From NCBI GenBank assembly GCA_002778785.1, contig PEZS01000001.1, positions 302,494 to 366,493 of the forward strand: a DNA stretch of 64,000 nucleotides, in the 5' to 3' direction. Source of the stretch: Bdellovibrionales bacterium CG10_big_fil_rev_8_21_14_0_10_45_34 (lineage in GTDB: Bacteria > Bdellovibrionota > Bdellovibrionia > Bdellovibrionales > 1-14-0-10-45-34). A program made the translations under genes and the position numbers. The notes under the pieces are model-generated. The model was not told the DNA's origin. It was given only the letters and a program-made list of their open reading frames with translations, and ran no database searches. Below are positions 1-64,000 of this stretch, piece by piece; the stretch's first letter is position 1, and each line of letters starts with the position of its first letter.

Positions 1-51
1 GAAAAATAAGTAGCCGCAAAGCTAAAACAGTTTTTTAAGTGGATAAAAGTA

Positions 52-1569
52 ATGTCTCTTTTAAGCGAAGGTGTTTTGATTCTAGATTTTGGCTCTCAGT
101 ACACTCAACTGATAGCCAGACGCTCACGAGAATTAGGTGTCTATTCCGAAATTCGCCCAGCGGCAATTGGTCTTGAAGAAATTCGAAAAATTGCCCCGGC
201 AGCAATTGTCCTTAGCGGAGGTCCTTCGTCAGTATTTGATGGAGACTCCGTTCACTACAACTTAGAAGACCTCACAAAGATCGGCCCCGTTTTCGGTGTG
301 TGCTACGGCCTACAAATGGCGATGCACAATGGCGGTGGCGAAGTGCACCGATCAAAACGACGTGAATATGGGCTTGCCAAAATCAAGTGGGAAGAAAGCG
401 GAGATTTTCAAAAAGTTTGGATGAGTCATGGCGATCATGTAGAGGCAGTGCCAGAGGGTTTTGAAGTCTTAGCGCGATCGTCTGACGGTATCATTTCAGC
501 TGTTCGTGGGGATCGGTTTTTGGGCTTTCAGTTTCATCCTGAAGTTTCCCACACCGAAAATGGCAAAAGTCTTATCTCTGAGTTTTTATTTGGCGTCTGT
601 AAGCTTCAAGCAAAGTGGGAAGCACATAACATAGCGGAACATCTTGTTGAAAGCATTCGTAGAAAAGTGCCTCAGAGCGAGAATGTTATATGCGCCATGA
701 GTGGCGGCGTTGACTCAACTGTTGTTGGGGTTTTGATGACGCGTGCTCTGGGTGCTAGTCGCGTGAACTGTGTTTTCGTAGATACGGGCCTTTTGCGAAA
801 AGATGAAGCAGAACAAGTGATGGATACCTATTTATCGCTAGGACTAAATGTAAGAAAACTTGACGCTCGCAAAGACTTTTTGACGGCACTTGCGGATATT
901 GAAGATCCAGAACAAAAGAGAAAGGCCATCGGTCGTGTCTTTTTAGAAGTGTTTGAAAGATCGATCGACAAAACTAAGGTGCAATGGTTGGCGCAAGGCA
1001 CACTTTATCCTGATGTGATTGAAAGTGTTTCTGTAAGCGGTAAGAGTGTAACTATAAAAAGCCATCACAATGTAGGTGGGCTCCCTGAACGTATGCATTT
1101 GAAGCTTGTTGAGCCGCTTAGAGAGTTGTTTAAAGATGAAGTCCGTGCCGTAGGCGAGGAACTTGGGATTGAGCGAGGTGTGCTTTGGAGGCATCCATTT
1201 CCAGGGCCGGGCTTGGCGATTAGAATTCTTGGACCAGTGAATGAGTCGGACTTAAGTGTGCTCCGTGAATGCGACGCTGTTTTTATCGATGAGCTGAAGA
1301 AACTCGATCTTTACAATCAGATCTGGCAAGCGTTCTGCGTTCTTTTGCCAATTAAGACTGTGGGTGTTCAGGGCGATGGAAGAAGCTATGAGCGAGTGTT
1401 AGCGCTTCGGGCAGTAACGTCGATTGACGGAATGACGGCAGATTGGTTTGATTTCCCGTCAGATTTTTTGAGACGCATTTCCTCAAGAATCACAAACGAG
1501 ATACCGCAAATCAATCGCATCGTGTACGATGTTACCAGTAAACCACCTGGTACTATTGAGTGGGAATAG
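52..1569 (+). CDS. guaA: GMP synthase (glutamine-hydrolysing)
   Basis: Converts XMP to GMP using ATP and glutamine, the last step of guanine nucleotide synthesis, in the cytosol. The 505-residue protein has the family's usual length. An N-terminal class I amidotransferase carries the nucleophile Cys84 in VCYGLQ and the partner pair His162/Glu164 in FHPEVSH. The ATP pyrophosphatase domain follows with its P-loop SGGVDSTV from about residue 217, and the C-terminal dimerisation domain ends in the canonical TIEWE. The ATG is preceded only by a weak GTGGAT ribosome site. It lies 48 bases upstream of dnaE on the same strand, so the two may be co-transcribed. Identification is secure. Confidence 0.97.
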   Translation: MSLLSEGVLILDFGSQYTQLIARRSRELGVYSEIRPAAIGLEEIRKIAPAAIVLSGGPSSVFDGDSVHYNLEDLTKIGPVFGVCYGLQMAMHNGGGEVHRSKRREYGLAKIKWEESGDFQKVWMSHGDHVEAVPEGFEVLARSSDGIISAVRGDRFLGFQFHPEVSHTENGKSLISEFLFGVCKLQAKWEAHNIAEHLVESIRRKVPQSENVICAMSGGVDSTVVGVLMTRALGASRVNCVFVDTGLLRKDEAEQVMDTYLSLGLNVRKLDARKDFLTALADIEDPEQKRKAIGRVFLEVFERSIDKTKVQWLAQGTLYPDVIESVSVSGKSVTIKSHHNVGGLPERMHLKLVEPLRELFKDEVRAVGEELGIERGVLWRHPFPGPGLAIRILGPVNESDLSVLRECDAVFIDELKKLDLYNQIWQAFCVLLPIKTVGVQGDGRSYERVLALRAVTSIDGMTADWFDFPSDFLRRISSRITNEIPQINRIVYDVTSKPPGTIEWE

Positions 1570-1617
1570 AACCGAATCGTTAGCACATTCTCCTTGAAGA
1601 ATCAATTTGGGGGCAAA

Positions 1618-4600
1618 TTGAAGTTTGTACATTTACACTGTCATTCGCATTACTCGCTTCTTGAAGCGACCCCTCAGATTAAGGAGTTGGTAAAAAAAAC
1701 CAAAGCGTTAGAGATGACGTCTGTGGCTCTTACTGATCACGGCAATCTCTTTGGTGCGACGGAGTTCTACTTTGCAGCAAAGGATGCGGGAGTCCATCCG
1801 ATTTTGGGCATGGACGCATACTTGGCTCCACAAGGCAGGCTTGTAAAGGGAGAGAACCGAGATGCGGCCCGAAAACCTCTTCGCCGACTTGTCCTACTGG
1901 CTCAAGATTTTGAAGGTTATCAAACTCTCTGTAAGTTGAGCACAATAGGATATCAAGAAGGTTTTTACTATAAACCGAGAATCGATCTAGAAACCCTTAA
2001 AGAGCACAATAAAAATCTCATTTGTTTGACGGGGTCACGTTTTGGAGAGATTGCACAAACTCTAATTGAAGAAGGGCCAGAAGCCGCTCACAAATCTGCG
2101 GAATACTTGAAAGATATTTTCACTGACAGATTGTATATTGAAATCACGAGAACGGGTCTTACTGAACTCGACAATATTAATCCCTATCTCATCGATCTAA
2201 GCAGAACTCTTCGAATTCCGCTAGTGGCTACAAATGATGTGCACTACCTTGAGAGAGACGATTACTTGGCTCAAGAGGTTATGTCATGCATTTCAAACAA
2301 CAGGACTCTTCAAGATACAGAGCGCTCGTCTCTCGGAAGCCGGGAGTTTTATTTTAAATCGCAGGACCACATGGCTAAGCTGTTTGCAGATTTGCCAGAG
2401 GCTATAGAAAACACAGCTGTTGTCGCTTCCAGGTGTGATGTGAAGTTTCATCTTAAAGATGAAAACGATCAGATGATTTATCATTTGCCGACCTTTCCTA
2501 CTTCAGATGGTCGCAGCCTTAAAGAAGAGATTAAATTTCAGGCACACAAAGGTTTAGAGAAGCGTTTCGACGAACACCGCTTGAGAAATGAACCCATATC
2601 AGACGATCAAAAGAAGTCGTATTTTGAGCGTCTTGAGTTCGAACTAAGTGTTATTGAGAAGATGGGATTTAACGGATACTTTTTGATTGTCCAAGATTTC
2701 ATTGGTTGGGCGAAATCCCATAACATTCCCGTGGGCCCCGGGCGGGGATCGGGGGCGGGGAGTTTGGTCGCCTACAGTCTTGGGATTACCGATCTGGATC
2801 CAATTCCTTACAACTTGATTTTTGAAAGGTTTCTTAATCCTGAACGTATCAGCATGCCGGACTTTGACGTCGACTTTTGTCAAGATCGACGTCACGAAGT
2901 CATCGAGTACGTGACGGACAAATATGGTAGAGCCTCGGTTTCTCAAATCATCACATTTGGAAAGCTCCAGGCCAAAGCTGCTGTGAGAGATGTCGGACGT
3001 GTTTTGGGAATGACGTTTTCAGAGGTGGATGTCATTGCAAAACTGATACCCGAAAAACTAGGGATTACACTTCAAGAGGCATTAGATACGGAGGCGCGCC
3101 TACGTGAACTGATGGAAGAAGATCCAAAGATTGATTCGCTCCTTCAATTGGCCTTGAAGATTGAAGGACGAAACCGGCATGCGAGTGTGCACGCTGCGGG
3201 GGTGATAATCTCGGACCGACCACTCGTTGAACATGCCCCTCTTTATAAGGGCGAGCATGGCGAAAACGTGGTGCAGTATGATATGAAGCAAAGTGAGAAG
3301 ATTGGGCTTATCAAGTTTGATTTTTTAGGACTTAAAACTCTCACGTTGATCCACAACGCACTTGACCTTGTCGAACAAAACCGCGGTAAGAAAATCAAAG
3401 TTTCCGATATTTCGTTAAGAGATCCCGGCATTTACCAAATTATGTCTCGCGGAGACACAGCAGGAATATTTCAGTTCGAAGGCGACGGCATTAGCGATCT
3501 TATTAAAAAGTTCCAGCCGACAAGTTTTGAAGACATCACAGCTATCAATGCGCTCTATCGCCCGGGTCCGATGCAGATGCTCGACGAGTACGTAGGTAGA
3601 AAACACGGGACAATTCCTGTGACTTATCTTTTTGAGGAACTTGAGCCAATCCTCAAAGAAACCTACGGAATCATTGTTTACCAGGAGCAAGTGCAGTTGA
3701 TCGCAGCTCGTATTGCAAAATACTCTTTGGGCGAAGCCGACATGCTCCGCAGGGCAATGGGTAAAAAAGATACTGCTGTAATGGAGAAGCAAAAAGACCG
3801 TTTTTTGAAAGGGGCTAAAGAGAACGGTTTTGAAGAAAAGAAGGCAGCGGAGCTCTTCGATTTGATGGCGAAGTTTGCACAATATGGCTTTAATAAATCT
3901 CATGCAGCTGCTTATTGTGTGGTTGCGGCACAAACTGCCTTTTTGAAAGCCTACTATCCAACAGAATTCTATGCTGCCATGTTAAGCACTGAGATGTCAG
4001 ACACTGACAAGATAGTTAAATATGTCAAAGATGCTCGCTCGCACAAAATTAACGTAAGATCCCCCCATATAAACTTTTCGGGTTACAAATTTAGCGTCGG
4101 TGGTGAAGACATATTTTTTGGCCTAGGGGCCATCAAAGGCGTTGGTGAGTCGGCAGTCGACGCCATAACAGAGGCCAGGCAGGCCCAGCCAGAGAAACGC
4201 TTCTCAGATCTTGATACATTCTTTAATAGTGTCGACACGCGCCGAGTGAATAAAAAAGTAGTAGAGTGCCTCATCCGGGCGGGCGCTTTGGATGGTTTTG
4301 GTTATCACAGAGGTCAGCTAATGGAGCACTATGCGAGCTGGCTTGAGCGAGCTGAGTTTGAGCAAAAAGATAAAGAAGTTGGCCAGGCCTCCCTTTTTAG
4401 CATTTCTGAATCGTTCAATGAACAAGATAGATATGTTCCTCCTGAAGCAAAGGAGTGGACTAAAGATGAAATTTTAGCATCTGAGAAATCGGTCTTGGGT
4501 TTTTATCTCACAGATCACCCGCTGTCGGGGCTACAAGTTTTGGTAAGATCGCTAGGAGCAAGATATGTGTCGAGTTTTACCGAAAATGACCACAAAACGC

Positions 4601-5094
4601 GAGTCAGAATTGTTGGTCTGATTTCTTCAATGAGGGAGTTGATCACTAGAAAAGGCACTCGAATGGCATTTCTTAATTTAGAGGACCTCTCAGGCCAAAT
4701 TGAACTTGTGGCCTTTCCAGACGTGTTTGATCAGAACAAAGAGCGGCTTAAGGTCGATGCTATTGTAGTTGTAGAAGGAACCGTTGAAACCGAGGGCGCG
4801 AGGTCAAAACTCATTCTTGATAGTGTTATCGAAGCGGATAATTGGCTGAAAAGAGCGAAGGGATTTCATGTTCGACTATCCGAGGACATGATTGATCGAC
4901 TGGAAGAGCTGCACAATGTGTTGGCTGAGAACTCAGGTTCGTGCCCTCTGCAGATTGAGGTTGATTTGCCTCAATATGGATATGATCTAAAACTACTTTC
5001 TAAAAACCCAACAGGATTGAATCCAGATAAAAACTGGATAGAAAACCTTCACGGAAAGTTCGGCAATCTCGATTTCATGGACATCCAGTTTTAG
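1618..5094 (+). CDS. dnaE: DNA polymerase III alpha subunit
   Basis: Replicative polymerase subunit of the DNA polymerase III holoenzyme. I chose the TTG at 1618 because it follows a GGGGG stretch by five bases and gives the family-typical opening MKFVHLHCHSHYSLLEA; an upstream in-frame TTG at 1594 would add eight residues. The PHP domain occupies about residues 1-280 (HLHCHSHYS, TDHGN). The polymerase active site shows PDFDVDF with Asp415, Asp417 and Asp419. A helix-hairpin-helix segment (GLGAIKGVGESAVDAI) and an OB fold (VRIVGLISSMRELITRKG) follow. At about 1,158 residues it has normal DnaE1 length. Confidence 0.95.
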   Translation: MKFVHLHCHSHYSLLEATPQIKELVKKTKALEMTSVALTDHGNLFGATEFYFAAKDAGVHPILGMDAYLAPQGRLVKGENRDAARKPLRRLVLLAQDFEGYQTLCKLSTIGYQEGFYYKPRIDLETLKEHNKNLICLTGSRFGEIAQTLIEEGPEAAHKSAEYLKDIFTDRLYIEITRTGLTELDNINPYLIDLSRTLRIPLVATNDVHYLERDDYLAQEVMSCISNNRTLQDTERSSLGSREFYFKSQDHMAKLFADLPEAIENTAVVASRCDVKFHLKDENDQMIYHLPTFPTSDGRSLKEEIKFQAHKGLEKRFDEHRLRNEPISDDQKKSYFERLEFELSVIEKMGFNGYFLIVQDFIGWAKSHNIPVGPGRGSGAGSLVAYSLGITDLDPIPYNLIFERFLNPERISMPDFDVDFCQDRRHEVIEYVTDKYGRASVSQIITFGKLQAKAAVRDVGRVLGMTFSEVDVIAKLIPEKLGITLQEALDTEARLRELMEEDPKIDSLLQLALKIEGRNRHASVHAAGVIISDRPLVEHAPLYKGEHGENVVQYDMKQSEKIGLIKFDFLGLKTLTLIHNALDLVEQNRGKKIKVSDISLRDPGIYQIMSRGDTAGIFQFEGDGISDLIKKFQPTSFEDITAINALYRPGPMQMLDEYVGRKHGTIPVTYLFEELEPILKETYGIIVYQEQVQLIAARIAKYSLGEADMLRRAMGKKDTAVMEKQKDRFLKGAKENGFEEKKAAELFDLMAKFAQYGFNKSHAAAYCVVAAQTAFLKAYYPTEFYAAMLSTEMSDTDKIVKYVKDARSHKINVRSPHINFSGYKFSVGGEDIFFGLGAIKGVGESAVDAITEARQAQPEKRFSDLDTFFNSVDTRRVNKKVVECLIRAGALDGFGYHRGQLMEHYASWLERAEFEQKDKEVGQASLFSISESFNEQDRYVPPEAKEWTKDEILASEKSVLGFYLTDHPLSGLQVLVRSLGARYVSSFTENDHKTRVRIVGLISSMRELITRKGTRMAFLNLEDLSGQIELVAFPDVFDQNKERLKVDAIVVVEGTVETEGARSKLILDSVIEADNWLKRAKGFHVRLSEDMIDRLEELHNVLAENSGSCPLQIEVDLPQYGYDLKLLSKNPTGLNPDKNWIENLHGKFGNLDFMDIQF

Positions 5095-5259
5095 GTTTCA
5101 AGAGCTTTTTGCGGACGCATGTGCTGAGTGCTTCGTACTTAATTCGTTTCATACTATCTTTTTCGGATGCATGAGGCCGAAGCACTTTCCTCTCGCTCAA
5201 GGCCCCATGACTTTTAGAATGAAACCGCTACGGATCGCGACTTCAAGAATGGCGGTGGT

Positions 5260-5793
5260 TCACTGAATCTCGTTACATTTAAACCATGTCCAATTCGCTA
5301 GAACACTGTGTGACGTCTTGACGCCTGAGCTCGTTGGAGAAATCGGAGTATAAGTTACCGATCCTTCAGAGAATTCAAGTTTGTACGTAAAGTTAGGGTC
5401 ATCTATGCCGCTTTTTTTGTATCCTTTAAGCTCAAAAGTAAGCTTATCGGGCCCTCGAAGTTCGTCAGATTCATCTTGGTCTTGCTCTGAGGGGTCACTT
5501 GGGAAGTCATATGTAAGGCTGCCGACGAGAAGCTTATCCGCACGGAGCGAAACCACTCCAGAATAAGAGTCATCCATGTACGACATAGAAGAACTGTGTT
5601 GGTTGTCATTTGAATCTGGCTCAGTGCCTGTATAGAACATTACGGGCAGAATTCGAACTTCATCTGAACCCGCTGCTCCTTCTTTAATTCCGATTTCGCC
5701 GAGGCACCACATTTTATCATTCTGCTGAGCAATCGCTAAACTGGCAAAAAGAGTACTTGTGAGTAAAAGAATAAGTTTCAAGACCGTTTTCAT
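5260..5793 (-). CDS. Exported protein of unknown function
   Basis: A 177-residue protein that I do not recognise. The start at 5793 is supported by an AAGGAG ribosome site seven bases upstream and gives a clean signal peptide, MKTVLKLILLLTSTLFASLA, probably cleaved after AIA. The mature part is acidic and rich in Ser, Asp and Tyr, with one Cys near the start (MWCLGEIG) and one near the C-terminus (WFKCNEIQ) that could form a disulfide after export. It converges with dnaE and is monocistronic. A longer in-frame reading to 5868 exists but would bury the signal peptide. Confidence 0.7.
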   Translation of the reverse strand: MKTVLKLILLLTSTLFASLAIAQQNDKMWCLGEIGIKEGAAGSDEVRILPVMFYTGTEPDSNDNQHSSSMSYMDDSYSGVVSLRADKLLVGSLTYDFPSDPSEQDQDESDELRGPDKLTFELKGYKKSGIDDPNFTYKLEFSEGSVTYTPISPTSSGVKTSHSVLANWTWFKCNEIQ

Positions 5794-6202
5794 ATGGGAA
5801 CTCCTTTTGGTCAAACCAGATACCATTCCAAAGCTAAATAAAAGACAACGTTGGGAAAGTACAGTCAATTATTCGTGTTGTGAAGATTGTACTAGCTGCT
5901 ACCTTGTAAAGACCACCCAGGTAAGGTGATCCGCTTTCAGGTCTCATTAATCTGAATTGAGATCCGGGACTTTATACGAGGAGGCACTTCCGATTTCGGG
6001 TTACAATGACGCGCTTCAATTCGGTGTGCCTGATGGGCTTGATCGCGCAAGTTTCTACCTACAAACTAAGAAATATAGGACGAATGGATTTATATGGGGT
6101 GGAGTTGAGCGGGTGCTTGTCTCAAAGCTTGATTCTGTTAGCGGATCTCATATCAAGTGGAACCTAACGTCTGTAAGGATCTTGTTTCGGAAAGGAAGCG
6201 AT
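5794..6202. other. Intergenic region between divergent exported-protein genes
   Basis: About 409 bases separate the start of the minus-strand exported protein from the plus-strand gene beginning at 6203. An open frame continues from 5957 into the downstream gene, but it has no ribosome site and would place a signal peptide internally, so I treat it as non-coding. It must hold promoters for both divergent genes; I see no clear -35/-10 pair, repeat or RNA gene. Confidence 0.4.
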
Positions 6203-7405
6203 ATGAATACGAACTTTGTGCGACGTCTTGCTGGCTTCATCTGTTTGTTAGCGTTGCAGCCGTCGACGAGTATTGGCCAGGAGCTGATATCGCGAACAGA
6301 AGTAGGGCGCTCCGATGAAAAGGATGCCCAAATCGCGCGCGCAAAAATTCAAGAAGAAGTTATTAAGAAAGTCAGCTTAGAGCTAATAGAGAAGATGGTT
6401 GGCCCAAAGCAGTTTCAAAAAGACGTTTCCCTTTATGAAAAACGCATATTGCCGGAGTATGAAAGATACATCCCGTTGATCAGACCGGCGGCTCCTCAAT
6501 CGGATAGAAGTGGCACGTCGATAAAGTTCGATTTGAGTATCTCGCGAAGTAGCCTTGAGCAATTGCTCCGAAGCAAAGGACTTATTAAATCAGGTGAAGC
6601 GCCGGCGCTCGTCTTGCCACTTATTGTGGGCTACGACCAGGTTGGCTGGGATACCTTTGATTGGTGGTCTGTTGATACTGTTTCGAGCAGCGACAAAGCG
6701 GCGAAGAACAATTCTATGCTGCCATCTTTGTATCGCCGCGTACTAGAAGAACTTAAGGAGCGTTTTAAGACCCAAGGTATTCAATTTGTTGAAACGAACG
6801 CCAAGACAGCTCAAAAGTTAGAAGGAGTACCGGCGGGCTCTATAAAATCAGATGTTCTGAAAAAAGTGTCTTCGGACTTGGGCGCGAACTTAGTGTTACG
6901 AGGCTCTTTTGGTCTTGATCGAGTCGAAGGAGAAGAGCTGCAATACGAATGGCGTTTTAGAATGTCGATGGTGCATCCAGAGTCCGGAAGAGTTTTGAGC
7001 GAGATCAATGAGAGCTTTCGAACTACGGTCGGAGATCCTAAGAAAGTCGTGATGGAGGCCTTCGACAAAGGTTTAAAGGAATCTTCGGACCTCATTGCGA
7101 GCGTCGCAGGGGATGTGTGGAAGAGAGGCTTAGTATTTACAGAGCGAGTAGGAATTCTTGTACGAGGGGATGTGGCCACTCTTAATCCAAAAGACATCAA
7201 AGAAGCATTCACTCGTGATATATCTTCAATAAAATCAATACATGAGCGTGTGTTTCAAAATGACCTCTTGTACTTAGAGGCCAATGTTGAAGGTGGGCTT
7301 GCGGGAGTTAAGTTAGATAAAGGGTGGAGCCTCAAACTTGCCAAGGGCTCTTTACAGTTCGTTGAGAAAGACGACGAACGCTTAGCGTTTAAGTTTATTC
7401 CTTAG
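6203..7405 (+). CDS. Exported protein of unknown function, upstream of CsgG/FlgT-like lipoprotein
   Basis: About 400 residues. The ATG at 6203 follows GGAAAGGAAG and yields a signal peptide (RRLAGFICLLALQPSTSIG). The mature protein starts with a charged helical segment (residues about 30-75), then alternates strands and helices with segments such as SDLGANLVLRGSFGL and MVHPESGRVLSEINESF. The latter two resemble the CsgG/LpoB-type pattern in which a lipoprotein or periplasmic factor reports a computed value, but I cannot name a family. It lies about 100 bases upstream of a lipoprotein of similar style on the same strand, which suggests a shared envelope role. Confidence 0.65.
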   Translation: MNTNFVRRLAGFICLLALQPSTSIGQELISRTEVGRSDEKDAQIARAKIQEEVIKKVSLELIEKMVGPKQFQKDVSLYEKRILPEYERYIPLIRPAAPQSDRSGTSIKFDLSISRSSLEQLLRSKGLIKSGEAPALVLPLIVGYDQVGWDTFDWWSVDTVSSSDKAAKNNSMLPSLYRRVLEELKERFKTQGIQFVETNAKTAQKLEGVPAGSIKSDVLKKVSSDLGANLVLRGSFGLDRVEGEELQYEWRFRMSMVHPESGRVLSEINESFRTTVGDPKKVVMEAFDKGLKESSDLIASVAGDVWKRGLVFTERVGILVRGDVATLNPKDIKEAFTRDISSIKSIHERVFQNDLLYLEANVEGGLAGVKLDKGWSLKLAKGSLQFVEKDDERLAFKFIP

Positions 7406-7508
7406 TGAGAAAAATCGGTTGAGTGATGGTGCTACCCGTCCTTTCGCCTAGTCCTGCTTATCAAAAAGCGCTGAATAAATGATACTGAAGAAGCAGTGGA
7501 GCGATAAG

Positions 7509-8549
7509 ATGAGGGGTTGCATGATTTTTAAAAGACTATCTGTAAATCCGCCGCGAGGAATTGAATCAGAGACGTATCTTTGCAATTTTTCTTTGCTTCG
7601 CCAAAGAATGCTGCTGACAGTACTGTTGGTATCGGGGCTGTCTGGATGCAGCCTTTTTGGTAGTAAGGAGCCTGAGAAAGTTCCCCCCCCTATATCGCCG
7701 CAACTGCGTGATGTCCCTTATTCTGCCCGAGATTTTAAGATGGAGGAGCCGCGGCGCCGAGTTTTTGTTCTGCCGTTTCTCTACTCACTGGGTGAGAACC
7801 CGGGCGCAATTTCTCAAGCCGCCCGAGATGGATTTGTTGATCAGCTTGTTCGCACGCGCCAATTTGTGATTCTTAACAACAACGATTTGGCCAGCGACTT
7901 TTCAAAAATGGTCGATGAATCGCTCGAGTACAATATTTCGGAGTTTCTCAGCCAAGCCGAGAAAACAGGTGCGGCAGCTATTATCGAAGGAAAAGTTTTA
8001 GAAATTCGAGCGAGAAAATCCGGTGATCCTGTTGGCGTTTTTCGAAAAACTCAAGTACGGGTCGATGCCTCGATCAGGATTCGGGTTATATCGGCAAGCA
8101 GTGGGCGAGAAATTTTGAATGTGGCTCGCACCAACACGATCGAGACAAGCTCTACGAGTGTAGGTGCTAATGAGCCGGCTGCAAATTGGTTAGATCAAGA
8201 TCCTTCTCTAGTGCGTGAGGCGGTTTCTAAGGGCTTTCAAGCCCTGGTACCTGATGTCACCTTAGCTGTACGAAAACTTGCGTGGGAAGGGCGGATTGCC
8301 CAAGTCAACGGAGACAGAATTTACATCAACGCGGGCAGGGTGAGCGGCCTTCAGGTTGGAGATATTTTGAAGGTACTCGATCAAGGCGAACCTATATTTG
8401 ACCCCGCTACCGGCGTTCTTATTGGGCGTGCTCCGGGGAGAATGAAAGGGACGCTAGAGATCGTTAATTACTTCGGACAAGACGGCTCTGTTACAGTCGT
8501 CCATTCAGGCGCAAACTTCCAAAAAAACGACGTCGTTGAAATGTACTAA
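7509..8549 (+). CDS. Lipoprotein with CsgG-like and FlgT C-terminal-like domains
   Basis: A predicted outer-membrane-directed lipoprotein. A hydrophobic stretch ends in the lipobox LSGC, followed by SLFGSKEPEKV. Residues after RRRVFVLPF show the CsgG/LpoB-like fold pattern (a conserved strand, AARDGFVDQLVRTRQFVILN, then EKTGAAAIIEGKV), and the C-terminal part (GDRIYINAGRVSGLQVGDIL, then KNDVVEMY) resembles the FlgT C-terminal domain. The start is uncertain: ATG 7509 has GGAG seven bases upstream; ATG 7608 gives a shorter signal but lacks an arginine-rich n-region and ribosome site. A flagellar or surface-assembly role is possible but not shown by the neighbours. Confidence 0.7.
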   Translation: MRGCMIFKRLSVNPPRGIESETYLCNFSLLRQRMLLTVLLVSGLSGCSLFGSKEPEKVPPPISPQLRDVPYSARDFKMEEPRRRVFVLPFLYSLGENPGAISQAARDGFVDQLVRTRQFVILNNNDLASDFSKMVDESLEYNISEFLSQAEKTGAAAIIEGKVLEIRARKSGDPVGVFRKTQVRVDASIRIRVISASSGREILNVARTNTIETSSTSVGANEPAANWLDQDPSLVREAVSKGFQALVPDVTLAVRKLAWEGRIAQVNGDRIYINAGRVSGLQVGDILKVLDQGEPIFDPATGVLIGRAPGRMKGTLEIVNYFGQDGSVTVVHSGANFQKNDVVEMY

Positions 8550-8561
8550 AGGAGGTACGCT
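8550..8561 (+). promoter_or_regulatory. Strong orphan Shine-Dalgarno after lipoprotein gene
   Basis: Immediately after the lipoprotein stop codon sits AAAGGAGGTACGC followed by TTG at 8561, an almost ideal ribosome site. The frame it serves is only 22 codons long and runs antisense into the end of the convergent gene. It may be a relict of a lost downstream gene or a chance match. Confidence 0.3.
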
Positions 8562-8591
8562 TGCCCTTAAAAATTAATAGCCAGCAACTAA

Positions 8592-9761
8592 CTACAAAGC
8601 TTCGAGGATACTCTTATATTCGTCTATGAGCTGTCTTGCCTGATTCCAAAAGTTATCTTCTAGATCTTCCATACTTTTAAGCTCGGCAATGCCCCAGTAG
8701 TCCTGACGTTTTAATCGATCAGGTATCTGAAAGAGTGCTCCATTGAAGCGCATGTTAAAATGATCCAGATGTTTTAAATCCGTAAGCAGATCTTCTCGAT
8801 CAAGAACGTATCTAAAGAAACTGTCTTCATGGCTGGCAGCAAATAATACGACATGCCTCAGCCACCTGGTGGCGCCATCTTCTGCATCAGCCCAATCCAA
8901 CAGCTTTCCCCAAACCTTTTGAGCTTTTTCTGAAAGGACAGGTGGTATGTAGCTTTCGGCATGCTGTTTGTCGTGATTTGCAAACTGAAAGGGACCAAGC
9001 TTTTGACCATCGGCTCGTAATGTCCTTTCACTGATTGAGACAGGAAACAAACCCAATCCGACCAGGTAGTTCAGATCGACGACGCTAAGATCGCCATAAA
9101 CCGGGATAAATACTCCATTGGAGGCAAATCTCTCATCCCTTTCCCAAAACGAACCATCTTCTAGATTATTGGTAAAATCACTGAACTTGATTGGTTCTCT
9201 AGGACGTGAATCAACTTCAGAATGATAGGGATTATCTTTGTAAAAGAAGCCGCTGAACTCTTCGCCCTCTACCTTATAGGCCATGACGTCAGCCAGAAGA
9301 AGCAATCTCTCAAAATAATTAAGACTTTGATTATAAGTCGTGGCATTTTGTAACGAGAACATCAAATTGGCAACGGCCTTCATTTCAGCAAGCCGACTTT
9401 GAACTACCTCAATAAATTCTGCAGTATTTGTATCTTCTCTCTCACGTTTTGCAAGGGAGTATCGAAGCGAACTTGAAATCAAGTCATTAGCAACCTGGCT
9501 GAAAATACTTTTTTGATCTTGAGTGAGAATCGCGGAAGTCTGGCGCTTTACTCGAGACGGTAGTTCCTTAAAAACCTCTCCAAGCTTCTTAAAATCGACA
9601 GGAACAATCTCCGAATCATTACCAAAAACTAAGCAACTAATCGTAGTGGAGTCTTGTGCAAGAGAACTTTGACCCAAAAGAAAACAATATACTGCAAACA
9701 GTTGAAACGCACGGAGACTGGCTGTCCCCATACATTTACTTCGCAAATTAAACCGATTCAT
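8592..9761 (-). CDS. Exported protein of unknown function
   Basis: A 389-residue protein that I do not recognise. The N-terminus (MNRFNLRSKCMGTASLRAF) leads to a hydrophobic segment ending in SSLAQ, a plausible signal peptide; an internal ATG at 9731 would give a shorter version of the same signal. The mature protein is helical, rich in charged residues, with segments such as LPSRVKRQTSAILTQDQKS and a hydrophilic C-terminal helix. No catalytic motif stands out. It is convergent with the preceding lipoprotein and separated from the next gene by a long spacer. Confidence 0.65.
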   Translation of the reverse strand: MNRFNLRSKCMGTASLRAFQLFAVYCFLLGQSSLAQDSTTISCLVFGNDSEIVPVDFKKLGEVFKELPSRVKRQTSAILTQDQKSIFSQVANDLISSSLRYSLAKREREDTNTAEFIEVVQSRLAEMKAVANLMFSLQNATTYNQSLNYFERLLLLADVMAYKVEGEEFSGFFYKDNPYHSEVDSRPREPIKFSDFTNNLEDGSFWERDERFASNGVFIPVYGDLSVVDLNYLVGLGLFPVSISERTLRADGQKLGPFQFANHDKQHAESYIPPVLSEKAQKVWGKLLDWADAEDGATRWLRHVVLFAASHEDSFFRYVLDREDLLTDLKHLDHFNMRFNGALFQIPDRLKRQDYWGIAELKSMEDLEDNFWNQARQLIDEYKSILEAL

Positions 9762-10584
9762 AGAGCACGTAATCTATCCCAAACAAATTAATACCTTCGC
9801 AAAGTTTGTTGGTAGCAACCCTGTGTAGGCATTAGTTAACGGTTAATGTTGGAATCATTTTAGCAGTCTTAAATACTAAGCGTGAGAGCAAAGATTACCT
9901 ATTGAGGTGTCGAACTTTTAGTCAACTCCATCGCACTAAACAGTGCGTAATTGTACGTTAGATCTACGCAAATCTGGATCCACGCCAAGTTTAAATGTAG
10001 AGACGTATACTTGAAAGTTCGCCGCACGATCTCACTCGAGTGGTAACCTCACGCTACTTAGTATTTCTGACAGATCGAATTTTACCTCTGACGAAATTGT
10101 CGAGGCTTTCGGCTTAATTCATTTTCTTTTAACACACGAAGATGGCGGTTGGGGTGGCCCTATTGCCACCAATTCGTCGAATCGATTCTTGAGTAAGCTG
10201 AATAGGTTTAACCAAGCTTCGAGGTGGCTGTCTTTGGAGAAAACGCGTCGCCCAATTGATCTGCGAAAACCTACTTTCAAAGTCGAAGATCGCTAAATTG
10301 CAATCGGGATAAGCATTAGCAAAAAAGCTCTCTTGGTTGTTCATTGTGAAAGCCATGAAAGTTCTTTATAAATTTGGTGTCCACTTTTTCGGGGAAGGTC
10401 ACTTCCGGGGCTTTGAAAAGGATTTTTTAACCCTAAAAGCGCAGCGGCAAAATAAGATTATCTGTAGAGGTGACTGGCCAGATGGTTAGGACTGAAAAAA
10501 ATCCTCTCTCTTGCCTAACTTGTAGAAGGTAAATCACACCTTTGATAGTATCTGGTAAGTCATCATTATTGAGGCACGACCCGA
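9762..10584. other. Long intergenic spacer without a supported gene
   Basis: About 820 bases between divergent genes. The only sizeable open frame (10129-10356, minus) has no ribosome site and no family resemblance, so I do not call it. A short hairpin (GGAAG, four-base loop, CTTCC) lies near 10396-10409. No tRNA, insertion sequence or CRISPR-like repeat is visible. It should contain promoters for the two flanking exported-protein genes. Confidence 0.4.
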
Positions 10585-11610
10585 ATGTACAAGATGAATT
10601 TCATTAGATTTCTTTTCGTTACAGAGTTACTGGCGGGGCTTAGTTTTGTTGGTAAAACGTATGCCATTGGGTCCAGGTTTGTGACAGACATACCGTGCAG
10701 TCATAAAAGCTGCAGCGTAGAAGCTAATTTTTTATTGAGCTTTCCTGAAAATCGAACTTTAACCCGAGTAAAAGAGCTTGAGCTCAATATTCCGGCACGA
10801 TTTGAAAAGTCCGTTTTGCCGATCTCGGTTTATCAACCTCGAATGGTTAAAGGCACGTTGAATTTGAGCACGCGCTTTGGTACGGCATTTAGAATTTCTA
10901 AGGGCGGGAGCTATCTTACGGTTAGACATGTCATCGAACATTTGACGGGGTTATTTGAGCCCAGTAAAAGTGTCAAGGATGCTAACTTACGTGTGAAGTA
11001 TGCAAAACTATCAAAAAATGTTTTGGGAACCAGGTTTATCTTTACTCCAACACGCAAAGTGAGTGATCAAACTAATGCAACTCTACTTGATGCCGGAAGG
11101 CATTTTTCGATGGACTACATGTTGTACGAATCTAGGCATGATGAGTTAGATGATTCTCATTACGTCAAGTTTGGCCGGTCGCCAAGTTTGGTAGGTGAGA
11201 GCTTGTGGTCACTTCAATACCCAGCCTATCCAGAAGCTAAAAGCTGTAACTCAAATGAGAGCGAGGGCTGCAAATCTGAGCGCCGCGTAAATCGAGACCT
11301 CTATTATTCAAGCGGTTACTTGATATCGCCCGACGGGCTTTTCCCAAAAAACGAAAATTGCGAGACGGTTTACAAAAAATTGGTAGAGGGGTTAAACAAA
11401 GCTTCAGTTACTAATACCCTGTTTACGACCATAGAGGCAAAAAAGGGCTCTAGCGGTTCGCCAGTTTTTAATTCTCAAGGTGAAGTTGTCGGTATTATTC
11501 TCTCTACAATTCCTGGGTACGTGGGTAAAGATTTTCAAGTTTGCCCTTTTACCCAAGTGCTACCCATTCGGTGCAGCTCTGAAAAATGCACCGTAGTTTC
11601 TAATTGGTAG
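10585..11610 (+). CDS. Exported trypsin-like serine protease (S1 family)
   Basis: A 341-residue protein with a signal peptide ending near VGKTYA and a chymotrypsin-like fold. The triad can be read as His115 in TVRHVIEH, Asp177 in SMDYMLYE and Ser290 in KGSSGSPVFNSQG. The usual Gly-Asp-Ser-Gly is here Gly-Ser-Ser-Gly-Ser-Pro, as in many V8/HtrA-like bacterial enzymes. No PDZ domain follows, so it is not DegP. Several Cys residues (DIPCSHKSCS, ESEGCKSER, CSSEKCTV) suggest disulfides outside the cytosol. It is likely secreted or periplasmic; the substrate is unknown. Confidence 0.8.
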   Translation: MYKMNFIRFLFVTELLAGLSFVGKTYAIGSRFVTDIPCSHKSCSVEANFLLSFPENRTLTRVKELELNIPARFEKSVLPISVYQPRMVKGTLNLSTRFGTAFRISKGGSYLTVRHVIEHLTGLFEPSKSVKDANLRVKYAKLSKNVLGTRFIFTPTRKVSDQTNATLLDAGRHFSMDYMLYESRHDELDDSHYVKFGRSPSLVGESLWSLQYPAYPEAKSCNSNESEGCKSERRVNRDLYYSSGYLISPDGLFPKNENCETVYKKLVEGLNKASVTNTLFTTIEAKKGSSGSPVFNSQGEVVGIILSTIPGYVGKDFQVCPFTQVLPIRCSSEKCTVVSNW

Positions 11611-11617
11611 GCGTTAA

Positions 11618-11701
11618 ATGTTCTTAGATCTATCACCGTTAAAAGACATCGTGATTATCGTCTTCTTTTTTGCATGGGGGGCGGTTCCCCGGTACGAATA
11701 G
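11618..11701 (+). pseudogene. Possible TatA-like N-terminal remnant, 27 residues
   Basis: A short frame starting at ATG 11618 encodes a membrane helix (LKDIVIIVFFFAWGAVP) preceded by MFLDLSP. TatA/TatB proteins begin with a similar short periplasmic segment, one helix and a Phe-Gly/Pro hinge, but this frame stops right after the hinge and lacks the amphipathic helix. The ribosome site is weak. It is followed by a terminator-like hairpin. It could equally be chance coding. Confidence 0.25.
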
Positions 11702-11711
11702 GAAATGCACC

Positions 11712-11741
11712 GCCCAATTAGTCATGACTGGTTGGGCTTTT
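11712..11741 (+). terminator. Probable rho-independent terminator
   Basis: GCCCAA and TTGGGC pair around an internal palindrome AGTCATGACT, followed by TTTT. It lies about 100 bases downstream of the trypsin-like protease gene, in the right direction to end its transcript. Confidence 0.6.
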
Positions 11742-11963
11742 GGCTGCGGATTACCTGTTGCCTAGCGGGGAGGCTGCGATCGCACCTGTCTTCACGCTGT
11801 TTGTCGGGGTTCAAAAGCTTTCTAGATCGACATGAAAACACATTATAAAATAAAAGGTTCCAATCAAATCCTTATGGATAAGGCCGTCAAAGAGGGGATG
11901 GCGCGCACATTATCACTGTGAGGGGTTGTTGAGTCTTACCGAATATGAGATACAACTGGGCCA

Positions 11964-12719
11964 ATGAGTAATTCTGTACAAGAGCGTAAAGTTGAATGTC
12001 GTTGGTTAGGGCTGCTTGACTATCAAGAAGGCCTCGGCGTTCAAGCTGAAGTATTTCATCAGGTGAACACAGGATTTTCGGATATCGTACTCGGTATGAT
12101 ATGTAAACCAGTGATCACTCTCGGGCGCTCAACAAAGCTGGCTAGTGTGCAAATTGGTAGTGCGGCACGTTCACTATCTGTACCAATCGTGCAAACAGAT
12201 CGCGGAGGGCAGATCACTTTTCATGACCCTTCACAATTGGTAATTTATCCGGTTTTGAATCTTCGAAAAAGAGCTTTCGGCGTTCGCGAGTGGGTGAAGT
12301 TAATCCTTCAATCCACCGAGCGGGTACTTAAACAAATGGGAGCCGATGTTTGGGTCGACTATGAAAAGATGGGAGTATTTTGCCGTGAGGGAAAAATCGC
12401 TTCACTGGGAATTCGAATAAGCCACGGCATAAGCACCCATGGTTTGGCAATTCAAGTATCGCCGCCGCCTGAATGGTCGCACCACTTGAACCTCTGCTCG
12501 ATGGGCTCTTTTACTGATGGGGGTGTGCGGCTCGTTGGCATAGATGAATTGATCCCATCAAAAGAAAACATGAGCGCAAATACAAACCTCATGGCGAAGC
12601 ATTCGCTCGCCTGTGCCGATGTTGTTACAAACTTAGATCATTCAGTCGCTTCACTAAATAGAAAAAAAAGTATTTTTGAAATCTGGATTCGCGACTTTGG
12701 CGATCGGCAGGCACTTTGA
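11964..12719 (+). CDS. lipB: Octanoyltransferase
   Basis: Transfers octanoyl groups from acyl carrier protein to lipoyl domains, the first step of endogenous lipoate synthesis. The 251-residue protein shows RGGQITFHDPSQLVIYP (family: RGGQ.TYHGPGQ), the catalytic Lys144 in KIASLGIRISHGISTHGLAI and Cys178 in LNLCSMG. The second Gly of the GPGQ signature is replaced by Asp-Pro-Ser. It is somewhat longer than the usual 210-230 residues because of a C-terminal extension. No lipA is adjacent. It converges with the transglycosylase gene, 26 bases away. Confidence 0.92.
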   Translation: MSNSVQERKVECRWLGLLDYQEGLGVQAEVFHQVNTGFSDIVLGMICKPVITLGRSTKLASVQIGSAARSLSVPIVQTDRGGQITFHDPSQLVIYPVLNLRKRAFGVREWVKLILQSTERVLKQMGADVWVDYEKMGVFCREGKIASLGIRISHGISTHGLAIQVSPPPEWSHHLNLCSMGSFTDGGVRLVGIDELIPSKENMSANTNLMAKHSLACADVVTNLDHSVASLNRKKSIFEIWIRDFGDRQAL

Positions 12720-12745
12720 TGAAAGCACTGTAGGACGTGTCCTAA

Positions 12746-15157
12746 TTACTGGTAGGTGGTAGAAGCTAAAATACGTTCTGCGCCTGAGGGGAGTTTGCCG
12801 CCGTAAATCATGTGATTGCGAAGTACGAGCTGAAGGTACAAACGGGTTTCGTCGTAAGGGATGTCCTCAATAAACTCTAACCAATCGCCTTTAAAACGAG
12901 ATTTGATCCAGCCGCGATAAGCATCCTGTGAAGCATTGTAAGAGCAGATGGTCGCAATAGGGTCAAACTTGTGCCTTCGAAGCAGCGTCTTTAAAAATGC
13001 GGTACCTATGAGAAGATTTTTACTAGGTTCGAACAGTTGATTGTCGGACTTTAGTCCAAGCGTATACGCCCTTGAAATCTTCTTGGCTTCTGTTGGCAAG
13101 ATTTGCATGAGACCGTAGGCGTGGGCTCCGCTTTTTGCATTTGGATCAAAAGCACTTTCTTGTCGAATGATAGAATAAATTAGGGCCGGATCGACCTTAA
13201 ACCTTGCTGCGGCGTCATGCACGTCATCGTGAAAGGGTGCCGGATAAAACAAATCCGGATTCTCGACAAATAATTTGTTTCTCTCTTCGGGCTCTAGCCT
13301 ATTTAATGTGTAAATCAGGTCTTTAAAATTTCCTGAGGCGTACAAAAGTTTAAACAAATCTAACGATTCTTTATCGAGTCGCGCTGGATGATCATCAAGG
13401 TATTGTTTCATCTCCTGCTGAGCCCACTCGGGAGCCTTTGATTTGATGAGGATCCTAAGCGTCTGCAAGGCGGACGGAACGCGCTCCAAAACTTCGACAG
13501 AGCCTACTTTTCGTTGTGCACTTCTACCAGTGCGTTCCAGTAAAGGTGAAGGCAAGCTTGGTAAAAGTGATTTTTTCTCGAATCCTAAAAGTGTATCTGT
13601 GTCGACGTTTTTGTCTTTAGATCTTAACTCAGTACGGCCAGTATTTGGTCCCTCCGAACCGCTTTCATGTTGATCGTTAAGAGAAACATGTAGAGCAACC
13701 AATCCGTAGTATCCTTGAGGATCCTCTTTATAAACTTGGTTTAAATCAGAGAGAATGTCTGCCTGCGAATCGTTTTTCTTTCTCCAGATCGCACTCCAGA
13801 ATTTCCACTTAGAAGCATTCATCTTCGCTTTTTCGAGCTCCTGCGATGCTACTTTAGATATTTCGAGTGATTCACCGAACCGACCTTGGCGAGAAAGACT
13901 CTTGGCATAGCTCCAATTAAATTTCTCAAAATTCTTTGAGGCCTTATTCACTTGACCTTGCGCCTGTGCAAAATACTTCGTTGCAGTATTTATCTGAGAT
14001 TTTTCTTCGTACATTTTAGCAAGGAGCCAATTAAGTTCTGCCTGCATTTCGCTAGAACTAATCTCCTTCAGAAGTTTTGCAAAAGTGTTATGGGCCAAAC
14101 TCCATTGACCCTCTGTCCAGACAGCTCTTGCGTACCTTACAACCGACTCATAATATTTGCTCTCAACCAGGTTAGCGCTCTTGAATTGCTCTTCAGACCA
14201 ACTCTTCCATCTTTTCAGCGTCTTGATTTCGGCTGGCTTGTTTTGAGAAATCTTGAGTGCAGAGGCAAGGCCTGAAAAAGCAGAGTAGCGCTGTAAAGGT
14301 TTGAGCGTCTGGTCGGCTAAGAGGCGGCCAAACACTCGAAGGGCAGAAGGGAAATGTCGCCGATCTGTGTAGTCATTGGCTGTGTGGAGCAGGAATTCTA
14401 TAAAGAGCGAATGAGTGTCCTGCCGGCTTTGAGAAGACTTGACTTGTGTGTTGGTCTGAGTAGCACTAGCACGAGAACTAGTAGTAGCCTGAGCGGCAGC
14501 ATGTTCCACAATAGCTATTATCTGATTCTTCTGCTTCCATCTATCATATATAAGGCTGGGTGAAATCTGGTAGGCAAGCGTAATTAACTCACTACAAAAA
14601 TCTGTTACAGGGACTTGTATGCGGTGACATTGTTTAAGACCGTAAATTAGCTTCAAGCGCTGCTCAAATGTTTTTGGCTCGAGCCGAACAAACTCTGCGA
14701 GAGCCTTGGTGTCATATTTGTAGACGTGAGAAGACTCAATGAACCACTTTCTGATCCATGCAGAACTGATGTTTTGCCAGCCAAAAGAAAGTGGAACAAT
14801 CTCATCAATTTTTTGTTTATATGACTTTTCGTTGTTGTTTGGGTGAGCTCTCTTTGATGGGAGAGTGTCGGCGATCCTCTCGCTCATTTTGCCCTCAGTG
14901 GTACAGTAGAGCCTGAGGTAAGATGTAGAGAGCTCTTTAAGAGTCCCTAAAGACTTTAACGCGATGTTCATTGCGCTTTGGCAGCCCTCTTCTGAGGGGT
15001 GTTGTCTTGTTAGGTAAAGGCGAGCGATATCATCTGCTACTTGCTGTTCGTCTTGTTCCGTGAGCTCCGAGTGGAAGGGCCCGCTCGTTGAGCAAGATAT
15101 GAGAGCAAAAACAAGGCCGCTACTAATTATGTTTCTACCGATGTAAAATATCTTCAC
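12746..15157 (-). CDS. Slt70-like lytic transglycosylase, probable lipoprotein
   Basis: Cleaves peptidoglycan glycan strands with formation of anhydromuropeptides. The C-terminal SLT domain (about residues 640-780) contains the catalytic Glu667 in IRQESAFDPNAKSGAHAYG and the following GLMQILP and YNASQDAYRGW motifs. A long alpha-helical region rich in TPR-like repeats precedes it, as in Slt70. The GTG at 15157 is preferred because GGTGGGAAG lies just upstream and the product opens with a signal ending in the lipobox-like FALISC; an ATG at 15190 adds eleven residues. Periplasmic, probably lipid-anchored. For a predator-like bacterium such enzymes may act on self or prey wall; that is speculation. 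Confidence 0.88.
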   Translation of the reverse strand: MKIFYIGRNIISSGLVFALISCSTSGPFHSELTEQDEQQVADDIARLYLTRQHPSEEGCQSAMNIALKSLGTLKELSTSYLRLYCTTEGKMSERIADTLPSKRAHPNNNEKSYKQKIDEIVPLSFGWQNISSAWIRKWFIESSHVYKYDTKALAEFVRLEPKTFEQRLKLIYGLKQCHRIQVPVTDFCSELITLAYQISPSLIYDRWKQKNQIIAIVEHAAAQATTSSRASATQTNTQVKSSQSRQDTHSLFIEFLLHTANDYTDRRHFPSALRVFGRLLADQTLKPLQRYSAFSGLASALKISQNKPAEIKTLKRWKSWSEEQFKSANLVESKYYESVVRYARAVWTEGQWSLAHNTFAKLLKEISSSEMQAELNWLLAKMYEEKSQINTATKYFAQAQGQVNKASKNFEKFNWSYAKSLSRQGRFGESLEISKVASQELEKAKMNASKWKFWSAIWRKKNDSQADILSDLNQVYKEDPQGYYGLVALHVSLNDQHESGSEGPNTGRTELRSKDKNVDTDTLLGFEKKSLLPSLPSPLLERTGRSAQRKVGSVEVLERVPSALQTLRILIKSKAPEWAQQEMKQYLDDHPARLDKESLDLFKLLYASGNFKDLIYTLNRLEPEERNKLFVENPDLFYPAPFHDDVHDAAARFKVDPALIYSIIRQESAFDPNAKSGAHAYGLMQILPTEAKKISRAYTLGLKSDNQLFEPSKNLLIGTAFLKTLLRRHKFDPIATICSYNASQDAYRGWIKSRFKGDWLEFIEDIPYDETRLYLQLVLRNHMIYGGKLPSGAERILASTTYQ

Positions 15158-15322
15158 GTACTTCCCACCCTTGGCAAGCGGTTGCAACACTACTTCATTT
15201 TAAAGGAACTATCGATAAGAGATCAAGTCCGTAACGGTTTTTGCTCTAAGAGCGTAGTTGAATAAATGGCAATCTAGCATCAACTAATTAAGGTTCTGCC
15301 TCACAACGAACGTTTCGAATAA

Positions 15323-17284
15323 CTAGTCCCAGATTCCTATAGAAAGCATGAGAGCATTCTGCACAGATGACAATGTGGATTCCCCCGAGTTTCCGGCAAC
15401 GTATTCACTATTTGCAAGCGGACGGTTCCACATCGTGTAAGAATATTCGAGCGAGGCCGAGAAAGAGCTGAAACGATACTTCATCTCTAAGACTGGTTTT
15501 AGGAGAAAGCCTCGAAACAGAGGCTGGAGGCCTAAACCCAGCTGACCAATTGCAGCGATTGTCCACCTGCCCATTAACGGAGAATAATGAAGTCCAATTT
15601 TTTGAGAGAACATATAAAAATCCACTGAGCGAACACCCACCACAGATCCATTTTGCGTAAATACAGGATAGGGATTGTTAACAAGGCCGGGGCCACCTTC
15701 AACCGACCATGGGTAAGATAGTGCACGCCTTTTCATTAAGAAGACATCGTAATTAAGAGGATTGAAGTCCGTACTTTGAGTGACACCGGTGGAAGATTTA
15801 AAGGCAAGAGTTGCCTGATCCGCTCTTACCGTCGCTTCCAGGCCCCAATCGTCAGTTTTGTGAAACCACTGGCCCTTTACTAGAATCGATTTTGCATCGG
15901 TAGTTGAACCTTCACCTTTTGCAAGTGTAGATGCAATTGGAACTCCCGATTGATCAAAATTCTCAGTGAGAGTTCCGTAGCCCAACTTAACCTGCCAGTT
16001 TTCGCCGCTCTGTACGCGCACTTTGGAAGCCTTCGAAGGTTCGCTGGCGGTGAGAGAATTTGAATTTATGGGAGTGAATTCTGTCGGATGACGATCCAAT
16101 GATGTGATTCGAAAGAAGTAATCGTTTCCGGGTGCAAGAGCGATATTCGCTGAGGTATCTTTAGAAAAGTGCATCTCTACAATTTTTGAAAAATTGGGTG
16201 TGAGGCTTACTTCAATTCCGTATGACTGAGCCTTGGCTGCTTTAGTCCAGTCGACCGGAATGAGAGCTGGCTCAATGCCCGTTAAATAGAAAGTTCGATC
16301 AGGACCAACTTCTTGCGGGGGCGGGATGACGAGATTTTCCCGTTCGATTTGATAATCCGCGGTTACCCAAAGCGACACATGCTCCATTTTTCGCGCACGC
16401 ACTCGCGCGTAATATTGGCCGGGTGTTGGCTGCTTTGGAAGAGTGAAGTAGGGGTTCTTCGTTTCCACCTTTTGGATGGATGTGCTAAAGCTTTTGTCCT
16501 GTGAAAATTCGATTTCATAACGATCAGCTACAGGTACCGTTTCCCACTGCAGCGTGAGTAGATTTTTATTGTAAAGTTTTACAGGGCCCGACATTGGTCG
16601 AAGAGGTTCTGGCGCGGGAATTTTTAATGAACGGACATATTGGGTTTTTATAGCGCTTGAGGACTTACCTATGTGACTTCCGTCTTCGGCCAAAGCAGTG
16701 ATTCGCCAAAAATAAGTACCATGCGATTCAATCGGCACTTCCACTTGATTAGAAGTCGTCTCTACGGATTTTGCTTTGCTGAAGCTGGAATCTTTTGAGA
16801 CTTCAACACGAAATTTTTCAGCAAATCGCTGTGCTTGCCAACTGAGTGGTATTGGCCGTGCGGGTAATCCCATATCTTCTTCTCGGTCCACAAAATCGTA
16901 CACGATTGGTGATGTCAGCGGTCTAGGTGGTGTGAGTTTGATTCTAAGAAGTGATGGCGTTGAGAATTGTCCGACCGTGCCTGCGCCGTCGATGCCGGCA
17001 ACTCGCCAGTAGAACGTTCCTACAAGGTACCCTTGCCATTCATAGCTCGTGCTTGTGGAACTCTCTTTTACTAGCACTGTTTTAAAGTTCTTGTCTTTAG
17101 CGATTTCGATTTGGTACTCACTGGCTTTTGTTATTTCAGACCATTCTAGGATAGGCGCGCCTAAATGCCCTTCCTTTGGGCTACTCGAACTTTGCGCTTT
17201 GAGTGAGATCGCGCTCAGGCAAAGAGTAAAAAAAGCAACAACGGGCCAAAGCAATTTCTTAACGGAAGAAAAAATTTTGTTCAT
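15323..17284 (-). CDS. Exported FN3-repeat protein with a beta-rich, barrel-like C-terminus
   Basis: A 653-residue protein with a signal peptide (KKLLWPVVAFFTLCLSAISL). At least four repeats of about 90-100 residues share the pattern W..x..A..Y.IE.(A/S).D..F, then YFWRV or YYARVRA, typical of fibronectin type III-like modules in envelope proteins. From about residue 430 the sequence changes to alternating strands (VKLGYGTLTENF, WGLEATVRADQATLAF, FSASLEYSYTMWN) and ends in IGIWD, suggesting an outer-membrane barrel. It lies downstream of the FecR-domain gene that has the same FN3-like repeats, probably in one operon. Confidence 0.72.
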   Translation of the reverse strand: MNKIFSSVKKLLWPVVAFFTLCLSAISLKAQSSSSPKEGHLGAPILEWSEITKASEYQIEIAKDKNFKTVLVKESSTSTSYEWQGYLVGTFYWRVAGIDGAGTVGQFSTPSLLRIKLTPPRPLTSPIVYDFVDREEDMGLPARPIPLSWQAQRFAEKFRVEVSKDSSFSKAKSVETTSNQVEVPIESHGTYFWRITALAEDGSHIGKSSSAIKTQYVRSLKIPAPEPLRPMSGPVKLYNKNLLTLQWETVPVADRYEIEFSQDKSFSTSIQKVETKNPYFTLPKQPTPGQYYARVRARKMEHVSLWVTADYQIERENLVIPPPQEVGPDRTFYLTGIEPALIPVDWTKAAKAQSYGIEVSLTPNFSKIVEMHFSKDTSANIALAPGNDYFFRITSLDRHPTEFTPINSNSLTASEPSKASKVRVQSGENWQVKLGYGTLTENFDQSGVPIASTLAKGEGSTTDAKSILVKGQWFHKTDDWGLEATVRADQATLAFKSSTGVTQSTDFNPLNYDVFLMKRRALSYPWSVEGGPGLVNNPYPVFTQNGSVVGVRSVDFYMFSQKIGLHYSPLMGRWTIAAIGQLGLGLQPLFRGFLLKPVLEMKYRFSSFSASLEYSYTMWNRPLANSEYVAGNSGESTLSSVQNALMLSIGIWD

Positions 17285-17395
17285 AATAGAATCATAGAAA
17301 GTTGCTACGTAGGAGTAAAGCCGATAGTCCTTAGGGCGCTAAGAATGAGCATTTATTATTAGACGGGCCCTTCGGCTAGACTCCTCGAGAAAGTG

Positions 17396-19006
17396 CTAGC
17401 CGAGATCCTGGTCAGTAGGATCTTTTTCAGGTAGTTCGCTGGGCACTTCGAAGTCCCACTCCGGGCGTACTTCTGGGGCGGGTAATCTTGGGGCTCTACG
17501 AATTTCTATTTTTTGGGTTCGGTGTTGAGTCATGAAGCTCTTGTAATGGCCAAAGACTCGCCAAAATATGGGACCCACGTGTTTGGTTTTCCATCTCACT
17601 TCTGATTTATCTACACGTGCACGGTGAATAAGGTTTTCTTCTTTGAAGTCAGCCGACGTTGCAATTTCAATCTGAAAATCAGAAAGCTCGTAGGGGTTTT
17701 CCCATTTGAAGTTAATTGTCAGCTGAGGTTTATCCAAAATAAAGATGGCGTTCGTATTTGGCTCAAGCAGAGGCAAGGCCTGAAGTTCTCTTGCGATATG
17801 TTGGAATTGGCGTGGCGGTGACCAGGACTTGTCGGTTTTGGCGGCAGTCCTTTTGGCTCGCAGATAGTACACTCCCTCTTTTAGCGGTGGAGACCTAAAT
17901 CGTGTCGATCCAGTCAACCCCTGATGAAGGACGTTTTTAAAATTCTTGTCGCTCGCTACTTGAAAATCAAAATCGCTAGTCTCACTGTCTGCTCCAATCT
18001 GTATATCTACAACGCCCGCGGGAGAATTGTTCGCACTGGCCACCCACCGGCCACTTTCTTCGGCTTCTTTAAGAGAGAATAAATTTATATCATTCTCGGC
18101 AGGCAATTCAATCGTTGGAGGGTCAGTCAGTACCAGTCTAAAGCTCTCCGGTTCAGAGATAAATTCCTTTTCATTCGTTGAAGCCGGTTTGCGAAGCCGC
18201 CAATATCGACTTCCTCTGAGTTTCTCAATTGCAATATTGGCTTGCTCTTTATCTGATGTCAGTTTGTGCGTGATGTCTGCAAAGCTGGTTGTGTTTGAGA
18301 ATTCAACCGTCAGTTTTGCTGGCTTGTTGGATTTCCATTTAAACGTTGTCACATCCTTCAAAGATCCTAATACCTGCTCATTGCCCACAGGCGAGAGCGC
18401 TTCAGCAAGAATGTCCGTTACGGCTGCCTTTTTGTTTTCTAAATCGAGCTCGAGTGACTTAGACGAGTCGACCTGTTGATTTAGAACACTGAGGTTACCT
18501 TTTTGCACAGTAACCCCGAGCTTGTTCCCATTTGCGGTTACTTTAAACTTGGCATCCTTTGGTGTAATTGTTACGGTTTCTCTGCCGCGGGTGATACCGA
18601 AGTTTCCACTTTTGACTTCCGCTTGAAAACTTCCGCTTTCTAGTTTTAACATCGGCAAGCCATCCACGATTCGAGCAACAATCAGCGTATCTGCATCTAG
18701 CGTAATGCTGGCCTGATTTGTGATTTGTAGTGTAGCCTTACCGTCGCTGCCAGTGAAGACCCGGTCCCCGTTAAAAATATCTTGTTCTGTTTGAACTGGA
18801 AACCAAGCAACAGATGTCTCAATCCGGCGTCGCACATTTTCGGTAGCGTCTACTACGAGACCAATCTTTTTAAGAGAATCAAGCTCAGCAGAACTTCTTA
18901 AAAGAAGTCCCCCGTTATATAGCGCATACATAGAGCCTATTAGGCAAAGGAGGGCGCCGCCAATTAGAGAGCGATCTACCCTCGACAAAGTTTGATCTTC
19001 GTTCAT
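17396..19006 (-). CDS. Membrane-anchored FecR-domain protein with FN3-like repeats
   Basis: A 536-residue protein. One membrane helix near the N-terminus (LIGGALLCLIGSMYALYNGG) leaves the bulk in the periplasm. Residues about 85-190 match the FecR core: DRVFTGSDGKATLQITNQAS, LDADTLIVAR, then LESGSFQAEVKSGNFGITRG. FN3-like segments follow (ANIAIEKLRGSRYWRLRKP, GPIFWRVFGHYKS). Classical FecR senses siderophore receptors and controls an ECF sigma factor, but no sigma gene is near, and stand-alone FecR proteins of this type are structural or sensory. It is divergent from a SpoIIE-type phosphatase gene, 105 bases away, and lies upstream of a second FN3 protein. Confidence 0.8.
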   Translation of the reverse strand: MNEDQTLSRVDRSLIGGALLCLIGSMYALYNGGLLLRSSAELDSLKKIGLVVDATENVRRRIETSVAWFPVQTEQDIFNGDRVFTGSDGKATLQITNQASITLDADTLIVARIVDGLPMLKLESGSFQAEVKSGNFGITRGRETVTITPKDAKFKVTANGNKLGVTVQKGNLSVLNQQVDSSKSLELDLENKKAAVTDILAEALSPVGNEQVLGSLKDVTTFKWKSNKPAKLTVEFSNTTSFADITHKLTSDKEQANIAIEKLRGSRYWRLRKPASTNEKEFISEPESFRLVLTDPPTIELPAENDINLFSLKEAEESGRWVASANNSPAGVVDIQIGADSETSDFDFQVASDKNFKNVLHQGLTGSTRFRSPPLKEGVYYLRAKRTAAKTDKSWSPPRQFQHIARELQALPLLEPNTNAIFILDKPQLTINFKWENPYELSDFQIEIATSADFKEENLIHRARVDKSEVRWKTKHVGPIFWRVFGHYKSFMTQHRTQKIEIRRAPRLPAPEVRPEWDFEVPSELPEKDPTDQDLG

Positions 19007-19111
19007 CCTATGAATCTTTTCGGTTTATGGGAAACGTGGTAGAACGGAACATAAGTCTAGTTTAAAGTAGTATTTTAAGGCTCTTGAACAACTAGTCCGA
19101 TAAGTAAAAAG

Positions 19112-20944
19112 ATGGGATCAGAAAATCGAGTTCGTTTTTCGCTTAAGTATAGGCTATTGCTTTTGCTAGTGACGCTGGTTGTGAGCTCCTTGGGGTTTTA
19201 CCTCGTCATCGCATCGAACCTCTTTAGAAATGACAAGATGGCGTACATCTTCGATTCTAATGCAGAGTTATCGCGCAACCTTTCGATTCAAGTTCAAAGC
19301 CAGATAGCGGGGGCTACTTCAAAAATTGACAACTACCTTCAGCTTCTAGACCCGGCTCGCACACGCTTTACACCGGAGGCTCAAAGTCGTATCGAGTCTG
19401 ATCTCACTTTTAATCGAATTATTTTGATACGACCGGGTTCACAAGGGGGCTATTCAAAAGTAGCAGACGCTAAAAAAAAATCGATTGAAGACGAGCCGCT
19501 CAAAGACGTACTCACTCACAACTTTGTAAAGTCTACCGATCTCAACGGCGCTTCAATTTTAAAAACAAATTCAGATTCGTACTGGATTGGAGTGCGCATT
19601 GGCGATGAAAGTACAGATCAAAGGCTGATTGCTGCCGTTCATATGGTTTCCGAGTCTGCATTTAACGATATAAGTCTTGTCGGCGCCTACGGTCGATTTT
19701 TAGTTGATGAGAACGGCGTTGTTTTAGCGAGCAATGGTTACGCCTCGTTAAACAATTTTGCTGATTGGTCCTTCTTTCAGGAGATCAGACAAAAGAATCT
19801 TCCTGGTGGAACATATCGAGACGTAAATATGATGGGAGAGCCGGTACTTGTGTCTTACTCTAGCTCTGGAGCCGGTAAGATTTCAATTGTAACTTTGATA
19901 AAAGAATCAGAGGCTTTGAAGGCTATTGAAGAGCTGATTCAAAAATCTCTCTTAGTATTCTTGGCGCTTGTATCTGCATCGGTGATCGTCAGCGTTGTTG
20001 CCTCGGGCCAACTAACGAGAAAACTTAGAGCTCTTGCCGATGCAGCAAAAGAAGTAGGCCAAGGTAATTTTGATGTTCGTGTGGGTATTGAATCGAATGA
20101 TGAGGTCGGAAGACTCGCCGAAGGATTCAATGCGATGGCTGGAGAGATCGAACGGCTGATTGATGAAACGCAGAATAAAGCTCGAATGGAAAAGGAACTA
20201 GAAACCGCCAAAACGGTTCAAGAAACTCTGTTCCCCGACGCACGGATGGAGAACCAATCCGTATCTGTTGATGGCTTTTACGAACCGGCGAGTGAGTGCG
20301 GTGGAGACTGGTGGCATTACAGTCAGGTAGGTGACAAAATTTACTTTTGGATTGGGGATGCTACAGGGCATGGAGCACCAGCCGCATTGATAACTAGCGC
20401 AGCAAAGTCTGCAGCCACAATTATCGAAAGACTCCCCGGAGTAACACCAAAGATTGTAGTTGAACTTTTGAACGCGGCAATTTACGAAACCTCTAAGGGT
20501 CGCATATTGATGACGTTCTTTTTTGGATGTTTGGACCTACAAACTGGAAACCTCTCTTACGTGAACGCGAGTCATGACCCGCCCTATCTTCTGGCCGGTG
20601 ATATAGAAAAAATCAAAAAACGAGACCTTGTCACACTTAACGACTTGATTGGCAAGAGGTTGGGCGAAGGCCCGGACACGTTATATGAAGAAGTGTCGTT
20701 AGATTTAAAACCGAATGATTTAGTCATTTGTTACACTGATGGCATCCCAGATATAAAGAGCCCTGAGGGTGAGGCGTGGGGGGAGAGAAGCTTTTTGAAG
20801 GCCCTCATGGATGCTGCTAATGAAAACAGAAGCAGTCAAAGTGTAGCGATTGCACTTCAAGATCGAATGGCTTCTTACAGACAAAAATCTCCGTTAGACG
20901 ACGATGTGACATGTTTTCTTTTTCAGTACAAAGGAGCGGCGTAG
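19112..20944 (+). CDS. Membrane SpoIIE-family PP2C serine phosphatase with HAMP domain
   Basis: Likely dephosphorylates an STAS anti-anti-sigma-type protein in a partner switch. TM1 is about residues 12-32, a periplasmic Cache-like sensor spans about 33-275, TM2 about 280-305, and HAMP about 305-355 (LRALADAAKEVGQGNFDVRV). A coiled linker leads to the PP2C-type phosphatase with metal-binding Asp in CGGDWWHY, IGDATGHGAPA, CYTDGIPD and DDDVTCF. It opens a run of six closely spaced plus-strand genes whose next members are an RsbW-like ATPase and an STAS protein, which supports the role. Confidence 0.9.
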   Translation: MGSENRVRFSLKYRLLLLLVTLVVSSLGFYLVIASNLFRNDKMAYIFDSNAELSRNLSIQVQSQIAGATSKIDNYLQLLDPARTRFTPEAQSRIESDLTFNRIILIRPGSQGGYSKVADAKKKSIEDEPLKDVLTHNFVKSTDLNGASILKTNSDSYWIGVRIGDESTDQRLIAAVHMVSESAFNDISLVGAYGRFLVDENGVVLASNGYASLNNFADWSFFQEIRQKNLPGGTYRDVNMMGEPVLVSYSSSGAGKISIVTLIKESEALKAIEELIQKSLLVFLALVSASVIVSVVASGQLTRKLRALADAAKEVGQGNFDVRVGIESNDEVGRLAEGFNAMAGEIERLIDETQNKARMEKELETAKTVQETLFPDARMENQSVSVDGFYEPASECGGDWWHYSQVGDKIYFWIGDATGHGAPAALITSAAKSAATIIERLPGVTPKIVVELLNAAIYETSKGRILMTFFFGCLDLQTGNLSYVNASHDPPYLLAGDIEKIKKRDLVTLNDLIGKRLGEGPDTLYEEVSLDLKPNDLVICYTDGIPDIKSPEGEAWGERSFLKALMDAANENRSSQSVAIALQDRMASYRQKSPLDDDVTCFLFQYKGAA

Positions 20945-20947
20945 TAT

Positions 20948-21733
20948 ATGTCGGCAGCTCAAGTGCTGAATCAGTCATCACTGCAAATTATTCCCAATGC
21001 GACTGCCGCAGAGCTTGTCAACGCTGTTTTTCAAGGCGCGGCCTTGCATGCAGTTGCTGACAACCATGAAGACAAAGAAAACGAAGTTGCAACCGCCACG
21101 CTTTTAGATACAAATCCTTTGGACTTTTTGAGAAAGTGTCCAAGAATCCTGTTGGATCCGAAGCAGATAATGTCAGAAGCCATTGAACTTGAAGAATATT
21201 GGATACAATCGACAAAGCAAAAAGTAAGACTGGTTAAAAAAGTTCGCGAGTTCGTTGAATCTATACCTAAGGCTTCGAGCGTAGTCGACAGTGCTCTGAT
21301 GGTAGCGGACGAGCTTATTACAAATGCTTTGTTTAATGCGCCTGTCGATGAAGATAAACATCACGTTTATAATGATCTCGACAGAACGCACCAGGTGAAT
21401 CTTGCCGAGAAGGATATGGCTAGATTGTACTTGGCGACTAACGGCTCAAGACTCGTTGTAGGGTGCCGCGATCCGTTCGGCTCGCTAAGACCCCAGGCTT
21501 TAGTTCAGCACATTAAGAAGACCTTTGACGAGGGCATCTCATCTGCAATGAATATGGGGGGCGGGGGAGCGCATATTGGCTTAAGAATGGTGCTCGATGT
21601 TTCGATGAGTCTTTATATTGTGGTCGACCCTTGGAATACTACCAATGTGTTTGCTGTTTTGCCTATCGGAAGACGCTACCGACAGATGGATGATGTCCCG
21701 AAGGCGCTACATGTGGTCAATTTAACTAAGTAA
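20948..21733 (+). CDS. RsbW-like GHKL ATPase (anti-sigma/kinase-like)
   Basis: A 261-residue cytosolic protein beginning three bases after the phosphatase stop. The ATP-binding fold is seen as the N box VADELITNALFNAPVD, a G1-like CRDPFGSL and a glycine-rich lid MNMGGGGAHIGLRMVLD. The first 80 residues are a distinct helical extension. RsbW-type proteins phosphorylate STAS partners or bind sigma factors; the usual Asp-x-Gly of the G1 box is replaced by Asp-Pro-Phe-Gly, so activity should be tested. Translational coupling with both neighbours is likely. Confidence 0.8.
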   Translation: MSAAQVLNQSSLQIIPNATAAELVNAVFQGAALHAVADNHEDKENEVATATLLDTNPLDFLRKCPRILLDPKQIMSEAIELEEYWIQSTKQKVRLVKKVREFVESIPKASSVVDSALMVADELITNALFNAPVDEDKHHVYNDLDRTHQVNLAEKDMARLYLATNGSRLVVGCRDPFGSLRPQALVQHIKKTFDEGISSAMNMGGGGAHIGLRMVLDVSMSLYIVVDPWNTTNVFAVLPIGRRYRQMDDVPKALHVVNLTK

Positions 21734-21745
21734 TGGAGTGAAATT

Positions 21746-22234
21746 ATGGGCGCACTAAAAATCAGTGAAGAACATAATGGGACAGCTAAAGTTCTTGCGT
21801 TCGAAGGCAGTATCGACGAAGACACCGTATTTTCCAATCTCGATATCTCTCATGCGCAAGAAATAGTTCTTAACTTAGATAAAGTTGCGGGAATAAACTC
21901 CTGCGGAATCAGAGAATGGATTAAGTGGCTCAATACTCGCTCTCCAAGTTCTCATATTGTATTTCAAAACTGCCCAAAGGTTATTGTTGATCAGATGAAT
22001 ATGGTTTCTGGATTCTTGCCAGAAGGCGCGATCGTAGAATCATTCTATGTGCCCTACTACTGTGAGGAGTCGGACGTAGAAACAATGGTACCATTTTTTC
22101 GCGGAAAGGAGTTTAACGGCTCCTCAGTGAATGCTCCTGAAACAGTACCATGTTGGAAGTCAGGGCAGCCGGCTGAGATGGATGTTGTCCACGCAAAGTA
22201 CTTTAAATTTCTCCAGACTCAATCAACTATGTAA
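21746..22234 (+). CDS. STAS-domain protein (anti-anti-sigma-like)
   Basis: A 162-residue protein. The first 95 residues resemble an STAS domain: AKVLAFEGSIDEDTVF, then IVLNLDKVAGINSCGIREW, where the Ser of NSCGI occupies the position phosphorylated in SpoIIAA/RsbV. The remainder has a Cys-containing tail (PYYCEESD, VPCWKSGQPAEM) not found in classical RsbV. It is flanked by an RsbW-like kinase candidate and a CheA-like kinase, so it is the probable substrate of the phosphatase at the head of the run. Confidence 0.75.
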   Translation: MGALKISEEHNGTAKVLAFEGSIDEDTVFSNLDISHAQEIVLNLDKVAGINSCGIREWIKWLNTRSPSSHIVFQNCPKVIVDQMNMVSGFLPEGAIVESFYVPYYCEESDVETMVPFFRGKEFNGSSVNAPETVPCWKSGQPAEMDVVHAKYFKFLQTQSTM

Positions 22235-22251
22235 GTAGAAGGCAGCCGTTG

Positions 22252-24198
22252 ATGGACTATTCAATCTTTGATTCTCTGATCGATGCTGTATGCGTAATCG
22301 ATGATCAAAGAAGGGTAGTCTACTCTAACGAAGCACTCGCCAATCTCATTGAAGTAAGACATCGCAAGATCAAGCCAGGCTTGTTTGTGTATGATTTTGT
22401 AAAGTTTAGTGATCCCAATTTTTTTTGTATGCCTCACGGAGAGTGGGGCAAGCAGGCAAGTACGCCTTATAAGGAAGTTGAATTTACGGCTTCCTCCGGT
22501 AAAGTTGGTAAAGTTCAAATGGCAATTCAACCAGATCCGAACGCGGCATCAAATGGCGGAAGATGGGTTATACTGGTGCACGACGTGACGCTAGAAGAAA
22601 GCCTACACACAAAATATCATGGTGAACTCGAGCAAAAAGATCAGCTAATTAAGGAATTAAAAGACGCCCAGCTTAAGTTAGAAGACTATTCTCATCGCTT
22701 AGAAGAGATGGTAGCAGAGAGAACAAGGCAATTAAAAGAGGCCAATCGCACACTAGATTCGATGTTAAACTGTTTGGGACAAGGTTTTTTGGTTTTTGGC
22801 ATCGACGGTAAATGTCTACCCACTTACTCAAGAGCGTGTGAAAACTTGCTAGAAGTCTCCCCAGCAGGTAGGTTTATTTGGGAAGTCTTGAAACATCCCG
22901 AGAACAAGGTCGAAGAGTTAAAAAAATGGATGATTCCGCTTTTTATGGAAGTGCTTCCTTTTAAGGATCTAGCACCCTTTGGGCCAAATAGGTATCACGG
23001 AACTCATGGACGTCACGTCGTTCTTACCTACCATCCGGTGAGAGACGAAGAGACTAAAAAGGTAATCGGAGTAGTGCTGGTTGCAACAGATAAGACAGAC
23101 GAAGTAGAAGCACAAAAAACCGCAGAAAGAGAAAAGGCTTACGCAAAGATGGTGCTAAATATGCTAAAAAATCGTGGGATGTTTTTAGCATTTATTGGGG
23201 AGGCCCGAGAAATTCTAGTGGATCTTGCTTCGTTGGCAGATACCCAAAAGGACGATCTTGATGTCGAGTATGTCTTTAGATTGGTGCATACGTTCAAAGG
23301 ATCTGCCGCTGCTTTTTCAGTCATGCCGGTGGTCGAGATTGCCCATGAATTTGAATCGAATTTATTTGAACTCAAAAGCGCAGGCAAATGTGTTACTTCT
23401 GAATATTTGAAGGGAGTGACAGCTAAGCTGCAGACTGTATTTGCCAACTTCTTAGACGAAAATGGTAGTCTGTTAGGAGTTAGTTTCGAAAACACCGGAA
23501 GAAGAAGAGAGTTTCCGGTTTCGACCTTAGAGGCGTTCGGATTTGAAATTGCAAAAACCGGTCCCAAGCCACTTCTTGAAAATTATGTAAAAGAGTTTGT
23601 ACTTGAGCCCTTTATTGGTCTTTTTGATCACTTTACGGATATACTTGCATCGATTGCTGTCAAACTAGGAAAGCAAATTCAACCACTTCAACTGAACTTT
23701 GAGGGGGGGCTGAACGTTTGGGCCACGCCATATCAAGATATGCTTCAGAACGTAATTCATTTGTTTCGAAACATGATAGACCACGGCATAGAGACTCCTG
23801 AAAAAAGAATTGAAAGCGGGAAGGCGGAGCTAGGGGTCATCAGAGTCAGCGCGATCAGGGATTTACAGAAGATTCGCATTTGCTTTGAAGACGACGGCGC
23901 GGGGATTGATCCTGAGATGGTCAAAGCCAGGTGCCTTGAAAGAGGTATTGCTTTAGGAAATCCCGCCGACGCCCATTCTGTGATACAGGCGGTTTTTGCA
24001 AGCGGCTTCTCGACGAAAGACGAGGTCTCTGAAGTCTCAGGACGAGGCGTCGGTATGGATGCGGTGAAGCATGCTGTCGAAAAGATTAATGGCGAAATCG
24101 AAATCTTTTCTCAGCTGGGACAGGGCACTAAGGTTGTGATTATAGTTCCCCTATTTCAAAATTTAGAACATTATGAATCTCTAAAACAAGCTGCTTGA
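22252..24198 (+). CDS. CheA-like Hpt histidine kinase with PAS domain
   Basis: A 648-residue soluble kinase. A PAS domain (about 1-115) is followed by a coiled coil (about 120-165), a second PAS-like segment (about 170-285), an Hpt domain with phosphorylatable His346 in LVHTFKGSAAAF, and a CheA-type ATPase with N box LFRNMIDHGIETPEKR, G1 FEDDGAGIDPEMVKAR and G2 VSGRGVGMDAVKHAV. There is no CheW-like P5 domain, so it is not a chemotaxis CheA. The ATG at 22252 is preferred over the TTG directly before it. The receiver gene begins next, overlapping the end region, and is the probable phosphoacceptor. Confidence 0.88.
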   Translation: MDYSIFDSLIDAVCVIDDQRRVVYSNEALANLIEVRHRKIKPGLFVYDFVKFSDPNFFCMPHGEWGKQASTPYKEVEFTASSGKVGKVQMAIQPDPNAASNGGRWVILVHDVTLEESLHTKYHGELEQKDQLIKELKDAQLKLEDYSHRLEEMVAERTRQLKEANRTLDSMLNCLGQGFLVFGIDGKCLPTYSRACENLLEVSPAGRFIWEVLKHPENKVEELKKWMIPLFMEVLPFKDLAPFGPNRYHGTHGRHVVLTYHPVRDEETKKVIGVVLVATDKTDEVEAQKTAEREKAYAKMVLNMLKNRGMFLAFIGEAREILVDLASLADTQKDDLDVEYVFRLVHTFKGSAAAFSVMPVVEIAHEFESNLFELKSAGKCVTSEYLKGVTAKLQTVFANFLDENGSLLGVSFENTGRRREFPVSTLEAFGFEIAKTGPKPLLENYVKEFVLEPFIGLFDHFTDILASIAVKLGKQIQPLQLNFEGGLNVWATPYQDMLQNVIHLFRNMIDHGIETPEKRIESGKAELGVIRVSAIRDLQKIRICFEDDGAGIDPEMVKARCLERGIALGNPADAHSVIQAVFASGFSTKDEVSEVSGRGVGMDAVKHAVEKINGEIEIFSQLGQGTKVVIIVPLFQNLEHYESLKQAA

Positions 24199-24206
24199 GG
24201 TATTTC

Positions 24207-24620
24207 ATGTTGAGTAACGATGCCGCTATTTTGGTCGTTGATGACGCCGTCACGATGAGAGCCCTCATTAAGGACTATTTAAAAAAAATGGGCTATTCTA
24301 ATATTTTTGAAGCCCGAAACGTAGAAGAAGCAACGCAAACCTTTGAGAGATTGGAATCTCAAGGTGTTCGCCTAGAGTTTGTCTTTGCAGACATGAATAT
24401 GCCAGGCGGAACAGGCATTGATTTTTTAAAGAAAATTCGCGCTCTTCCTCAGGGTAAGAACTTGCCGTTTGTAATGATCACAACCGAGGGAGAAATGAAC
24501 ACGGTTACCGAGGCTGTGATGAACGGGGTCAGTGGTTATCTGCTCAAACCAGTGACCCAGCCAGCTCTTATGGAGAAAATGGTTGAAGCTTATAAAAAGC
24601 ATCACCAAGAGAAGCTTTAG
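24207..24620 (+). CDS. Single-domain CheY-like response regulator
   Basis: A 137-residue receiver. Acidic pair in LVVDDAVTMRALI, phosphoacceptor Asp62 in FADMNMPGGTG, the Thr in MITTEGE and Lys in YLLKPVTQ are all present. The ATG at 24207 is chosen for the GAGG just upstream; an earlier TTG overlaps the kinase stop. Its stop codon TAG shares its last base with the GTG of kup. Likely phosphorylated by the adjacent Hpt kinase. Confidence 0.9.
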   Translation: MLSNDAAILVVDDAVTMRALIKDYLKKMGYSNIFEARNVEEATQTFERLESQGVRLEFVFADMNMPGGTGIDFLKKIRALPQGKNLPFVMITTEGEMNTVTEAVMNGVSGYLLKPVTQPALMEKMVEAYKKHHQEKL

Positions 24621-26494
24621 TGTCTCAGCATAGCCAGTCTCAAAATGCTCTTGCTTTGGCAGCCCTCGGAGTTGTGTTTGGAGATATCGGAACATCGCCT
24701 CTCTACGCTGTTCGTGAAGTTTTTTTCTCGTCCTCCCATTTGAGTCTTAGCCCTGCACATGTCTTGGGAGTGCTCTCACTCATATTTTGGTCGCTTATCC
24801 TCGTCATTTCTCTGAAGTATATCACTTTGCTCTTAAGATCTGATAATGACGGTGAGGGCGGCATTATGGCTCTTCAAGCACTATTGATGAAACGTCGCAC
24901 AGGGAGTCCAACCTCCAGAAGTCGATTTTTTATTCTTTTAGCTCTTTTTGGTTCAGCTCTTCTGTATGGGGACGGAGTCATCACGCCTGTAATAAGTGTT
25001 CTTGGGGCACTCGAAGGACTTCATGTGGTTTCGCCGGTTTTTGATCCGTGGGTATTGCCGCTTGCCTGTATCATCATCCTGTTTATATTTCTCCTGCAGC
25101 GTTTTGGGTCACAAAAAATTGGAACACTGTACGGACCCATTATCTTTATCTGGTTTGTGACAATGGCAGTGATGGGAGCAGTGGCCATAGCGGAGTACCC
25201 CCAAGTATTTTGGTCATTGAACCCTGTTCACGGTGTTCGTCTGCTTTTAGAGGATGGAACGACTTCTCTAGTAATCCTCGGCAGTGTCTTTCTTGTTGTG
25301 ACGGGCGGTGAGGCTCTTTATGCAGACATGGGTCACTTCGGGGCACGGGCCATACGCCGTGTTTGGTTCCTTTTGGTGCTACCTTGTTTGCTGCTTAATT
25401 ACTTCGGGCAAGGGGCCTTATTGTTAAGTGGGCGCACTGACATCACCAATCCTTTCTTTCAGCTGGCACCGAGCTGGGCATTGATCCCTCTTGTGATTCT
25501 TTCGGTCTTTGCGAGCATTGTCGCCTCTCAAGCTGTGATTTCTGGTGTGTTCTCTCTCACAAAACAAGCTGTGCAACTGGGTTACTGTCCACGGGTCAAG
25601 ATAGTGCACACATCGGATAGAGAAATAGGTCAGATATTTGTACCTTTAGTAAATAGTTTGATGTGCTTAGTCTGTATTTGGGTGGCACTTACTTTTCAAG
25701 AATCTTCGCGGTTGGCTTCTGCCTATGGGCTAGCTGTTACGGCGACCATGCTTATTACCACAATAATTGCGTTTGTTATGGCCAAGAGTTATTACCCGAA
25801 GGCACTTTTTTGGCTAATTCCAATCACAGGTTTGTTTTTGATAGTTGATGTTGGCTTCTTTGTTTCTAACGCTATTAAGTTTTTTGACGGTGGCTGGCTT
25901 CCGATAGCTGTTGGGATTGGCGTCTTCGCAGTGATGGCAACGTGGAACAGGGGGCGCAGAATATTGGCGGCATCTTTAGACAATACATCGATCGATGTTG
26001 GTGATTTTATACACAAGGTTGAAGTCGAAAAGACTATCCGAATTTCCGGATCAGCGGTTTATATGTCTTCAACACAAGCAAAAATACCGAGGATACTTGA
26101 GTCGCTTTGGTCTTATCAAAAGGTGCTTCACAAAAATATTATTCTGATGAACGTAAATTATTTAGACTCGCCTTATTGTCGGTCTGAGGACTATCTTGAA
26201 GTTGTAGAACTTGGGTCAGGGTTTTACAGCGTTTCATTTAAAGTCGGTTATTTACAAAAACCAGATCTGAGAAGAGCTGTGGCAACCTTAGCACTTCAGG
26301 GATATCCTGCAGATCTCGATAAGTCTGTCTTCTTTTTTGGGCGCGACACAGTGATACCTGCAAAGAATAAACAAATGGCGAGATGGCGAGAACATCTCTT
26401 TGCCTGGATGGCTAGAAACTCCTACCGGGCGCCAAACTATTTTGATGCCCCTCTTGGAAGGGTCGTAGAAATAGGTTTACAGGTTGAAGTTTAG
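24620..26494 (+). CDS. kup: Kup-type potassium uptake transporter
   Basis: Low-affinity proton-coupled K+ uptake in the inner membrane. The N-terminus ALGVVFGDIGTSPLYAVREV is the family signature, and about 12 membrane helices follow, with DGEGGIMALQALL and YGDGVITPVISVLGALEG typical of Kup/HAK. A cytosolic C-terminal domain of about 150 residues ends the 624-residue protein, normal for the family. GTG start overlapping the preceding stop (TAGTG) points to translational coupling with the receiver, an unusual link of K+ uptake with a signalling operon. Confidence 0.95.
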   Translation: MSQHSQSQNALALAALGVVFGDIGTSPLYAVREVFFSSSHLSLSPAHVLGVLSLIFWSLILVISLKYITLLLRSDNDGEGGIMALQALLMKRRTGSPTSRSRFFILLALFGSALLYGDGVITPVISVLGALEGLHVVSPVFDPWVLPLACIIILFIFLLQRFGSQKIGTLYGPIIFIWFVTMAVMGAVAIAEYPQVFWSLNPVHGVRLLLEDGTTSLVILGSVFLVVTGGEALYADMGHFGARAIRRVWFLLVLPCLLLNYFGQGALLLSGRTDITNPFFQLAPSWALIPLVILSVFASIVASQAVISGVFSLTKQAVQLGYCPRVKIVHTSDREIGQIFVPLVNSLMCLVCIWVALTFQESSRLASAYGLAVTATMLITTIIAFVMAKSYYPKALFWLIPITGLFLIVDVGFFVSNAIKFFDGGWLPIAVGIGVFAVMATWNRGRRILAASLDNTSIDVGDFIHKVEVEKTIRISGSAVYMSSTQAKIPRILESLWSYQKVLHKNIILMNVNYLDSPYCRSEDYLEVVELGSGFYSVSFKVGYLQKPDLRRAVATLALQGYPADLDKSVFFFGRDTVIPAKNKQMARWREHLFAWMARNSYRAPNYFDAPLGRVVEIGLQVEV

Positions 26495-26734
26495 CCTCAG
26501 AATGACGCACCAAAGCGGTCAGCTTCCCTGAAAAGTTATTACCGGTCAGAATCGCTGGAGAATTACACAAATAGCAGAACTAAGAAAATTGCCATGATAA
26601 TAGCCAATTTCAAAAAAGTAGACAGAGTAAACTTCTAGTCTCGAATAGGTCTGCATTCAGCAGGCATGGTCTTCGCAACATTTAAATACATGGACCGATC
26701 AATCATCAGAATTATTTCTTTGTCTCAATTTAGA

Positions 26735-28237
26735 ATGCGTTTCAAACTGATACACTTTTTGTTAGCGGGCTTTCTCGTCGGCTGCGGAACGGAATTCAAA
26801 ACAGTCCCTGGCTGCGTTGATGGAAGCTGTGGAACAGATGCATCCTCCTCTCTTGGTGGTGACAATAGCGAAGGGGGTAATAACCTCCCAGGAACTCCCG
26901 GGGGCAGCAGCGGTGGTCCTGGTGCCGGCTCAGATCCAGGAGGAGGGCCCGGCGGTTCAGCACCAGCTCCCGTAAATGCATGTGCAACGACGCCAGAGAG
27001 TTTTATACCGGACTGGGTTTTAAACTATATCCCTGAAAAAGAATTTTATATTTCACCAACCGGAAACGACAGCAATGCAGGAACATCACCTCAGGCACCA
27101 CTTAAATCTGTTGCTGCAGCTGTAGCCAAAGCCGGCCCAGGAGTTCGCCTTAACTTTATGACAGGCACATGGAACTGTGTTGGGCTTTCTTTTAACAACA
27201 TTAAAGGTGGCACAGCTCGACCGCTTTCTATTCGATCGGTGGATGGTCTAAGAAAAGCAAAATTCAATTGTGCTGGCTCTGGTGATATGGGATTTATTTC
27301 AACGCAAGGTTTGATTATTGACGGGGTTGAGGTATCGCACTCCGGTGGTCATGGTATTTACATACGTGGAGCCACTAAGACGGATCAAGCTAACAATGCA
27401 GTCGTGATGAACTCTTACATTCATCATACTGGTTACGCTTGTTTAAAGAGCAATTGGTCAGACTATATTTCTGTTATTAACAGCGAGTGTGCCTATGCGA
27501 ATCCTGGCCGCCTGATGTTCGAATTCGTGGCATCTGGCCACGTTGCCTTAGCTGGAATCGACGCCCACCACGGTGGAGCTTTCAACGAAGTGAAAGGCGG
27601 GATCGATTCTGCGATTCTTTTTGGCAACTACATTCACGACAACAACACCGGCATAAGTATTTACGTCGGCGGGCCAGGCACAGGTTATCAGTTTTTGGTT
27701 GATCCGTCCGTTACTTATGAAGCGAAGAATGTAAAAGTCTGGAACAATGTGATGATAAATTCCGGAACAACGGCATTTCGTTTTGATGGTTGCCAAGACT
27801 GCATCGTCGCGAACAACACCTACAGTGTTAACAATTCTACTTCAGCTATGAGAATTCTGCGAAATGAAATTATAGGTGGCCCAAGTGGAAATATTTATAC
27901 TCCAAACAAAAATTTGAAGATTTACAACAACATTTTTTCTACACAGGGAAATTTCGTTTGGATGATCCCTGGGCAGCAATCGGAGACAGTTGGGCTAGAA
28001 ATGTCTCACAATGTTTTTTACTGGGGAGGTGGAGGCGCCTATCCCGGAACAGATATTGAATACAAAAATTTACCAAACTCCTTCTATCAGATCGTTCCTG
28101 GTTTTGTTAATCCTCTTACTAACGTAGCTTTGCAGCCTTCAAGTCCAATAATTGGCAAGGGCAAGGTTTTGGATTTTATAAATGGTAACTACAACGGTGA
28201 CTGTTGGAATGGTGCCCCTAATATCGGTGCACTTTAG
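26735..28237 (+). CDS. Lipoprotein with right-handed beta-helix domain
   Basis: Signal MRFKLIHFLLAGFLVGC ends in the lipobox LVGC. A Gly/Ser/Pro-rich linker (about residues 35-85) leads to a folded part that begins KEFYISPTGNDSNAGTSPQA, the usual opening of secreted beta-helix proteins, followed by repeats such as SQG-L-I-DGVEVSHSGGHGIYI, VVMNSYIHHTGYACL, ILFGNYIHDNNTGISIYV and KVWNNVMINSG. Such proteins bind or degrade polysaccharides. Catalytic residues cannot be assigned. The start is not certain: no ribosome site is strong, and in-frame ATGs at 26666 and 26690 exist. Confidence 0.75.
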   Translation: MRFKLIHFLLAGFLVGCGTEFKTVPGCVDGSCGTDASSSLGGDNSEGGNNLPGTPGGSSGGPGAGSDPGGGPGGSAPAPVNACATTPESFIPDWVLNYIPEKEFYISPTGNDSNAGTSPQAPLKSVAAAVAKAGPGVRLNFMTGTWNCVGLSFNNIKGGTARPLSIRSVDGLRKAKFNCAGSGDMGFISTQGLIIDGVEVSHSGGHGIYIRGATKTDQANNAVVMNSYIHHTGYACLKSNWSDYISVINSECAYANPGRLMFEFVASGHVALAGIDAHHGGAFNEVKGGIDSAILFGNYIHDNNTGISIYVGGPGTGYQFLVDPSVTYEAKNVKVWNNVMINSGTTAFRFDGCQDCIVANNTYSVNNSTSAMRILRNEIIGGPSGNIYTPNKNLKIYNNIFSTQGNFVWMIPGQQSETVGLEMSHNVFYWGGGGAYPGTDIEYKNLPNSFYQIVPGFVNPLTNVALQPSSPIIGKGKVLDFINGNYNGDCWNGAPNIGAL

Positions 28238-28503
28238 GCGCCGCTGCCAATACGTCCAAGCTACAGCGCGAACGCAAAGAAATGAATTTCCGACGGGGTC
28301 CCCCCTAGTATTTTGTTTCAGTAAATGAAGTAATTGCTATTCTTCTATATGAGATATCAAACTCAATGTCCTCTGAGTGCGTCTCTAAAACGATCTGAAC
28401 GGCACTACCTGCCTATACCGTCTTGCCGAGACTCACTCGGCTTAATCCAATAGACTTGATGGACTCCCCAACCTATACTGCATACTCCTGATGCAAGGAG
28501 ACG

Positions 28504-28944
28504 ATGGGTACCATTTTCAACCATTCCATTTCCCCAAAAAAGAGCGAAGTAGTTTCGCCAAAGCAGTCAATACTTGTGATCGATGACAGCTCCGACACCT
28601 TAGAGTTGCATCAAATTGTGCTCGGTTCAGCAGGATTCGACGTTATCGCGGCTGACAGCGGTGAGAAAGCACTCCAGCTTCTGTTAGAAATCGATGAGCC
28701 CAACCTCATCATATTAGATATGCAAATCGGTGATATGAATGGTCTGGAGTTTCTGAATTTGCTGGAAAAGGTGAATCCTGAGATTGTTCAACATGTACCC
28801 GTAGTTTTTTTGACAGGTATGAGCGAGGTACCTAAAAGTAAGGCAATCGGATTTATCCGAAAACCTGCCGACAACGACGGGTTTCTTAAAGCTGTAAATC
28901 ACTTTATCGAGATTGGACAGCACGCGCCTTACAAACGAAAGTGA
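28504..28944 (+). CDS. Single-domain response regulator
   Basis: A 146-residue receiver with a 20-residue N-terminal extension. Asp pair in ILVIDDSSDT, phosphoacceptor Asp72 in ILDMQIGDMNG, Thr in VFLTGMSE and Lys in FIRKPADND are present. AAGGAG precedes the ATG closely. It lies 63 bases upstream of the CheB-CheR kinase fusion on the same strand, which suggests it takes phosphate from that kinase. Confidence 0.88.
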   Translation: MGTIFNHSISPKKSEVVSPKQSILVIDDSSDTLELHQIVLGSAGFDVIAADSGEKALQLLLEIDEPNLIILDMQIGDMNGLEFLNLLEKVNPEIVQHVPVVFLTGMSEVPKSKAIGFIRKPADNDGFLKAVNHFIEIGQHAPYKRK

Positions 28945-29007
28945 CAATCAGCTTACCGACTACCGGTTAGACTCACCGCCAAGTAATTTGAAGCCCCTTT
29001 AGGAGGG

Positions 29008-32000
29008 ATGTACAGTTTGAAATCTAACACTCTGAAGTCTAAAATCGTGCTGAAAAGCAAAAAGAGAATACCTGATCAACCCAAACAGGAAACGCGTCGG
29101 TTGCGCGACAGCTTTCCGATAGTTGGTATAGGGGCTTCGGCAGGGGGGCTGGAAGCCTTTTTGCAGGTCTTTTCGACTATGCCCACTGATACTGGGTTGG
29201 GGTTTGTACTCGTGCAACACCTGGATCGAACACACCCAAGCATGTCTGTAGATATTATTGCTAGATCGACAAATTTAAAAGTAGAAGAGGTGAAGGACGG
29301 CACACGTATTGAACCTAATCATATCTACGTAATTCCTCCAAATTTTAATATGACAATAAATGAAAGAGTGCTCAGTCTTTCTACCCGGGATGTGTCTCCT
29401 GGGCAAAATATGACCATCAATGTTTTTTTGCAATCTCTCGCCATATCAGAAAAGAGCAGAGCGATTGGCATAGTGCTGTCTGGAACAGGCAGCGACGGTA
29501 CAAGTGGGTTAATGGCGATCAAAGTAGAAGGCGGCATTACCTATGCCCAAGATCCAAAAACGGCAAAGTATCCGGGGATGCCCCAGAGCGCAATAACAGC
29601 AGGTGCTGTGGATCTGATTTTAAGGCCTGAAAGTATTGCCGCCGAACTTTCAAGGCTGGTGGCACATCCCTACATTGCCGCGGAAGAGTTTGAGATAAGT
29701 AACCAGTTTGACGAAGGTGAGGATTCAAATTCGGCATTATCAGAAGAAAACTCTGAGGTTGCTCCCAATGACCAAGCTCTCGAAAAGTTATTTGCCCTAC
29801 TACGATCTCAAAAAAAGGTCGATTTTTCTGGGTATAAAAAAACCACTATTATGCGCCGAATCCAGCGACGAATGGTGGTGCAAAAACGCCAAGATCTTTT
29901 GGAATACGTCAAGTTTCTCGAGACTCACGAAGAAGAGATTCAAGCTCTTTACGATGACATCCTTATTAACGTCACCGATTTTTTTCGTGATCCAGAGTCG
30001 TTCGAGGCATTGACAAAAGAGGTACTACCTAATCTTTTAAAAAATAAGCCCAAGGGGAGCACTATTCGCATTTGGGTTCCAGGTTGTTCGACGGGCGAAG
30101 AGGTTTATTCGATTGCCATTGCTCTGTTAGAAGTTTTAGAAACCCGGGCACAGCGTAACGCCGTTCAAATATTCGCAACAGATATCAGTGAATATGCAAT
30201 TCAGAAAGCTCGCACAGGACAGTATAGCGATAGTGTAGGTGGACTTTCGCAACCACGCCTCAGTCGGTTCTTTCAAAAAATTGATGGTGGATATCAGATC
30301 ATAAAAGCGGTCAGGGATCTTTGTCTCTTCTCTCGGCATGACGTAACTAGCGATCCACCATTTGCAAAACTAGATTTGATTTCTTGTCGCAATGTAATGA
30401 TTTATTTTGGCAAAGATCTGCAGAAAAGGGTCATTCCAATTTTTCATTACGCCCTTTTACCTAGCGGTTTCTTGTGGCTTGGTCGCGCTGAGAGTCTCGG
30501 AGATTTTTCGCAGCTCTTTAGTTTGGTCGATAAAGTTCATAAAATTTATTCTAGGTCAAGCGTGCCAACTCCTATGATTCGGTTTTCTTCTAAGCAAGCT
30601 CAAGCCATCCCAGATGTTTCAAAAACCCTCAGGCACGCTACCAAGAATGACAGTGAGTTTCAAAGGGACGCAGATAAGATACTGCTTTCAAAATATGCTC
30701 CGGCGGGAGTTATTGTAAATTCTGATCTTGAGATATTGCAGTTTCGGGGTCGCACTGTGCCTTTTTTGGAGCCTGCGACGGGCCAGCCAAGTCTCAACCT
30801 CATAAAAATGGTTCGACCTGAGTTACTCGCTAGTCTTCGAACAACAATTCAATCGGTAAAAAAGGCGAATAAGGCCATGGTGCGAAGTGGTCTACATTTT
30901 GAGTCGGATGGCAGGCATATCAGCTGCGACCTTGAAATAATCCCAATCGATCCTAAGGCGTTGGTAAAAGACAGAAGGTATTTAGTTCTCTTTAAAGAGC
31001 CAAAGACGGGTGAGTTCAGCTCAAAAGACGATAGTAAGCGGGGCAAAAAGGGCGCAAAAACGAAGGCGCGCCTCAAGGAAGATAAGCGCACGTCCGAGTT
31101 GCTCGCCGAACTACTAGAAATAAAAGATTTCCAGCAAGCTCTTGTCGAGCAGTATGAATCTACTGAAGAAGAGCTGACGTCTGCAAACGAAGAGTTACAA
31201 AGCACAAACGAAGAGCTGCAGAGCACGAATGAGGAGATTGAAACCGCCCAGGAAGAACTGCAATCTACGAACGAGGAGCTTATTACGGTGAATGAAGAGC
31301 TGCAGATGAGAAATGCGGATCTTACGACTTTAAGTAGTGACCTTAATAACGTTTTGGCGAGTATAGAAATCCCTGTTCTGATTGTTGGCAGTGATTTTCG
31401 TGTGCGGCGCTTTTCTCCTAGAGCTAAAAGCGCATTTAATTTGATATTCTCTGATGTTGGCCGACCGATAGGAGATATTAAACCCAGTTTCGACCTAAAC
31501 CTCAGTCAAGTTATAGCGGAGGTGATTGAGAGTTTGAGCCCTAAACAATTAGAGGTGCAAAGTTTTAAGGGGAGTTGGCTACGCCTGCAGGTGCGGCCCT
31601 ACAAAACTGTAGATAACAAGATTGATGGTGCCATTATCACTTTGACTGATATTGATGAAATCAAAAAACGAGAAGAAAGAACGATGAAAGCGTATATCAA
31701 GGCTGATGAAGCCAACCTTGCTAAAGATGTTTTCTTGGCTACTCTTTCACATGAGCTCAGAACTCCCCTGTCTTCAATCCTCACATGGGCTCAGTTAATT
31801 GCGCAAGGAAAGGTCAATTATGAGCAGGCAAAAAGAGGTGCTGCAGTTATTGAGCAAAACGCTAAGACTCAAAACCAGCTCATTGACGATCTGCTTGATA
31901 TTTCTAGAATTATCGTTGGTAAGTTAGCTATAGAAATTAAAGAAGTTGATCCGGGTGCAGTGATTCGTACCGCAACAGAGTCGGTGAGGCCACTGGCAGA

Positions 32001-32907
32001 AAAGAAGTCCATTAAAATTAAGTTGGATATTCCAAATTCGGCAGAATTAATTCGTGTGGATCCCACTCGGCTCCAACAGATTGTTTGGAACCTACTTAAC
32101 AACGCGATCAAGTTTTCTCCGAACGGCAGTACGATTAGCATTGAGCTCACATATTTAGACGTACACAACGGCCGAATTGCCAGGCTTCGTATCTCAGATC
32201 AAGGTAAAGGTGTTCCTGCGGAGTTTCTTCCGTATATCTTTAAACGTTTTATGCAGGCAGACGGTTCGTCTACAAGAGAGCATGGTGGGCTAGGTTTGGG
32301 GCTTTCTATTGTGAGCAGCTTGGTGGAAATGCAAAGTGGTACCGTCAAAGCAGAGAATAATCCTGGGGGTAAGGGAGCAATCTTTACAGTTACCTTTCCA
32401 GTGATATCCCATCAAACTGCGATCACAACGAATGATTTAACGAATGATTTAACGAATGGCACACCGGGTAATAAAGATAAGTCTATCCGGCAAACTCCGA
32501 AGCTAGATGGGCTGCGCATTCTGATAGTGGATGATGATCAGGGGACACGGGAAGCGATTAGTATTTACCTGAAGTCTTTTGGAGCGGAGGTTACCTCTGT
32601 CAGTTCTGCCGCGGAAGCCCTCGACGTCTTTTCAAGTTTTGATCCTAGTATTATACTGAGTGACCTGGCGATGCCCGGAGAAGATGGGTACAGCCTAATT
32701 CGAAAAATTAGGGCACTTGATGATGGTAAGGGAGGCAAAGTCCCGGCCTTGTCTTTGAGTGCTTACACATCAGACGCAGATGCCAAGGACGCTTTATTAG
32801 CTGGTTTTCAAGCACATGTAACTAAGCCAGTAGAAGCCACAGAACTGGCTCGACTTATCTTAAAGACTGTCGTCGAGAGGAACCAAGGTCCGCCGCCGGG
32901 ATTTTAA
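29008..32907 (+). CDS. CheB-CheR-PAS-histidine kinase-receiver fusion
   Basis: A 1,299-residue multidomain signalling protein. CheB methylesterase (about 30-215) has Ser44 in GASAGG, His71 in VQHLDRTHPS and Asp163 in GTGSDGT. CheR methyltransferase (about 250-520) has FFRDPESF and GCSTGEEVYS. A coiled coil of Glu-rich heptads (about 715-775) leads to a PAS domain, HisKA with His915 in LSHELRTPLSS, HATPase (NAIKFSPNG, GLGLSIV) and a terminal receiver with Asp1219 in LSDLAMPGEDG. A 12-base tandem repeat encodes the NDLTNDLTN linker before the receiver. AGGAGG touches the ATG, so the TTG at 29017 may be the real start. Confidence 0.9.
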   Translation: MYSLKSNTLKSKIVLKSKKRIPDQPKQETRRLRDSFPIVGIGASAGGLEAFLQVFSTMPTDTGLGFVLVQHLDRTHPSMSVDIIARSTNLKVEEVKDGTRIEPNHIYVIPPNFNMTINERVLSLSTRDVSPGQNMTINVFLQSLAISEKSRAIGIVLSGTGSDGTSGLMAIKVEGGITYAQDPKTAKYPGMPQSAITAGAVDLILRPESIAAELSRLVAHPYIAAEEFEISNQFDEGEDSNSALSEENSEVAPNDQALEKLFALLRSQKKVDFSGYKKTTIMRRIQRRMVVQKRQDLLEYVKFLETHEEEIQALYDDILINVTDFFRDPESFEALTKEVLPNLLKNKPKGSTIRIWVPGCSTGEEVYSIAIALLEVLETRAQRNAVQIFATDISEYAIQKARTGQYSDSVGGLSQPRLSRFFQKIDGGYQIIKAVRDLCLFSRHDVTSDPPFAKLDLISCRNVMIYFGKDLQKRVIPIFHYALLPSGFLWLGRAESLGDFSQLFSLVDKVHKIYSRSSVPTPMIRFSSKQAQAIPDVSKTLRHATKNDSEFQRDADKILLSKYAPAGVIVNSDLEILQFRGRTVPFLEPATGQPSLNLIKMVRPELLASLRTTIQSVKKANKAMVRSGLHFESDGRHISCDLEIIPIDPKALVKDRRYLVLFKEPKTGEFSSKDDSKRGKKGAKTKARLKEDKRTSELLAELLEIKDFQQALVEQYESTEEELTSANEELQSTNEELQSTNEEIETAQEELQSTNEELITVNEELQMRNADLTTLSSDLNNVLASIEIPVLIVGSDFRVRRFSPRAKSAFNLIFSDVGRPIGDIKPSFDLNLSQVIAEVIESLSPKQLEVQSFKGSWLRLQVRPYKTVDNKIDGAIITLTDIDEIKKREERTMKAYIKADEANLAKDVFLATLSHELRTPLSSILTWAQLIAQGKVNYEQAKRGAAVIEQNAKTQNQLIDDLLDISRIIVGKLAIEIKEVDPGAVIRTATESVRPLAEKKSIKIKLDIPNSAELIRVDPTRLQQIVWNLLNNAIKFSPNGSTISIELTYLDVHNGRIARLRISDQGKGVPAEFLPYIFKRFMQADGSSTREHGGLGLGLSIVSSLVEMQSGTVKAENNPGGKGAIFTVTFPVISHQTAITTNDLTNDLTNGTPGNKDKSIRQTPKLDGLRILIVDDDQGTREAISIYLKSFGAEVTSVSSAAEALDVFSSFDPSIILSDLAMPGEDGYSLIRKIRALDDGKGGKVPALSLSAYTSDADAKDALLAGFQAHVTKPVEATELARLILKTVVERNQGPPPGF

Positions 32908-33005
32908 AAAACTTAAAGCTTTTATTTATTTGTGATCCCGACTTACTATCCCGACTTTAGCAATTGGACTTGATACTTTTCTATGATTTTCTATTGGGAC
33001 GTTAG

Positions 33006-34142
33006 TTAACGTCCCATAGGTTTTCCGGCTATCGCTTCATAAGTAGTAATGAGTTGGCCGGGTGCCCATGGGTTCTCAGAGAGACTCCTGAGGCCAATGG
33101 ATTCAAAGTCCAATCGAGTCGTCGATGGTCCGAGCAGCAGAATGTCGCCGGGCCGAAATGTTGATTTGAAGGCTTCAAGTGTGGCGACTACATATTCTTT
33201 TTGTTGGGCTAGCTTTGATTTAATCTTTTCATCTACTATGGCGATTGTTTCGGGGGTGCCGCTAGGTTTTTCCAAGCTAGCTTCTTCAATTAGTTTTAGA
33301 GCTAATTCGGTGTAGTAAGGGCTTGGCGCATCGAGTGGGCCACTTAGATTACCCCTATCTTCGCTAAGTGAGATATTGAGGAGTTTGGCAGCGGTTTCGT
33401 ACACCTTGCTCCAATCTACAAGTTCCATCCCCATCATTACAAAAGTTGCAGGGGCCGAATCGCTGCCTCTTTGTTTGTAGTTCTTAAGAAACTCAACAAT
33501 ATCTTGCTTGATATACCGGGATGGCAATTTAGCTTGGAAATTCGAGGTGGTCGGGTAGCCTCTTTCCGTGAAGGTAACTTCATCAACTTCAGTATCAACT
33601 CCGAGATAGCTTGTGGCCCTAAAGTGATGCGACAACATTCTAATGTAATTAGAAGTGTCGGGATCACCGGATCCTAGGTCTACAATCTCTCTGTTTGCAA
33701 AGAGCTTTCTTAGAGCTTTGTGATGCTCTTCGGTAGTCTCTTCTAACTTTACTTGTCGATTTTCAATCAAATTCAGAATGAGACTCGTTTGTTTTAATGC
33801 TTCTCTTTGTCGACCAGGGGAGGTTTTTCGATATGTTTGATGAGCGTTCGGATAAATTCGATACACCACGGCATTCATAACTTGATGAAATGAGAAGCCA
33901 AGAAAGCTTTCGATGAAGAAAAGCCCTGATTTACTCTCAGGTGCTGGGTACTTGGGTGTAGGAACTCCAAGTCCGAAAAAGGCCGAATTTTCTGAGCTGA
34001 CAATGTGATTACATACGTCTGATGAATTCGATTCATTCTCTAGGCCAGCCAGCGCAATCGGGGGTGGATAAGCTACAAAAAGGCATCCTGCTAAAAATAA
34101 ACATTTGATAGACAACACTTTCCTATTGGACCAAATTCCCAC
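33006..34142 (-). CDS. Exported protein with methyltransferase-like Rossmann motif
   Basis: A 378-residue protein. The N-terminus has a hydrophobic stretch (LSIKCLFLAGCLFVAY) with a lipobox-like LAGC, followed by PPPIALAG, so export with cleavage after ALA or lipidation is plausible. About residues 140-260 show a class I SAM-methyltransferase pattern: REIVDLGSGDPDTSNYIRML as motif I and ATSYLGVDTEVDEV as motif II. The family of secreted methyltransferase-like proteins is unclear to me, and activity outside the cytosol would lack SAM. It ends just upstream of the accessory region. Confidence 0.6.
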   Translation of the reverse strand: MGIWSNRKVLSIKCLFLAGCLFVAYPPPIALAGLENESNSSDVCNHIVSSENSAFFGLGVPTPKYPAPESKSGLFFIESFLGFSFHQVMNAVVYRIYPNAHQTYRKTSPGRQREALKQTSLILNLIENRQVKLEETTEEHHKALRKLFANREIVDLGSGDPDTSNYIRMLSHHFRATSYLGVDTEVDEVTFTERGYPTTSNFQAKLPSRYIKQDIVEFLKNYKQRGSDSAPATFVMMGMELVDWSKVYETAAKLLNISLSEDRGNLSGPLDAPSPYYTELALKLIEEASLEKPSGTPETIAIVDEKIKSKLAQQKEYVVATLEAFKSTFRPGDILLLGPSTTRLDFESIGLRSLSENPWAPGQLITTYEAIAGKPMGR

Positions 34143-34231
34143 CAGTTTCTCTACTTAGCTGCAGTGAAAAGTAAAAAATTCCTACTGAGGCGGCTAATGG
34201 TTCGACAGTTTAAAGCCTCTTTCTCTTCTAA

Positions 34232-34465
34232 GTGTGTCTAAATCATTTCGAAAAAAGAAGTGGTGCGCAAGTCGAACAAGTAGACGAACCGCTTGCGACG
34301 TTTATATTTGAGATGGAAGCCTATCCCGAAGCTAAGAGCCTCTCGCCCCAGGAACTGAGTGATCTCTATCTGCGTTTAAAGAACTTTTATACGGTTGCGG
34401 ACCTCATTGGATCCTCTGAAGTGTTTGCCCGCCAACATTGTTTTAAGCACAGAGATGATGAATAA
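34232..34465 (+). CDS. Small hypothetical protein at edge of accessory region
   Basis: A possible protein of up to 77 residues (GTG at 34232), or about 50 from the internal Met in FEMEAYPEAKSLS. It is acidic and helical with no recognised family and no strong ribosome site. Its end overlaps the end of the convergent antitoxin gene. Treat as tentative. Confidence 0.35.
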   Translation: MCLNHFEKRSGAQVEQVDEPLATFIFEMEAYPEAKSLSPQELSDLYLRLKNFYTVADLIGSSEVFARQHCFKHRDDE

Positions 34466-34775
34466 TTTTTCCAAGATTTTCCAAGGTGGGGTTTCCTTCG
34501 GGCGAAAGCATTCTAAATAATGTCCGCCTAGGAATACCTGCTTTCTGCGCAAGCTCGTCTTTATTCGTCACTTCTAAATGGCTTCGCAAAATTTCCTTAA
34601 ATGCTTCAATGTCATTTTCAACAAGACATTGCCAAAGGGCTTGCGCTACAACTTCCCGTTTTTGAAGTCGCACATCTGGATTAAATCCTATGATGCCTTT
34701 GCGATTTTTTAATTTAACCGCCGGTAAATCGTTCAAGGAGAAGCCGCGCTTTTTGGATATCTTTTTTTTGAGCAT
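34443..34775 (-). CDS. HigA-like helix-turn-helix antitoxin
   Basis: A 110-residue DNA-binding antitoxin of the type II class. The C-terminal HTH reads NKDELAQKAGIPRRTLFRML, followed by GNPTLENLGKIIHHL, the pattern of the HigA-2/'addiction module antidote' family. An N-terminal basic extension (MLKKKISKKRGFS) precedes it. It overlaps the toxin gene by about 60 bases, downstream of it, giving the HigBA order in which toxin comes first. It is expected to neutralise the toxin and repress the operon at the palindrome upstream. Confidence 0.82.
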   Translation of the reverse strand: MLKKKISKKRGFSLNDLPAVKLKNRKGIIGFNPDVRLQKREVVAQALWQCLVENDIEAFKEILRSHLEVTNKDELAQKAGIPRRTLFRMLSPEGNPTLENLGKIIHHLCA

Positions 34776-35010
34776 TTTTTAATCCTCCGTTCAAAAGCAA
34801 AATTACAACAGGTCCAGTCTTTGAAAAATAAACTCTCCGTCCATTTTTCCATCTTAACTCAGCCAAACCATCCCCGAGATTTTTGGCGTCACCAAAATGA
34901 GCATGATCTCGGATACGTTGAATTCGTGAGTCAATTTGCATCTGATCTTTTAGATTCAGACTCTCAAACCATTCCATAAACTCAGATGTTTGCTCTATTT
35001 GAAGTTGCAT
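34714..35010 (-). CDS. HigB/RelE-like toxin (addiction-module killer family)
   Basis: A 98-residue protein of the RelE/ParE superfamily, phage Gp49-like group. It shows EFMEWFESLNLKDQMQIDSR, a Gly/Leu-rich turn GDAKNLGDGLAELRWKNG, the strand RRVYFSKTG and the helix KNAQKKDIQKARLLLERF, typical of ribosome-dependent or free mRNA interferases. The first gene of the operon, starting 8 bases from a perfect palindrome that is the likely operator. Toxicity and target are inferred from family. Confidence 0.82.
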   Translation of the reverse strand: MQLQIEQTSEFMEWFESLNLKDQMQIDSRIQRIRDHAHFGDAKNLGDGLAELRWKNGRRVYFSKTGPVVILLLNGGLKNAQKKDIQKARLLLERFTGG

Positions 35011-35017
35011 CTACAAG

Positions 35018-35043
35018 TAATAGTGCCATATATGGCACTATTA
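35018..35043. promoter_or_regulatory. 26-bp perfect palindrome, probable HigA operator
   Basis: Arms TAATAGTGCCATA and TATGGCACTATTA meet with no spacer. The palindrome lies eight bases upstream of the toxin start codon, where an autoregulatory antitoxin would bind and cover the promoter or ribosome site. Confidence 0.75.
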
Positions 35044-35507
35044 GGTCAATTAAAAAATAGAACTTTTTCTAACCGCCGGTTGGCGCGTATCGACCGGCAA
35101 CTTTTGTATCGTATTGATATTTCTGAGAAAAAACTTGGTGCGCCCTGTTGGACGAGTTTCGAACCGCTGTCCTCGATTGTGCTTAAAATTGAATTGGCCG
35201 TCAATCTACCATTTTTAATAATATAATCTGACGCTTTGTTTTTTAATAACGACATTTAAGCTAGTCAGACACATCTTGCGTCTGTTCCTTAATATTCCTT
35301 TTTAATAAAATCCATTCCCAAGCCACCCCTCCGACCAAATGATTACTCGTTTATCAAAAACACCGCCAGCTTTAGCTGTCACTGGTTATGCCACTCGTAG
35401 ATTTAAAATTTTCTTTTTCGGCTGGGTTAACTTGGAGTTCTCAACACCATTTGGGTTTCAGAGTTTTACAAAAACCCCGAAATGGGTTGGAACAAAAGGA
35501 GGATTTT
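35044..35507. other. Intergenic stretch with a tRNA 3'-end-like fragment
   Basis: About 460 bases without a supported gene. At 35136-35173 the plus strand reads TGGTGCGCCC, then TTGGAC and TTCGAACC, the complement of a tRNA acceptor/T-arm ending in CCA (GGGCGCACCA). The T-stem does not pair well, and the acceptor does not match the tRNA-Leu at the right end of the region, so it may be a decayed 3' end of another tRNA (Arg or Lys type) or chance. A minus-strand frame (35046-35255) has no ribosome site and is not called. Confidence 0.4.
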
Positions 35508-35693
35508 ATGGCAAAAGTAAAACAAGAAAGACAAGAGGAACAATTCAAACGAGGCCTAGCATTCGTACCGTTTCACAAAGTGAGAAAAACTAAAAATGGC
35601 TCACAGATTTTAATATACCTTAATTCAGGTTCGGCCATTTCTGTTTCTATTAAGTACCTACTAAAAGTGCTTGAAGGTCAGGGCGAGGGTTAA
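35508..35693 (+). CDS. Small basic protein with strong ribosome site
   Basis: A 61-residue basic protein of unknown function. ATG 35508 follows AAAGGAGGATTTT, a near-perfect ribosome site, so I discard the longer in-frame readings upstream. The N-terminus is charged (MAKVKQERQEEQFKRG), then VPFHKVRKTKNGSQILIYLN and VSIKYLLKVLEGQ form a compact mixed fold. Its stop codon lies within the loop of a terminator, so it is a complete single-gene transcript. Convergent with the methylase gene; it could be a small regulator such as a control protein, but nothing proves that. Confidence 0.7.
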   Translation: MAKVKQERQEEQFKRGLAFVPFHKVRKTKNGSQILIYLNSGSAISVSIKYLLKVLEGQGEG

Positions 35694-35707
35694 ACCTCGC
35701 CTTTTTT
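35682..35707 (+). terminator. Rho-independent terminator
   Basis: GGCGAGG and CCTCGCC form a seven-pair stem with a six-base loop that contains the stop codon TAA, followed by TTTTTT. It ends the small-protein transcript and reaches the end of the convergent methylase gene. Confidence 0.85.
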
Positions 35708-37601
35708 ATAAAGATAATTCCGATACCGAACCAGCCGTTAAGTGCCTCATAAATTCGAGTTCCGTCATACGGTTTTGGTAAAACTCCATTCGACTTTTTA
35801 AAAAAGCTTTAATAGTTGAGTCTTTAAGCTCCAGCATTGGAATATCAACAAGATTGAGATCTGTCTTTTTCACTCGTTGGCGACTTGAGGATGTCCCTCT
35901 ACCAAGAGCAACAACCTGACTTCTTACAGCTTGTTGTTGAATTAAAAGAAATAATTTCGCTGCATTTAACTGTCCTTTTTCCTTCGGCTTTAAAACGGCG
36001 AACTCTGGGCTACAAGTCCAAGTAGTATTCTCGATTGATGGAATAAAGGTAGCTCTCCAAATATTCGGATTTAAACATGAAACGAGTATATCACCAGCCT
36101 CACAAACTAGAGGCTGCGTAACTGGTGCTTGCGCTAAACACGAGCGAACATCAATCAATCCCGTCTCATCAATATCAAGAATAGAAATATGGAGGTGTTT
36201 CGAGTTAGCTTTCCGCTCAATTTTTCCAAAATCTCTTCGATGCGTAACTAGACTCTCTAAGGACTTGATAGCCATAGAAGCATTATCGCTCTTCCTTGAC
36301 TGGTATTGAATTAAATCAGGAGACAATCGGTCGAAGGACTTCCAGCTTTCCGACCAAGTTAGTATGTCAGTATTTTTTTGTTTCACAAAACTACTTGCGA
36401 TTTTTTCGAGTTGATTTCCATGATTAGACTCGACTCGTTTATTTCCGCTTTTATCAAACCCAATATGTTCGATAGTTGCTGTTCCTAACTTTTTAAAGTC
36501 AGTATTTTTTCCAATCAGAACAACAGTCGTCTTTGCAACTGTTCCACCGAGAGCAAATGTCACTGTTGGAAGCGCGAACACTCCGCCAACGGTAAGCTCA
36601 ACATTATTAATGCGTTCGTAACTAAAAAGTAAGCGAACAAAGTCTTCGGAGTGCGCTATACCATTAGGCAAAACTATCCCAAGCACGCCACCACTAGCCA
36701 ACAAATCCAAGTTTTTCACAATAAACAACCAAGCTGGGTCTATTGTTGCGCCACTATTACTAAAGTTTAAAAACTTTAATAATTCAGTGTGGATATGGGA
36801 CCTAATATTTTCCGTGTATGTGTACTTATTCACTCCAAATGGTGGATTTGTTAGTAAAAGAGCAAACTTTCCTCTCAGTTTGTCGAGCGAGTCACTTGTC
36901 AGTGAGTCTGGAACACAAAAACATTTTGGCTTATTCTCACTTTCCAATAAAAAATTAATCTCGCAAAACTCTGTATGGATTTTGGACTGGTCAAATAAAT
37001 AGATTTTTTTGTTAAATGTGTTTTTTTCCGCTTTGTTCTCTAGGGATTTGGCTAGATGGAACATAAATCGTCCAGTTCCACCAGTGATGTCGCCAGCTAC
37101 GAAATCACTCTTTTCACTTAACAGTCCGTCCAATACGTTTTTATTCATAATCGCTAATGCCATCTGGACGGTTGGGGTAACGACTTCTTCTGGGGTGAGG
37201 TGAGTACCAAGTCCTTCTCCCGCCTCAAACTTACCCCGTAATAGAGAATTAAAAGCTAGACCTAAAACATCAAAGTCAGCCGATAAATTATGAATTTTAA
37301 CTAGAAATCCCAAGACATTTTCTAGTTGAGGCTCAATGTCGCCAAGGACTTGCGAGAGATCATAATCGTCGGAGCTAAGGTCAAACTTTTTTCGGACGAG
37401 ATTATACTCATCAACGAATTGGGTGATTGTTGGCGAACCTTTTTTTTCTATAATCGCGTTAAGTTTTCTAGAGTGCTTTAATACTAACAAAAGACGAGAG
37501 ACAAAAAATAATGTCTTAGACATAGGCTTTAAGGCCGTATGTGCGTAAATGTAGTCCGCAAAATCTAAAAGATGCTGTTCCAAGTTGTTTACTTTACTCA
37601 T
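35706..37601 (-). CDS. N-6 adenine DNA methyltransferase with specificity-like C-terminus
   Basis: A 631-residue modification enzyme of HsdM type. An N-terminal helical domain (1-125) precedes GLGTHLTPEEVVTPTVQMAL, then motif I AGDITGGTGRFMFHLA (about 169-184) and the catalytic motif IV NPPF at 252-255. From about residue 430 the sequence looks like a single target-recognition domain of type I S subunits (RRDFGKIERKANSKHLHISI, then a helix LNLVDIPMLELKDSTIKAFL). One fused M-S polypeptide fits type II enzymes that recognise interrupted sites. It is divergent from the candidate endonuclease. Confidence 0.85.
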   Translation of the reverse strand: MSKVNNLEQHLLDFADYIYAHTALKPMSKTLFFVSRLLLVLKHSRKLNAIIEKKGSPTITQFVDEYNLVRKKFDLSSDDYDLSQVLGDIEPQLENVLGFLVKIHNLSADFDVLGLAFNSLLRGKFEAGEGLGTHLTPEEVVTPTVQMALAIMNKNVLDGLLSEKSDFVAGDITGGTGRFMFHLAKSLENKAEKNTFNKKIYLFDQSKIHTEFCEINFLLESENKPKCFCVPDSLTSDSLDKLRGKFALLLTNPPFGVNKYTYTENIRSHIHTELLKFLNFSNSGATIDPAWLFIVKNLDLLASGGVLGIVLPNGIAHSEDFVRLLFSYERINNVELTVGGVFALPTVTFALGGTVAKTTVVLIGKNTDFKKLGTATIEHIGFDKSGNKRVESNHGNQLEKIASSFVKQKNTDILTWSESWKSFDRLSPDLIQYQSRKSDNASMAIKSLESLVTHRRDFGKIERKANSKHLHISILDIDETGLIDVRSCLAQAPVTQPLVCEAGDILVSCLNPNIWRATFIPSIENTTWTCSPEFAVLKPKEKGQLNAAKLFLLIQQQAVRSQVVALGRGTSSSRQRVKKTDLNLVDIPMLELKDSTIKAFLKSRMEFYQNRMTELEFMRHLTAGSVSELSL

Positions 37602-37730
37602 TTTTTCCCCTTAACTTTTCAAAATGTTAGACTAAAATCCAGGCTCTGCAAAGGATTATGATCCGCATCCGAAATTATCGCATTGCTTCAGGCCTCAAGA
37701 AATCACTAGTAATTTCCGAATAGTGGGTCG

Positions 37731-38417
37731 ATGAACGGAAAAAAAACTTATCCACAAAACATCATTGATGCTCTTCAACTCTTAGACGCACACTGCAAGG
37801 CATTCTACGATATTCACCCCATTGCTCATAAGTATAGCCACCCAATTCCAAACGATACTCGTGCTTGGTCGCAAATCCTCGCATCCGTGTTATCAGGTAT
37901 CAAAGGTCTCGCTCAAAAAAAAGGAGCAGACCTAAGCGATGGCTCCGACGTAAAAGGTGCAAACTGTTGGGAGGCTATTGATACTCCAAGATTTAACGGG
38001 GTTCTGCCATCAGGCCGGAAATCGGAAACCTCAAAAAAAGAATTAAATGTAACAGCATTGGACGATATTCCCCGCATCTACTTTGTTCTCTGGGACGACG
38101 AGCCAGTAACAAATAATAAGAGATGTAGAGTATGGTGTGTCCGTACAGCAAAGGATAAAGTTTTCCGTTCTGTAAGTGCCAAATGGTATGAACTAAGAGT
38201 GTCTGGTGAAATTAAGAGTGATAACTTTCAACTCCACCCACCTCGCCATCAAAATTCCAATGTCATTCGAAACACTTGTGGAAATATAGAAATGCCACTT
38301 TTGTTTTCAGCCACGAAAAAAAATAGCCATTTTTCTTGTGACCATTATAATCCCGACGTCATTGAAAATGGGCTATGCCAACTGGTACAAGCAGAAAATA
38401 AGAGACCGAAAAAATAG
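37731..38417 (+). CDS. MamI-like type II restriction endonuclease (candidate)
   Basis: A 228-residue protein, divergent from the methylase with a 129-base gap. The segment KKGADLSDGSDVKGANCWEA (residues 63-82), followed by IDTPRFNGVLPSG, resembles my recollection of the MamI family, whose members cut an interrupted palindrome. Asp67/Asp70, Asp73 and Lys75 could serve as a PD-(D/E)xK-like metal site. Pairing with a methylase that has a specificity domain fits that model. The assignment rests on memory of a family motif and on context; an accessory protein is the alternative. Confidence 0.6.
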   Translation: MNGKKTYPQNIIDALQLLDAHCKAFYDIHPIAHKYSHPIPNDTRAWSQILASVLSGIKGLAQKKGADLSDGSDVKGANCWEAIDTPRFNGVLPSGRKSETSKKELNVTALDDIPRIYFVLWDDEPVTNNKRCRVWCVRTAKDKVFRSVSAKWYELRVSGEIKSDNFQLHPPRHQNSNVIRNTCGNIEMPLLFSATKKNSHFSCDHYNPDVIENGLCQLVQAENKRPKK

Positions 38418-38440
38418 ATCTTAATCTCTATTCAATCATC

Positions 38441-38469
38441 AAAATAAAAAACACCCATTTTGGGGTGTT
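38441..38469 (-). terminator. Terminator of the minus-strand transfer operon
   Basis: AACACCC and GGGTGTT pair around a six-base loop; on the minus strand the hairpin is followed by a T-rich run (complement of AAAATAAAAA). It lies 34 bases beyond the last minus-strand gene and also sits just past the endonuclease gene, which ends toward it. Confidence 0.7.
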
Positions 38470-38502
38470 CATTAAGTTTAAAGCTACTATGAAATGTCTA
38501 TC

Positions 38503-38775
38503 CTAATTTAAGTCGCTTTTTGCGATTTCATCAAAGTCAACCCTATACAGCGAACCAATATCCAAAAATACATCTAAAAGTTCATTGCTTGGATTTGTTT
38601 TTAGCTCTTGCTCCATTTCGTAGATTAGGTCTCTCAATTTATCGCTGTAATCTTGCCAGCTTTTAGAGGACTTTTTCAGTACCTCCTTTAAATCATAAAA
38701 ATCGTTATCCAATCGTAATGAGCAAGCCCAAGTCTCACGATTTACCCAGCCATTGTATTTTGTATCCATATTCAC
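38503..38775 (-). CDS. Small NGWxNxETW-motif protein (DUF7249-like)
   Basis: A 90-residue protein that begins with TKYNGWVNRETWACSLRLDN, a motif widespread in phages and plasmids of many phyla. The rest is acidic and helical (DYSDKLRDLIYEMEQELK). Function is unknown. It closes the minus-strand operon before the terminator and marks the region as mobile. Confidence 0.75.
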   Translation of the reverse strand: MNMDTKYNGWVNRETWACSLRLDNDFYDLKEVLKKSSKSWQDYSDKLRDLIYEMEQELKTNPSNELLDVFLDIGSLYRVDFDEIAKSDLN

Positions 38776-38890
38776 TCCCTGTCTTTCGGCGTTGATTTCG
38801 GGTTCTCACTTGCGGAAACCCTTAACTGTTAAATGGAGTTTTTTAGGATAGACTGAGATTTTCTGGGCGACTTTTTAAATTATTTTCTAT

Positions 38891-39091
38891 TCAACTTATA
38901 TGGAGCTGATTTATCGAATTAAAAATGGCGACATTGTCACGAATAGTAATTAATTCGGCCTCAATTTGCTCTTGGCTTATCCTTGGATATTTAATTACTA
39001 AATCCTGAATGGGCATTTTTAATAAATCTCTCTCATAATCGCTCAAAAAATAATCCCAAGGCAGAAGTTTAAACTTTTCTTCGTGAAACAT
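38891..39091 (-). CDS. Small hypothetical protein
   Basis: A 66-residue protein. ATG 39091 is preferred because GGAGGAAGACA stands directly upstream. It overlaps the end of the preceding gene by 23 bases. It is helical (FKLLPWDYFLSDYERDLL, then ISQEQIEAELITIRDN) and may contain a helix-turn-helix-like segment around LVIKYPRISQEQIEAEL, but no family is recognised. Confidence 0.65.
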   Translation of the reverse strand: MFHEEKFKLLPWDYFLSDYERDLLKMPIQDLVIKYPRISQEQIEAELITIRDNVAIFNSINQLHIS

Positions 39092-39665
39092 TGTCTTCCT
39101 CCACATTTAATCCGAAAAAAATAAGTGTCGTTGGTCGGGAAAAATAAAAGGCACTGAGAAGGAAATCCAGATTAGAGCGAAGTCCATCGAAATAAACCTC
39201 GCCCTTCTCGCTATGAATAAATGAGACGTGATTAAGAACGTCCTTTGCTTTGTCTCCTGGCTTCGCTGGCACCTCCATTAGACTTAAGGCGATACTACCT
39301 TGCGAGAGGCGATTTAAAAATATACGCAAAAAAACTTCTTCATTCATTCCGTTGGGATTTATCACGAGCATTCGGCAAGAGTTGAATGTTGGGTGTTTGT
39401 CAATAATGCCCAGTAGCGTTTCAGGTTGAACACTGTTATTTTTTTCATTTGTTAACTCTTGAATGAGTTTCATTTCCTCAAAGGGCGATACATTGTCGCT
39501 AATTTTAAGACGTTTCTTTAAAGTCAAAATCGCATTAAGTAGTGCGATAGTGGAACAACCACAAGCCCTTGGGTCTTCAGTCCCCGATTTATCTGGGTCA
39601 ATAATATTGTAATAAGGGGCCTCGCACGCAGGATTTTTTAATTCGTTTACATCAATGATTTTCAT
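39069..39665 (-). CDS. Cysteine-peptidase-like protein of unknown function
   Basis: A 198-residue protein. The segment RACGCSTIALLNAILTL (33-49) has the Cys-then-helix arrangement of papain-like and C39 peptidases; His146 in VLNHVSFIHSEKG and Asp160 in VYFDGLRS follow in the order and spacing expected for a Cys-His-Asp triad. No signal peptide or transporter domain is present. It might process a peptide or cleave a conjugation or defence protein. The name is inference from pattern; I recognise no exact family. It overlaps its upstream neighbour by 4 bases (ATGA-type coupling). Confidence 0.5.
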   Translation of the reverse strand: MKIIDVNELKNPACEAPYYNIIDPDKSGTEDPRACGCSTIALLNAILTLKKRLKISDNVSPFEEMKLIQELTNEKNNSVQPETLLGIIDKHPTFNSCRMLVINPNGMNEEVFLRIFLNRLSQGSIALSLMEVPAKPGDKAKDVLNHVSFIHSEKGEVYFDGLRSNLDFLLSAFYFSRPTTLIFFGLNVEEDNVSRRKV

Positions 39666-39877
39666 ACTTTTGCCTCCTGTGGCTGATTAGAAAAAAATGA
39701 ACTAAATTGTCTTCGAAGACCCTCAAGTCGTTCGCCAAAGGCGACTTCCTTAGCTCGTTTGGTGCGTTCGTTTTCGGCAAACTTTGTTGTCATTCGCTTT
39801 AACTCCTGAACCTCATCGCTCTTTGTCTTTTGCCAACTCAAAATCTCCTCAATAATTTCTTTTTGTGTAAAACTCAT
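39662..39877 (-). CDS. Small coiled-coil protein
   Basis: A 71-residue protein starting at the ATG at 39877, which has AGGAGG about seven bases upstream; longer in-frame starts lack this. It is charged and helical (EIIEEILSWQKTKSDEVQEL, then ERLEGLRRQFSSFF). Function unknown; it lies between the initiator and the peptidase-like gene in the operon. Confidence 0.6.
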   Translation of the reverse strand: MSFTQKEIIEEILSWQKTKSDEVQELKRMTTKFAENERTKRAKEVAFGERLEGLRRQFSSFFSNQPQEAKV

Positions 39878-39899
39878 AACGTATCCTCCTTTGTTTCTA

Positions 39900-40670
39900 T
39901 TAAATGGAACTTTCATTTATTAAATCCGCCAAATCTGAATTGAACTTAATCCGCTTCATTGCTTGTGCGACGACGAGTGATTTAAGTTTTACCGGGTCAA
40001 CTTTTTCGATAATTGCCTCAGTGATTAAGGCACAACTATCTGTGCCTAACGTACGAAGTTCGAGATTTATTAAATCTTCGGGCAATGTTGAAAGCTCGTA
40101 ACACGATAAAAATCGTTCAAGATATTCGTTCCCTTTTTCCTTTTTTATTTGGCTCGACTTACCATAAGCCACGAGGGCAAAACGTGAGTTATATGCTTTA
40201 TAATAGATGATTTCTTTACGTTTCTTGAGCGTATATTGGGTGAGATTTTTAAAATCGCATTCGTCAAGAAGCCCATAGATTTTTTCATTTCTATTAATGA
40301 ACGAAATATCCAAACGGCTCACTAAAAACTTAATTCTTCGCTCTTTCAGAAAATCAATGACGGCTTGAGTGAGAGTGAGTGCGTCTGGTCTTAAGAAAAA
40401 TAACCCCTTAAATTGGAGAGACTTTTGGAACTGGCGGGCGGATAGAAAAATCTCTTTGCTCTCGCTTTTGTACAGAACACGACTACCCCAGGTGGAACTT
40501 GTCTGGGACATTTTTAGAAGACTGAAAATCTCGTGTGCTAAGGCGTCGTTTACAAAAAGCGATGAGTTGAATGTTAAACCATCTTCGTCTTTTTGTGGTA
40601 CGAGTAACGACGTTTTTATTTCGTCGTAAATCTGTATATCGAGGTAGTCTATTCTGGCATTTTTTTTCAT
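39900..40670 (-). CDS. Rep_trans/MOBT-like replication initiator or relaxase
   Basis: A 256-residue protein; ATG 40670 follows GGAG by five bases. It shows LVSRLDISFINRNEKI (117-132), a segment IIYYKAYNSRFALVAYGKSS (154-173) that resembles the 'YfGsr.S....iYDK' signature of Rep_trans proteins, and LINLELRTLGT (200-210), the later conserved strand. Proteins of this group nick oriT as MOBT relaxases in Tn916-like elements or start rolling-circle replication. Directly downstream of an FtsK-like ATPase, the same order as orf21-orf20 of Tn916. The catalytic Tyr is not assigned. Confidence 0.62.
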   Translation of the reverse strand: MKKNARIDYLDIQIYDEIKTSLLVPQKDEDGLTFNSSLFVNDALAHEIFSLLKMSQTSSTWGSRVLYKSESKEIFLSARQFQKSLQFKGLFFLRPDALTLTQAVIDFLKERRIKFLVSRLDISFINRNEKIYGLLDECDFKNLTQYTLKKRKEIIYYKAYNSRFALVAYGKSSQIKKEKGNEYLERFLSCYELSTLPEDLINLELRTLGTDSCALITEAIIEKVDPVKLKSLVVAQAMKRIKFNSDLADLINESSI

Positions 40671-40700
40671 AAAGTCTCCACACAAAATAAATGGAGATTT

Positions 40701-41957
40701 TTAAATGTCGTCTTTTAGTATGAATGGCACTTGGACTTTAATAACCTCACCATTGCCTGAAAAAATAAATCTCCCTGCCTTGAGGGTGGTATCGGTCAAA
40801 GTTTTTTCGTCACCAACGAGTAATCGGCTCATCTGGGCTGAGTTCCGTCCCAATAAAAAATTGATTATGTTTGTACGCTGGAGCGTCAGTTCCTCAACCT
40901 TGAGAGTCTGGTTACTTAAGATAATGAACACGCCTGATGAGCGGAAAAGTTGGAGGATAGAGTTTAGAAGTGACGAGAGTTTCTCTTCAAGTGAATAATG
41001 CTCCTTAAGTCTAATAGTTTCATCGTCGCTTTCCTTAGTAATGCGAACACTCGGTCGCGGGGTCATATACTGCGAGAGTTCGTCCGCAATAATTAAAAAT
41101 GGTTTCGGAGTTGGCTTTAGGTCAGGATACTTATCTTTAATTTTTAACCAATGAGAAATCGTAATACCGTTATCTGCGAGATATTTTCGATACTCATCGA
41201 TTTCTTTTTTATAGTCCTCAAGTACTGCCACCGCCTCTTTTAGCTCGTCTAAAAAAATGGGATTAAATGATTTGGCATTATACTTCTTTATGAGCGAGTG
41301 AAAATCTGTGCCTTTGGCGTCCAAAATTAAAACTCTGTAATGCTGCTCACCAGTGTTTTTAATCCAAGTATCAAGAAATGAACTGGCGACCGCCATAATT
41401 GAATTACCCTTGCCACCACCAGCCAGGGCAAAAATGCCTAGCGAAAAATCACCTTTGCGCAAATCTAAAATCAAATCATCGCCAAGAGCGTTTTTGCCAA
41501 GCCAGTATTGGCCCACCTCAAGGTTTCTAGGGCAATCAGTCATTGCGAGGGTTTGCTTAAAACTTTCAGTGTGAAACACGATTTCTCGTTGTCTCCAAGG
41601 GAACCGGGGATTTCTTACAGAAATATGCTCAATTTTTTTATCCCAAATGTGTTCGAGGTGTTCCTTTAGACGTTCAAAATCAAGGACTGCCAATTTGGGA
41701 TTATATTTAGCGAGTACAATATTATTTTTATCCCGATAAATCTTAATCCGAGAGGCGATAACCTTTTCTCTAATGACTTTGGTGCTTGGGTCAATAAACA
41801 GTTTTTTCTTTTCGTAATAAAGGCCGAGGGCTTTTAGGTCTTTCATTCGGTAGCGGAAATGATTTTTTATCTTCTGATAGTAAAATACAAGTAGCCCCAC
41901 TCCAAAGAGCGAGGCCACAAGTACCGCAACTATTTTCATATTTGCGAGGGAAATCAT
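40701..41957 (-). CDS. FtsK/TcpA-like coupling ATPase
   Basis: A 418-residue inner-membrane ATPase with one N-terminal helix (IVAVLVASLFGVGLLVFYY, about 9-27). The P-loop region reads GIFALAGGGKGNSIMAVA (about 174-191), and the Walker B strand FLIIADELSQYM (287-298) follows. C-terminal segments INFLLGRNSAQMSRLL and AGRFIFSGNGEVIKVQVP match the FtsK/TcpA motor fold. The P-loop lacks the usual Ser/Thr after the Lys (GGGKGNS), so it is a variant. In Tn916-like elements such proteins couple the relaxase to the pore. It precedes the initiator gene by 30 bases. Confidence 0.75.
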   Translation of the reverse strand: MISLANMKIVAVLVASLFGVGLLVFYYQKIKNHFRYRMKDLKALGLYYEKKKLFIDPSTKVIREKVIASRIKIYRDKNNIVLAKYNPKLAVLDFERLKEHLEHIWDKKIEHISVRNPRFPWRQREIVFHTESFKQTLAMTDCPRNLEVGQYWLGKNALGDDLILDLRKGDFSLGIFALAGGGKGNSIMAVASSFLDTWIKNTGEQHYRVLILDAKGTDFHSLIKKYNAKSFNPIFLDELKEAVAVLEDYKKEIDEYRKYLADNGITISHWLKIKDKYPDLKPTPKPFLIIADELSQYMTPRPSVRITKESDDETIRLKEHYSLEEKLSSLLNSILQLFRSSGVFIILSNQTLKVEELTLQRTNIINFLLGRNSAQMSRLLVGDEKTLTDTTLKAGRFIFSGNGEVIKVQVPFILKDDI

Positions 41958-41959
41958 AT

Positions 41960-42235
41960 TTATTTCGCCTCTACTTTTTTAAGAATGCGCGTGTACGACT
42001 TTACAGTTCGTCCATCGGCAATATGAAATTGTTCGACCTCCAATAGATGTTCTCCTACCGGAATGTTCTGGAGCGATTTACAGCGAATGAAATCAGGAGC
42101 CGATAAGGTATTTGTGACCTTACGCTCACTCTCTAGTATGACGACCCACTTAAGATTTTTGCTTAAGTCTTTTTCGTCGGTCGCAGGGACACACTCAACC
42201 ACTTTTGCTTTTAGATACTGAACTATTTTTGCCAT
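41960..42235 (-). CDS. Small protein at head of the transfer operon
   Basis: A 91-residue protein; the ATG at 42235 has AAAGGAG seven bases upstream. It is rich in strands (QYLKAKVVECVPATDEKDL, KWVVILESERKVT, GEHLLEVEQFHIADG) and Lys-rich at the end. Its position directly before the FtsK-like gene resembles that of the small Orf22/Orf23 proteins in Tn916, but the sequence is not obviously the same. It ends 3 bases before the ATPase start. Confidence 0.65.
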   Translation of the reverse strand: MAKIVQYLKAKVVECVPATDEKDLSKNLKWVVILESERKVTNTLSAPDFIRCKSLQNIPVGEHLLEVEQFHIADGRTVKSYTRILKKVEAK

Positions 42236-42324
42236 TTTATTTCTCCTTTGTTTTGGTGGCGTAATTGCCAACCGAGAAATTAAATGGAAAATCTCAAAAG
42301 TAGATTTTTTGTGGGTATATAATG

Positions 42325-42361
42325 CCAGTTTTGGGGGTATTACATATACCCCCAAAACTGG
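42325..42361. repeat. Perfect 16-bp inverted repeat, candidate oriT or operator
   Basis: Arms CCAGTTTTGGGGGTAT and ATACCCCCAAAACTGG flank the five-base TACAT. It lies between the XRE regulator gene (its stop is next to the right arm) and the 42235 gene. Neither strand has a T-run after the stem, so a terminator is unlikely. It stands just ahead of the transfer genes, where an origin of transfer, a double-strand origin or a regulator site would fit. Confidence 0.7.
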
Positions 42362-42583
42362 TTAAAGTCGGGCTAATAGGTTCGCTACCTTAAGATTTAA
42401 AGCCTCGGCGATAAAGTAGAGGGTCAAGTATCTGGGGTCTTTCTTGCCATTCTCAATGTCGCTTAAATTACCTTTGCTAATGCCAGCCTTATTCGCCAGC
42501 GCTTCAACGGTCATTAGTCGTCGCTTGCGCCAACTCTGAATGTTAGCGCCCAACTTTAATAGTTTTTTTTCGTGTGCCTTCAC
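42362..42583 (-). CDS. XRE-family transcriptional regulator
   Basis: A 73-residue helix-turn-helix protein of Cro/CI type: LGANIQSWRKRRLMTVEALA, then KAGISKGNLSDIENGKKDP and ALNLKVANLL. It starts at a GTG (42583) six bases after AGGAGG; a preceding GTG at 42586 is too close. It heads the minus-strand operon of the element and probably represses it and/or the divergent recombinase operon through the inverted repeats upstream. Confidence 0.88.
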   Translation of the reverse strand: MKAHEKKLLKLGANIQSWRKRRLMTVEALANKAGISKGNLSDIENGKKDPRYLTLYFIAEALNLKVANLLARL

Positions 42584-42602
42584 CACGCACCTCCTGTTTT
42601 AA

Positions 42603-42618
42603 AAATATCTCGATATTT
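42603..42618. promoter_or_regulatory. Short inverted repeat upstream of XRE gene
   Basis: AAATATC and GATATTT separated by TC, 20 bases upstream of the XRE start. Candidate operator for the regulator. Confidence 0.45.
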
Positions 42619-42638
42619 ATGTAATGGCCTATATTCAG

Positions 42639-42683
42639 CTTAGCCGATTTTGTTCGTTATCGCGAACAACGAGCTAGGCTAAG
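42639..42683. repeat. Nested inverted repeats in the divergent control region
   Basis: An outer pair CTTAGCC and GGCTAAG (42639-42645, 42677-42683) encloses an inner pair GTTCG and CGAAC (42652-42656, 42663-42667). It stands between the XRE operon and the rightward genes ending in the recombinase. Nested dyads like this occur in replication origins and operators; no function can be fixed from sequence alone. Confidence 0.5.
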
Positions 42684-42878
42684 ATATGACTTCTCTTGAA
42701 GAAAAAAATATTTATGAAATGAGATAATCGTGTAAACCATTGAAACCATTGAGAAATATGTAACAACGCGTTATACTGGTTTTGTAGCGATAAAGAACCG
42801 AGGGAGTAGGCTCAAGGGGAAATATCGGGACTGGTTCTGGGTAAGCCACTTAAAGAAACCCTGATTAGTGGTGGTGAT

Positions 42879-43130
42879 ATGAAACCCAATACAACAGGCC
42901 GAGCCAAGCCTGACTTAGTCGAAGAGGCTGGCACATTAGCGAAAGAAAAGACCCGAACTTACATAAACCCAGCTGATGGCACGAAGTTTAAAATTACTGA
43001 GGAAGAGTTCGCTCAGGTAGTTAAGATTTTCGAATATCTTCGAAATTCACGAAACGCCCAAGTGGACACTCTCGAACCAGAAACAGATACGCAAGAAGTA
43101 TCAAATGATTTAAAAGAAAAGGCAGGATAA
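42879..43130 (+). CDS. Hypothetical protein of the recombinase operon
   Basis: An 83-residue hydrophilic protein with no recognised family. It contains PDLVEEAGTLAKEKTRTYIN and a helix TEEEFAQVVKIFEYLRNSR, with an acidic tail. ATG 42879 follows GGTGGTGAT, a weak ribosome site. It is the first of three plus-strand genes ending in the serine recombinase. Confidence 0.6.
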   Translation: MKPNTTGRAKPDLVEEAGTLAKEKTRTYINPADGTKFKITEEEFAQVVKIFEYLRNSRNAQVDTLEPETDTQEVSNDLKEKAG

Positions 43131-43134
43131 CTTT

Positions 43135-43476
43135 ATGGACGCTTATAGAAATAGAAAAATCAATTTTTCCGATGTTGGCTTTAGACTTTGGCATAAACTC
43201 CGAAGCACAAAAACAACCCGGAAAGAGCGAGAAGATTTGCGAATGGAACTCCAAAGAATTGGAATGGTAAATGGAATTATTTTTAGAATTTTAGTTACCA
43301 ATCGAGAGGAGTTTCCCTTCGCAAAGGAGTTACAAGAAAGTTTCGTGAGAACCTTTATACCAGAAGAATTACTCACGAATTGGAGCGATAAGAAAAAACT
43401 TGAAGTGCTGTTAGCAACCATAATGCCTGACCCAAGAAAGTTCGAGTATCTATATGACGATAATATACAAGAATAA
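43135..43476 (+). CDS. Hypothetical protein overlapping the recombinase gene
   Basis: A 113-residue basic, helical protein (SDVGFRLWHKLRSTKTTRKE, then FPFAKELQESFVRTFIPEEL). No family is recognised. It starts four bases after the preceding stop and overlaps the recombinase start by 23 bases, so its translation may be coupled to the recombinase and it may act as an accessory or directionality protein; that is inference from position. Confidence 0.6.
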   Translation: MDAYRNRKINFSDVGFRLWHKLRSTKTTRKEREDLRMELQRIGMVNGIIFRILVTNREEFPFAKELQESFVRTFIPEELLTNWSDKKKLEVLLATIMPDPRKFEYLYDDNIQE

Positions 43477-45061
43477 GAAAGCTGTCGCTATTCTTCGAGT
43501 GAGTAGCGTCAAGCAAACAGATGGTGGTATCTCTCATCAGGTTCAGGAAGAGAAGTGTCGGGAGTATGCGAAAGACCTTGGATTAGATTTAGTAAGTGTT
43601 TTTACTTTTGCCGAAAGTGCTAAAGACAGTCAGCATCGAAAAAAATATAATGAAGCAATGGCATTTGTACGAAAGAACAAGATAGGTAATGTCTTATTCT
43701 ATATGACCGACCGCGAAGCAAGAAATATGACTGATGGGGAGGAGAATGAGCGTCGCGTTTTAAAGGGTGAGTTCAATATTCATTATGTGAATGAAAGAAA
43801 GATACTTCATCAGAATACACCAACTAGTGAACTGTTTGCTCGTGATGTTCAACTCGCTTTGGCGAAAAGCACCTCTAAAATAACAAGTGCTAAAGTTATC
43901 GATGCGATGGCCTCAAAGGCTGAGACTGGCTGGTACCCCAGCAATAAGCCGCCACTTGGATACACCACAGTTAAACTCAGAGACGATGAAACTGGACGTC
44001 TCAAAAATCGAGGCACAATTATTGGTCTCGACCCTAATGAGAAAAATAGGAAAATCGTTCTTAAAGAGTTCGAATTACGAGCGAAGGGGTTTACTTACGA
44101 GGAGATTAGGAAGCAAGTTTTGTCAGAAGGGCTGATGAAATCAAAAAAAGCCCTGACATACCGAAAAAGCTCAATTGAACATAGGCTTAAAAACCCCTTC
44201 TATCGTGGCGAGTTCGACTGGAAGGGTAAGCGCTACAAAGGCAAGCACGAATTATTTATCCCTAGAGCTTGGATTGATAGAGTTGATGAAATGAATGGGC
44301 TTCGAGGTAGTTCTAAACGCAATTTTGCTGATGAGCATATGGTGTTGGTTGATGGCTGGTTGAATTGCTCCTGTGGTTGCCGGATTATTTATGACCCTAA
44401 AACGAAAACCATCAAGAGTGATGATGGAAAGACAAAAACATATCACTATTATCATTGTACCAATGGCAAAGGTGTTCATCAGAAGTTCGAAAATATCAAG
44501 GGTGATAAAATCTGGGAACAGTTTGGAAGTCTCATCGAAAAAATCAATATCAGCGATGAGTTTGCTGAAGATATAGCCCAGGCCCTCAATAAGACCGAGA
44601 ATAAGGCCCATAGAGTTAGTGAACTTCAAATAGCTGAGTTCAAGGATAAGGAAGTTGAACTTCAAAGTCGTGAAGATAAGTTGTTTAATATGTTTGCCGA
44701 AAATCAAATCGACAAAGCTACCTACGAGCGCCAACTAAGACTAGTTCGTGAAAATCGTGAAGACATAACTAATCAACTTGAGAAACTTCAAAAGAGTTTA
44801 ACAAGTGCTGTGATGGAAACAGCTAAAACTGTTCTCGAACTGGCTACATCAGCGAAATCATTATGGAAAAGCAAGTCACCACAGGAGCGCAGAGAGTTCC
44901 TAGATACCATACTCTCGAACCCAATATTAGATGGCTTAACTGTTCGATATCAGTTGAAAAAACCATTCGCTGTACTTGTCAAAATGAATGAAAATGTTGA
45001 ATGGTGCCCGGGACTGGACTTGAACCAGCATGCCCTTTCGAGCGCTAGCACCTCAAGCTAG
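43454..45061 (+). CDS. Large serine recombinase (integrase)
   Basis: A 535-residue recombinase. The resolvase-type catalytic domain (about 8-150) has the nucleophile Ser17 in AILRVSSVKQTDGGISHQVQ and the Arg pair in DREARNMTDGEENERRVL. The recombinase domain (about 170-310) begins near PSNKPPLGYTTVKL, a zinc-ribbon follows (LNCSCGCRI ... YHYYHCTNG), then a coiled coil (about 385-450). The last 19 codons lie inside tRNA-Leu, read antisense, so the C-terminus is encoded by the host tRNA. It is probably the integration and excision enzyme of the element. Confidence 0.92.
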   Translation: MTIIYKNKKAVAILRVSSVKQTDGGISHQVQEEKCREYAKDLGLDLVSVFTFAESAKDSQHRKKYNEAMAFVRKNKIGNVLFYMTDREARNMTDGEENERRVLKGEFNIHYVNERKILHQNTPTSELFARDVQLALAKSTSKITSAKVIDAMASKAETGWYPSNKPPLGYTTVKLRDDETGRLKNRGTIIGLDPNEKNRKIVLKEFELRAKGFTYEEIRKQVLSEGLMKSKKALTYRKSSIEHRLKNPFYRGEFDWKGKRYKGKHELFIPRAWIDRVDEMNGLRGSSKRNFADEHMVLVDGWLNCSCGCRIIYDPKTKTIKSDDGKTKTYHYYHCTNGKGVHQKFENIKGDKIWEQFGSLIEKINISDEFAEDIAQALNKTENKAHRVSELQIAEFKDKEVELQSREDKLFNMFAENQIDKATYERQLRLVRENREDITNQLEKLQKSLTSAVMETAKTVLELATSAKSLWKSKSPQERREFLDTILSNPILDGLTVRYQLKKPFAVLVKMNENVEWCPGLDLNQHALSSASTSS

Positions 45062-45088
45062 TGCGTCTACCAATTTCGCCACCCGGGC
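45002..45088 (-). tRNA. tRNA-Leu (GAG anticodon)
   Basis: An 87-base tRNA with acceptor GCCCGGG/CCCGGGC, discriminator A and encoded CCA at the 3' end. The anticodon loop TTGAGGT sits between CTAGC and GCTAG, giving GAG; a long variable arm (CGCTCGAAAGGGCATG) is typical for Leu. The 3' end faces the accessory region and overlaps the recombinase gene, so it is the likely integration target. Confidence 0.95.
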
Positions 45089-45097
45089 AATTAAAAA

Positions 45098-45277
45098 TTG
45101 TGTCTCAGTAACCTGCCAGAGCTCAGCTCGTATGGCAACTACGAGAAGTTCGAAAACGGTAAAGACACTTATTTCATCGAAAAAGGGACCTGGTACCTAC
45201 ATCATGTTGGAAAAGGCAGCCACTTCACTAAGTTTATCCGCGCCAGACTCAAAATTGTGGAATTGTTTTCGGCTTGA
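45098..45277 (+). pseudogene. Possible C-terminal gene remnant next to the tRNA
   Basis: A 59-codon frame without ATG, opening after TAA at 45092, encodes a plausible folded tail (LPELSSYGNYEKFENGKDTY, then FIEKGTWYLHHVGKGSHFTK). The natural composition and the two hairpins with a T-run that follow suggest the end of a real plus-strand transcript, perhaps truncated. The alternative is an untranslated RNA. A six-pair hairpin CTCGTA/TACGAG lies inside. Confidence 0.3.
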
Positions 45278-45311
45278 TTAACCCATTTAAAACAGAGTTG
45301 GGTCCAATGAG

Positions 45312-45389
45312 TATGGGCGCAGATAGAACGCCCATATGGTTCCTCCAGTTTTTGGCCAGGATCTCCCCAGACCTGGCCGTTTTTCTTTT
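45312..45389 (+). terminator. Tandem hairpins with rho-independent terminator
   Basis: First hairpin TATGGGCG/CGCCCATA (45312-45336), then GGCCAGG/CCTGGCC (45354-45378) followed by GTTTTTCTTTT. The second has the form of a strong plus-strand terminator. Since the tRNA is on the minus strand, it belongs to whatever is transcribed rightward from about 45100. Confidence 0.75.
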
Positions 45390-45801
45390 AGGAAGCTAGC
45401 ACTCTTATCAAAAAGAAAAGCGCTGTTCCGAAAGTCACAAAGTGTATCAGTATGGTCGACATTTTCATCCTTAGCTGGCCTTTAGGGGCACCTACCCATC
45501 TTTTCGGTTAAGTTTTGAAAAACTTTAGCAACTAGTTGAAATCTATGAATTTTCTTGCCTGACTAAAAACTAGACAATTGCACGCCAGAACCGCTTAGAT
45601 GTTAACATATTGAAAACACAAAGAAAAACCAAAATTTGTAACATTTTTGGTCACCCTTATCCCACCTAAAAGTGCTTAGACAGATTGCCCTCAGAAAGCA
45701 TGAAATCCAGAAAACCCATTAATTACAATTAGTTAAGACTAGCCACTAACCTTCGGCACGATCCTGGCATTTTTACATGGTTGAGGCGGTGTTTGAAGAC
45801 A
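45390..45801. other. AT-rich intergenic stretch before lipoprotein gene
   Basis: About 410 bases, AT-rich, without a supported gene or repeat. It should contain the promoter of the lipoprotein gene at 45821. Confidence 0.4.
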
Positions 45802-45814
45802 TCTCCTTAGGAGA
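45802..45814 (+). promoter_or_regulatory. Ribosome site in a small hairpin
   Basis: TCTCC and GGAGA pair around TTA, enclosing the GGAG of the ribosome site 7-10 bases before the ATG at 45821. The stem could hide the ribosome site and modulate translation of the lipoprotein; it may also be too weak to matter. Confidence 0.35.
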
Positions 45815-45820
45815 AAGAGA

Positions 45821-46603
45821 ATGAAAAGGGTAACTCTAAAAATTAAAACAGCGGTACTGGTGAGCACACTTGCCATACTTGTTGGTTGCCCAAGCAAGGA
45901 CAACGGAGCTGGAGCTCCGCCTCCTCCAGCAGCCACTCCAACGACACCCACAGTGCCTACACCGACGACACCCACTGACACAAATACTGCGGCCAAAGCT
46001 GGCGGAGAAGCTGTACTTCAGATTGATTCGATAACTTCATTTTCTGAGTATGCGGGCCGTCCTTTATATAATCCAAAAGATGTGAAGGTGAGAGTTAATC
46101 TTCAAAATCTTGGCTCATGGTATGGCCAAGATGTCTATGGTGGTGAGTTAGCAATTTCGTACAACGATCTTGGACCTGGTGGTCGTGATCAGTATTACGA
46201 AGGGCGTTTCTATTCAGGAACAGATCTGAACGAGAACTCGCATAAAAGATTTGCGCACGGAATGTTTCGTGGTTTTTTTGAAGACAGCTTAGGTGCGGCC
46301 CTCATCGTCATCGAAGAGACGGATGATTTGGGTTTAATGTCGGGCTCTGTTTACTACAAAAACTGGAACCTCGCTGTCTGTAATTCTATGCCGTTCTTCT
46401 ACCCCGAGTGTAACGACAAATCACAAGCCAAGTGCTGGAATATATTAAGAGGGCCTTATGACTGTCGCACCTTTGTGGCGCAAAACTCAGACGGCAAGTG
46501 GGTCGTTGATATAGACAAAGTAACATCATCTGTACCGAGTGATGGATATAAGAGAATTGGTCGATTTGAAGGTCTCAACTTTGCAAAAGCATTTAATAAG
46601 TAG
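45821..46603 (+). CDS. Lipoprotein of unknown function
   Basis: A 260-residue lipoprotein: signal VTLKIKTAVLVSTLAILVGC with lipobox LVGC, then a Pro/Thr-rich linker (about residues 30-60, repeats of TPTTPT) before a folded domain containing LNPKDVKVRV-like strands (PKDVKVRVNLQNLGSWYGQD), FRGFFEDSLGAALIVIEETD and Cys residues in the C-terminal half (AVCNSMPFFYPECND, KCWNILRGPYDC). It is the first of three consecutive lipoproteins on this strand. Confidence 0.72.
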   Translation: MKRVTLKIKTAVLVSTLAILVGCPSKDNGAGAPPPPAATPTTPTVPTPTTPTDTNTAAKAGGEAVLQIDSITSFSEYAGRPLYNPKDVKVRVNLQNLGSWYGQDVYGGELAISYNDLGPGGRDQYYEGRFYSGTDLNENSHKRFAHGMFRGFFEDSLGAALIVIEETDDLGLMSGSVYYKNWNLAVCNSMPFFYPECNDKSQAKCWNILRGPYDCRTFVAQNSDGKWVVDIDKVTSSVPSDGYKRIGRFEGLNFAKAFNK

Positions 46604-46739
46604 CGATGTTTGAAGCGACTGTGTTTAAGAGCGATTTAAACAGGTGAAACTGAACAAAGGTTCGACATCTGTAAAACAAAAAAGATCTGCGGGGGCAGAT
46701 TGAATACGTAGGGGGGAGGAGAGTTGAGGAGAGAGAGTT

Positions 46740-47408
46740 ATGAAAGCAACAGACTTCTTTCAGAAAGAAAACGATCGGGCTTCAGCAAAGCGACCCTACT
46801 TAAGAAGGTTGGGCGTCTTGATGTTGGCAGTGACAGCGTTATCGATGCTAACGGCGTGCCCGGATAAAGATCGAAACAATCAGCCCGTAGCGATTGCACC
46901 GCCACCACCTATGCCGCCAGGCCCAGGAGGTCCAGGAGGGTGTATGGGACCACAATGTTACCAGAGTCAGGGTATGATGCCCTTAATGTCAGCGATTGGA
47001 TCTGACTACTCGGGAACAATCTTTCTTGAGTTAAATCTCTATGGTTCGCAGCAGACGATCTCGCAGTTCGGAGGTCAATTCTTTTCAGAACAGTACAGCG
47101 GTCCAGCGTTGGCAGAAGGCGTGTTAACGGTAACCCCACAGTTTTCTCAAAATAACTCGGTTACTTGCGCGATACCTCCAGGTCAGTACTATGTTGTGTC
47201 TCAACAACAGGGAATGTTCAGCCAGATGATGTTTCAGTTTCAGATGATAGATCAGAATACTGGAATTCAAGTAGTCCTTCCAAACAATGGGTTAAGAGTT
47301 TCGCAGAGTCCGCGAATTGGGCCTGATGGTTTTGGTTACAACTTTCTCATGCAAAACTACATGCAGGTTGGAGTGGGCGGCATGGGGTGTCAAGTGATGT
47401 TGAACTAG
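46740..47408 (+). CDS. Lipoprotein with Pro/Gly-rich linker
   Basis: A 222-residue protein with signal VLMLAVTALSMLTACPDKD (lipobox LTAC) and a linker rich in Pro and Gly (PPPPMPPGPGGPGGCM). The mature domain is Gln-rich with aromatic strands (YSGTIFLELNLYGSQQTISQ) and several Cys. Purine-rich leader GGGGGGAGGAG precedes the ATG, giving more than one possible ribosome site. A short hairpin ATCTGC/GCAGAT lies in the leader. Function unknown; style as the flanking lipoproteins. Confidence 0.7.
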   Translation: MKATDFFQKENDRASAKRPYLRRLGVLMLAVTALSMLTACPDKDRNNQPVAIAPPPPMPPGPGGPGGCMGPQCYQSQGMMPLMSAIGSDYSGTIFLELNLYGSQQTISQFGGQFFSEQYSGPALAEGVLTVTPQFSQNNSVTCAIPPGQYYVVSQQQGMFSQMMFQFQMIDQNTGIQVVLPNNGLRVSQSPRIGPDGFGYNFLMQNYMQVGVGGMGCQVMLN

Positions 47409-47543
47409 AGTCAAACATAGTGAGGTTACACTTTCTCAAGCGGGCTTTCCGAATGTTTAGAGGTAAAGGCAAACTATTAGATGACTAGTTAAAAAATGAA
47501 ATTTGAGTACGGACACCTGAAGTAAACTCTTGAAAAAAAGGCT

Positions 47544-48257
47544 ATGGTTGCGATGAGACTAAATGAAATTATTGTTTCGATTCTGATAGGGCTAAGCGCG
47601 TTGACTGTCTCTTGCGCGAAGGTTGAAAGATACCACGAATCGACGCTGACAAATGATCAAGCATCGGCACTCTACTCAGAACAGCTCACTGTAATGAATG
47701 AGGCGCTGACAGAGCTGACAGAGCAGAACTTCGATCAAATCCGCGTCAGCGCCATTCAAAATATGATGACTTTAGAACAAGACCCAGCAACACGTCACTT
47801 TATGATGGAGGCCAAAACTTCTGAGCAGTTTCGGGCGCTGCTTCCGTTTGCTGATTACACGATCCTTGACGTAGCATCTACTGCGCAGCCAATCCGCGGA
47901 ATCGTTTCGCTTTCCGTCTTAAAACAAGAGGCGGCCTATTACGTTAACCTAGTATTCACAACTTACCTTTCACCAACTGAGTACACCCGAGAAGGATACT
48001 CGAACCTTGTACCTTCATCAGGTTACGAGAATTTTCACCTTCAAGACGGAGGCTTCCAGATAGTCGCGAGCAACATTCTCGATTTTAATCCTGAGTACAA
48101 GAGAAGATCTATTGTGATCCACTCTGACGACCTCGATGAAAATGGTGCACTGAAAGACAGTCTCAAGCTTCAGATTCACTCACTTGATCAAACAACTGGC
48201 CAAACTTGGCTATCCGGCGTCGTCAACGGCCTCCAAGAATTCCTCATTCATTTTTAG
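47544..48257 (+). CDS. Lipoprotein of unknown function
   Basis: A 237-residue protein with a signal ending in the lipobox VSC (LIGLSALTVSCAKVERY). The first mature helix is rich in Gln and Thr (NDQASALYSEQLTVMNEALT), later strands include GIVSLSVLKQEAAYYVNLVF. No family recognised. Followed by an AGGTGC/GCACCT inverted repeat at its stop. Confidence 0.68.
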   Translation: MVAMRLNEIIVSILIGLSALTVSCAKVERYHESTLTNDQASALYSEQLTVMNEALTELTEQNFDQIRVSAIQNMMTLEQDPATRHFMMEAKTSEQFRALLPFADYTILDVASTAQPIRGIVSLSVLKQEAAYYVNLVFTTYLSPTEYTREGYSNLVPSSGYENFHLQDGGFQIVASNILDFNPEYKRRSIVIHSDDLDENGALKDSLKLQIHSLDQTTGQTWLSGVVNGLQEFLIHF

Positions 48258-48285
48258 GTGCCAGGTCCTAGATGCGGACGCACCT
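48256..48285. repeat. AGGTGC inverted repeat after a lipoprotein gene
   Basis: AGGTGC at 48256 and GCACCT at 48280 form an inverted repeat with 18 bases between. Similar AGGTGCCAGG-type motifs are common near gene ends in Bdellovibrio-like genomes as I recall; a second dyad, ATCCCAAG/CTTGGGAT, lies about 20 bases beyond. Neither has a clear T-run. Confidence 0.4.
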
Positions 48286-48477
48286 AGTCGATTAGTAGAA
48301 TCGAAATCCCAAGTTCAACCCAAATCTCCTACTTGGGATAAGTGAAGCCTATAAGCCAGCATGTTTTACTACCTATGTTTGCGCTCGCTCAGGCAGGATC
48401 ACTCATTGGCCATGTGTTGTAACATAATACTTGTTCCTACCATCAATAGCTTTCATACTTATACGAGTGGGGTAAGT

Positions 48478-49344
48478 ATGCAGCTTTGGGTGGAGTTTTT
48501 TGAAGATCTTCAGAACGTTCGGGGTCGCTCGCGCAATACCGTCATGGCCTACCGGCGTGACCTTGAAGTTTACGAAAAGTTCTTAGCAGCGAAAAAGCCT
48601 CTTTCGATGCTTGCAGGCTTTTTAAAGTCGCAGGGGTTGAGCACACGCTCCCAAGCTCGAGTAATCTCAAGTCTTAGAACCTATTACAAATTTTTAGAAG
48701 ATCGCGGAATTGATGCGCCCGAACTCAGAGAACTGCGTCCGCCCAAGGTGACTAAATCTATTCCAAGGCCACTTGATTTTGACGAATATCGAAAACTTGT
48801 TGATGCCAGTAAAACGAGCGACCTCTATAAAACTGCACGTAACCACATCACATTGGCGCTTTTGTTCGGGCTTGGTTGCCGCGTGAGCGAACTTATAGAG
48901 CTGAGTTTGCAAGATGTTTACTTGGATGACTCCAAAGTATTGCTAAAAGGTAAGGGCGGAAAGCAGCGATTCGTGCCGCTCACAACATTTATTATTCAAG
49001 AGTTGGGTATTTATCTCACTCATGTCAGAAGTCATCTCACCGACGATCCGATTGCGCAGACGAGTATCATTATAAATGATCGAGGACATCGCCCTTCGCG
49101 GGTAGATATCTGGAGGTGGCTTGCTCATTGGTCGCAAGTCGCCGGGTTTGATGAGCCTATTTCACCGCATAGATTTCGCCATGGCTGCGCGACGGCACTG
49201 CTCGAGTCAGGCGCTGACCTAAGATCGATACAAATGATTTTGGGGCACGCAAGTTTACAGACGACGCAGATCTACACGACAGTAGCGACTCATAAAATTC
49301 AAGAGACCGTTGAGAACCATCATCCGATGTCGTACAAAGGTTGA
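48478..49344 (+). CDS. XerC/XerD-type tyrosine recombinase
   Basis: A 288-residue site-specific recombinase. ATG 48478 follows GTGGGGTAAGT; a longer frame upstream is not used. The N-terminal SAM-like domain has RSRNTVMAYRRDLEVYEKFL; catalytic Arg in GCRVSELIEL, Lys in GKGGKQRFVPL, His-x-x-Arg in SPHRFRHG, His in GHASLQTTQ and Tyr in IYTTVATH follow. It resembles chromosomal XerD-type enzymes that resolve chromosome dimers. No partner Xer is nearby and no mobile genes adjoin, so it is likely housekeeping. Confidence 0.9.
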   Translation: MQLWVEFFEDLQNVRGRSRNTVMAYRRDLEVYEKFLAAKKPLSMLAGFLKSQGLSTRSQARVISSLRTYYKFLEDRGIDAPELRELRPPKVTKSIPRPLDFDEYRKLVDASKTSDLYKTARNHITLALLFGLGCRVSELIELSLQDVYLDDSKVLLKGKGGKQRFVPLTTFIIQELGIYLTHVRSHLTDDPIAQTSIIINDRGHRPSRVDIWRWLAHWSQVAGFDEPISPHRFRHGCATALLESGADLRSIQMILGHASLQTTQIYTTVATHKIQETVENHHPMSYKG

Positions 49345-49371
49345 TCTTTTAAGCAACAAGATGGGATTGGG

Positions 49372-49408
49372 CAAAGTCGGACATAAAAAGTGAGCACCGT
49401 CGACTTTG
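49372..49408. repeat. Hairpin-capable inverted repeat
   Basis: CAAAGTCG and CGACTTTG are separated by 21 bases, 27 bases after the recombinase gene, with no T-run on either side. It could be a transcript-end structure. Confidence 0.4.
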
Positions 49409-49548
49409 TGGGCCTCCTAAAAGGAGCCATCTGAAACCTTCATCAAAGCCTATTCGAACCTACTTCTGCTACAATCCGAAACTCGAACGACCAGGATCAG
49501 GATGAGTGCCATCAGATAGGCAATTGATTTGCTGTGCAGCCGTTCACT

Positions 49549-51012
49549 ATGCAAATTTTTTCACTCATCGAATCGAGAAACAGAACCCAAGAAATCGAGA
49601 TAGAAGTCTCAGCCGTTTCGGGGCCTAGCCAAATTATGATCGTCGGGTGTGCCAGCCAATCTGTTAAAGAGAGTGCTATAAGAATCCAGTCGGCACTAAG
49701 GGTCTGCGGTATTCGCCTGCCAGTTTCTTCAACGCTTTTGGTAAACCTTCGCCCAACCGAGCTCAGCAAATCGAGCTCGGGTATCGATCTAGCAATCGTG
49801 CTCGCTATTCTCATAGAAATCGAAAAGATTGAACCTTCGAATCTGTTTGGTTCGGACGCCTCGAATAAGAAAATCTGCGTTTATGGAGGCGTTGGTTTAA
49901 AGGGCGACATTATACGACCTAAAGACACCGCCACTTTGCTCTGTAAAACAGATTTCGACTTTTGCGTGTGTGCTGAAGGCGGCGGGACTCTCACCGGTAA
50001 GCAGTGGCACCTGCGGCACATAGGTGAGCTTTTTGAATCTCCCAACTGGGCGGAACCCTCTAATAAACTCCAATTCCAGCGACCGAAGCTTCCGCTTTTG
50101 ACTTGGGGTGAGCCGGCTTCAAGGCTTGTTGAGCTTTTAGCCCTATGGCCCGCCCACGCACTTGTTGCTGGACCGCCCGGAAGCGGGAAGACCACTCTTT
50201 CAGACACACTTTGGGCCTTGATGAAAGGCCCCCGGTCTGATGAGCTTTCAGATATCTTAGAGTGGTCTGACTCAACGAATACGGCGTGGCGTCCGAAAGT
50301 TCAGCCGCACCATACGATGACCTATCTATCCATTGTTGGTGGCGGTAGTCATATCACACCCGGAGAGATGACAAGGGCGCATTTAGGCTTACTTGTTCTT
50401 GATGAGTACCTAGAGTTTTCGAAACAAGTGCAAGAGGCACTTCGTGAACCACTAGAGAGTTCGAAGTTTCGACTAGTGAGAGCAGGGCAAGCTGCGCAGA
50501 TAATGCCTTGTGCGTTTCAGATGTATGCGACAGCGAACTTATGCCCATGCGGTCGCTACCTTCCAAACGATTCTACAAAGTGCCGCTGCAGCTCGCAGAA
50601 AATCTACCGCAGCCTTGAGAAAATTTCTGGTCCTGCTACCGATCGAATCGACGTTATCGCATTTTCTGATAAATGGAGGGAGGCAAATGCTCGCAAAGAT
50701 CTGGGAGCGCTGGTGAATCGAATAGAGGCGGCGCGTGACTGGATCGAAGATTACGTCCGCGATACTGAGTGCCAGGTTTGGAAGCGCAGATGGCAAAAAT
50801 TCCCACAGCTGGAGTTTTCCGGCGCTGCTCAGCGAGCCTTCGCGGGTATTCAAGAATCATCCCTTCGAAGAAGTGAGTCGGTGAGGCAAGCTGCCATTGC
50901 TTTAGCCTGTTTAGAAAACTCCAGCGTGGTTGAGGGAATTCACATTGAGGAGGCGAAAGAATTTTGCATAAAGCCCCACCAAGCACTTCTTGAGGCGCGC
51001 AGCGCGCTTTAG
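49549..51012 (+). CDS. ComM-like AAA+ ATPase (YifB/Mg-chelatase family)
   Basis: A 487-residue ATPase that in naturally transformable bacteria acts as a branch-migration helicase for incoming DNA. The N-terminal part IEIEVSAVSGPSQIMIVGCA and VKESAIRIQSALRVCGIRLP matches the YifB/ComM lid, and the AAA core has Walker A AGPPGSGKTTLS, Walker B LLVLDEYLE and the Cys-containing sensor region ATANLCPCGRYLPNDSTKCRC. The start is uncertain between GTG 49534 and ATG 49549. It follows the XerD-like gene, which may hint at DNA-uptake genes, though no other com genes are near. Confidence 0.88.
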   Translation: MQIFSLIESRNRTQEIEIEVSAVSGPSQIMIVGCASQSVKESAIRIQSALRVCGIRLPVSSTLLVNLRPTELSKSSSGIDLAIVLAILIEIEKIEPSNLFGSDASNKKICVYGGVGLKGDIIRPKDTATLLCKTDFDFCVCAEGGGTLTGKQWHLRHIGELFESPNWAEPSNKLQFQRPKLPLLTWGEPASRLVELLALWPAHALVAGPPGSGKTTLSDTLWALMKGPRSDELSDILEWSDSTNTAWRPKVQPHHTMTYLSIVGGGSHITPGEMTRAHLGLLVLDEYLEFSKQVQEALREPLESSKFRLVRAGQAAQIMPCAFQMYATANLCPCGRYLPNDSTKCRCSSQKIYRSLEKISGPATDRIDVIAFSDKWREANARKDLGALVNRIEAARDWIEDYVRDTECQVWKRRWQKFPQLEFSGAAQRAFAGIQESSLRRSESVRQAAIALACLENSSVVEGIHIEEAKEFCIKPHQALLEARSAL

Positions 51013-51242
51013 CTATCTGAGCTGGTGCTCATGTCATACCTCACCCCCACAGAGAGATCTCGCCGAACGACTCAACACTAGGCTGGGGTTGCGTTAATTC
51101 AGCACACCCTCTATAAGCCGTTCCATAAATTCTGCGCGCTCCCTGTCGAGGCACGGCGCAGCAATAGTTTTAACCAGCAATTTACCAACTTGAAATCTGA
51201 GCTCTGAAGAGCGATTCTTGCCCACACGATTCAAGTCTCATT

Positions 51243-51316
51243 GGTGATGTAGCCAAGTGGTTAGGCACCGGTCTGCAAAACCGTTGACGCCGGTTCGATT
51301 CCGGCCATCACCTCCA
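51243..51316 (+). tRNA. tRNA-Cys (GCA anticodon)
   Basis: A 74-base tRNA with acceptor GGTGATG/CATCACC, discriminator T and encoded CCA. The anticodon loop CTGCAAA gives GCA; the T-arm is CCGGTTCGATTCCGG. A coding frame read out of it begins after the tRNA at 51347. Confidence 0.95.
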
Positions 51317-51346
51317 ACTCTCACTCAAGAACCGGAGTTTTTACTG

Positions 51347-51892
51347 GTGCACTCAGTTGAGAAGGTATTTCAGGAATTCTGCAAAGGCGACTCTCGGTTA
51401 ACAACAGTTAAAAACATCACAGACCAAAAGCTTTTCGAAGTTGTTACTCATCTCGGGATCAAAAATCAAAATTTAACAGTTGTTCTTGAAGAAGTTCTCA
51501 TCAATGCGCAAGAACATGGTGATGGCCATCCGAGTTTACATTACAAGGTAGATGGCAACTTACTAGTGCTTGTTATTAGTGATTCGGGGGTCGGGATCCA
51601 TCAGAAGATTCCAGAAAATTTGCGACTGAGTGATACACGCGGCAAGTCTAGCAGTTCGATCATTAGACTATCATTGGAAGAGGGGATAACCGGAACAGGC
51701 ACTGTCGGTAGAGGTATGGGTCTTTATTATCTTTCTCGTTTTGCAAGCGAGAATCAGGCATCTATCTTTGTGGCAAGCGATCAAGGTGCAGTCATCCAAG
51801 TCTCTAGTCAGTTTTACGAAAGAAGACTGACAGATGATTTGGGTTGTACCTTAGTCATATTAGAAACCACTTTGAAGGATGCCGGCATATGA
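51347..51892 (+). CDS. RsbW-like GHKL ATPase
   Basis: A 181-residue anti-sigma-type ATPase. The GTG at 51347 follows GGAG by nine bases and lies after the tRNA; a longer frame starting inside the tRNA is not credible. It has an N box VLEEVLINAQEHGD, G1 VISDSGVGIHQ and G2 GRGMGLYYLSRFASENQ. Its stop overlaps the start of the next gene in ATGA, and that gene encodes a DUF4325 STAS-like protein, so the two form a probable partner pair. Confidence 0.85.
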   Translation: MHSVEKVFQEFCKGDSRLTTVKNITDQKLFEVVTHLGIKNQNLTVVLEEVLINAQEHGDGHPSLHYKVDGNLLVLVISDSGVGIHQKIPENLRLSDTRGKSSSSIIRLSLEEGITGTGTVGRGMGLYYLSRFASENQASIFVASDQGAVIQVSSQFYERRLTDDLGCTLVILETTLKDAGI

Positions 51893-52182
51893 TAATTCGC
51901 CTCGTTGAAATAGCAGGCGAATTCTGCACTCGGCGGAACATGCCGGCCCTAGCAGAAATTAAAAAAATTCTGGTCGAAAAATTGGAAAAACAAGAGCCGG
52001 TCGAAATTAGTACAGCCGGGGTAAAGATACTTACGCCCTCCTTCATTGATGAATTAATACCTGATCTTATAAATCAATACGGAGAAGAAAAAGTCACTTC
52101 GTTGATTTCGTTTAATCCGCCGCTTGAAGGGTTTCTAAAAGAGCAAATCTCGCGCGGAGTAAAGAACCGCAAACCTAGATAG
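51889..52182 (+). CDS. DUF4325 STAS-like protein
   Basis: A 97-residue protein with the STAS-like DUF4325 pattern: EISTAGVKILTPSFIDELIP, then GEEKVTSLISFNPPLEGFLK. The ATG lies in the ATGA overlap with the ATPase stop, which implies coupled translation. Many bacteria pair this domain with a GHKL ATPase as a small switch. Target unknown. Confidence 0.82.
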   Translation: MIIRLVEIAGEFCTRRNMPALAEIKKILVEKLEKQEPVEISTAGVKILTPSFIDELIPDLINQYGEEKVTSLISFNPPLEGFLKEQISRGVKNRKPR

Positions 52183-52237
52183 TCGGGGTGAAACTAGCTG
52201 GCCTTTAAATCGCTCTAAAAAAATCAGGAGCTCTAAG

Positions 52238-54103
52238 ATGCGTTTCATCGGATATTTTATTGTCATGTTAACTGTGTTCGGGTGCGCTGGCGTATCGAAA
52301 AAAGGCAGAGATAAAAACGATTTTTCATTTGAAGACTTTCAAAAATCATTCTCTCTAACGGATGCTACTTTGTCTCCGGATGGCCGTAGGGTGTTTTATA
52401 TTACAAACAAAAACAAATATCCAATGATATGGTCGATAAACTTAGAGACCAAAAAAGAAGAACAATTCTTTGATTTGGGCCGCCCGATTTCAAACGTCGT
52501 TTTTTCTCCGAATGGAGAATACCTAATTTTTCATGCAGATCACAACGGGGATGAAAATCATGAGATTTTTAGTCTCAATCTGTCTGACAAAAGAATTACA
52601 GAACTAACAGGTAAAAAGGGCGCAAGAAATGGGCTTTGCGGCTGGTCTGATGACGGTACGACAATCACTTTTATGTCTAATGCGAGAAATAAATCGTTCT
52701 TTGATTTATTTAGTCTGAAGATGCTCAACAATGGGCAGCCTTCGGAGCCGGCAAGGTCACTCGTCGAATCAGATCATGTAAACACTTGTGGCAAGTTTTC
52801 TATGGATGGCTCTCAGTACGCATTTATTCGATTTCTAACCAACACCACTCAAGAGATTTGGGCGATGGACCTCGAGACGAAGAAGAATCAGAAAATTTCA
52901 CCCCCCAAGAAAGCGGGTTATAAGAGAGTTCAATGGCTTTCTGACGGCAAGACTATTGTTTCTTCTTCAGATTTGCATGGCGATTTTAAGAACCTGGTCA
53001 GGCTTAAAAATGGTAAAAGTGCGTCCATGACAAATGAGAGGTGGAATGTTGTCGACTTTATTAATGACGTAAGAGCGTCTCTCTCATACATGATAGTTAA
53101 TGCAGACGGTTCGTATGATTTAAAGTTTTTTGGACAAGATTTCAAGAGGCCGAAAGTTGTCAATGTTCCAAGGGGCATTGTCGAGGTCAAAGGCTGGAGC
53201 AAAGATGGCGGTACAGCTCTTATTTCAATAGAAACCCCAACCAGTCCTGCTGAGTTGTACACGCTCCAATTGAGTAGCGGAGAACTCGACCCGATTACTA
53301 AGCTCAATCAATCTCCAGTTCCAAGAGAACTCTTGAGTGACAGCCAGCTCGTGCGCATTCGTTCCGAAGATGGAGTCGAGTTTAGTAGTTGGCTGATGAA
53401 GCCAAAGCCCGGACGTTCAAACGGCAAAGCTATTGTGTTTGTCCACGGTGGGCCAGAAGATCAAGTAACCTTGGATTATAGTGTTTACCGACAATTCTTT
53501 CTCTACAATGGATTCACTCTCATGATTCCTAACTTTCGCGGTAGCACTGGTTACGGAACAAAGTTTCAGAAAATGGTGTATGGTGACTGGGGCGGTGGTC
53601 ATATAAAAGACCTCTTGGCTGCAAGGAATTACATGGTTAGTGTCGAGAAAATAGATGAGAGTAAAATCGCTATCTTGGGAGGATCTTTCGGAGGATTTTC
53701 GGTATTGTCATCCATTACTCAGCATCCAAAATCTTACTGCGCAGCCGTGGATATTTTTGGCCCCGCCAATCTATTCACTTTTATTGCCTCCGTTCCTCCG
53801 CACTGGAGAGAGCCAATTTACGAACTTGTAGGTCATCCAGAAAAGGACAAGGAGAAGCTAACCGAACGATCGCCATTTTTTCATCTCGATAAAATCGAAG
53901 CGCCTCTGCTCGTTGTTCAAGGGGCCAATGACCCCCGAGTTGTAAAAAAAGAGTCTGATCAGCTTGTCGAATCCTTAAAGAAAAAAGGCCGATACGTGGA
54001 TTACATTGTGTTTGCTGATGAAGGGCACGGATTCTCAATGAATAAAAACCAAGTCATGGCGTTCGAGAAAGCCGCTGAACATATTGAAAAGTTCTGTAAG
54101 TAG
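52238..54103 (+). CDS. S9 family serine peptidase (prolyl oligopeptidase-like), lipoprotein
   Basis: A 621-residue exopeptidase-type enzyme. Signal MRFIGYFIVMLTVFGC has a lipobox-like VFGC. A beta-propeller (about 30-360; WD40-like repeats such as SPNGEYLIFHADHNGDENHE) gates the alpha/beta hydrolase, whose triad is Ser483 in GGSFGGFS, Asp565 in GANDPRVV and His597 in DEGHGFS. S9 peptidases cleave short peptides. It is probably surface- or periplasm-exposed and fits a protease-rich lifestyle. Confidence 0.9.
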   Translation: MRFIGYFIVMLTVFGCAGVSKKGRDKNDFSFEDFQKSFSLTDATLSPDGRRVFYITNKNKYPMIWSINLETKKEEQFFDLGRPISNVVFSPNGEYLIFHADHNGDENHEIFSLNLSDKRITELTGKKGARNGLCGWSDDGTTITFMSNARNKSFFDLFSLKMLNNGQPSEPARSLVESDHVNTCGKFSMDGSQYAFIRFLTNTTQEIWAMDLETKKNQKISPPKKAGYKRVQWLSDGKTIVSSSDLHGDFKNLVRLKNGKSASMTNERWNVVDFINDVRASLSYMIVNADGSYDLKFFGQDFKRPKVVNVPRGIVEVKGWSKDGGTALISIETPTSPAELYTLQLSSGELDPITKLNQSPVPRELLSDSQLVRIRSEDGVEFSSWLMKPKPGRSNGKAIVFVHGGPEDQVTLDYSVYRQFFLYNGFTLMIPNFRGSTGYGTKFQKMVYGDWGGGHIKDLLAARNYMVSVEKIDESKIAILGGSFGGFSVLSSITQHPKSYCAAVDIFGPANLFTFIASVPPHWREPIYELVGHPEKDKEKLTERSPFFHLDKIEAPLLVVQGANDPRVVKKESDQLVESLKKKGRYVDYIVFADEGHGFSMNKNQVMAFEKAAEHIEKFCK

Positions 54104-54199
54104 TTGAGGGAATTGGGTTTTTGCCTTATAGATGTGCCTTTGTGTTTGTAGTCGTTGTATTGCCCCGATGATGTTATCAAAGAAGATTGGGGGGGCAAG

Positions 54200-54216
54200 G
54201 CCAAGTACCTTGGCCC
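54200..54216. repeat. Perfect seven-pair hairpin
   Basis: GGCCAAG and CTTGGCC around TAC, in the gap after the S9 peptidase gene. Flanked by a G-run on one side; no T-run on the plus strand, so termination is doubtful. Confidence 0.35.
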
Positions 54217-54379
54217 TCGTTCCAATTTTCGACGACTATTTTGTGACAGACTTAAGTTTTGCTTTTGCTCATTTGACCTGGTTTTACATTCCCAATATTG
54301 ACTTCAATTCTGCCCACGTACTAACTGGTAACGTACCTACAAGCGATCAGATACCAAAAATATTGAGAGGGGACTTTTC

Positions 54380-55600
54380 TTGAGGTTCTCAGTGGCGCCG
54401 AATACTCACAATTTTAAGACCATGTTGGTTGTTGCAGTGGTGGCCAGAATTGTTTTAGTAGCCGTTCAATCTGAGAACTTGATGGCGAATGAGCCCATTT
54501 CAAAACCTTTTGTAAAAGCAAAAAGTATTGCGGCCAACGATCAAAAAGCTGATGATTTCATAAAGGCAAACAAAGCTTATATTGCGGAGTATAGAGCTAG
54601 AGTCAAAGAAAAGGCTGATATTTCGAATAAGTTGATACAGGAAAATTGCGGCGTGAATATGGCTGAAAGACCTTGGATCAAAAACGACCTGAAAAAGAAC
54701 AACAATAAATCCTGGCTCAACCTCGAGCGACAGAGGCAGGACAACGCGATTATAAAAGTCCTTGCGAAAATCCCGCAACTTCCAGGGAAGATTGTTTCAA
54801 AGTTAAGTTGTGACAGTGCTTGCGGAATTATTGATACACTATTTTTGGGTGGAACCGATGAAAAAAAAGCAGCGTTTGGCGAAATGGGAAGCTACTTGGG
54901 TGAGTCCGCGATAGTATTCTTAGATGGCGGCAAAGAATCGGTTAGTACTTTAATATCAGAATTGAAGTTTCAAATGAACTCTGATTTTGAACAAAATCAT
55001 GGTATACAGTTAAGTGCAGGAAGCTCCGACCCATACTTGTCAGTTAGTTTTTTGGGGATGTTTCAAAAGAGAATTTCGAAAAACTCAAAGTTGAATTTTG
55101 CCTTAATCGGAGTCCCTTCTAGCTATAGTCCAGATGTGATTCCTGTTGAACCTAGTATTGTAAATGAAGTGACTTCGCATAACAAAGCGAGCCTTTGTAA
55201 CGTAATTAAATCTGTGAGTTTTAACAACTTCATGCGATCGCCATTTCTTTCGCAAAATCAAGTTGTTTCACAAAATGAATCGAGCGCTTTCGATTTGATT
55301 TACCAAAGGGGTTATTCCTTAAAGTGGAAAAATCAGACATTTGACTTCATTAGTTTCGATTACCATATTGGTGACTTAGCGTTTGCCAGTCCATTGTTTT
55401 ACCTATCAGCTTCTGGAAACGAAGTAGGCATAATAGGTTCGCTGCACAACATCCAAAGTTGGAATGCAATTAGTATTGACGACAGGCTGTACATCCAGAC
55501 TCAGGAGGGCGAGTACGCAGAGTGGGGGACTACTATTTATCAATTGATTGGCGACACGTTTTTGTCGATTCACAATGAATACACAGATCATGGCATCTGA
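54380..55600 (+). CDS. Exported hypothetical protein with TTG start
   Basis: A 406-residue protein. TTG 54380 follows GAGAGGGG by about eight bases. A hydrophobic segment (TMLVVAVVARIVLVAVQ) then leads to a helical, Lys-rich region (KAKSIAANDQKADDFIKANK) and a later beta-rich part with Cys pair SKLSCDSACG. No catalytic motif is seen. It is followed by the trypsin-like lipoprotein gene on the same strand but separated by about 120 bases. Confidence 0.6.
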   Translation: MRFSVAPNTHNFKTMLVVAVVARIVLVAVQSENLMANEPISKPFVKAKSIAANDQKADDFIKANKAYIAEYRARVKEKADISNKLIQENCGVNMAERPWIKNDLKKNNNKSWLNLERQRQDNAIIKVLAKIPQLPGKIVSKLSCDSACGIIDTLFLGGTDEKKAAFGEMGSYLGESAIVFLDGGKESVSTLISELKFQMNSDFEQNHGIQLSAGSSDPYLSVSFLGMFQKRISKNSKLNFALIGVPSSYSPDVIPVEPSIVNEVTSHNKASLCNVIKSVSFNNFMRSPFLSQNQVVSQNESSAFDLIYQRGYSLKWKNQTFDFISFDYHIGDLAFASPLFYLSASGNEVGIIGSLHNIQSWNAISIDDRLYIQTQEGEYAEWGTTIYQLIGDTFLSIHNEYTDHGI

Positions 55601-55720
55601 ATTCACCTAGGTAGTTGCTTGGGGATATCATGAGCAAAAAATTACACATCTCTATAGAACTGATTGTCTCTCAGTTATAAGTGGTGTAGCTCCCTAGTCT
55701 ATTCGGATTTTGGGGGTGTC

Positions 55721-57370
55721 ATGCGTATTTTGAGTTTGTTGTTTTCAGCTTTACTTTTAACTATCGGCTGCGGAAGAGAAACAACAAAAACGGAATATGT
55801 AACGTCGCCAGAAGTAAAGACTGTTGAAGTGCCAATTCCAGGCACAAGAGAAATCGTTGCCGTACCTCAAGTCATTTTTGTCGATAAGGGTTTTGGTATA
55901 GTTACTATTCCCAGGCCAATTGAACAGGCTCCTGAATCCTTGAAAAAACTGGGTCATGCTGTTGCTAAGATCATGAGAATAGATGGCGCCTCTGGGACCG
56001 GCTTTTTTGTTTCTGAAGATGGTCTCTTTCTTACCAACGAACATGTAGTCCCGATCGCCGCGTGTATAGATAGCGGATGCCCCGGGATAAAAATTGTCCA
56101 CAATTTTTCAGACAGCGGTGTTGTCAAGGAGTACTACAATTTTCGAGTTATTGCACAAGCAGGTTCCGACAAGGGGCTAGACTTTACTTTGTTAAAAGTC
56201 ATACTCGATGAAGGCGAACAAGTTCCGTATTTGGATCTAGAGTTCGACGACAGCAGATATGACTTTTCTGATCAAGACTCAAGAGCTTTCAAAGCACTTG
56301 GGCATCCCGGCGGCGCAGCACTCAGTTTTACAAATGTTCAGCCTATTATCCGTGAGAAATTTGATCTCGATCTGAAGGGGCTACTGATCTCCGGCAATAG
56401 CGGCGGCCCATTGGTTGACGAGTCGACAGGAAAAGTTGTCGGTCTACTCAAAGCAGTACGAACAAGTTTTGTAAGAGAAAGTGATGTTTCGGCAGCTCAT
56501 CAAACGCGAAATAGAGCTACTTCTGTCATCGATTTGTTCAGGCAGCTGAAAGTTGAGAAAGTCCAAGGTCTTGATTCGATAGAAGGCTATAGTGGTTTAG
56601 TTGGCAAAGGCGAGTCGGTGGGGCTAACACTTCCGTTAGAACGTTTCCCAAAACCTTCGGCTGAGATATTCACCGGGGCGCTCAGGCGAGACAGCCAAGA
56701 TTTTAAAGGTCGCCAGGCGTTGACTGAGTTTGACAAATACATCGGCACTTTCGATGAGCAAAGCGTGCTGGATTTAATGGTAGTAAAACATGAATTTACT
56801 CCTGGGGATTTGAATGTAGACCTCCTTTTACATCTTTTTAAAAAACAGGTTCTAATCGGACGACCTCTAGGGCTTTCATCTGATGCAAGGCGGGTTATTG
56901 AGAAAGCAATTGAATGGAATGCTGTCGAGGAGGGTATTAACCCTAAAATCTCAGTACAAATACTTCTGAACTACTTCGACGGTGAGAAGAGAACTGAGCT
57001 TCAAAGTATGTGCAGAGAAGCTCTGCCAGATATGCCTGCTGTCTACGGCGCTTGGGTTTATTCGTGTGTAACAACCACGAAAAGTGACGGAACGTCCTTA
57101 ATAACTAAAATAGTCGAGCAATTGACTGCCAATAGTTACAAAAACCTCAATGACTTTGGAATTGTCACAGGTTTTTTGATGTTTTTAAGTGTGCCCTCTG
57201 TCAAAGACCAACAAGATCTGGATGCTCTGCGAGATCTACAGAGGTTTGTTGATCAAGAGGTCGAAGACATCGAGTTTCTGGCTCAAAACAAATCGATTTT
57301 GATGAACATAATTAAGGGGCTTGTGGGGCCGGGATCGTTTAGAAAAACCTTTGCATCCTATGACGAGTAA
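55721..57370 (+). CDS. Trypsin-like serine protease lipoprotein
   Basis: A 549-residue lipoprotein; ATG 55721 follows GGGGGTG and the signal ends in the lipobox TIGC (LSLLFSALLLTIGC). The protease domain (about 65-270) has His108 in LTNEHVV, Asp154 in GLDFTLLKV and Ser227 in ISGNSGGPLVDE, the standard S1/HtrA-like triad. The C-terminal 280 residues are helical without PDZ features and may regulate or target the enzyme. A second S1 protease, without a lipobox, lies at 10585. Confidence 0.85.
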   Translation: MRILSLLFSALLLTIGCGRETTKTEYVTSPEVKTVEVPIPGTREIVAVPQVIFVDKGFGIVTIPRPIEQAPESLKKLGHAVAKIMRIDGASGTGFFVSEDGLFLTNEHVVPIAACIDSGCPGIKIVHNFSDSGVVKEYYNFRVIAQAGSDKGLDFTLLKVILDEGEQVPYLDLEFDDSRYDFSDQDSRAFKALGHPGGAALSFTNVQPIIREKFDLDLKGLLISGNSGGPLVDESTGKVVGLLKAVRTSFVRESDVSAAHQTRNRATSVIDLFRQLKVEKVQGLDSIEGYSGLVGKGESVGLTLPLERFPKPSAEIFTGALRRDSQDFKGRQALTEFDKYIGTFDEQSVLDLMVVKHEFTPGDLNVDLLLHLFKKQVLIGRPLGLSSDARRVIEKAIEWNAVEEGINPKISVQILLNYFDGEKRTELQSMCREALPDMPAVYGAWVYSCVTTTKSDGTSLITKIVEQLTANSYKNLNDFGIVTGFLMFLSVPSVKDQQDLDALRDLQRFVDQEVEDIEFLAQNKSILMNIIKGLVGPGSFRKTFASYDE

Positions 57371-57497
57371 ATTGATTGTAAGAAACTTCAGCGAGAAACA
57401 GATTTAGTTAGACACCCGAAGGTGTTGGGTGGGTATTGGCGAAACCTCTAAAACCATTTTGAGCAATTTCAGCCATCTGTCGCTAGACTTGGCAAAA

Positions 57498-58325
57498 TCA
57501 TAGGGGGTCAACCGACCACATGTTTTGAATGAGATCAAAGTCCCAGTTTAACTGAACTATGTGGTTCATGCCTAATAAAACTTGCGGTGCAAGTTCAGAT
57601 TTATAGTTGAGTGTGGACAGGTCAGCCACAAAACCATATTCCGCTGAAACGGCATGGCCACCTATCACCACAGGTGCTTTAACCTTAACAATATTTATTC
57701 CGGACATAAGATTATTAAAATCGGCAGGCATCATAGCGGAGTCGAAGAGTTCGGGAAAAGCTGTCAACAATCGACGATCAAATATAGTTAGAGGACTGCC
57801 CGTATCAACGCCTGCAATAAACTGGTGCGAACCAATTTTAACCGGCACAAGCAGCCAACCCATCGAATTTCTTTTGAGTGTATGGTTAACTACTTTGAAC
57901 GAACCATACGAAAAAATTCGTTGTTTGAAATCCATTCGAAAGCTGGTTGAAGCAAGTAAATTTATGCCCACCAAGAGCGAATCTCCGAGTATGAAATTTT
58001 CGGTTCGGCAGATCAAAGCGTTAGGTACAGGCCGAGAAGCAAATACCATGTCATTTGGACGGATGTGTTCACACAAAAATGTAAGGCCTCCAAGGCCTTT
58101 AAGTTTTTGAGCGCTAACGCTAGGATATCGAGATGAAATATGGTTCTTCGAGACAATAGAAGTTACTGCTCCGGTATCGAGTATACAGAATCCAGCAAAG
58201 GAGCCTAATGAGCAATCTACCCAAAGTCTCGAACCACCGAACTGATCTGGGGCGTCCAAATGTATATTGCCGGCATTTGCGATTGAGACTTTTACTAAAA
58301 GAAGAACCATCATCACAGTTTTCAT
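57498..58325 (-). CDS. Exported two-lobe aspartic protease (double DTG)
   Basis: A 275-residue protein. ATG 58325 follows GGAGCAACCA; a signal peptide MKTVMMVLLLVKVSIANAG leads. Two Asp-Thr-Gly motifs occur in one chain, CILDTGAVTSIVSKN and IAGVDTGSPLTIFDRR, the arrangement of a pepsin-like double lobe, with the second lobe ending VLLGMNHIVQLNWDF. Bacterial single-lobe retropepsin-like proteins usually dimerise; here both lobes are fused, as in pepsins. It is probably periplasmic or secreted. Confidence 0.78.
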   Translation of the reverse strand: MKTVMMVLLLVKVSIANAGNIHLDAPDQFGGSRLWVDCSLGSFAGFCILDTGAVTSIVSKNHISSRYPSVSAQKLKGLGGLTFLCEHIRPNDMVFASRPVPNALICRTENFILGDSLLVGINLLASTSFRMDFKQRIFSYGSFKVVNHTLKRNSMGWLLVPVKIGSHQFIAGVDTGSPLTIFDRRLLTAFPELFDSAMMPADFNNLMSGINIVKVKAPVVIGGHAVSAEYGFVADLSTLNYKSELAPQVLLGMNHIVQLNWDFDLIQNMWSVDPL

Positions 58326-58578
58326 TGGTTGCTCCGAGGAGTTTTTATCTAGCTGAATCCCAAATAGCAAAGAATTGTGTAAAAATCGTAAGTCCTTGAG
58401 TGCGGATTTATTTTTTCAGTCTGTGTGAAGAGTTCTTTGGGCTTGGCTTCCCTAATGGACACCTTGCGTGGTTGTTTTTATCGTTTAAAATCTTCTAAAG
58501 AGTGGTATTCGATTCGTAGCGGCAGCCGGTACTGTGCGGACGAAAGACAATCAGTGGATCAATTAAAGTTCTTAAGCC

Positions 58579-59265
58579 ATGAAAAAACAAAGTGAAGTTA
58601 GCATGTATGATCCCCGTATAGATAGACTCCAATGTATACTCTGCAAAGAGAGTGCTGATTTGTTTTTTACAGACGAGCGAACTCGTCAGAGCTACCTTCA
58701 CTGCATTTGTTGTGACCTCCGCTTTTTGAATCCGAGTTTTAGGCTTGACCCCCTAGATGAGAAAGATCGTTACCTTACTCATAACAATGATGTGAACGAT
58801 TCTCGTTATCAAAATTTTGTATCTCCGCTCTATCAGCTGATAAAAGCAAACATTCATTCTACCTCAACGGGTTTAGATTATGGATGCGGAACCGGCCCAG
58901 TTTTGACTCATTTACTTTCAGCCGACGGTTATGACATCGCCTTGTATGATCCTTATTTTATGCCAGATCAAAGTGTGCTTGACGCCAAGTACGACTTTAT
59001 CTTCGCTGTTGAAGTTGCGGAGCATTTTTTTGACCCAGCCAGCGAACTCCTTCGTCTTAAAGAGCTCTTAAAGTCAGGCGGAAACTTGATGTTTATGACG
59101 CTGATTTACAGCGCGGACATTGATTTTGGCTCTTGGTACTATAGACGGGATCCCACACATGTTTGCTTCTATTCGGAACATACCTTTAATTGGATTAAAG
59201 AGCAGCACGGTTTTAAGAGTTTCAAAAATTTTGGAAACCGTATAGCCTGGCTCTACAGCCCTTAA
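58579..59265 (+). CDS. SAM-dependent methyltransferase with Cys4 zinc ribbon
   Basis: A 228-residue protein. The N-terminus has Cys pairs CILCKES and CICCDLR (about residues 15-48), which form a zinc-ribbon-like module found in many Methyltransf_23-type enzymes. Motif I GLDYGCGTGPVLTHLLS and later FIFAVEVAEHFFDP and GGNLMFMTLIYS follow in class I order. The substrate is unknown. The ATG is not preceded by a clear ribosome site; an internal ATG at 58603 would drop eight residues. Confidence 0.8.
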   Translation: MKKQSEVSMYDPRIDRLQCILCKESADLFFTDERTRQSYLHCICCDLRFLNPSFRLDPLDEKDRYLTHNNDVNDSRYQNFVSPLYQLIKANIHSTSTGLDYGCGTGPVLTHLLSADGYDIALYDPYFMPDQSVLDAKYDFIFAVEVAEHFFDPASELLRLKELLKSGGNLMFMTLIYSADIDFGSWYYRRDPTHVCFYSEHTFNWIKEQHGFKSFKNFGNRIAWLYSP

Positions 59266-59401
59266 ATGTAAAGAGAACGATTTCTCAACGAATCGAGATC
59301 GATTATGATTGGACTCTCACAAAGTTATCACACCTTTATCGAACAAATGCGCCAATAGACTATTCCTCTGCTTTTGCCGATTGTCGGCGGGGTAGGCTAG
59401 T

Positions 59402-59830
59402 CTATAGTCGCAACTTACTCCGTGTGCGCTTTATTTCGCCCCGCTGCTTTTTGGTGTCGACTCGCTTTTTTCGGCTTGCTTTAGTTGGTTTAGTTTTCTT
59501 ACGGAGTTTTGGCACATAAAAGGCCTTTTCGAGCAGATTATTGAGCTTGGCTATACAGTCTGACTTGTTTCTCTCTTGGTCGCGAAATCGATCAGACTTG
59601 AGTACAAGTTCGCCGAGCTTGTTAATATGATGAGCAAGCTTTTCAGTAACAAGCATCTTTTGATCTTCATTCAGCTTCTCCGACAACGATGGCTCCCATC
59701 GGAGCTCAATTGCTGAGCTGACTTTGTTGACGTTCTGTCCGCCTGGCCCCCGACTTTTAATTGCTGAAAAGCGAACCTCCTTCAAAAACAAAGAAGCGTA
59801 GTCGGCTTTATGAGATTCTCGCAGTGCCAT
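59402..59830 (-). CDS. arfB: Alternative ribosome-rescue factor, release factor-like
   Basis: A 142-residue protein of the ArfB/YaeJ family, which hydrolyses peptidyl-tRNA on stalled ribosomes. It has the GGQ motif in KSRGPGGQNVNKVSS and the family's basic C-terminal tail (KLRKKTKPTKASRKKRVDTK, rich in Lys/Arg) that binds the mRNA entry channel. No RF1 codon-recognition domains are present. The length matches the family. Confidence 0.93.
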   Translation of the reverse strand: MALRESHKADYASLFLKEVRFSAIKSRGPGGQNVNKVSSAIELRWEPSLSEKLNEDQKMLVTEKLAHHINKLGELVLKSDRFRDQERNKSDCIAKLNNLLEKAFYVPKLRKKTKPTKASRKKRVDTKKQRGEIKRTRSKLRL

Positions 59831-59906
59831 TATGAGAGATTAACATATCTCGGTCGTTCAAAATAGTAGACCTAAGCCCACTTGCTGATGTAGGAGATGA
59901 GTTATT

Positions 59907-61772
59907 GTGTCCATTCTTGTCTCGGTTAACAACATTTCCCATGCCTTTTCTGCGCGAGCTCTCTTTGAAGAGTTGAGCTTTGGCATCTTTGAAAGGCAGA
60001 AAGTTGGGTTGTTGGGACCAAACGGATCGGGCAAATCCACTCTTCTTAAGATCTTAGAAGGAGTAGAGACTCCTAGTTCTGGTTCTGTGTCTACGAAGAA
60101 GGGGGTTCGAATTCATAGGGTAGAGCAGAACTCCCATTTTTCGAAAGAGGAATCGGTTCACGATTTTTTACTGCGCAACCTTGAAAGCATTGATCCACTA
60201 GAGGCCTTTTCGAAGACGCAAATCTGGTTAGGAATCGGAGGCTTTGAAGATACCAATGCATCTGTAAAGACTCTTTCTGGGGGTTGGAGTAAAAGGCTTC
60301 AATTGTGTTTAGCCTTGGCCTCTGATTCAGAACTGATCCTGTTAGATGAACCTACAAACCATATGGATTGGGAGGGCATCCTTTGGTTCGAAACGCAGAT
60401 GGCTCGCTTTGGCGGATCCTTTGTGCTTGTTAGTCACGATCGCAGCGTGCTTAACAATCTTTGCTCGAAAATGGTCGAACTTAACCCCGCATTTGAGAAT
60501 GGAATACTCAGCTTCGACGGTAACTACGACCGGTATCTTGAACAGCGAGAGCGCTATCTAAGCGAGCAAGGGAAATTAGAAGACAAGATGACCAATAAAG
60601 CCAAAAGAGAACTCGAATGGTTAAGAGCTGGTGTTAAAGCGCGTACTACTAAGAGTCAGAGTCGCTCTAATGAGGCCTTCGAACTTTTGAACAATCTTGA
60701 TGAACTGAAAAGTCGTAATCGACTAGCCACCCGAAAGATTCAGCTGGACGTACAAGATACAAAGCGGCAGAGCAGAAAACTTATTGAACTTAAAGACGTG
60801 GATGTAGGCTATGGCGAAAAACCATTGATCGAGAAGATTAATATTACCTTTGGTCCGAGAACTTGCGTAGGCATTTTAGGGTTTAATGGATCAGGAAAAA
60901 CCAGTCTCATAAAAGTGATTACTGGAGAACTACAGCCAATGAGGGGGAGCGTATTCCGTGCAGAGAGTCTAAAGATTCTCTCTATAGATCAAAAGAGAGA
61001 AAGTTTGCCCCTTGGAAGTACCATTTGGAATTTTCTTGCAGACGGATCCGACCATGTCGTGTTTAGAGATAAATCAGTTCACGTTGCCTCATATGCCAGT
61101 CGCTTTTTGTTTGAGTCTGACAAACTTCAAAGGAAAATCGAATCTCTCTCTGGGGGCGAAAGAGCCAGGCTGGCTCTTGCAAAGCAGCTGCTTATGCCCG
61201 CCGATGCCATTGTACTTGATGAGCCAACCAATGATCTAGATATTGAAAGTATTGAAATGCTCGAAGAGCAATTGAGTCTTTTCGAAGGGCTATTGATTCT
61301 GATCTCTCACGATAGGTATTTCCTGTCGAGAATGTGTAATACGTTTTTAGGTATAGACGGACATGGCGCTTGGAATACCTTTGCTGAGACTAATCAGTGG
61401 GTAAAGCAGCTGCAGAAAACTTCGCGGCGCCCTAGTGAATTGACTAAAAAAAGTGGCTTAGCCTCTAATAGTTCTACAGAATTAGTGAGCGAACTTAAGG
61501 CTAAAGAGAATTTTTCTAAAGCTAGTTTAACTGGTGTTGATTTGCCGTCTAAAACGATGAGGACGTCTTACAAAGATAAAAGATTTTTAGAGACAGTAGA
61601 GAGTGAAATTGAAATAGCAGAGCGAGAATTGGCTTTAGCACAAAAAGATCTCGAGAATGCAGACATTCTGGCAGATCATGAAAAAATGCAGAAAGTGTTA
61701 GACAAAATTGGAGTACTTCAAAACAAAGTAGATGCACTTTATGAAAGATGGTCGAGCCTTGAAAAGACCTAG
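59907..61772 (+). CDS. uup: ABC-F ATPase of Uup type
   Basis: A 621-residue soluble protein with two ATP-binding cassettes and no membrane span. Walker A LLGPNGSGKSTLLKILE and GILGFNGSGKTSLIKV, signatures LSGGWSKRL and LSGGERARLALAKQ, Walker B LILLDEPTN and IVLDEPTND. The C-terminal coiled coil (DKRFLETVESEIEIAERELA) is the DNA-binding Uup domain. GTG start, AGGAG ten bases upstream. Uup-type proteins limit transposon excision and help ribosome assembly or replication-fork repair in E. coli. Confidence 0.9.
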   Translation: MSILVSVNNISHAFSARALFEELSFGIFERQKVGLLGPNGSGKSTLLKILEGVETPSSGSVSTKKGVRIHRVEQNSHFSKEESVHDFLLRNLESIDPLEAFSKTQIWLGIGGFEDTNASVKTLSGGWSKRLQLCLALASDSELILLDEPTNHMDWEGILWFETQMARFGGSFVLVSHDRSVLNNLCSKMVELNPAFENGILSFDGNYDRYLEQRERYLSEQGKLEDKMTNKAKRELEWLRAGVKARTTKSQSRSNEAFELLNNLDELKSRNRLATRKIQLDVQDTKRQSRKLIELKDVDVGYGEKPLIEKINITFGPRTCVGILGFNGSGKTSLIKVITGELQPMRGSVFRAESLKILSIDQKRESLPLGSTIWNFLADGSDHVVFRDKSVHVASYASRFLFESDKLQRKIESLSGGERARLALAKQLLMPADAIVLDEPTNDLDIESIEMLEEQLSLFEGLLILISHDRYFLSRMCNTFLGIDGHGAWNTFAETNQWVKQLQKTSRRPSELTKKSGLASNSSTELVSELKAKENFSKASLTGVDLPSKTMRTSYKDKRFLETVESEIEIAERELALAQKDLENADILADHEKMQKVLDKIGVLQNKVDALYERWSSLEKT

Positions 61773-62236
61773 TCTGTAGGTTGGAGCCGATAAATCATCG
61801 CTACATGCGGCCCGTGTTTGGGATCTTCGAATTCGGGGCCAAAGGCAACAAAGCCACATTTTTCATAAAAGGGTATAGCCACCTTTCGGGCGTAACACCA
61901 AATTCGCGTGTAACCGCCAGTTGTTCCCCGAGTTATGCAATCTTCCACAAGGCGACGCCCGACATTCGCACCCCGTTCGCCCGTTCTGACGGCCATCCCT
62001 CGAAGCCGTAAGTCGCTATCAATGGGATCTTTCGGGAATGGGACTGGATGAAGTGATACGATACCAACAACTTCCTGTGTCGCAGAATCTTCGGCCACCA
62101 AAAAAATCGACCCAAGCAGTGAATCTTCATCAAAGACGCAATCCTTTGGTGGGGCGCCATTCCTTAAGACAGCTGATCTCAAAGGGAGCAGCTCCTCGGC
62201 TCTTGCAGATCTTATCGCGTATTTTTTTATGCTCAT
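61769..62236 (-). CDS. GNAT-family acetyltransferase
   Basis: A 155-residue enzyme of the GNAT superfamily. The acetyl-CoA loop is RTGERGANVGRRLVEDCIT, preceded by VGIVSLHPVPFP and DLRLRGMAVR, and followed by IWCYARKVAIPFYEKCGFVA. ATG 62236 is chosen for the AAGGCG upstream; an in-frame ATG at 62254 adds six residues. Substrate unknown. Its end overlaps the end of uup by 4 bases, convergent. Confidence 0.85.
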   Translation of the reverse strand: MSIKKYAIRSARAEELLPLRSAVLRNGAPPKDCVFDEDSLLGSIFLVAEDSATQEVVGIVSLHPVPFPKDPIDSDLRLRGMAVRTGERGANVGRRLVEDCITRGTTGGYTRIWCYARKVAIPFYEKCGFVAFGPEFEDPKHGPHVAMIYRLQPTD

Positions 62237-62491
62237 ACTTTCAATCGCCTTCATTTATGTCGATCGCTCGAAGCACTATCCTCAGAGCTAATAGCATGAG
62301 TTGCGGGATCAAGGACAGCATTCTTTCAGATGCAGTGGGGTAGAGTGAATTTATGCCCCAAAAGTAGTGAGGAGCTTTCAAGTTGGAGGATGTGGCGCTG
62401 GCATCAGTGCTGTGGGAGAGCCCGATTCGGAATGCCTTTTTTGTGGCATCTTGCTTGCACAAGTAGGGAGTAACTACAAAGGAGAAAGAAG

Positions 62492-62833
62492 ATGGAAAAT
62501 CAATTCGTAAGCGGAAACTGGCAACGACTCAAAGGCAAAGTGAGAAAGCTTTGGGGCAACATCACAGACGATGATTTAGAAAGAACCCAAGGAAACATCG
62601 ATGAAATCAGCGGCGTTATCCAAAGAAAGTATGGTGTTAAAAAGGATGAAATCAAAACAGAGCTGGAGACTATGGTTGGAAATTTAGAAATTTCCAGCGA
62701 GGAAAAATCGACTGAAACATTGTCAGCGGGAGCGCAAGGTACCGAGGCAGACCGCAAAGAGAAGCTAGAGAAAGACAAACTGGAGAGGCAGAAGTTACAT
62801 CGAATTCGACAGACTGATGTTGACATATTCTAA
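62492..62833 (+). CDS. CsbD-like general stress protein, extended
   Basis: A 113-residue protein. The first 50 residues match CsbD: SGNWQRLKGKVRKLWGNITD, then DDLERTQGNIDEISGVIQRK. The Lys/Glu-rich tail beyond residue 65 is absent from most short CsbD proteins. CsbD is sigma-B-controlled in Bacillus and stress-induced elsewhere; function unknown. The ATG follows GGAGAAAGAAG. Confidence 0.85.
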   Translation: MENQFVSGNWQRLKGKVRKLWGNITDDDLERTQGNIDEISGVIQRKYGVKKDEIKTELETMVGNLEISSEEKSTETLSAGAQGTEADRKEKLEKDKLERQKLHRIRQTDVDIF

Positions 62834-62846
62834 CATGAAAATTAGG

Positions 62847-62984
62847 AAAGACCGCAACCCACCCCTGCTTCGAACTCACTGTTAAAGAGAGAAACACCGT
62901 TAAACTGTGTTAAAAAGAGAAGCTCTAGTAAAAAAAGAAAGACCGACCAACTCCATCCTTGCTCCGAACTCACTGTTAAAGGAG
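62847..62984. repeat. Pair of about 45-base direct repeats
   Basis: Unit A (62847-62890) and unit B (62938-62984) both begin AAAGACCG and share CGAACTCACTGTTAAAG; in between are related GTTAAA fragments. They stand between csbD-like and the barrel gene and do not look like coding sequence. Confidence 0.6.
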
Positions 62985-63076
62985 ATATCCGGGAATAAAA
63001 GGTAACGAGATTGATCGGCCAACATTTTTCTTGTTTCTTGCGCAAGCGACATCACGGGTTCGTGCGTCTTTTGCTT

Positions 63077-63120
63077 ACGCACTTATGAGTATAAGTGCGT
63101 ATCCACTTATACTCATAAGT
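63077..63120. repeat. Overlapping hairpins at the end of the outer-membrane gene
   Basis: ACGCACTTAT and ATAAGTGCGT form one stem (63077-63100, loop GAGT); ACTTATGAGTATAAGTG and CACTTATACTCATAAGT form a longer, 17-pair stem (63081-63120, loop CGTATC). The two cannot form at once. The right arm covers the stop of the minus-strand gene at 63113. No T-run follows. Confidence 0.7.
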
Positions 63121-63757
63121 CGATTTTCACACCTGCGAGCCCTGCTAATTGACTGAGGCTGCTAGAGTTATCTTCGTTAAAAGGGTATGAGTATCTACCT
63201 TCTATAAAGAATCCAGTCTTGTCTGAGATTGCAAGGTTAAGCGTTGCGGCCAAGTCTGCTCCTAGGGTCACCGTGTCATCAGCCGGTGTATCAATGCTTG
63301 CCTGGAAGGGTCCTGCTTCGCCGGAAGTTCGAGTGTCGCCGACTCTGAATGATGCATAGGGGCCGACTCCTAATGAGAAAAAATCTGTTGCCCAAAACCG
63401 CGCGAGCACAGGCACATGTAAGCGCACAGTTTCTTGGACTACTCGAAAGCCATCTCTTCCCCAGTCATATTGCTTGTTTGTAAGAAGAGCTCCTGTTTCG
63501 ATACCGAACCAATCCTGAATATTTGCCTCCACCAAAACGCCTCCTCCTAGTCCTACTTCGTCCCTGAATTGGCTACGCTCGATGTTTTGCACTTTATTGT
63601 TTACCATGGCTGCTATCGAGACAATGAGCGAGCCATCCCGGTCTCTTCGGTTTTCAATTTGTCGCTCTCGCACGCTTCGGCCGCTTTGAGCAAAGACTGC
63701 GCTCACTGCGAGTGTAATTGCGAAAATTGTAAGGAAAGAATTAATACATGATTTCAT
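63113..63757 (-). CDS. Outer-membrane beta-barrel protein
   Basis: A 214-residue protein. ATG 63757 follows GAGGTATCAAA. The signal CINSFLTIFAITLAVSAVFA is cleaved before QSGRSV. The mature chain shows alternating strands typical of small eight-stranded barrels: DEVGLGGGVLVEANIQDWFG, RLHVPVLARFWATDFFSLGV, DKTGFFIEGRYSYPF and a C-terminal GVKIDL. Resembles the 'porin family/PorT-like' barrels. Pores, adhesins or lipid sensors share this fold, so the role is open. Confidence 0.78.
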   Translation of the reverse strand: MKSCINSFLTIFAITLAVSAVFAQSGRSVRERQIENRRDRDGSLIVSIAAMVNNKVQNIERSQFRDEVGLGGGVLVEANIQDWFGIETGALLTNKQYDWGRDGFRVVQETVRLHVPVLARFWATDFFSLGVGPYASFRVGDTRTSGEAGPFQASIDTPADDTVTLGADLAATLNLAISDKTGFFIEGRYSYPFNEDNSSSLSQLAGLAGVKIDL

Positions 63758-63806
63758 TTTGATACCTCGTTATGTTTGTTTAAAAACAAACTAGTTTGTA
63801 GTTTCA

Positions 63807-64000
63807 TTACCGATAAAAAGTTCTAGCAGTTGAATACTTGCTCTCAAGCACATTGAAAGTTGTTTGGAATTCGGCTTTTTCGTCGACCCATTTATCAGCG
63901 CCTGTGCCTCTAAGTTCAGCAAGCTCCTCTCTTACTTCGCGAGCTGCCTCTTGAGCCTCAGTTGTGGCCTCCGTTGCGTCTGACGCGTCAACACCTGGTC
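63807..64000 (-). CDS. C-terminal end of a gene cut by the window edge
   Basis: The last 64 codons of a minus-strand gene, stopping at 63807-63809. The product is Ala/Glu-rich and helical: DASDATEATTEAQEAAREVR, then EELAELRGTGADKWVDEKAE and LESKYSTARTFYR at the end. It could be a coiled-coil or small exported protein; no family can be named without the N-terminus. It stands just upstream of the outer-membrane barrel gene on the same strand. Confidence 0.65.
   Translation of the reverse strand, partial: PGVDASDATEATTEAQEAAREVREELAELRGTGADKWVDEKAEFQTTFNVLESKYSTARTFYR

Follow-up and report, generated by a model that had tools for sequence, protein, structure and literature searches.

A Bdellovibrionota integrative element, probably mobilisable, with a serine integrase gene that ends inside a tRNA-Leu gene

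The stretch of Bdellovibrionales DNA that was analysed (the window; 64,000 nucleotides) contains an integrated element with short att cores at both ends, a large serine integrase, restriction-modification genes and a compact group of minus-strand genes (Table 1). The preliminary description had already recognised an integrative element of Bdellovibrionota here, with a minus-strand order of XRE regulator, small protein, ATPase and initiator that is exact by coordinates; the XRE regulator and both restriction-modification genes are borne out by their family matches. Its limits for the element, 35018-45088, were too wide, and a TA module at 34443-35010, considered as a part of the element, was rejected as it lies outside attL. 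The att sites were located by comparing two homologous elements, and have their counterpart in L056, a second such element from another family of the phylum. A plain repeat search missed them because the core common to attL and attR in the window element is only 6 bp. The conserved core comprises the XRE gene, a covarying perfect hairpin, the 91-aa protein (no Pfam family and no DUF961 match), the FtsK-type ATPase and a Rep_trans/Phage_CRI-type initiator, beside which stand the restriction-modification genes, which would serve as cargo or as a stabiliser. A papain-like fold is possible for the 198-aa protein, judging from its alignment.

The core gene set was found at 12 loci in 11 of 369 genomes of the phylum, and on one circular Bdellovibrio plasmid; a scan of the genome contigs gave four loci, all already among those from the phylum genome search. 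Chance is ruled out as the origin of the gene order, which is kept in synteny at 12 loci in other genomes and at differing tRNA genes. The core, which also occurs with different integrases, is sporadic and sits at different tRNAs, so that it does not behave as a set of genes residing in syntenic chromosomes without mobility. Most of its relatives carry tyrosine integrases, which indicates that the integrase module has been exchanged and that the pairing of a large serine integrase with a MOBT/TcpA module, remarked on in the preliminary description as new for what looked like Bdellovibrionota, is no hallmark of the family. That description had overlooked the tRNA-targeting lineage of the integrase, the rebuilding of its gene by integration and the hairpin ahead of the core.

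Table 1. Features of the element and its target in window coordinates (L numbers denote loci used for comparison).
Feature	Position	Strand	Details and basis
Integrated element	35136..45004	.	9,866 bp, left core TGG (35136) to right core TGG (45002); TGGTGC cores at attL/attR
attL	35136..35186	+	core TGGTGC and P' arm; codes detached native integrase C-terminal tail WCALLDEFRTAVLDCA-stop
61-aa conserved protein	35508..35693	+	MAKVKQERQ...; at or near element end also in L018, L019, L020, L022, L058
N6 DNA methyltransferase	35706..37601	-	specificity-like C-terminal part; PF02384 (N6_Mtase) 6e-16; PADLOC MTase_I 2.1e-20, Specificity_I 1e-7
MamI-type restriction endonuclease	37731..38417	+	PF09567 1.3e-36
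DUF7249 protein	38503..38775	-	90 aa; PF23907 2.9e-8
71-aa core protein	38891..39106	-	homologs L016, L052, L056
198-aa core protein	39069..39665	-	invariant Cys37 and His146; alignment
84-aa core protein	39662..39916	-	homologs L016, L017, L056
Rolling-circle initiator/relaxase-like protein	39900..40670	-	256 aa; putative nucleophile Tyr169 in YGKSSQ
FtsK/TcpA-type ATPase	40701..41957	-	418 aa; N-terminal TM helix
91-aa small core protein	41960..42235	-	homologs at matching place in aligned core loci
Hairpin	42325..42361	.	perfect inverted repeat 16 bp, 5-nt loop; candidate nick site/double-strand origin/oriT
XRE-type regulator	42362..42586	-	HTH_3, E 4.9e-12; position shared in L056
83-aa protein, candidate recombination directionality factor	42879..43130	+	upstream of integrase; homologs L056, L092, L093, L105, L107
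113-aa protein, no assigned function	43135..43476	+	99-aa counterpart in L056, by position only
Large serine integrase	43454..45061	+	integrated form 535 aa, native 532 aa; Trp517 marks crossover
attR	45002..45026	+	core TGGTGC, antisense of tRNA 3' CCA end; T-loop antisense TTGAACC
tRNA-Leu(GAG)	45002..45088	-	integration target, restored on insertion; ARAGORN

The integrase has both the Resolvase (PF00239, 5.7e-14) and the Recombinase domain (PF07508, 6.9e-8) and a length of about 500 aa, which places it in the large-serine class, and it also matches phrog_95 (9.5e-52) and CcrB-like recombinases (1.1e-18). Its position at the right end of the element is as first described, except that the gene runs 60 bp into tRNA-Leu(GAG) instead of only abutting it. 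The attP site lies inside the integrase gene, and the crossover falls on a Trp codon whose TGG is the CCA end of the tRNA in antisense; the tRNA is thus restored on insertion, and the native tail of the enzyme, 16 aa, gives way to 19 residues read from the tRNA antisense strand. The reading frame runs on through the reconstructed attP, a structure shared with L056 and L096, and across this junction the excised form would read ENVEW-CALLDEFRTAVLDCA. The same exchange, of a conserved tail of 15-26 aa for a tRNA-antisense peptide, was reconstructed in 12 elements, with native tails of the form W-x3-[LIV]-x2-[FLY]-R that reach their stop 15-26 codons past the W. Among the 17 integrase elements examined, no attL was recognised in five (tmRNA, Ser-GGA, Phe and two Leu-TAA), and in L108, L110 and L115, where the accepted att site equalled or fell below another by core length, the tail decided the choice.

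This arrangement belongs to a lineage rather than to a single element, as 40 of 49 loci in the phylum end inside a tRNA or tmRNA gene, and an integrase of the lineage ends at or in a tRNA in Legionella and on two gut-phage scaffolds as well; a scan of IMG/VR gave no match to the integrase. At least 17 changes of target isotype are seen on the integrase tree. The T-loop GAAC lies at +21-24 in attB and at +26-29 in attP', i.e., 5 bp further out in attP, a displacement equal to the one described for the zinc-domain motif of serine integrases (PMC3783163). The near-universal T-loop probably serves the integrase as zinc-domain motif, which would allow the lineage to move between tRNA genes. Serine integrases in the surveyed literature insert into protein genes or elsewhere, tRNA genes being the sites of tyrosine integrases. 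No description of tRNA-targeting serine integrases, or of an attP within a serine integrase gene, was found in the literature searched, subscription journals lying outside the search, and the main text of Durrant et al. (PMC10083194) does not mention tRNA.

It is tempting to speculate, with a little less than even confidence, that the lineage uses tRNA universals as a landing code, the CCA end as core and the T-loop as zinc-domain motif, so that small changes retarget it, and that insertion exchanges the C-terminal tail of the enzyme itself; the integrated form would then not be identical to the integrating one and would carry a built-in direction latch, a serine counterpart of the archaeal suicidal integrases. 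The conserved tail in attL may instead simply reflect constraint on the DNA of the attP arm, its exchange being without function. This is a real possibility, if on the doubtful side: the tail's Arg-Thr pair falls on the conserved GAAC recognition motif and the acceptor-stem codons are set by target identity, but conservation follows the codons, with third positions lowest (0.78, 0.83, and 0.56 for positions 1, 2, and 3), codon 5 keeps just its middle T (Leu, Val, or Ile) at 14 of 14 sites, and the stop falls at codon 15-18 in 11 of the 14. The 83-aa protein, kept ahead of the integrase gene among elements of differing cargo, would act as the directionality factor.

The initiator was described beforehand as Rep_trans/MOBT-like, of which the superfamily stands while the family does not. 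At the curated cut-off PF02486 matched neither the initiator nor eight relatives, a genome-wide search likewise gave none at the locus, and sequence searches of Pfam, NCBIfam, and PDB did not identify the protein. Compared by hhalign, its family aligns with pT181 RepC (probability 89.7, E 1.9e-6), the catalytic motifs of the two lining up; Y169 and K171 are invariant among 11 aligned sequences in a motif Y-x-K-x-x-Q/E, and there is a weak Phage_CRI match (E 0.013). Rep_trans structures are TBP-like and carry Y191-x-K193-x2-E196 (PMC4797284); structural prediction, proposed earlier as a check, gave a weak model (AF2, pLDDT 64) whose top PDB fold matches are TBP structures. By these profile and motif matches the initiator is a member of the Rep_trans/Phage_CRI superfamily, and lacking a PF02486 match it is MOBT-like in its presumed working and not a Tn916 member. 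The hairpin is found some 90 bp ahead of the first gene in the operon, has a fold z of -8.6, and is kept in L016, L017, and pBdHAGR3, with 8 of 16 pairs altered on both sides and 64 of 64 cells paired; it had no match in loci without the core. A role as terminator was rejected, since no T-run follows it on either strand. By analogy with pT181 ICRII it is a candidate origin or nick site of the initiator, which after excision would nick the hairpin loop through Tyr169 and start rolling-circle replication, strand transfer, or both.

The profile check proposed for the ATPase confirmed the FtsK/TcpA-like assignment: phrog_1358 FtsK/SpoIIIE (E 1.6e-17) and, by family profile, FtsK crystal structures (E 9.4e-9) identify it as FtsK-type, with a weak PF01580 match in four of nine family members. 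The predicted structure is poor (AF2 pLDDT 58). Walker B reads LIIADE and Walker A reads ALAGGGKG, the clade of the window having AxxGGGKG/NGKG versus GSGKS, GAGKS, and GTGKT in distant relatives; with this departure from the canonical form ATPase activity is not assured.

The combination resembles several known systems. Streptococcal IMEs (PMC5357655, PMC5704250), small elements without VirB4, pair an integrase with RCR-type relaxases (MobT, PF01719, PHA00330) and the FtsK-related TcpA, but they belong to another phylum, PF02486 misses the window initiator, and their serine integrases insert inside protein genes and not at tRNA 3' ends. Tn916 and ICEBs1 (orf22-orf21-orf20) have the same order of small protein, FtsK-type ATPase, and Rep_trans-type protein, whereas the window element has no T4SS genes and no PF02486 or DUF961 matches, and its XRE regulator is a separate gene, the initiator having no fused HTH; membership in the Tn916/MOBT family proper, as at first proposed, is not upheld. 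The Rep proteins of the pT181 family with their ICRII hairpin (PMC4797284) share Y-x-K-x-x-E/Q, R-x-D and E-rich strands, and a hairpin near the rep operon, and their TBP-like fold is suggested for the window initiator by a weak model, but this initiator has no recognised C-terminal DNA-binding domain and its sequence lies below HMM detection; the hairpin origin is a candidate here. Archaeal SSV-type suicidal tyrosine integrases (PMC8371274) likewise have attP in the integrase gene, so that integration changes the gene; here the enzyme is a bacterial serine recombinase that exchanges only its last 15-26 residues and keeps its catalytic part intact. The integrases of Listeria phage LI/A118 and Bxb1 and the CcrB of SCCmec share the resolvase and recombinase domains and the 5-bp shift of the zinc motif from attB to attP, as demonstrated for LI, but not the tRNA/tmRNA targets or a gene whose 3' end contains attP. 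Integration-dependent immunity of mycobacteriophages (PMC8092301) also places attP in a coding gene and alters the C-terminus of its product, which is a repressor there and the serine integrase itself here.

With an integrase, a relaxase-like protein, defined att sites, and no mating genes the element has the composition of an IME. No VirB4, pilus, or mating-pair gene of its own is found among its ORFs, so it does not qualify as an ICE. The reduced, mobilisable setting foreseen at the outset agrees with this and with the likeness to IMEs carrying TcpA and an RCR relaxase. Elsewhere in the host genome (C1, 68.7-76 kb) a T4SS cluster encodes VirB4-, VirB6-, and VirB10-like and FtsK-type proteins, so that a helper route exists, and the ATPase may dock DNA at, or pump it into, such a host- or helper-encoded T4SS. 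It is likely, judged from the sequences compared, that this is an integrative element of Bdellovibrionota in which integrase, initiator, hairpin, and ATPase act jointly and which is probably transferred by mobilisation.

In Actinobacteria TraB moves double-stranded DNA by itself. An AICE-like working, with the FtsK-type ATPase alone moving double-stranded DNA and the initiator only replicating the excised circle, would suit an integrase, a rolling-circle initiator, and one FtsK-type protein without T4SS genes, and a core also present on a circular plasmid without other recognisable initiator; it is nevertheless unlikely, as TraB-type transfer is not known outside mycelial Actinobacteria, the host is not hyphal, and its genome holds the T4SS cluster with an FtsK-type protein. 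Descent from a filamentous, inovirus-like phage or satellite, with a G2P-type initiator, an ssDNA-binding small protein, and a pI/Zot-like export ATPase, is quite improbable: the weak Phage_CRI match, the presence of an Inoviridae protein near the top of the viral fold matches, and the gene sizes speak for it, but the ATPase matches FtsK and not Zot, no coat-protein genes were found in the element, and no relative turned up for the ATPase in phage records or IMG/VR, nor for the initiator in IMG/VR. Least probable of all is a decayed island that has lost its mobility and is retained for the sake of restriction-modification: despite the atypical Walker A and the absent mating genes the frames of core, integrase, and restriction-modification genes are intact, attL and attR are both present, and a comparable Walker variant is seen in three further elements whose cores are intact (L016, L017, L056).

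Large-cargo DNA insertion depends above all on serine integrases, and a lineage that reads tRNA may offer naturally retargetable enzymes; reading of the T-loop and CCA end would explain the reach of one enzyme family over many tRNA targets. An enzyme that rewrites its own C-terminus in the course of integration would be a simple model for direction control. For the Bdellovibrionota, predators with few genetic tools, the core of initiator, ATPase, and hairpin may provide a transfer or replication module and a candidate plasmid origin.

The element (9,866 bp) lies on contig C1 of a 3.06-Mb genome that is the sole representative of its family among the genomes searched, and GC content across it is 0.38-0.40, down from about 0.45. 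The last 60 bp of its serine integrase ORF overlap tRNA-Leu(GAG), which is encoded on the opposite strand. The left end was identified by comparison with L056, a homologous element from another family of the phylum, whose integrase is 70% identical and whose target is likewise tRNA-Leu(GAG); it reads TGGTGCGCCCTGTTGGACGAGTTTCGAACCGC in the window and TGGTGCACCCTGCTGGACGAGTTTCGAACTGC in L056. When the ends are joined at their common core, the integrase frame stays open in both elements (...ENVEW-CALLDEFRTAVLDCA-stop, 532 aa, and ...ENVEW-CTLLDEFRTACVGFKLSKAI-stop, respectively), while in the integrated state the frame is antisense tRNA (...ENVEW-CPGLDLNQHALSSASTSS-stop). L056 was evidently a tandem insertion that lost its inner integrase, because the C-terminus of another serine integrase (VKMKGNVRW) is left over to the left of attL (L056:2820-3008). 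Second tail copies in loci L105 and L106 suggest tandem insertion as in L056.

Features of the element and its surroundings, with positions in the window
Feature	Position	Strand	Remarks
CheB-CheR-histidine kinase-receiver fusion	29008-32907		large protein; read from sequence only
Toxin-antitoxin-like pair	34443-35010		beyond the element, adjoining attL on the left; Gp49/RelE-type (1.1e-4), HI1420-type antidote (1.9e-5)
Left end (attL)	35136
N6 methyltransferase		minus	left part of element
XRE, 91-aa protein, 418-aa ATPase, 256-aa initiator, 84-aa, 198-aa, 71-aa proteins		minus	in this order
198-aa core protein, Cys and His invariant	39069-39665		conserved in this and related elements; may be papain/C39-like
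Hairpin	42325-42361		perfect 16-bp inverted repeat, 5-nt loop
MamI endonuclease		plus
83-aa protein, 113-aa protein, serine integrase		plus	right end
tRNA-Leu(GAG)	45002-45088	minus

Protein searches matched the integrase in 63 of 369 genomes of the phylum, and in 40 of the 49 loci with a usable ORF it ends within a tRNA or tmRNA gene of the other strand. These loci include 20 distant integrases (about 23-31% identity), chosen as a control able to fail, and 16 of these are among the 40. The targets comprise tRNA-Leu (GAG, CAA, TAA, TAG), Arg, Glu, Ser, Phe, Asp, Asn, Ala and tmRNA; the tRNA isotype must change 17 times or more along the integrase tree, so targets have switched repeatedly. The conserved tryptophan codon TGG is the antisense of the tRNA CCA. 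Outside the phylum, a Legionella adelaidensis plasmid carries a homolog similarly placed at tRNA-Asn, and of two homologs on gut-phage scaffolds one overlaps tRNA-Leu and the other has tRNA-Glu just downstream of the match. The genome of the window holds a second element (L092, G000:C1:448000-467142) at tRNA-Leu(TAA), with a 74% identical serine integrase (L092:12676-14373), different cargo and a shortened gene adjoining a transposase-like ORF (L092:17222-18784).

At their far ends, 12 elements show TGG, a stretch of 6-13 bp identical to the acceptor and, behind it, a tail in the integrase frame (14 sites in all, as two loci hold a second copy in tandem), although the sites in L108, L110 and L115 tied with or ranked below alternatives and were picked by their tail; no such site was found in five elements examined. 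Native tails follow W-x3-[LIV]-x2-[FLY]-R-[TIK]-[AE]... and are 15-26 codons long (15-18 at 11 of the 14 sites). Conservation per codon position (0.78, 0.83, 0.56) is protein-like, but Arg-Thr coincide with a DNA motif. Relative to the T of TGG, GAAC of the T-loop occupies +21 to +24 in attB and +26 to +29 in attP'; this 5-bp shift is the same as in the zinc-domain rule known from serine integrases (PMC3783163). We infer that the exchange of tails by integration has a function. In several native tails the last two residues are small or apolar (DCA, YAI, WAA, HIA, IAL), somewhat as in ssrA-type degrons; integrated tails are mostly unlike these.

In streptococcal IMEs serine integrases disrupt protein genes whereas tyrosine integrases use tRNA ends (PMC5357655, PMC5704250), and the sites reported for mycobacterial serine-integrase prophages and PICIs are likewise not tRNA genes (PMC10654092). 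The open-access literature searched did not describe serine integrases that target tRNA genes and have attP within their own gene.

The ATPase resembles FtsK, as the preliminary description had proposed (PHROGs, 1.6e-17; family profile against PDB, 9.4e-9), and the Walker A of ATPases of its clade is unusual. The initiator, called Rep_trans/MOBT-like there, gave no match to PF02486 and only weak ones to DUF6633 and Phage_CRI; its family aligns with pT181 RepC in hhalign (89.7%, E 1.9e-6), with Y169-x-K171-x-x-Q174 on Y-x-K-x-x-E of RepC. The best PDB matches of its AF2 model, which is weak (pLDDT 64), are TATA-binding proteins, and Rep_trans crystal structures have been described as TBP-like (PMC4797284).

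Upstream of the core lies the hairpin (DNA fold z -8.6), whose centre GGGG-N-TAT/ATA-N-CCCC is shared by L016, L017 and the circular 15.4-kb Bdellovibrio plasmid pBdHAGR3, starting 124-125 nt (L016, L017) or 202 nt (plasmid) from the small-protein gene; L057, L059 and L022 have shorter hairpins at the corresponding place. In four aligned copies all 64 of 64 cells are paired with 8 of 16 pairs altered on both sides, a level matched by 0 of 500 shuffles, and a pattern search of 146 loci gave matches confined to loci with this core. In pT181 plasmids a hairpin of this kind carries the nick site in its loop (PMC4797284). The hairpin may be a regulatory element; we regard it as a candidate origin or oriT.

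Named bacteria with a relative of the core are Bdellovibrionaceae bacterium UBA2316, Bdellovibrionales SSF45 and Bdellovibrionota KLAP141. The core occurs at 12 places in 11 of the 369 genomes and on pBdHAGR3, which has no recognisable initiator besides it. Since most relatives carry tyrosine integrases (PF00589 in L018, L019, L021, L057 and L059) and sit at tmRNA, tRNA-Gln, tRNA-Leu(CAA) or tRNA-Asn, integrase modules have been exchanged. On pBdHAGR3 (L005, 19-1386) a Dam-type DNA adenine methylase is fused to a tyrosine integrase. The cargo of one relative (L019:4290-5774) includes what reads as an ABC-F type ATPase gene, a family with ribosome-protection resistance proteins among its members.

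The host genome encodes VirB4-, VirB6- and VirB10-like and FtsK-type proteins at 68.7-76 kb of the same contig (L101, L060) and a second VirB4 on contig C11. In the former cluster of this Gram-negative host, an FtsK_SpoIIIE-type protein (PF01580, 7.8e-22) stands in place of an obvious VirD4 coupling protein. The element is probably excised by its integrase. A candidate directionality factor is the 83-aa protein, which is conserved next to the integrase even where the cargo differs. The initiator would then probably nick at the hairpin, and the DNA would probably leave via a type IV secretion system that belongs to the host or to a helper, the FtsK-type ATPase serving as coupling protein. The element would work like the streptococcal IMEs with TcpA and a rolling-circle relaxase (PMC5357655, PMC5704250).
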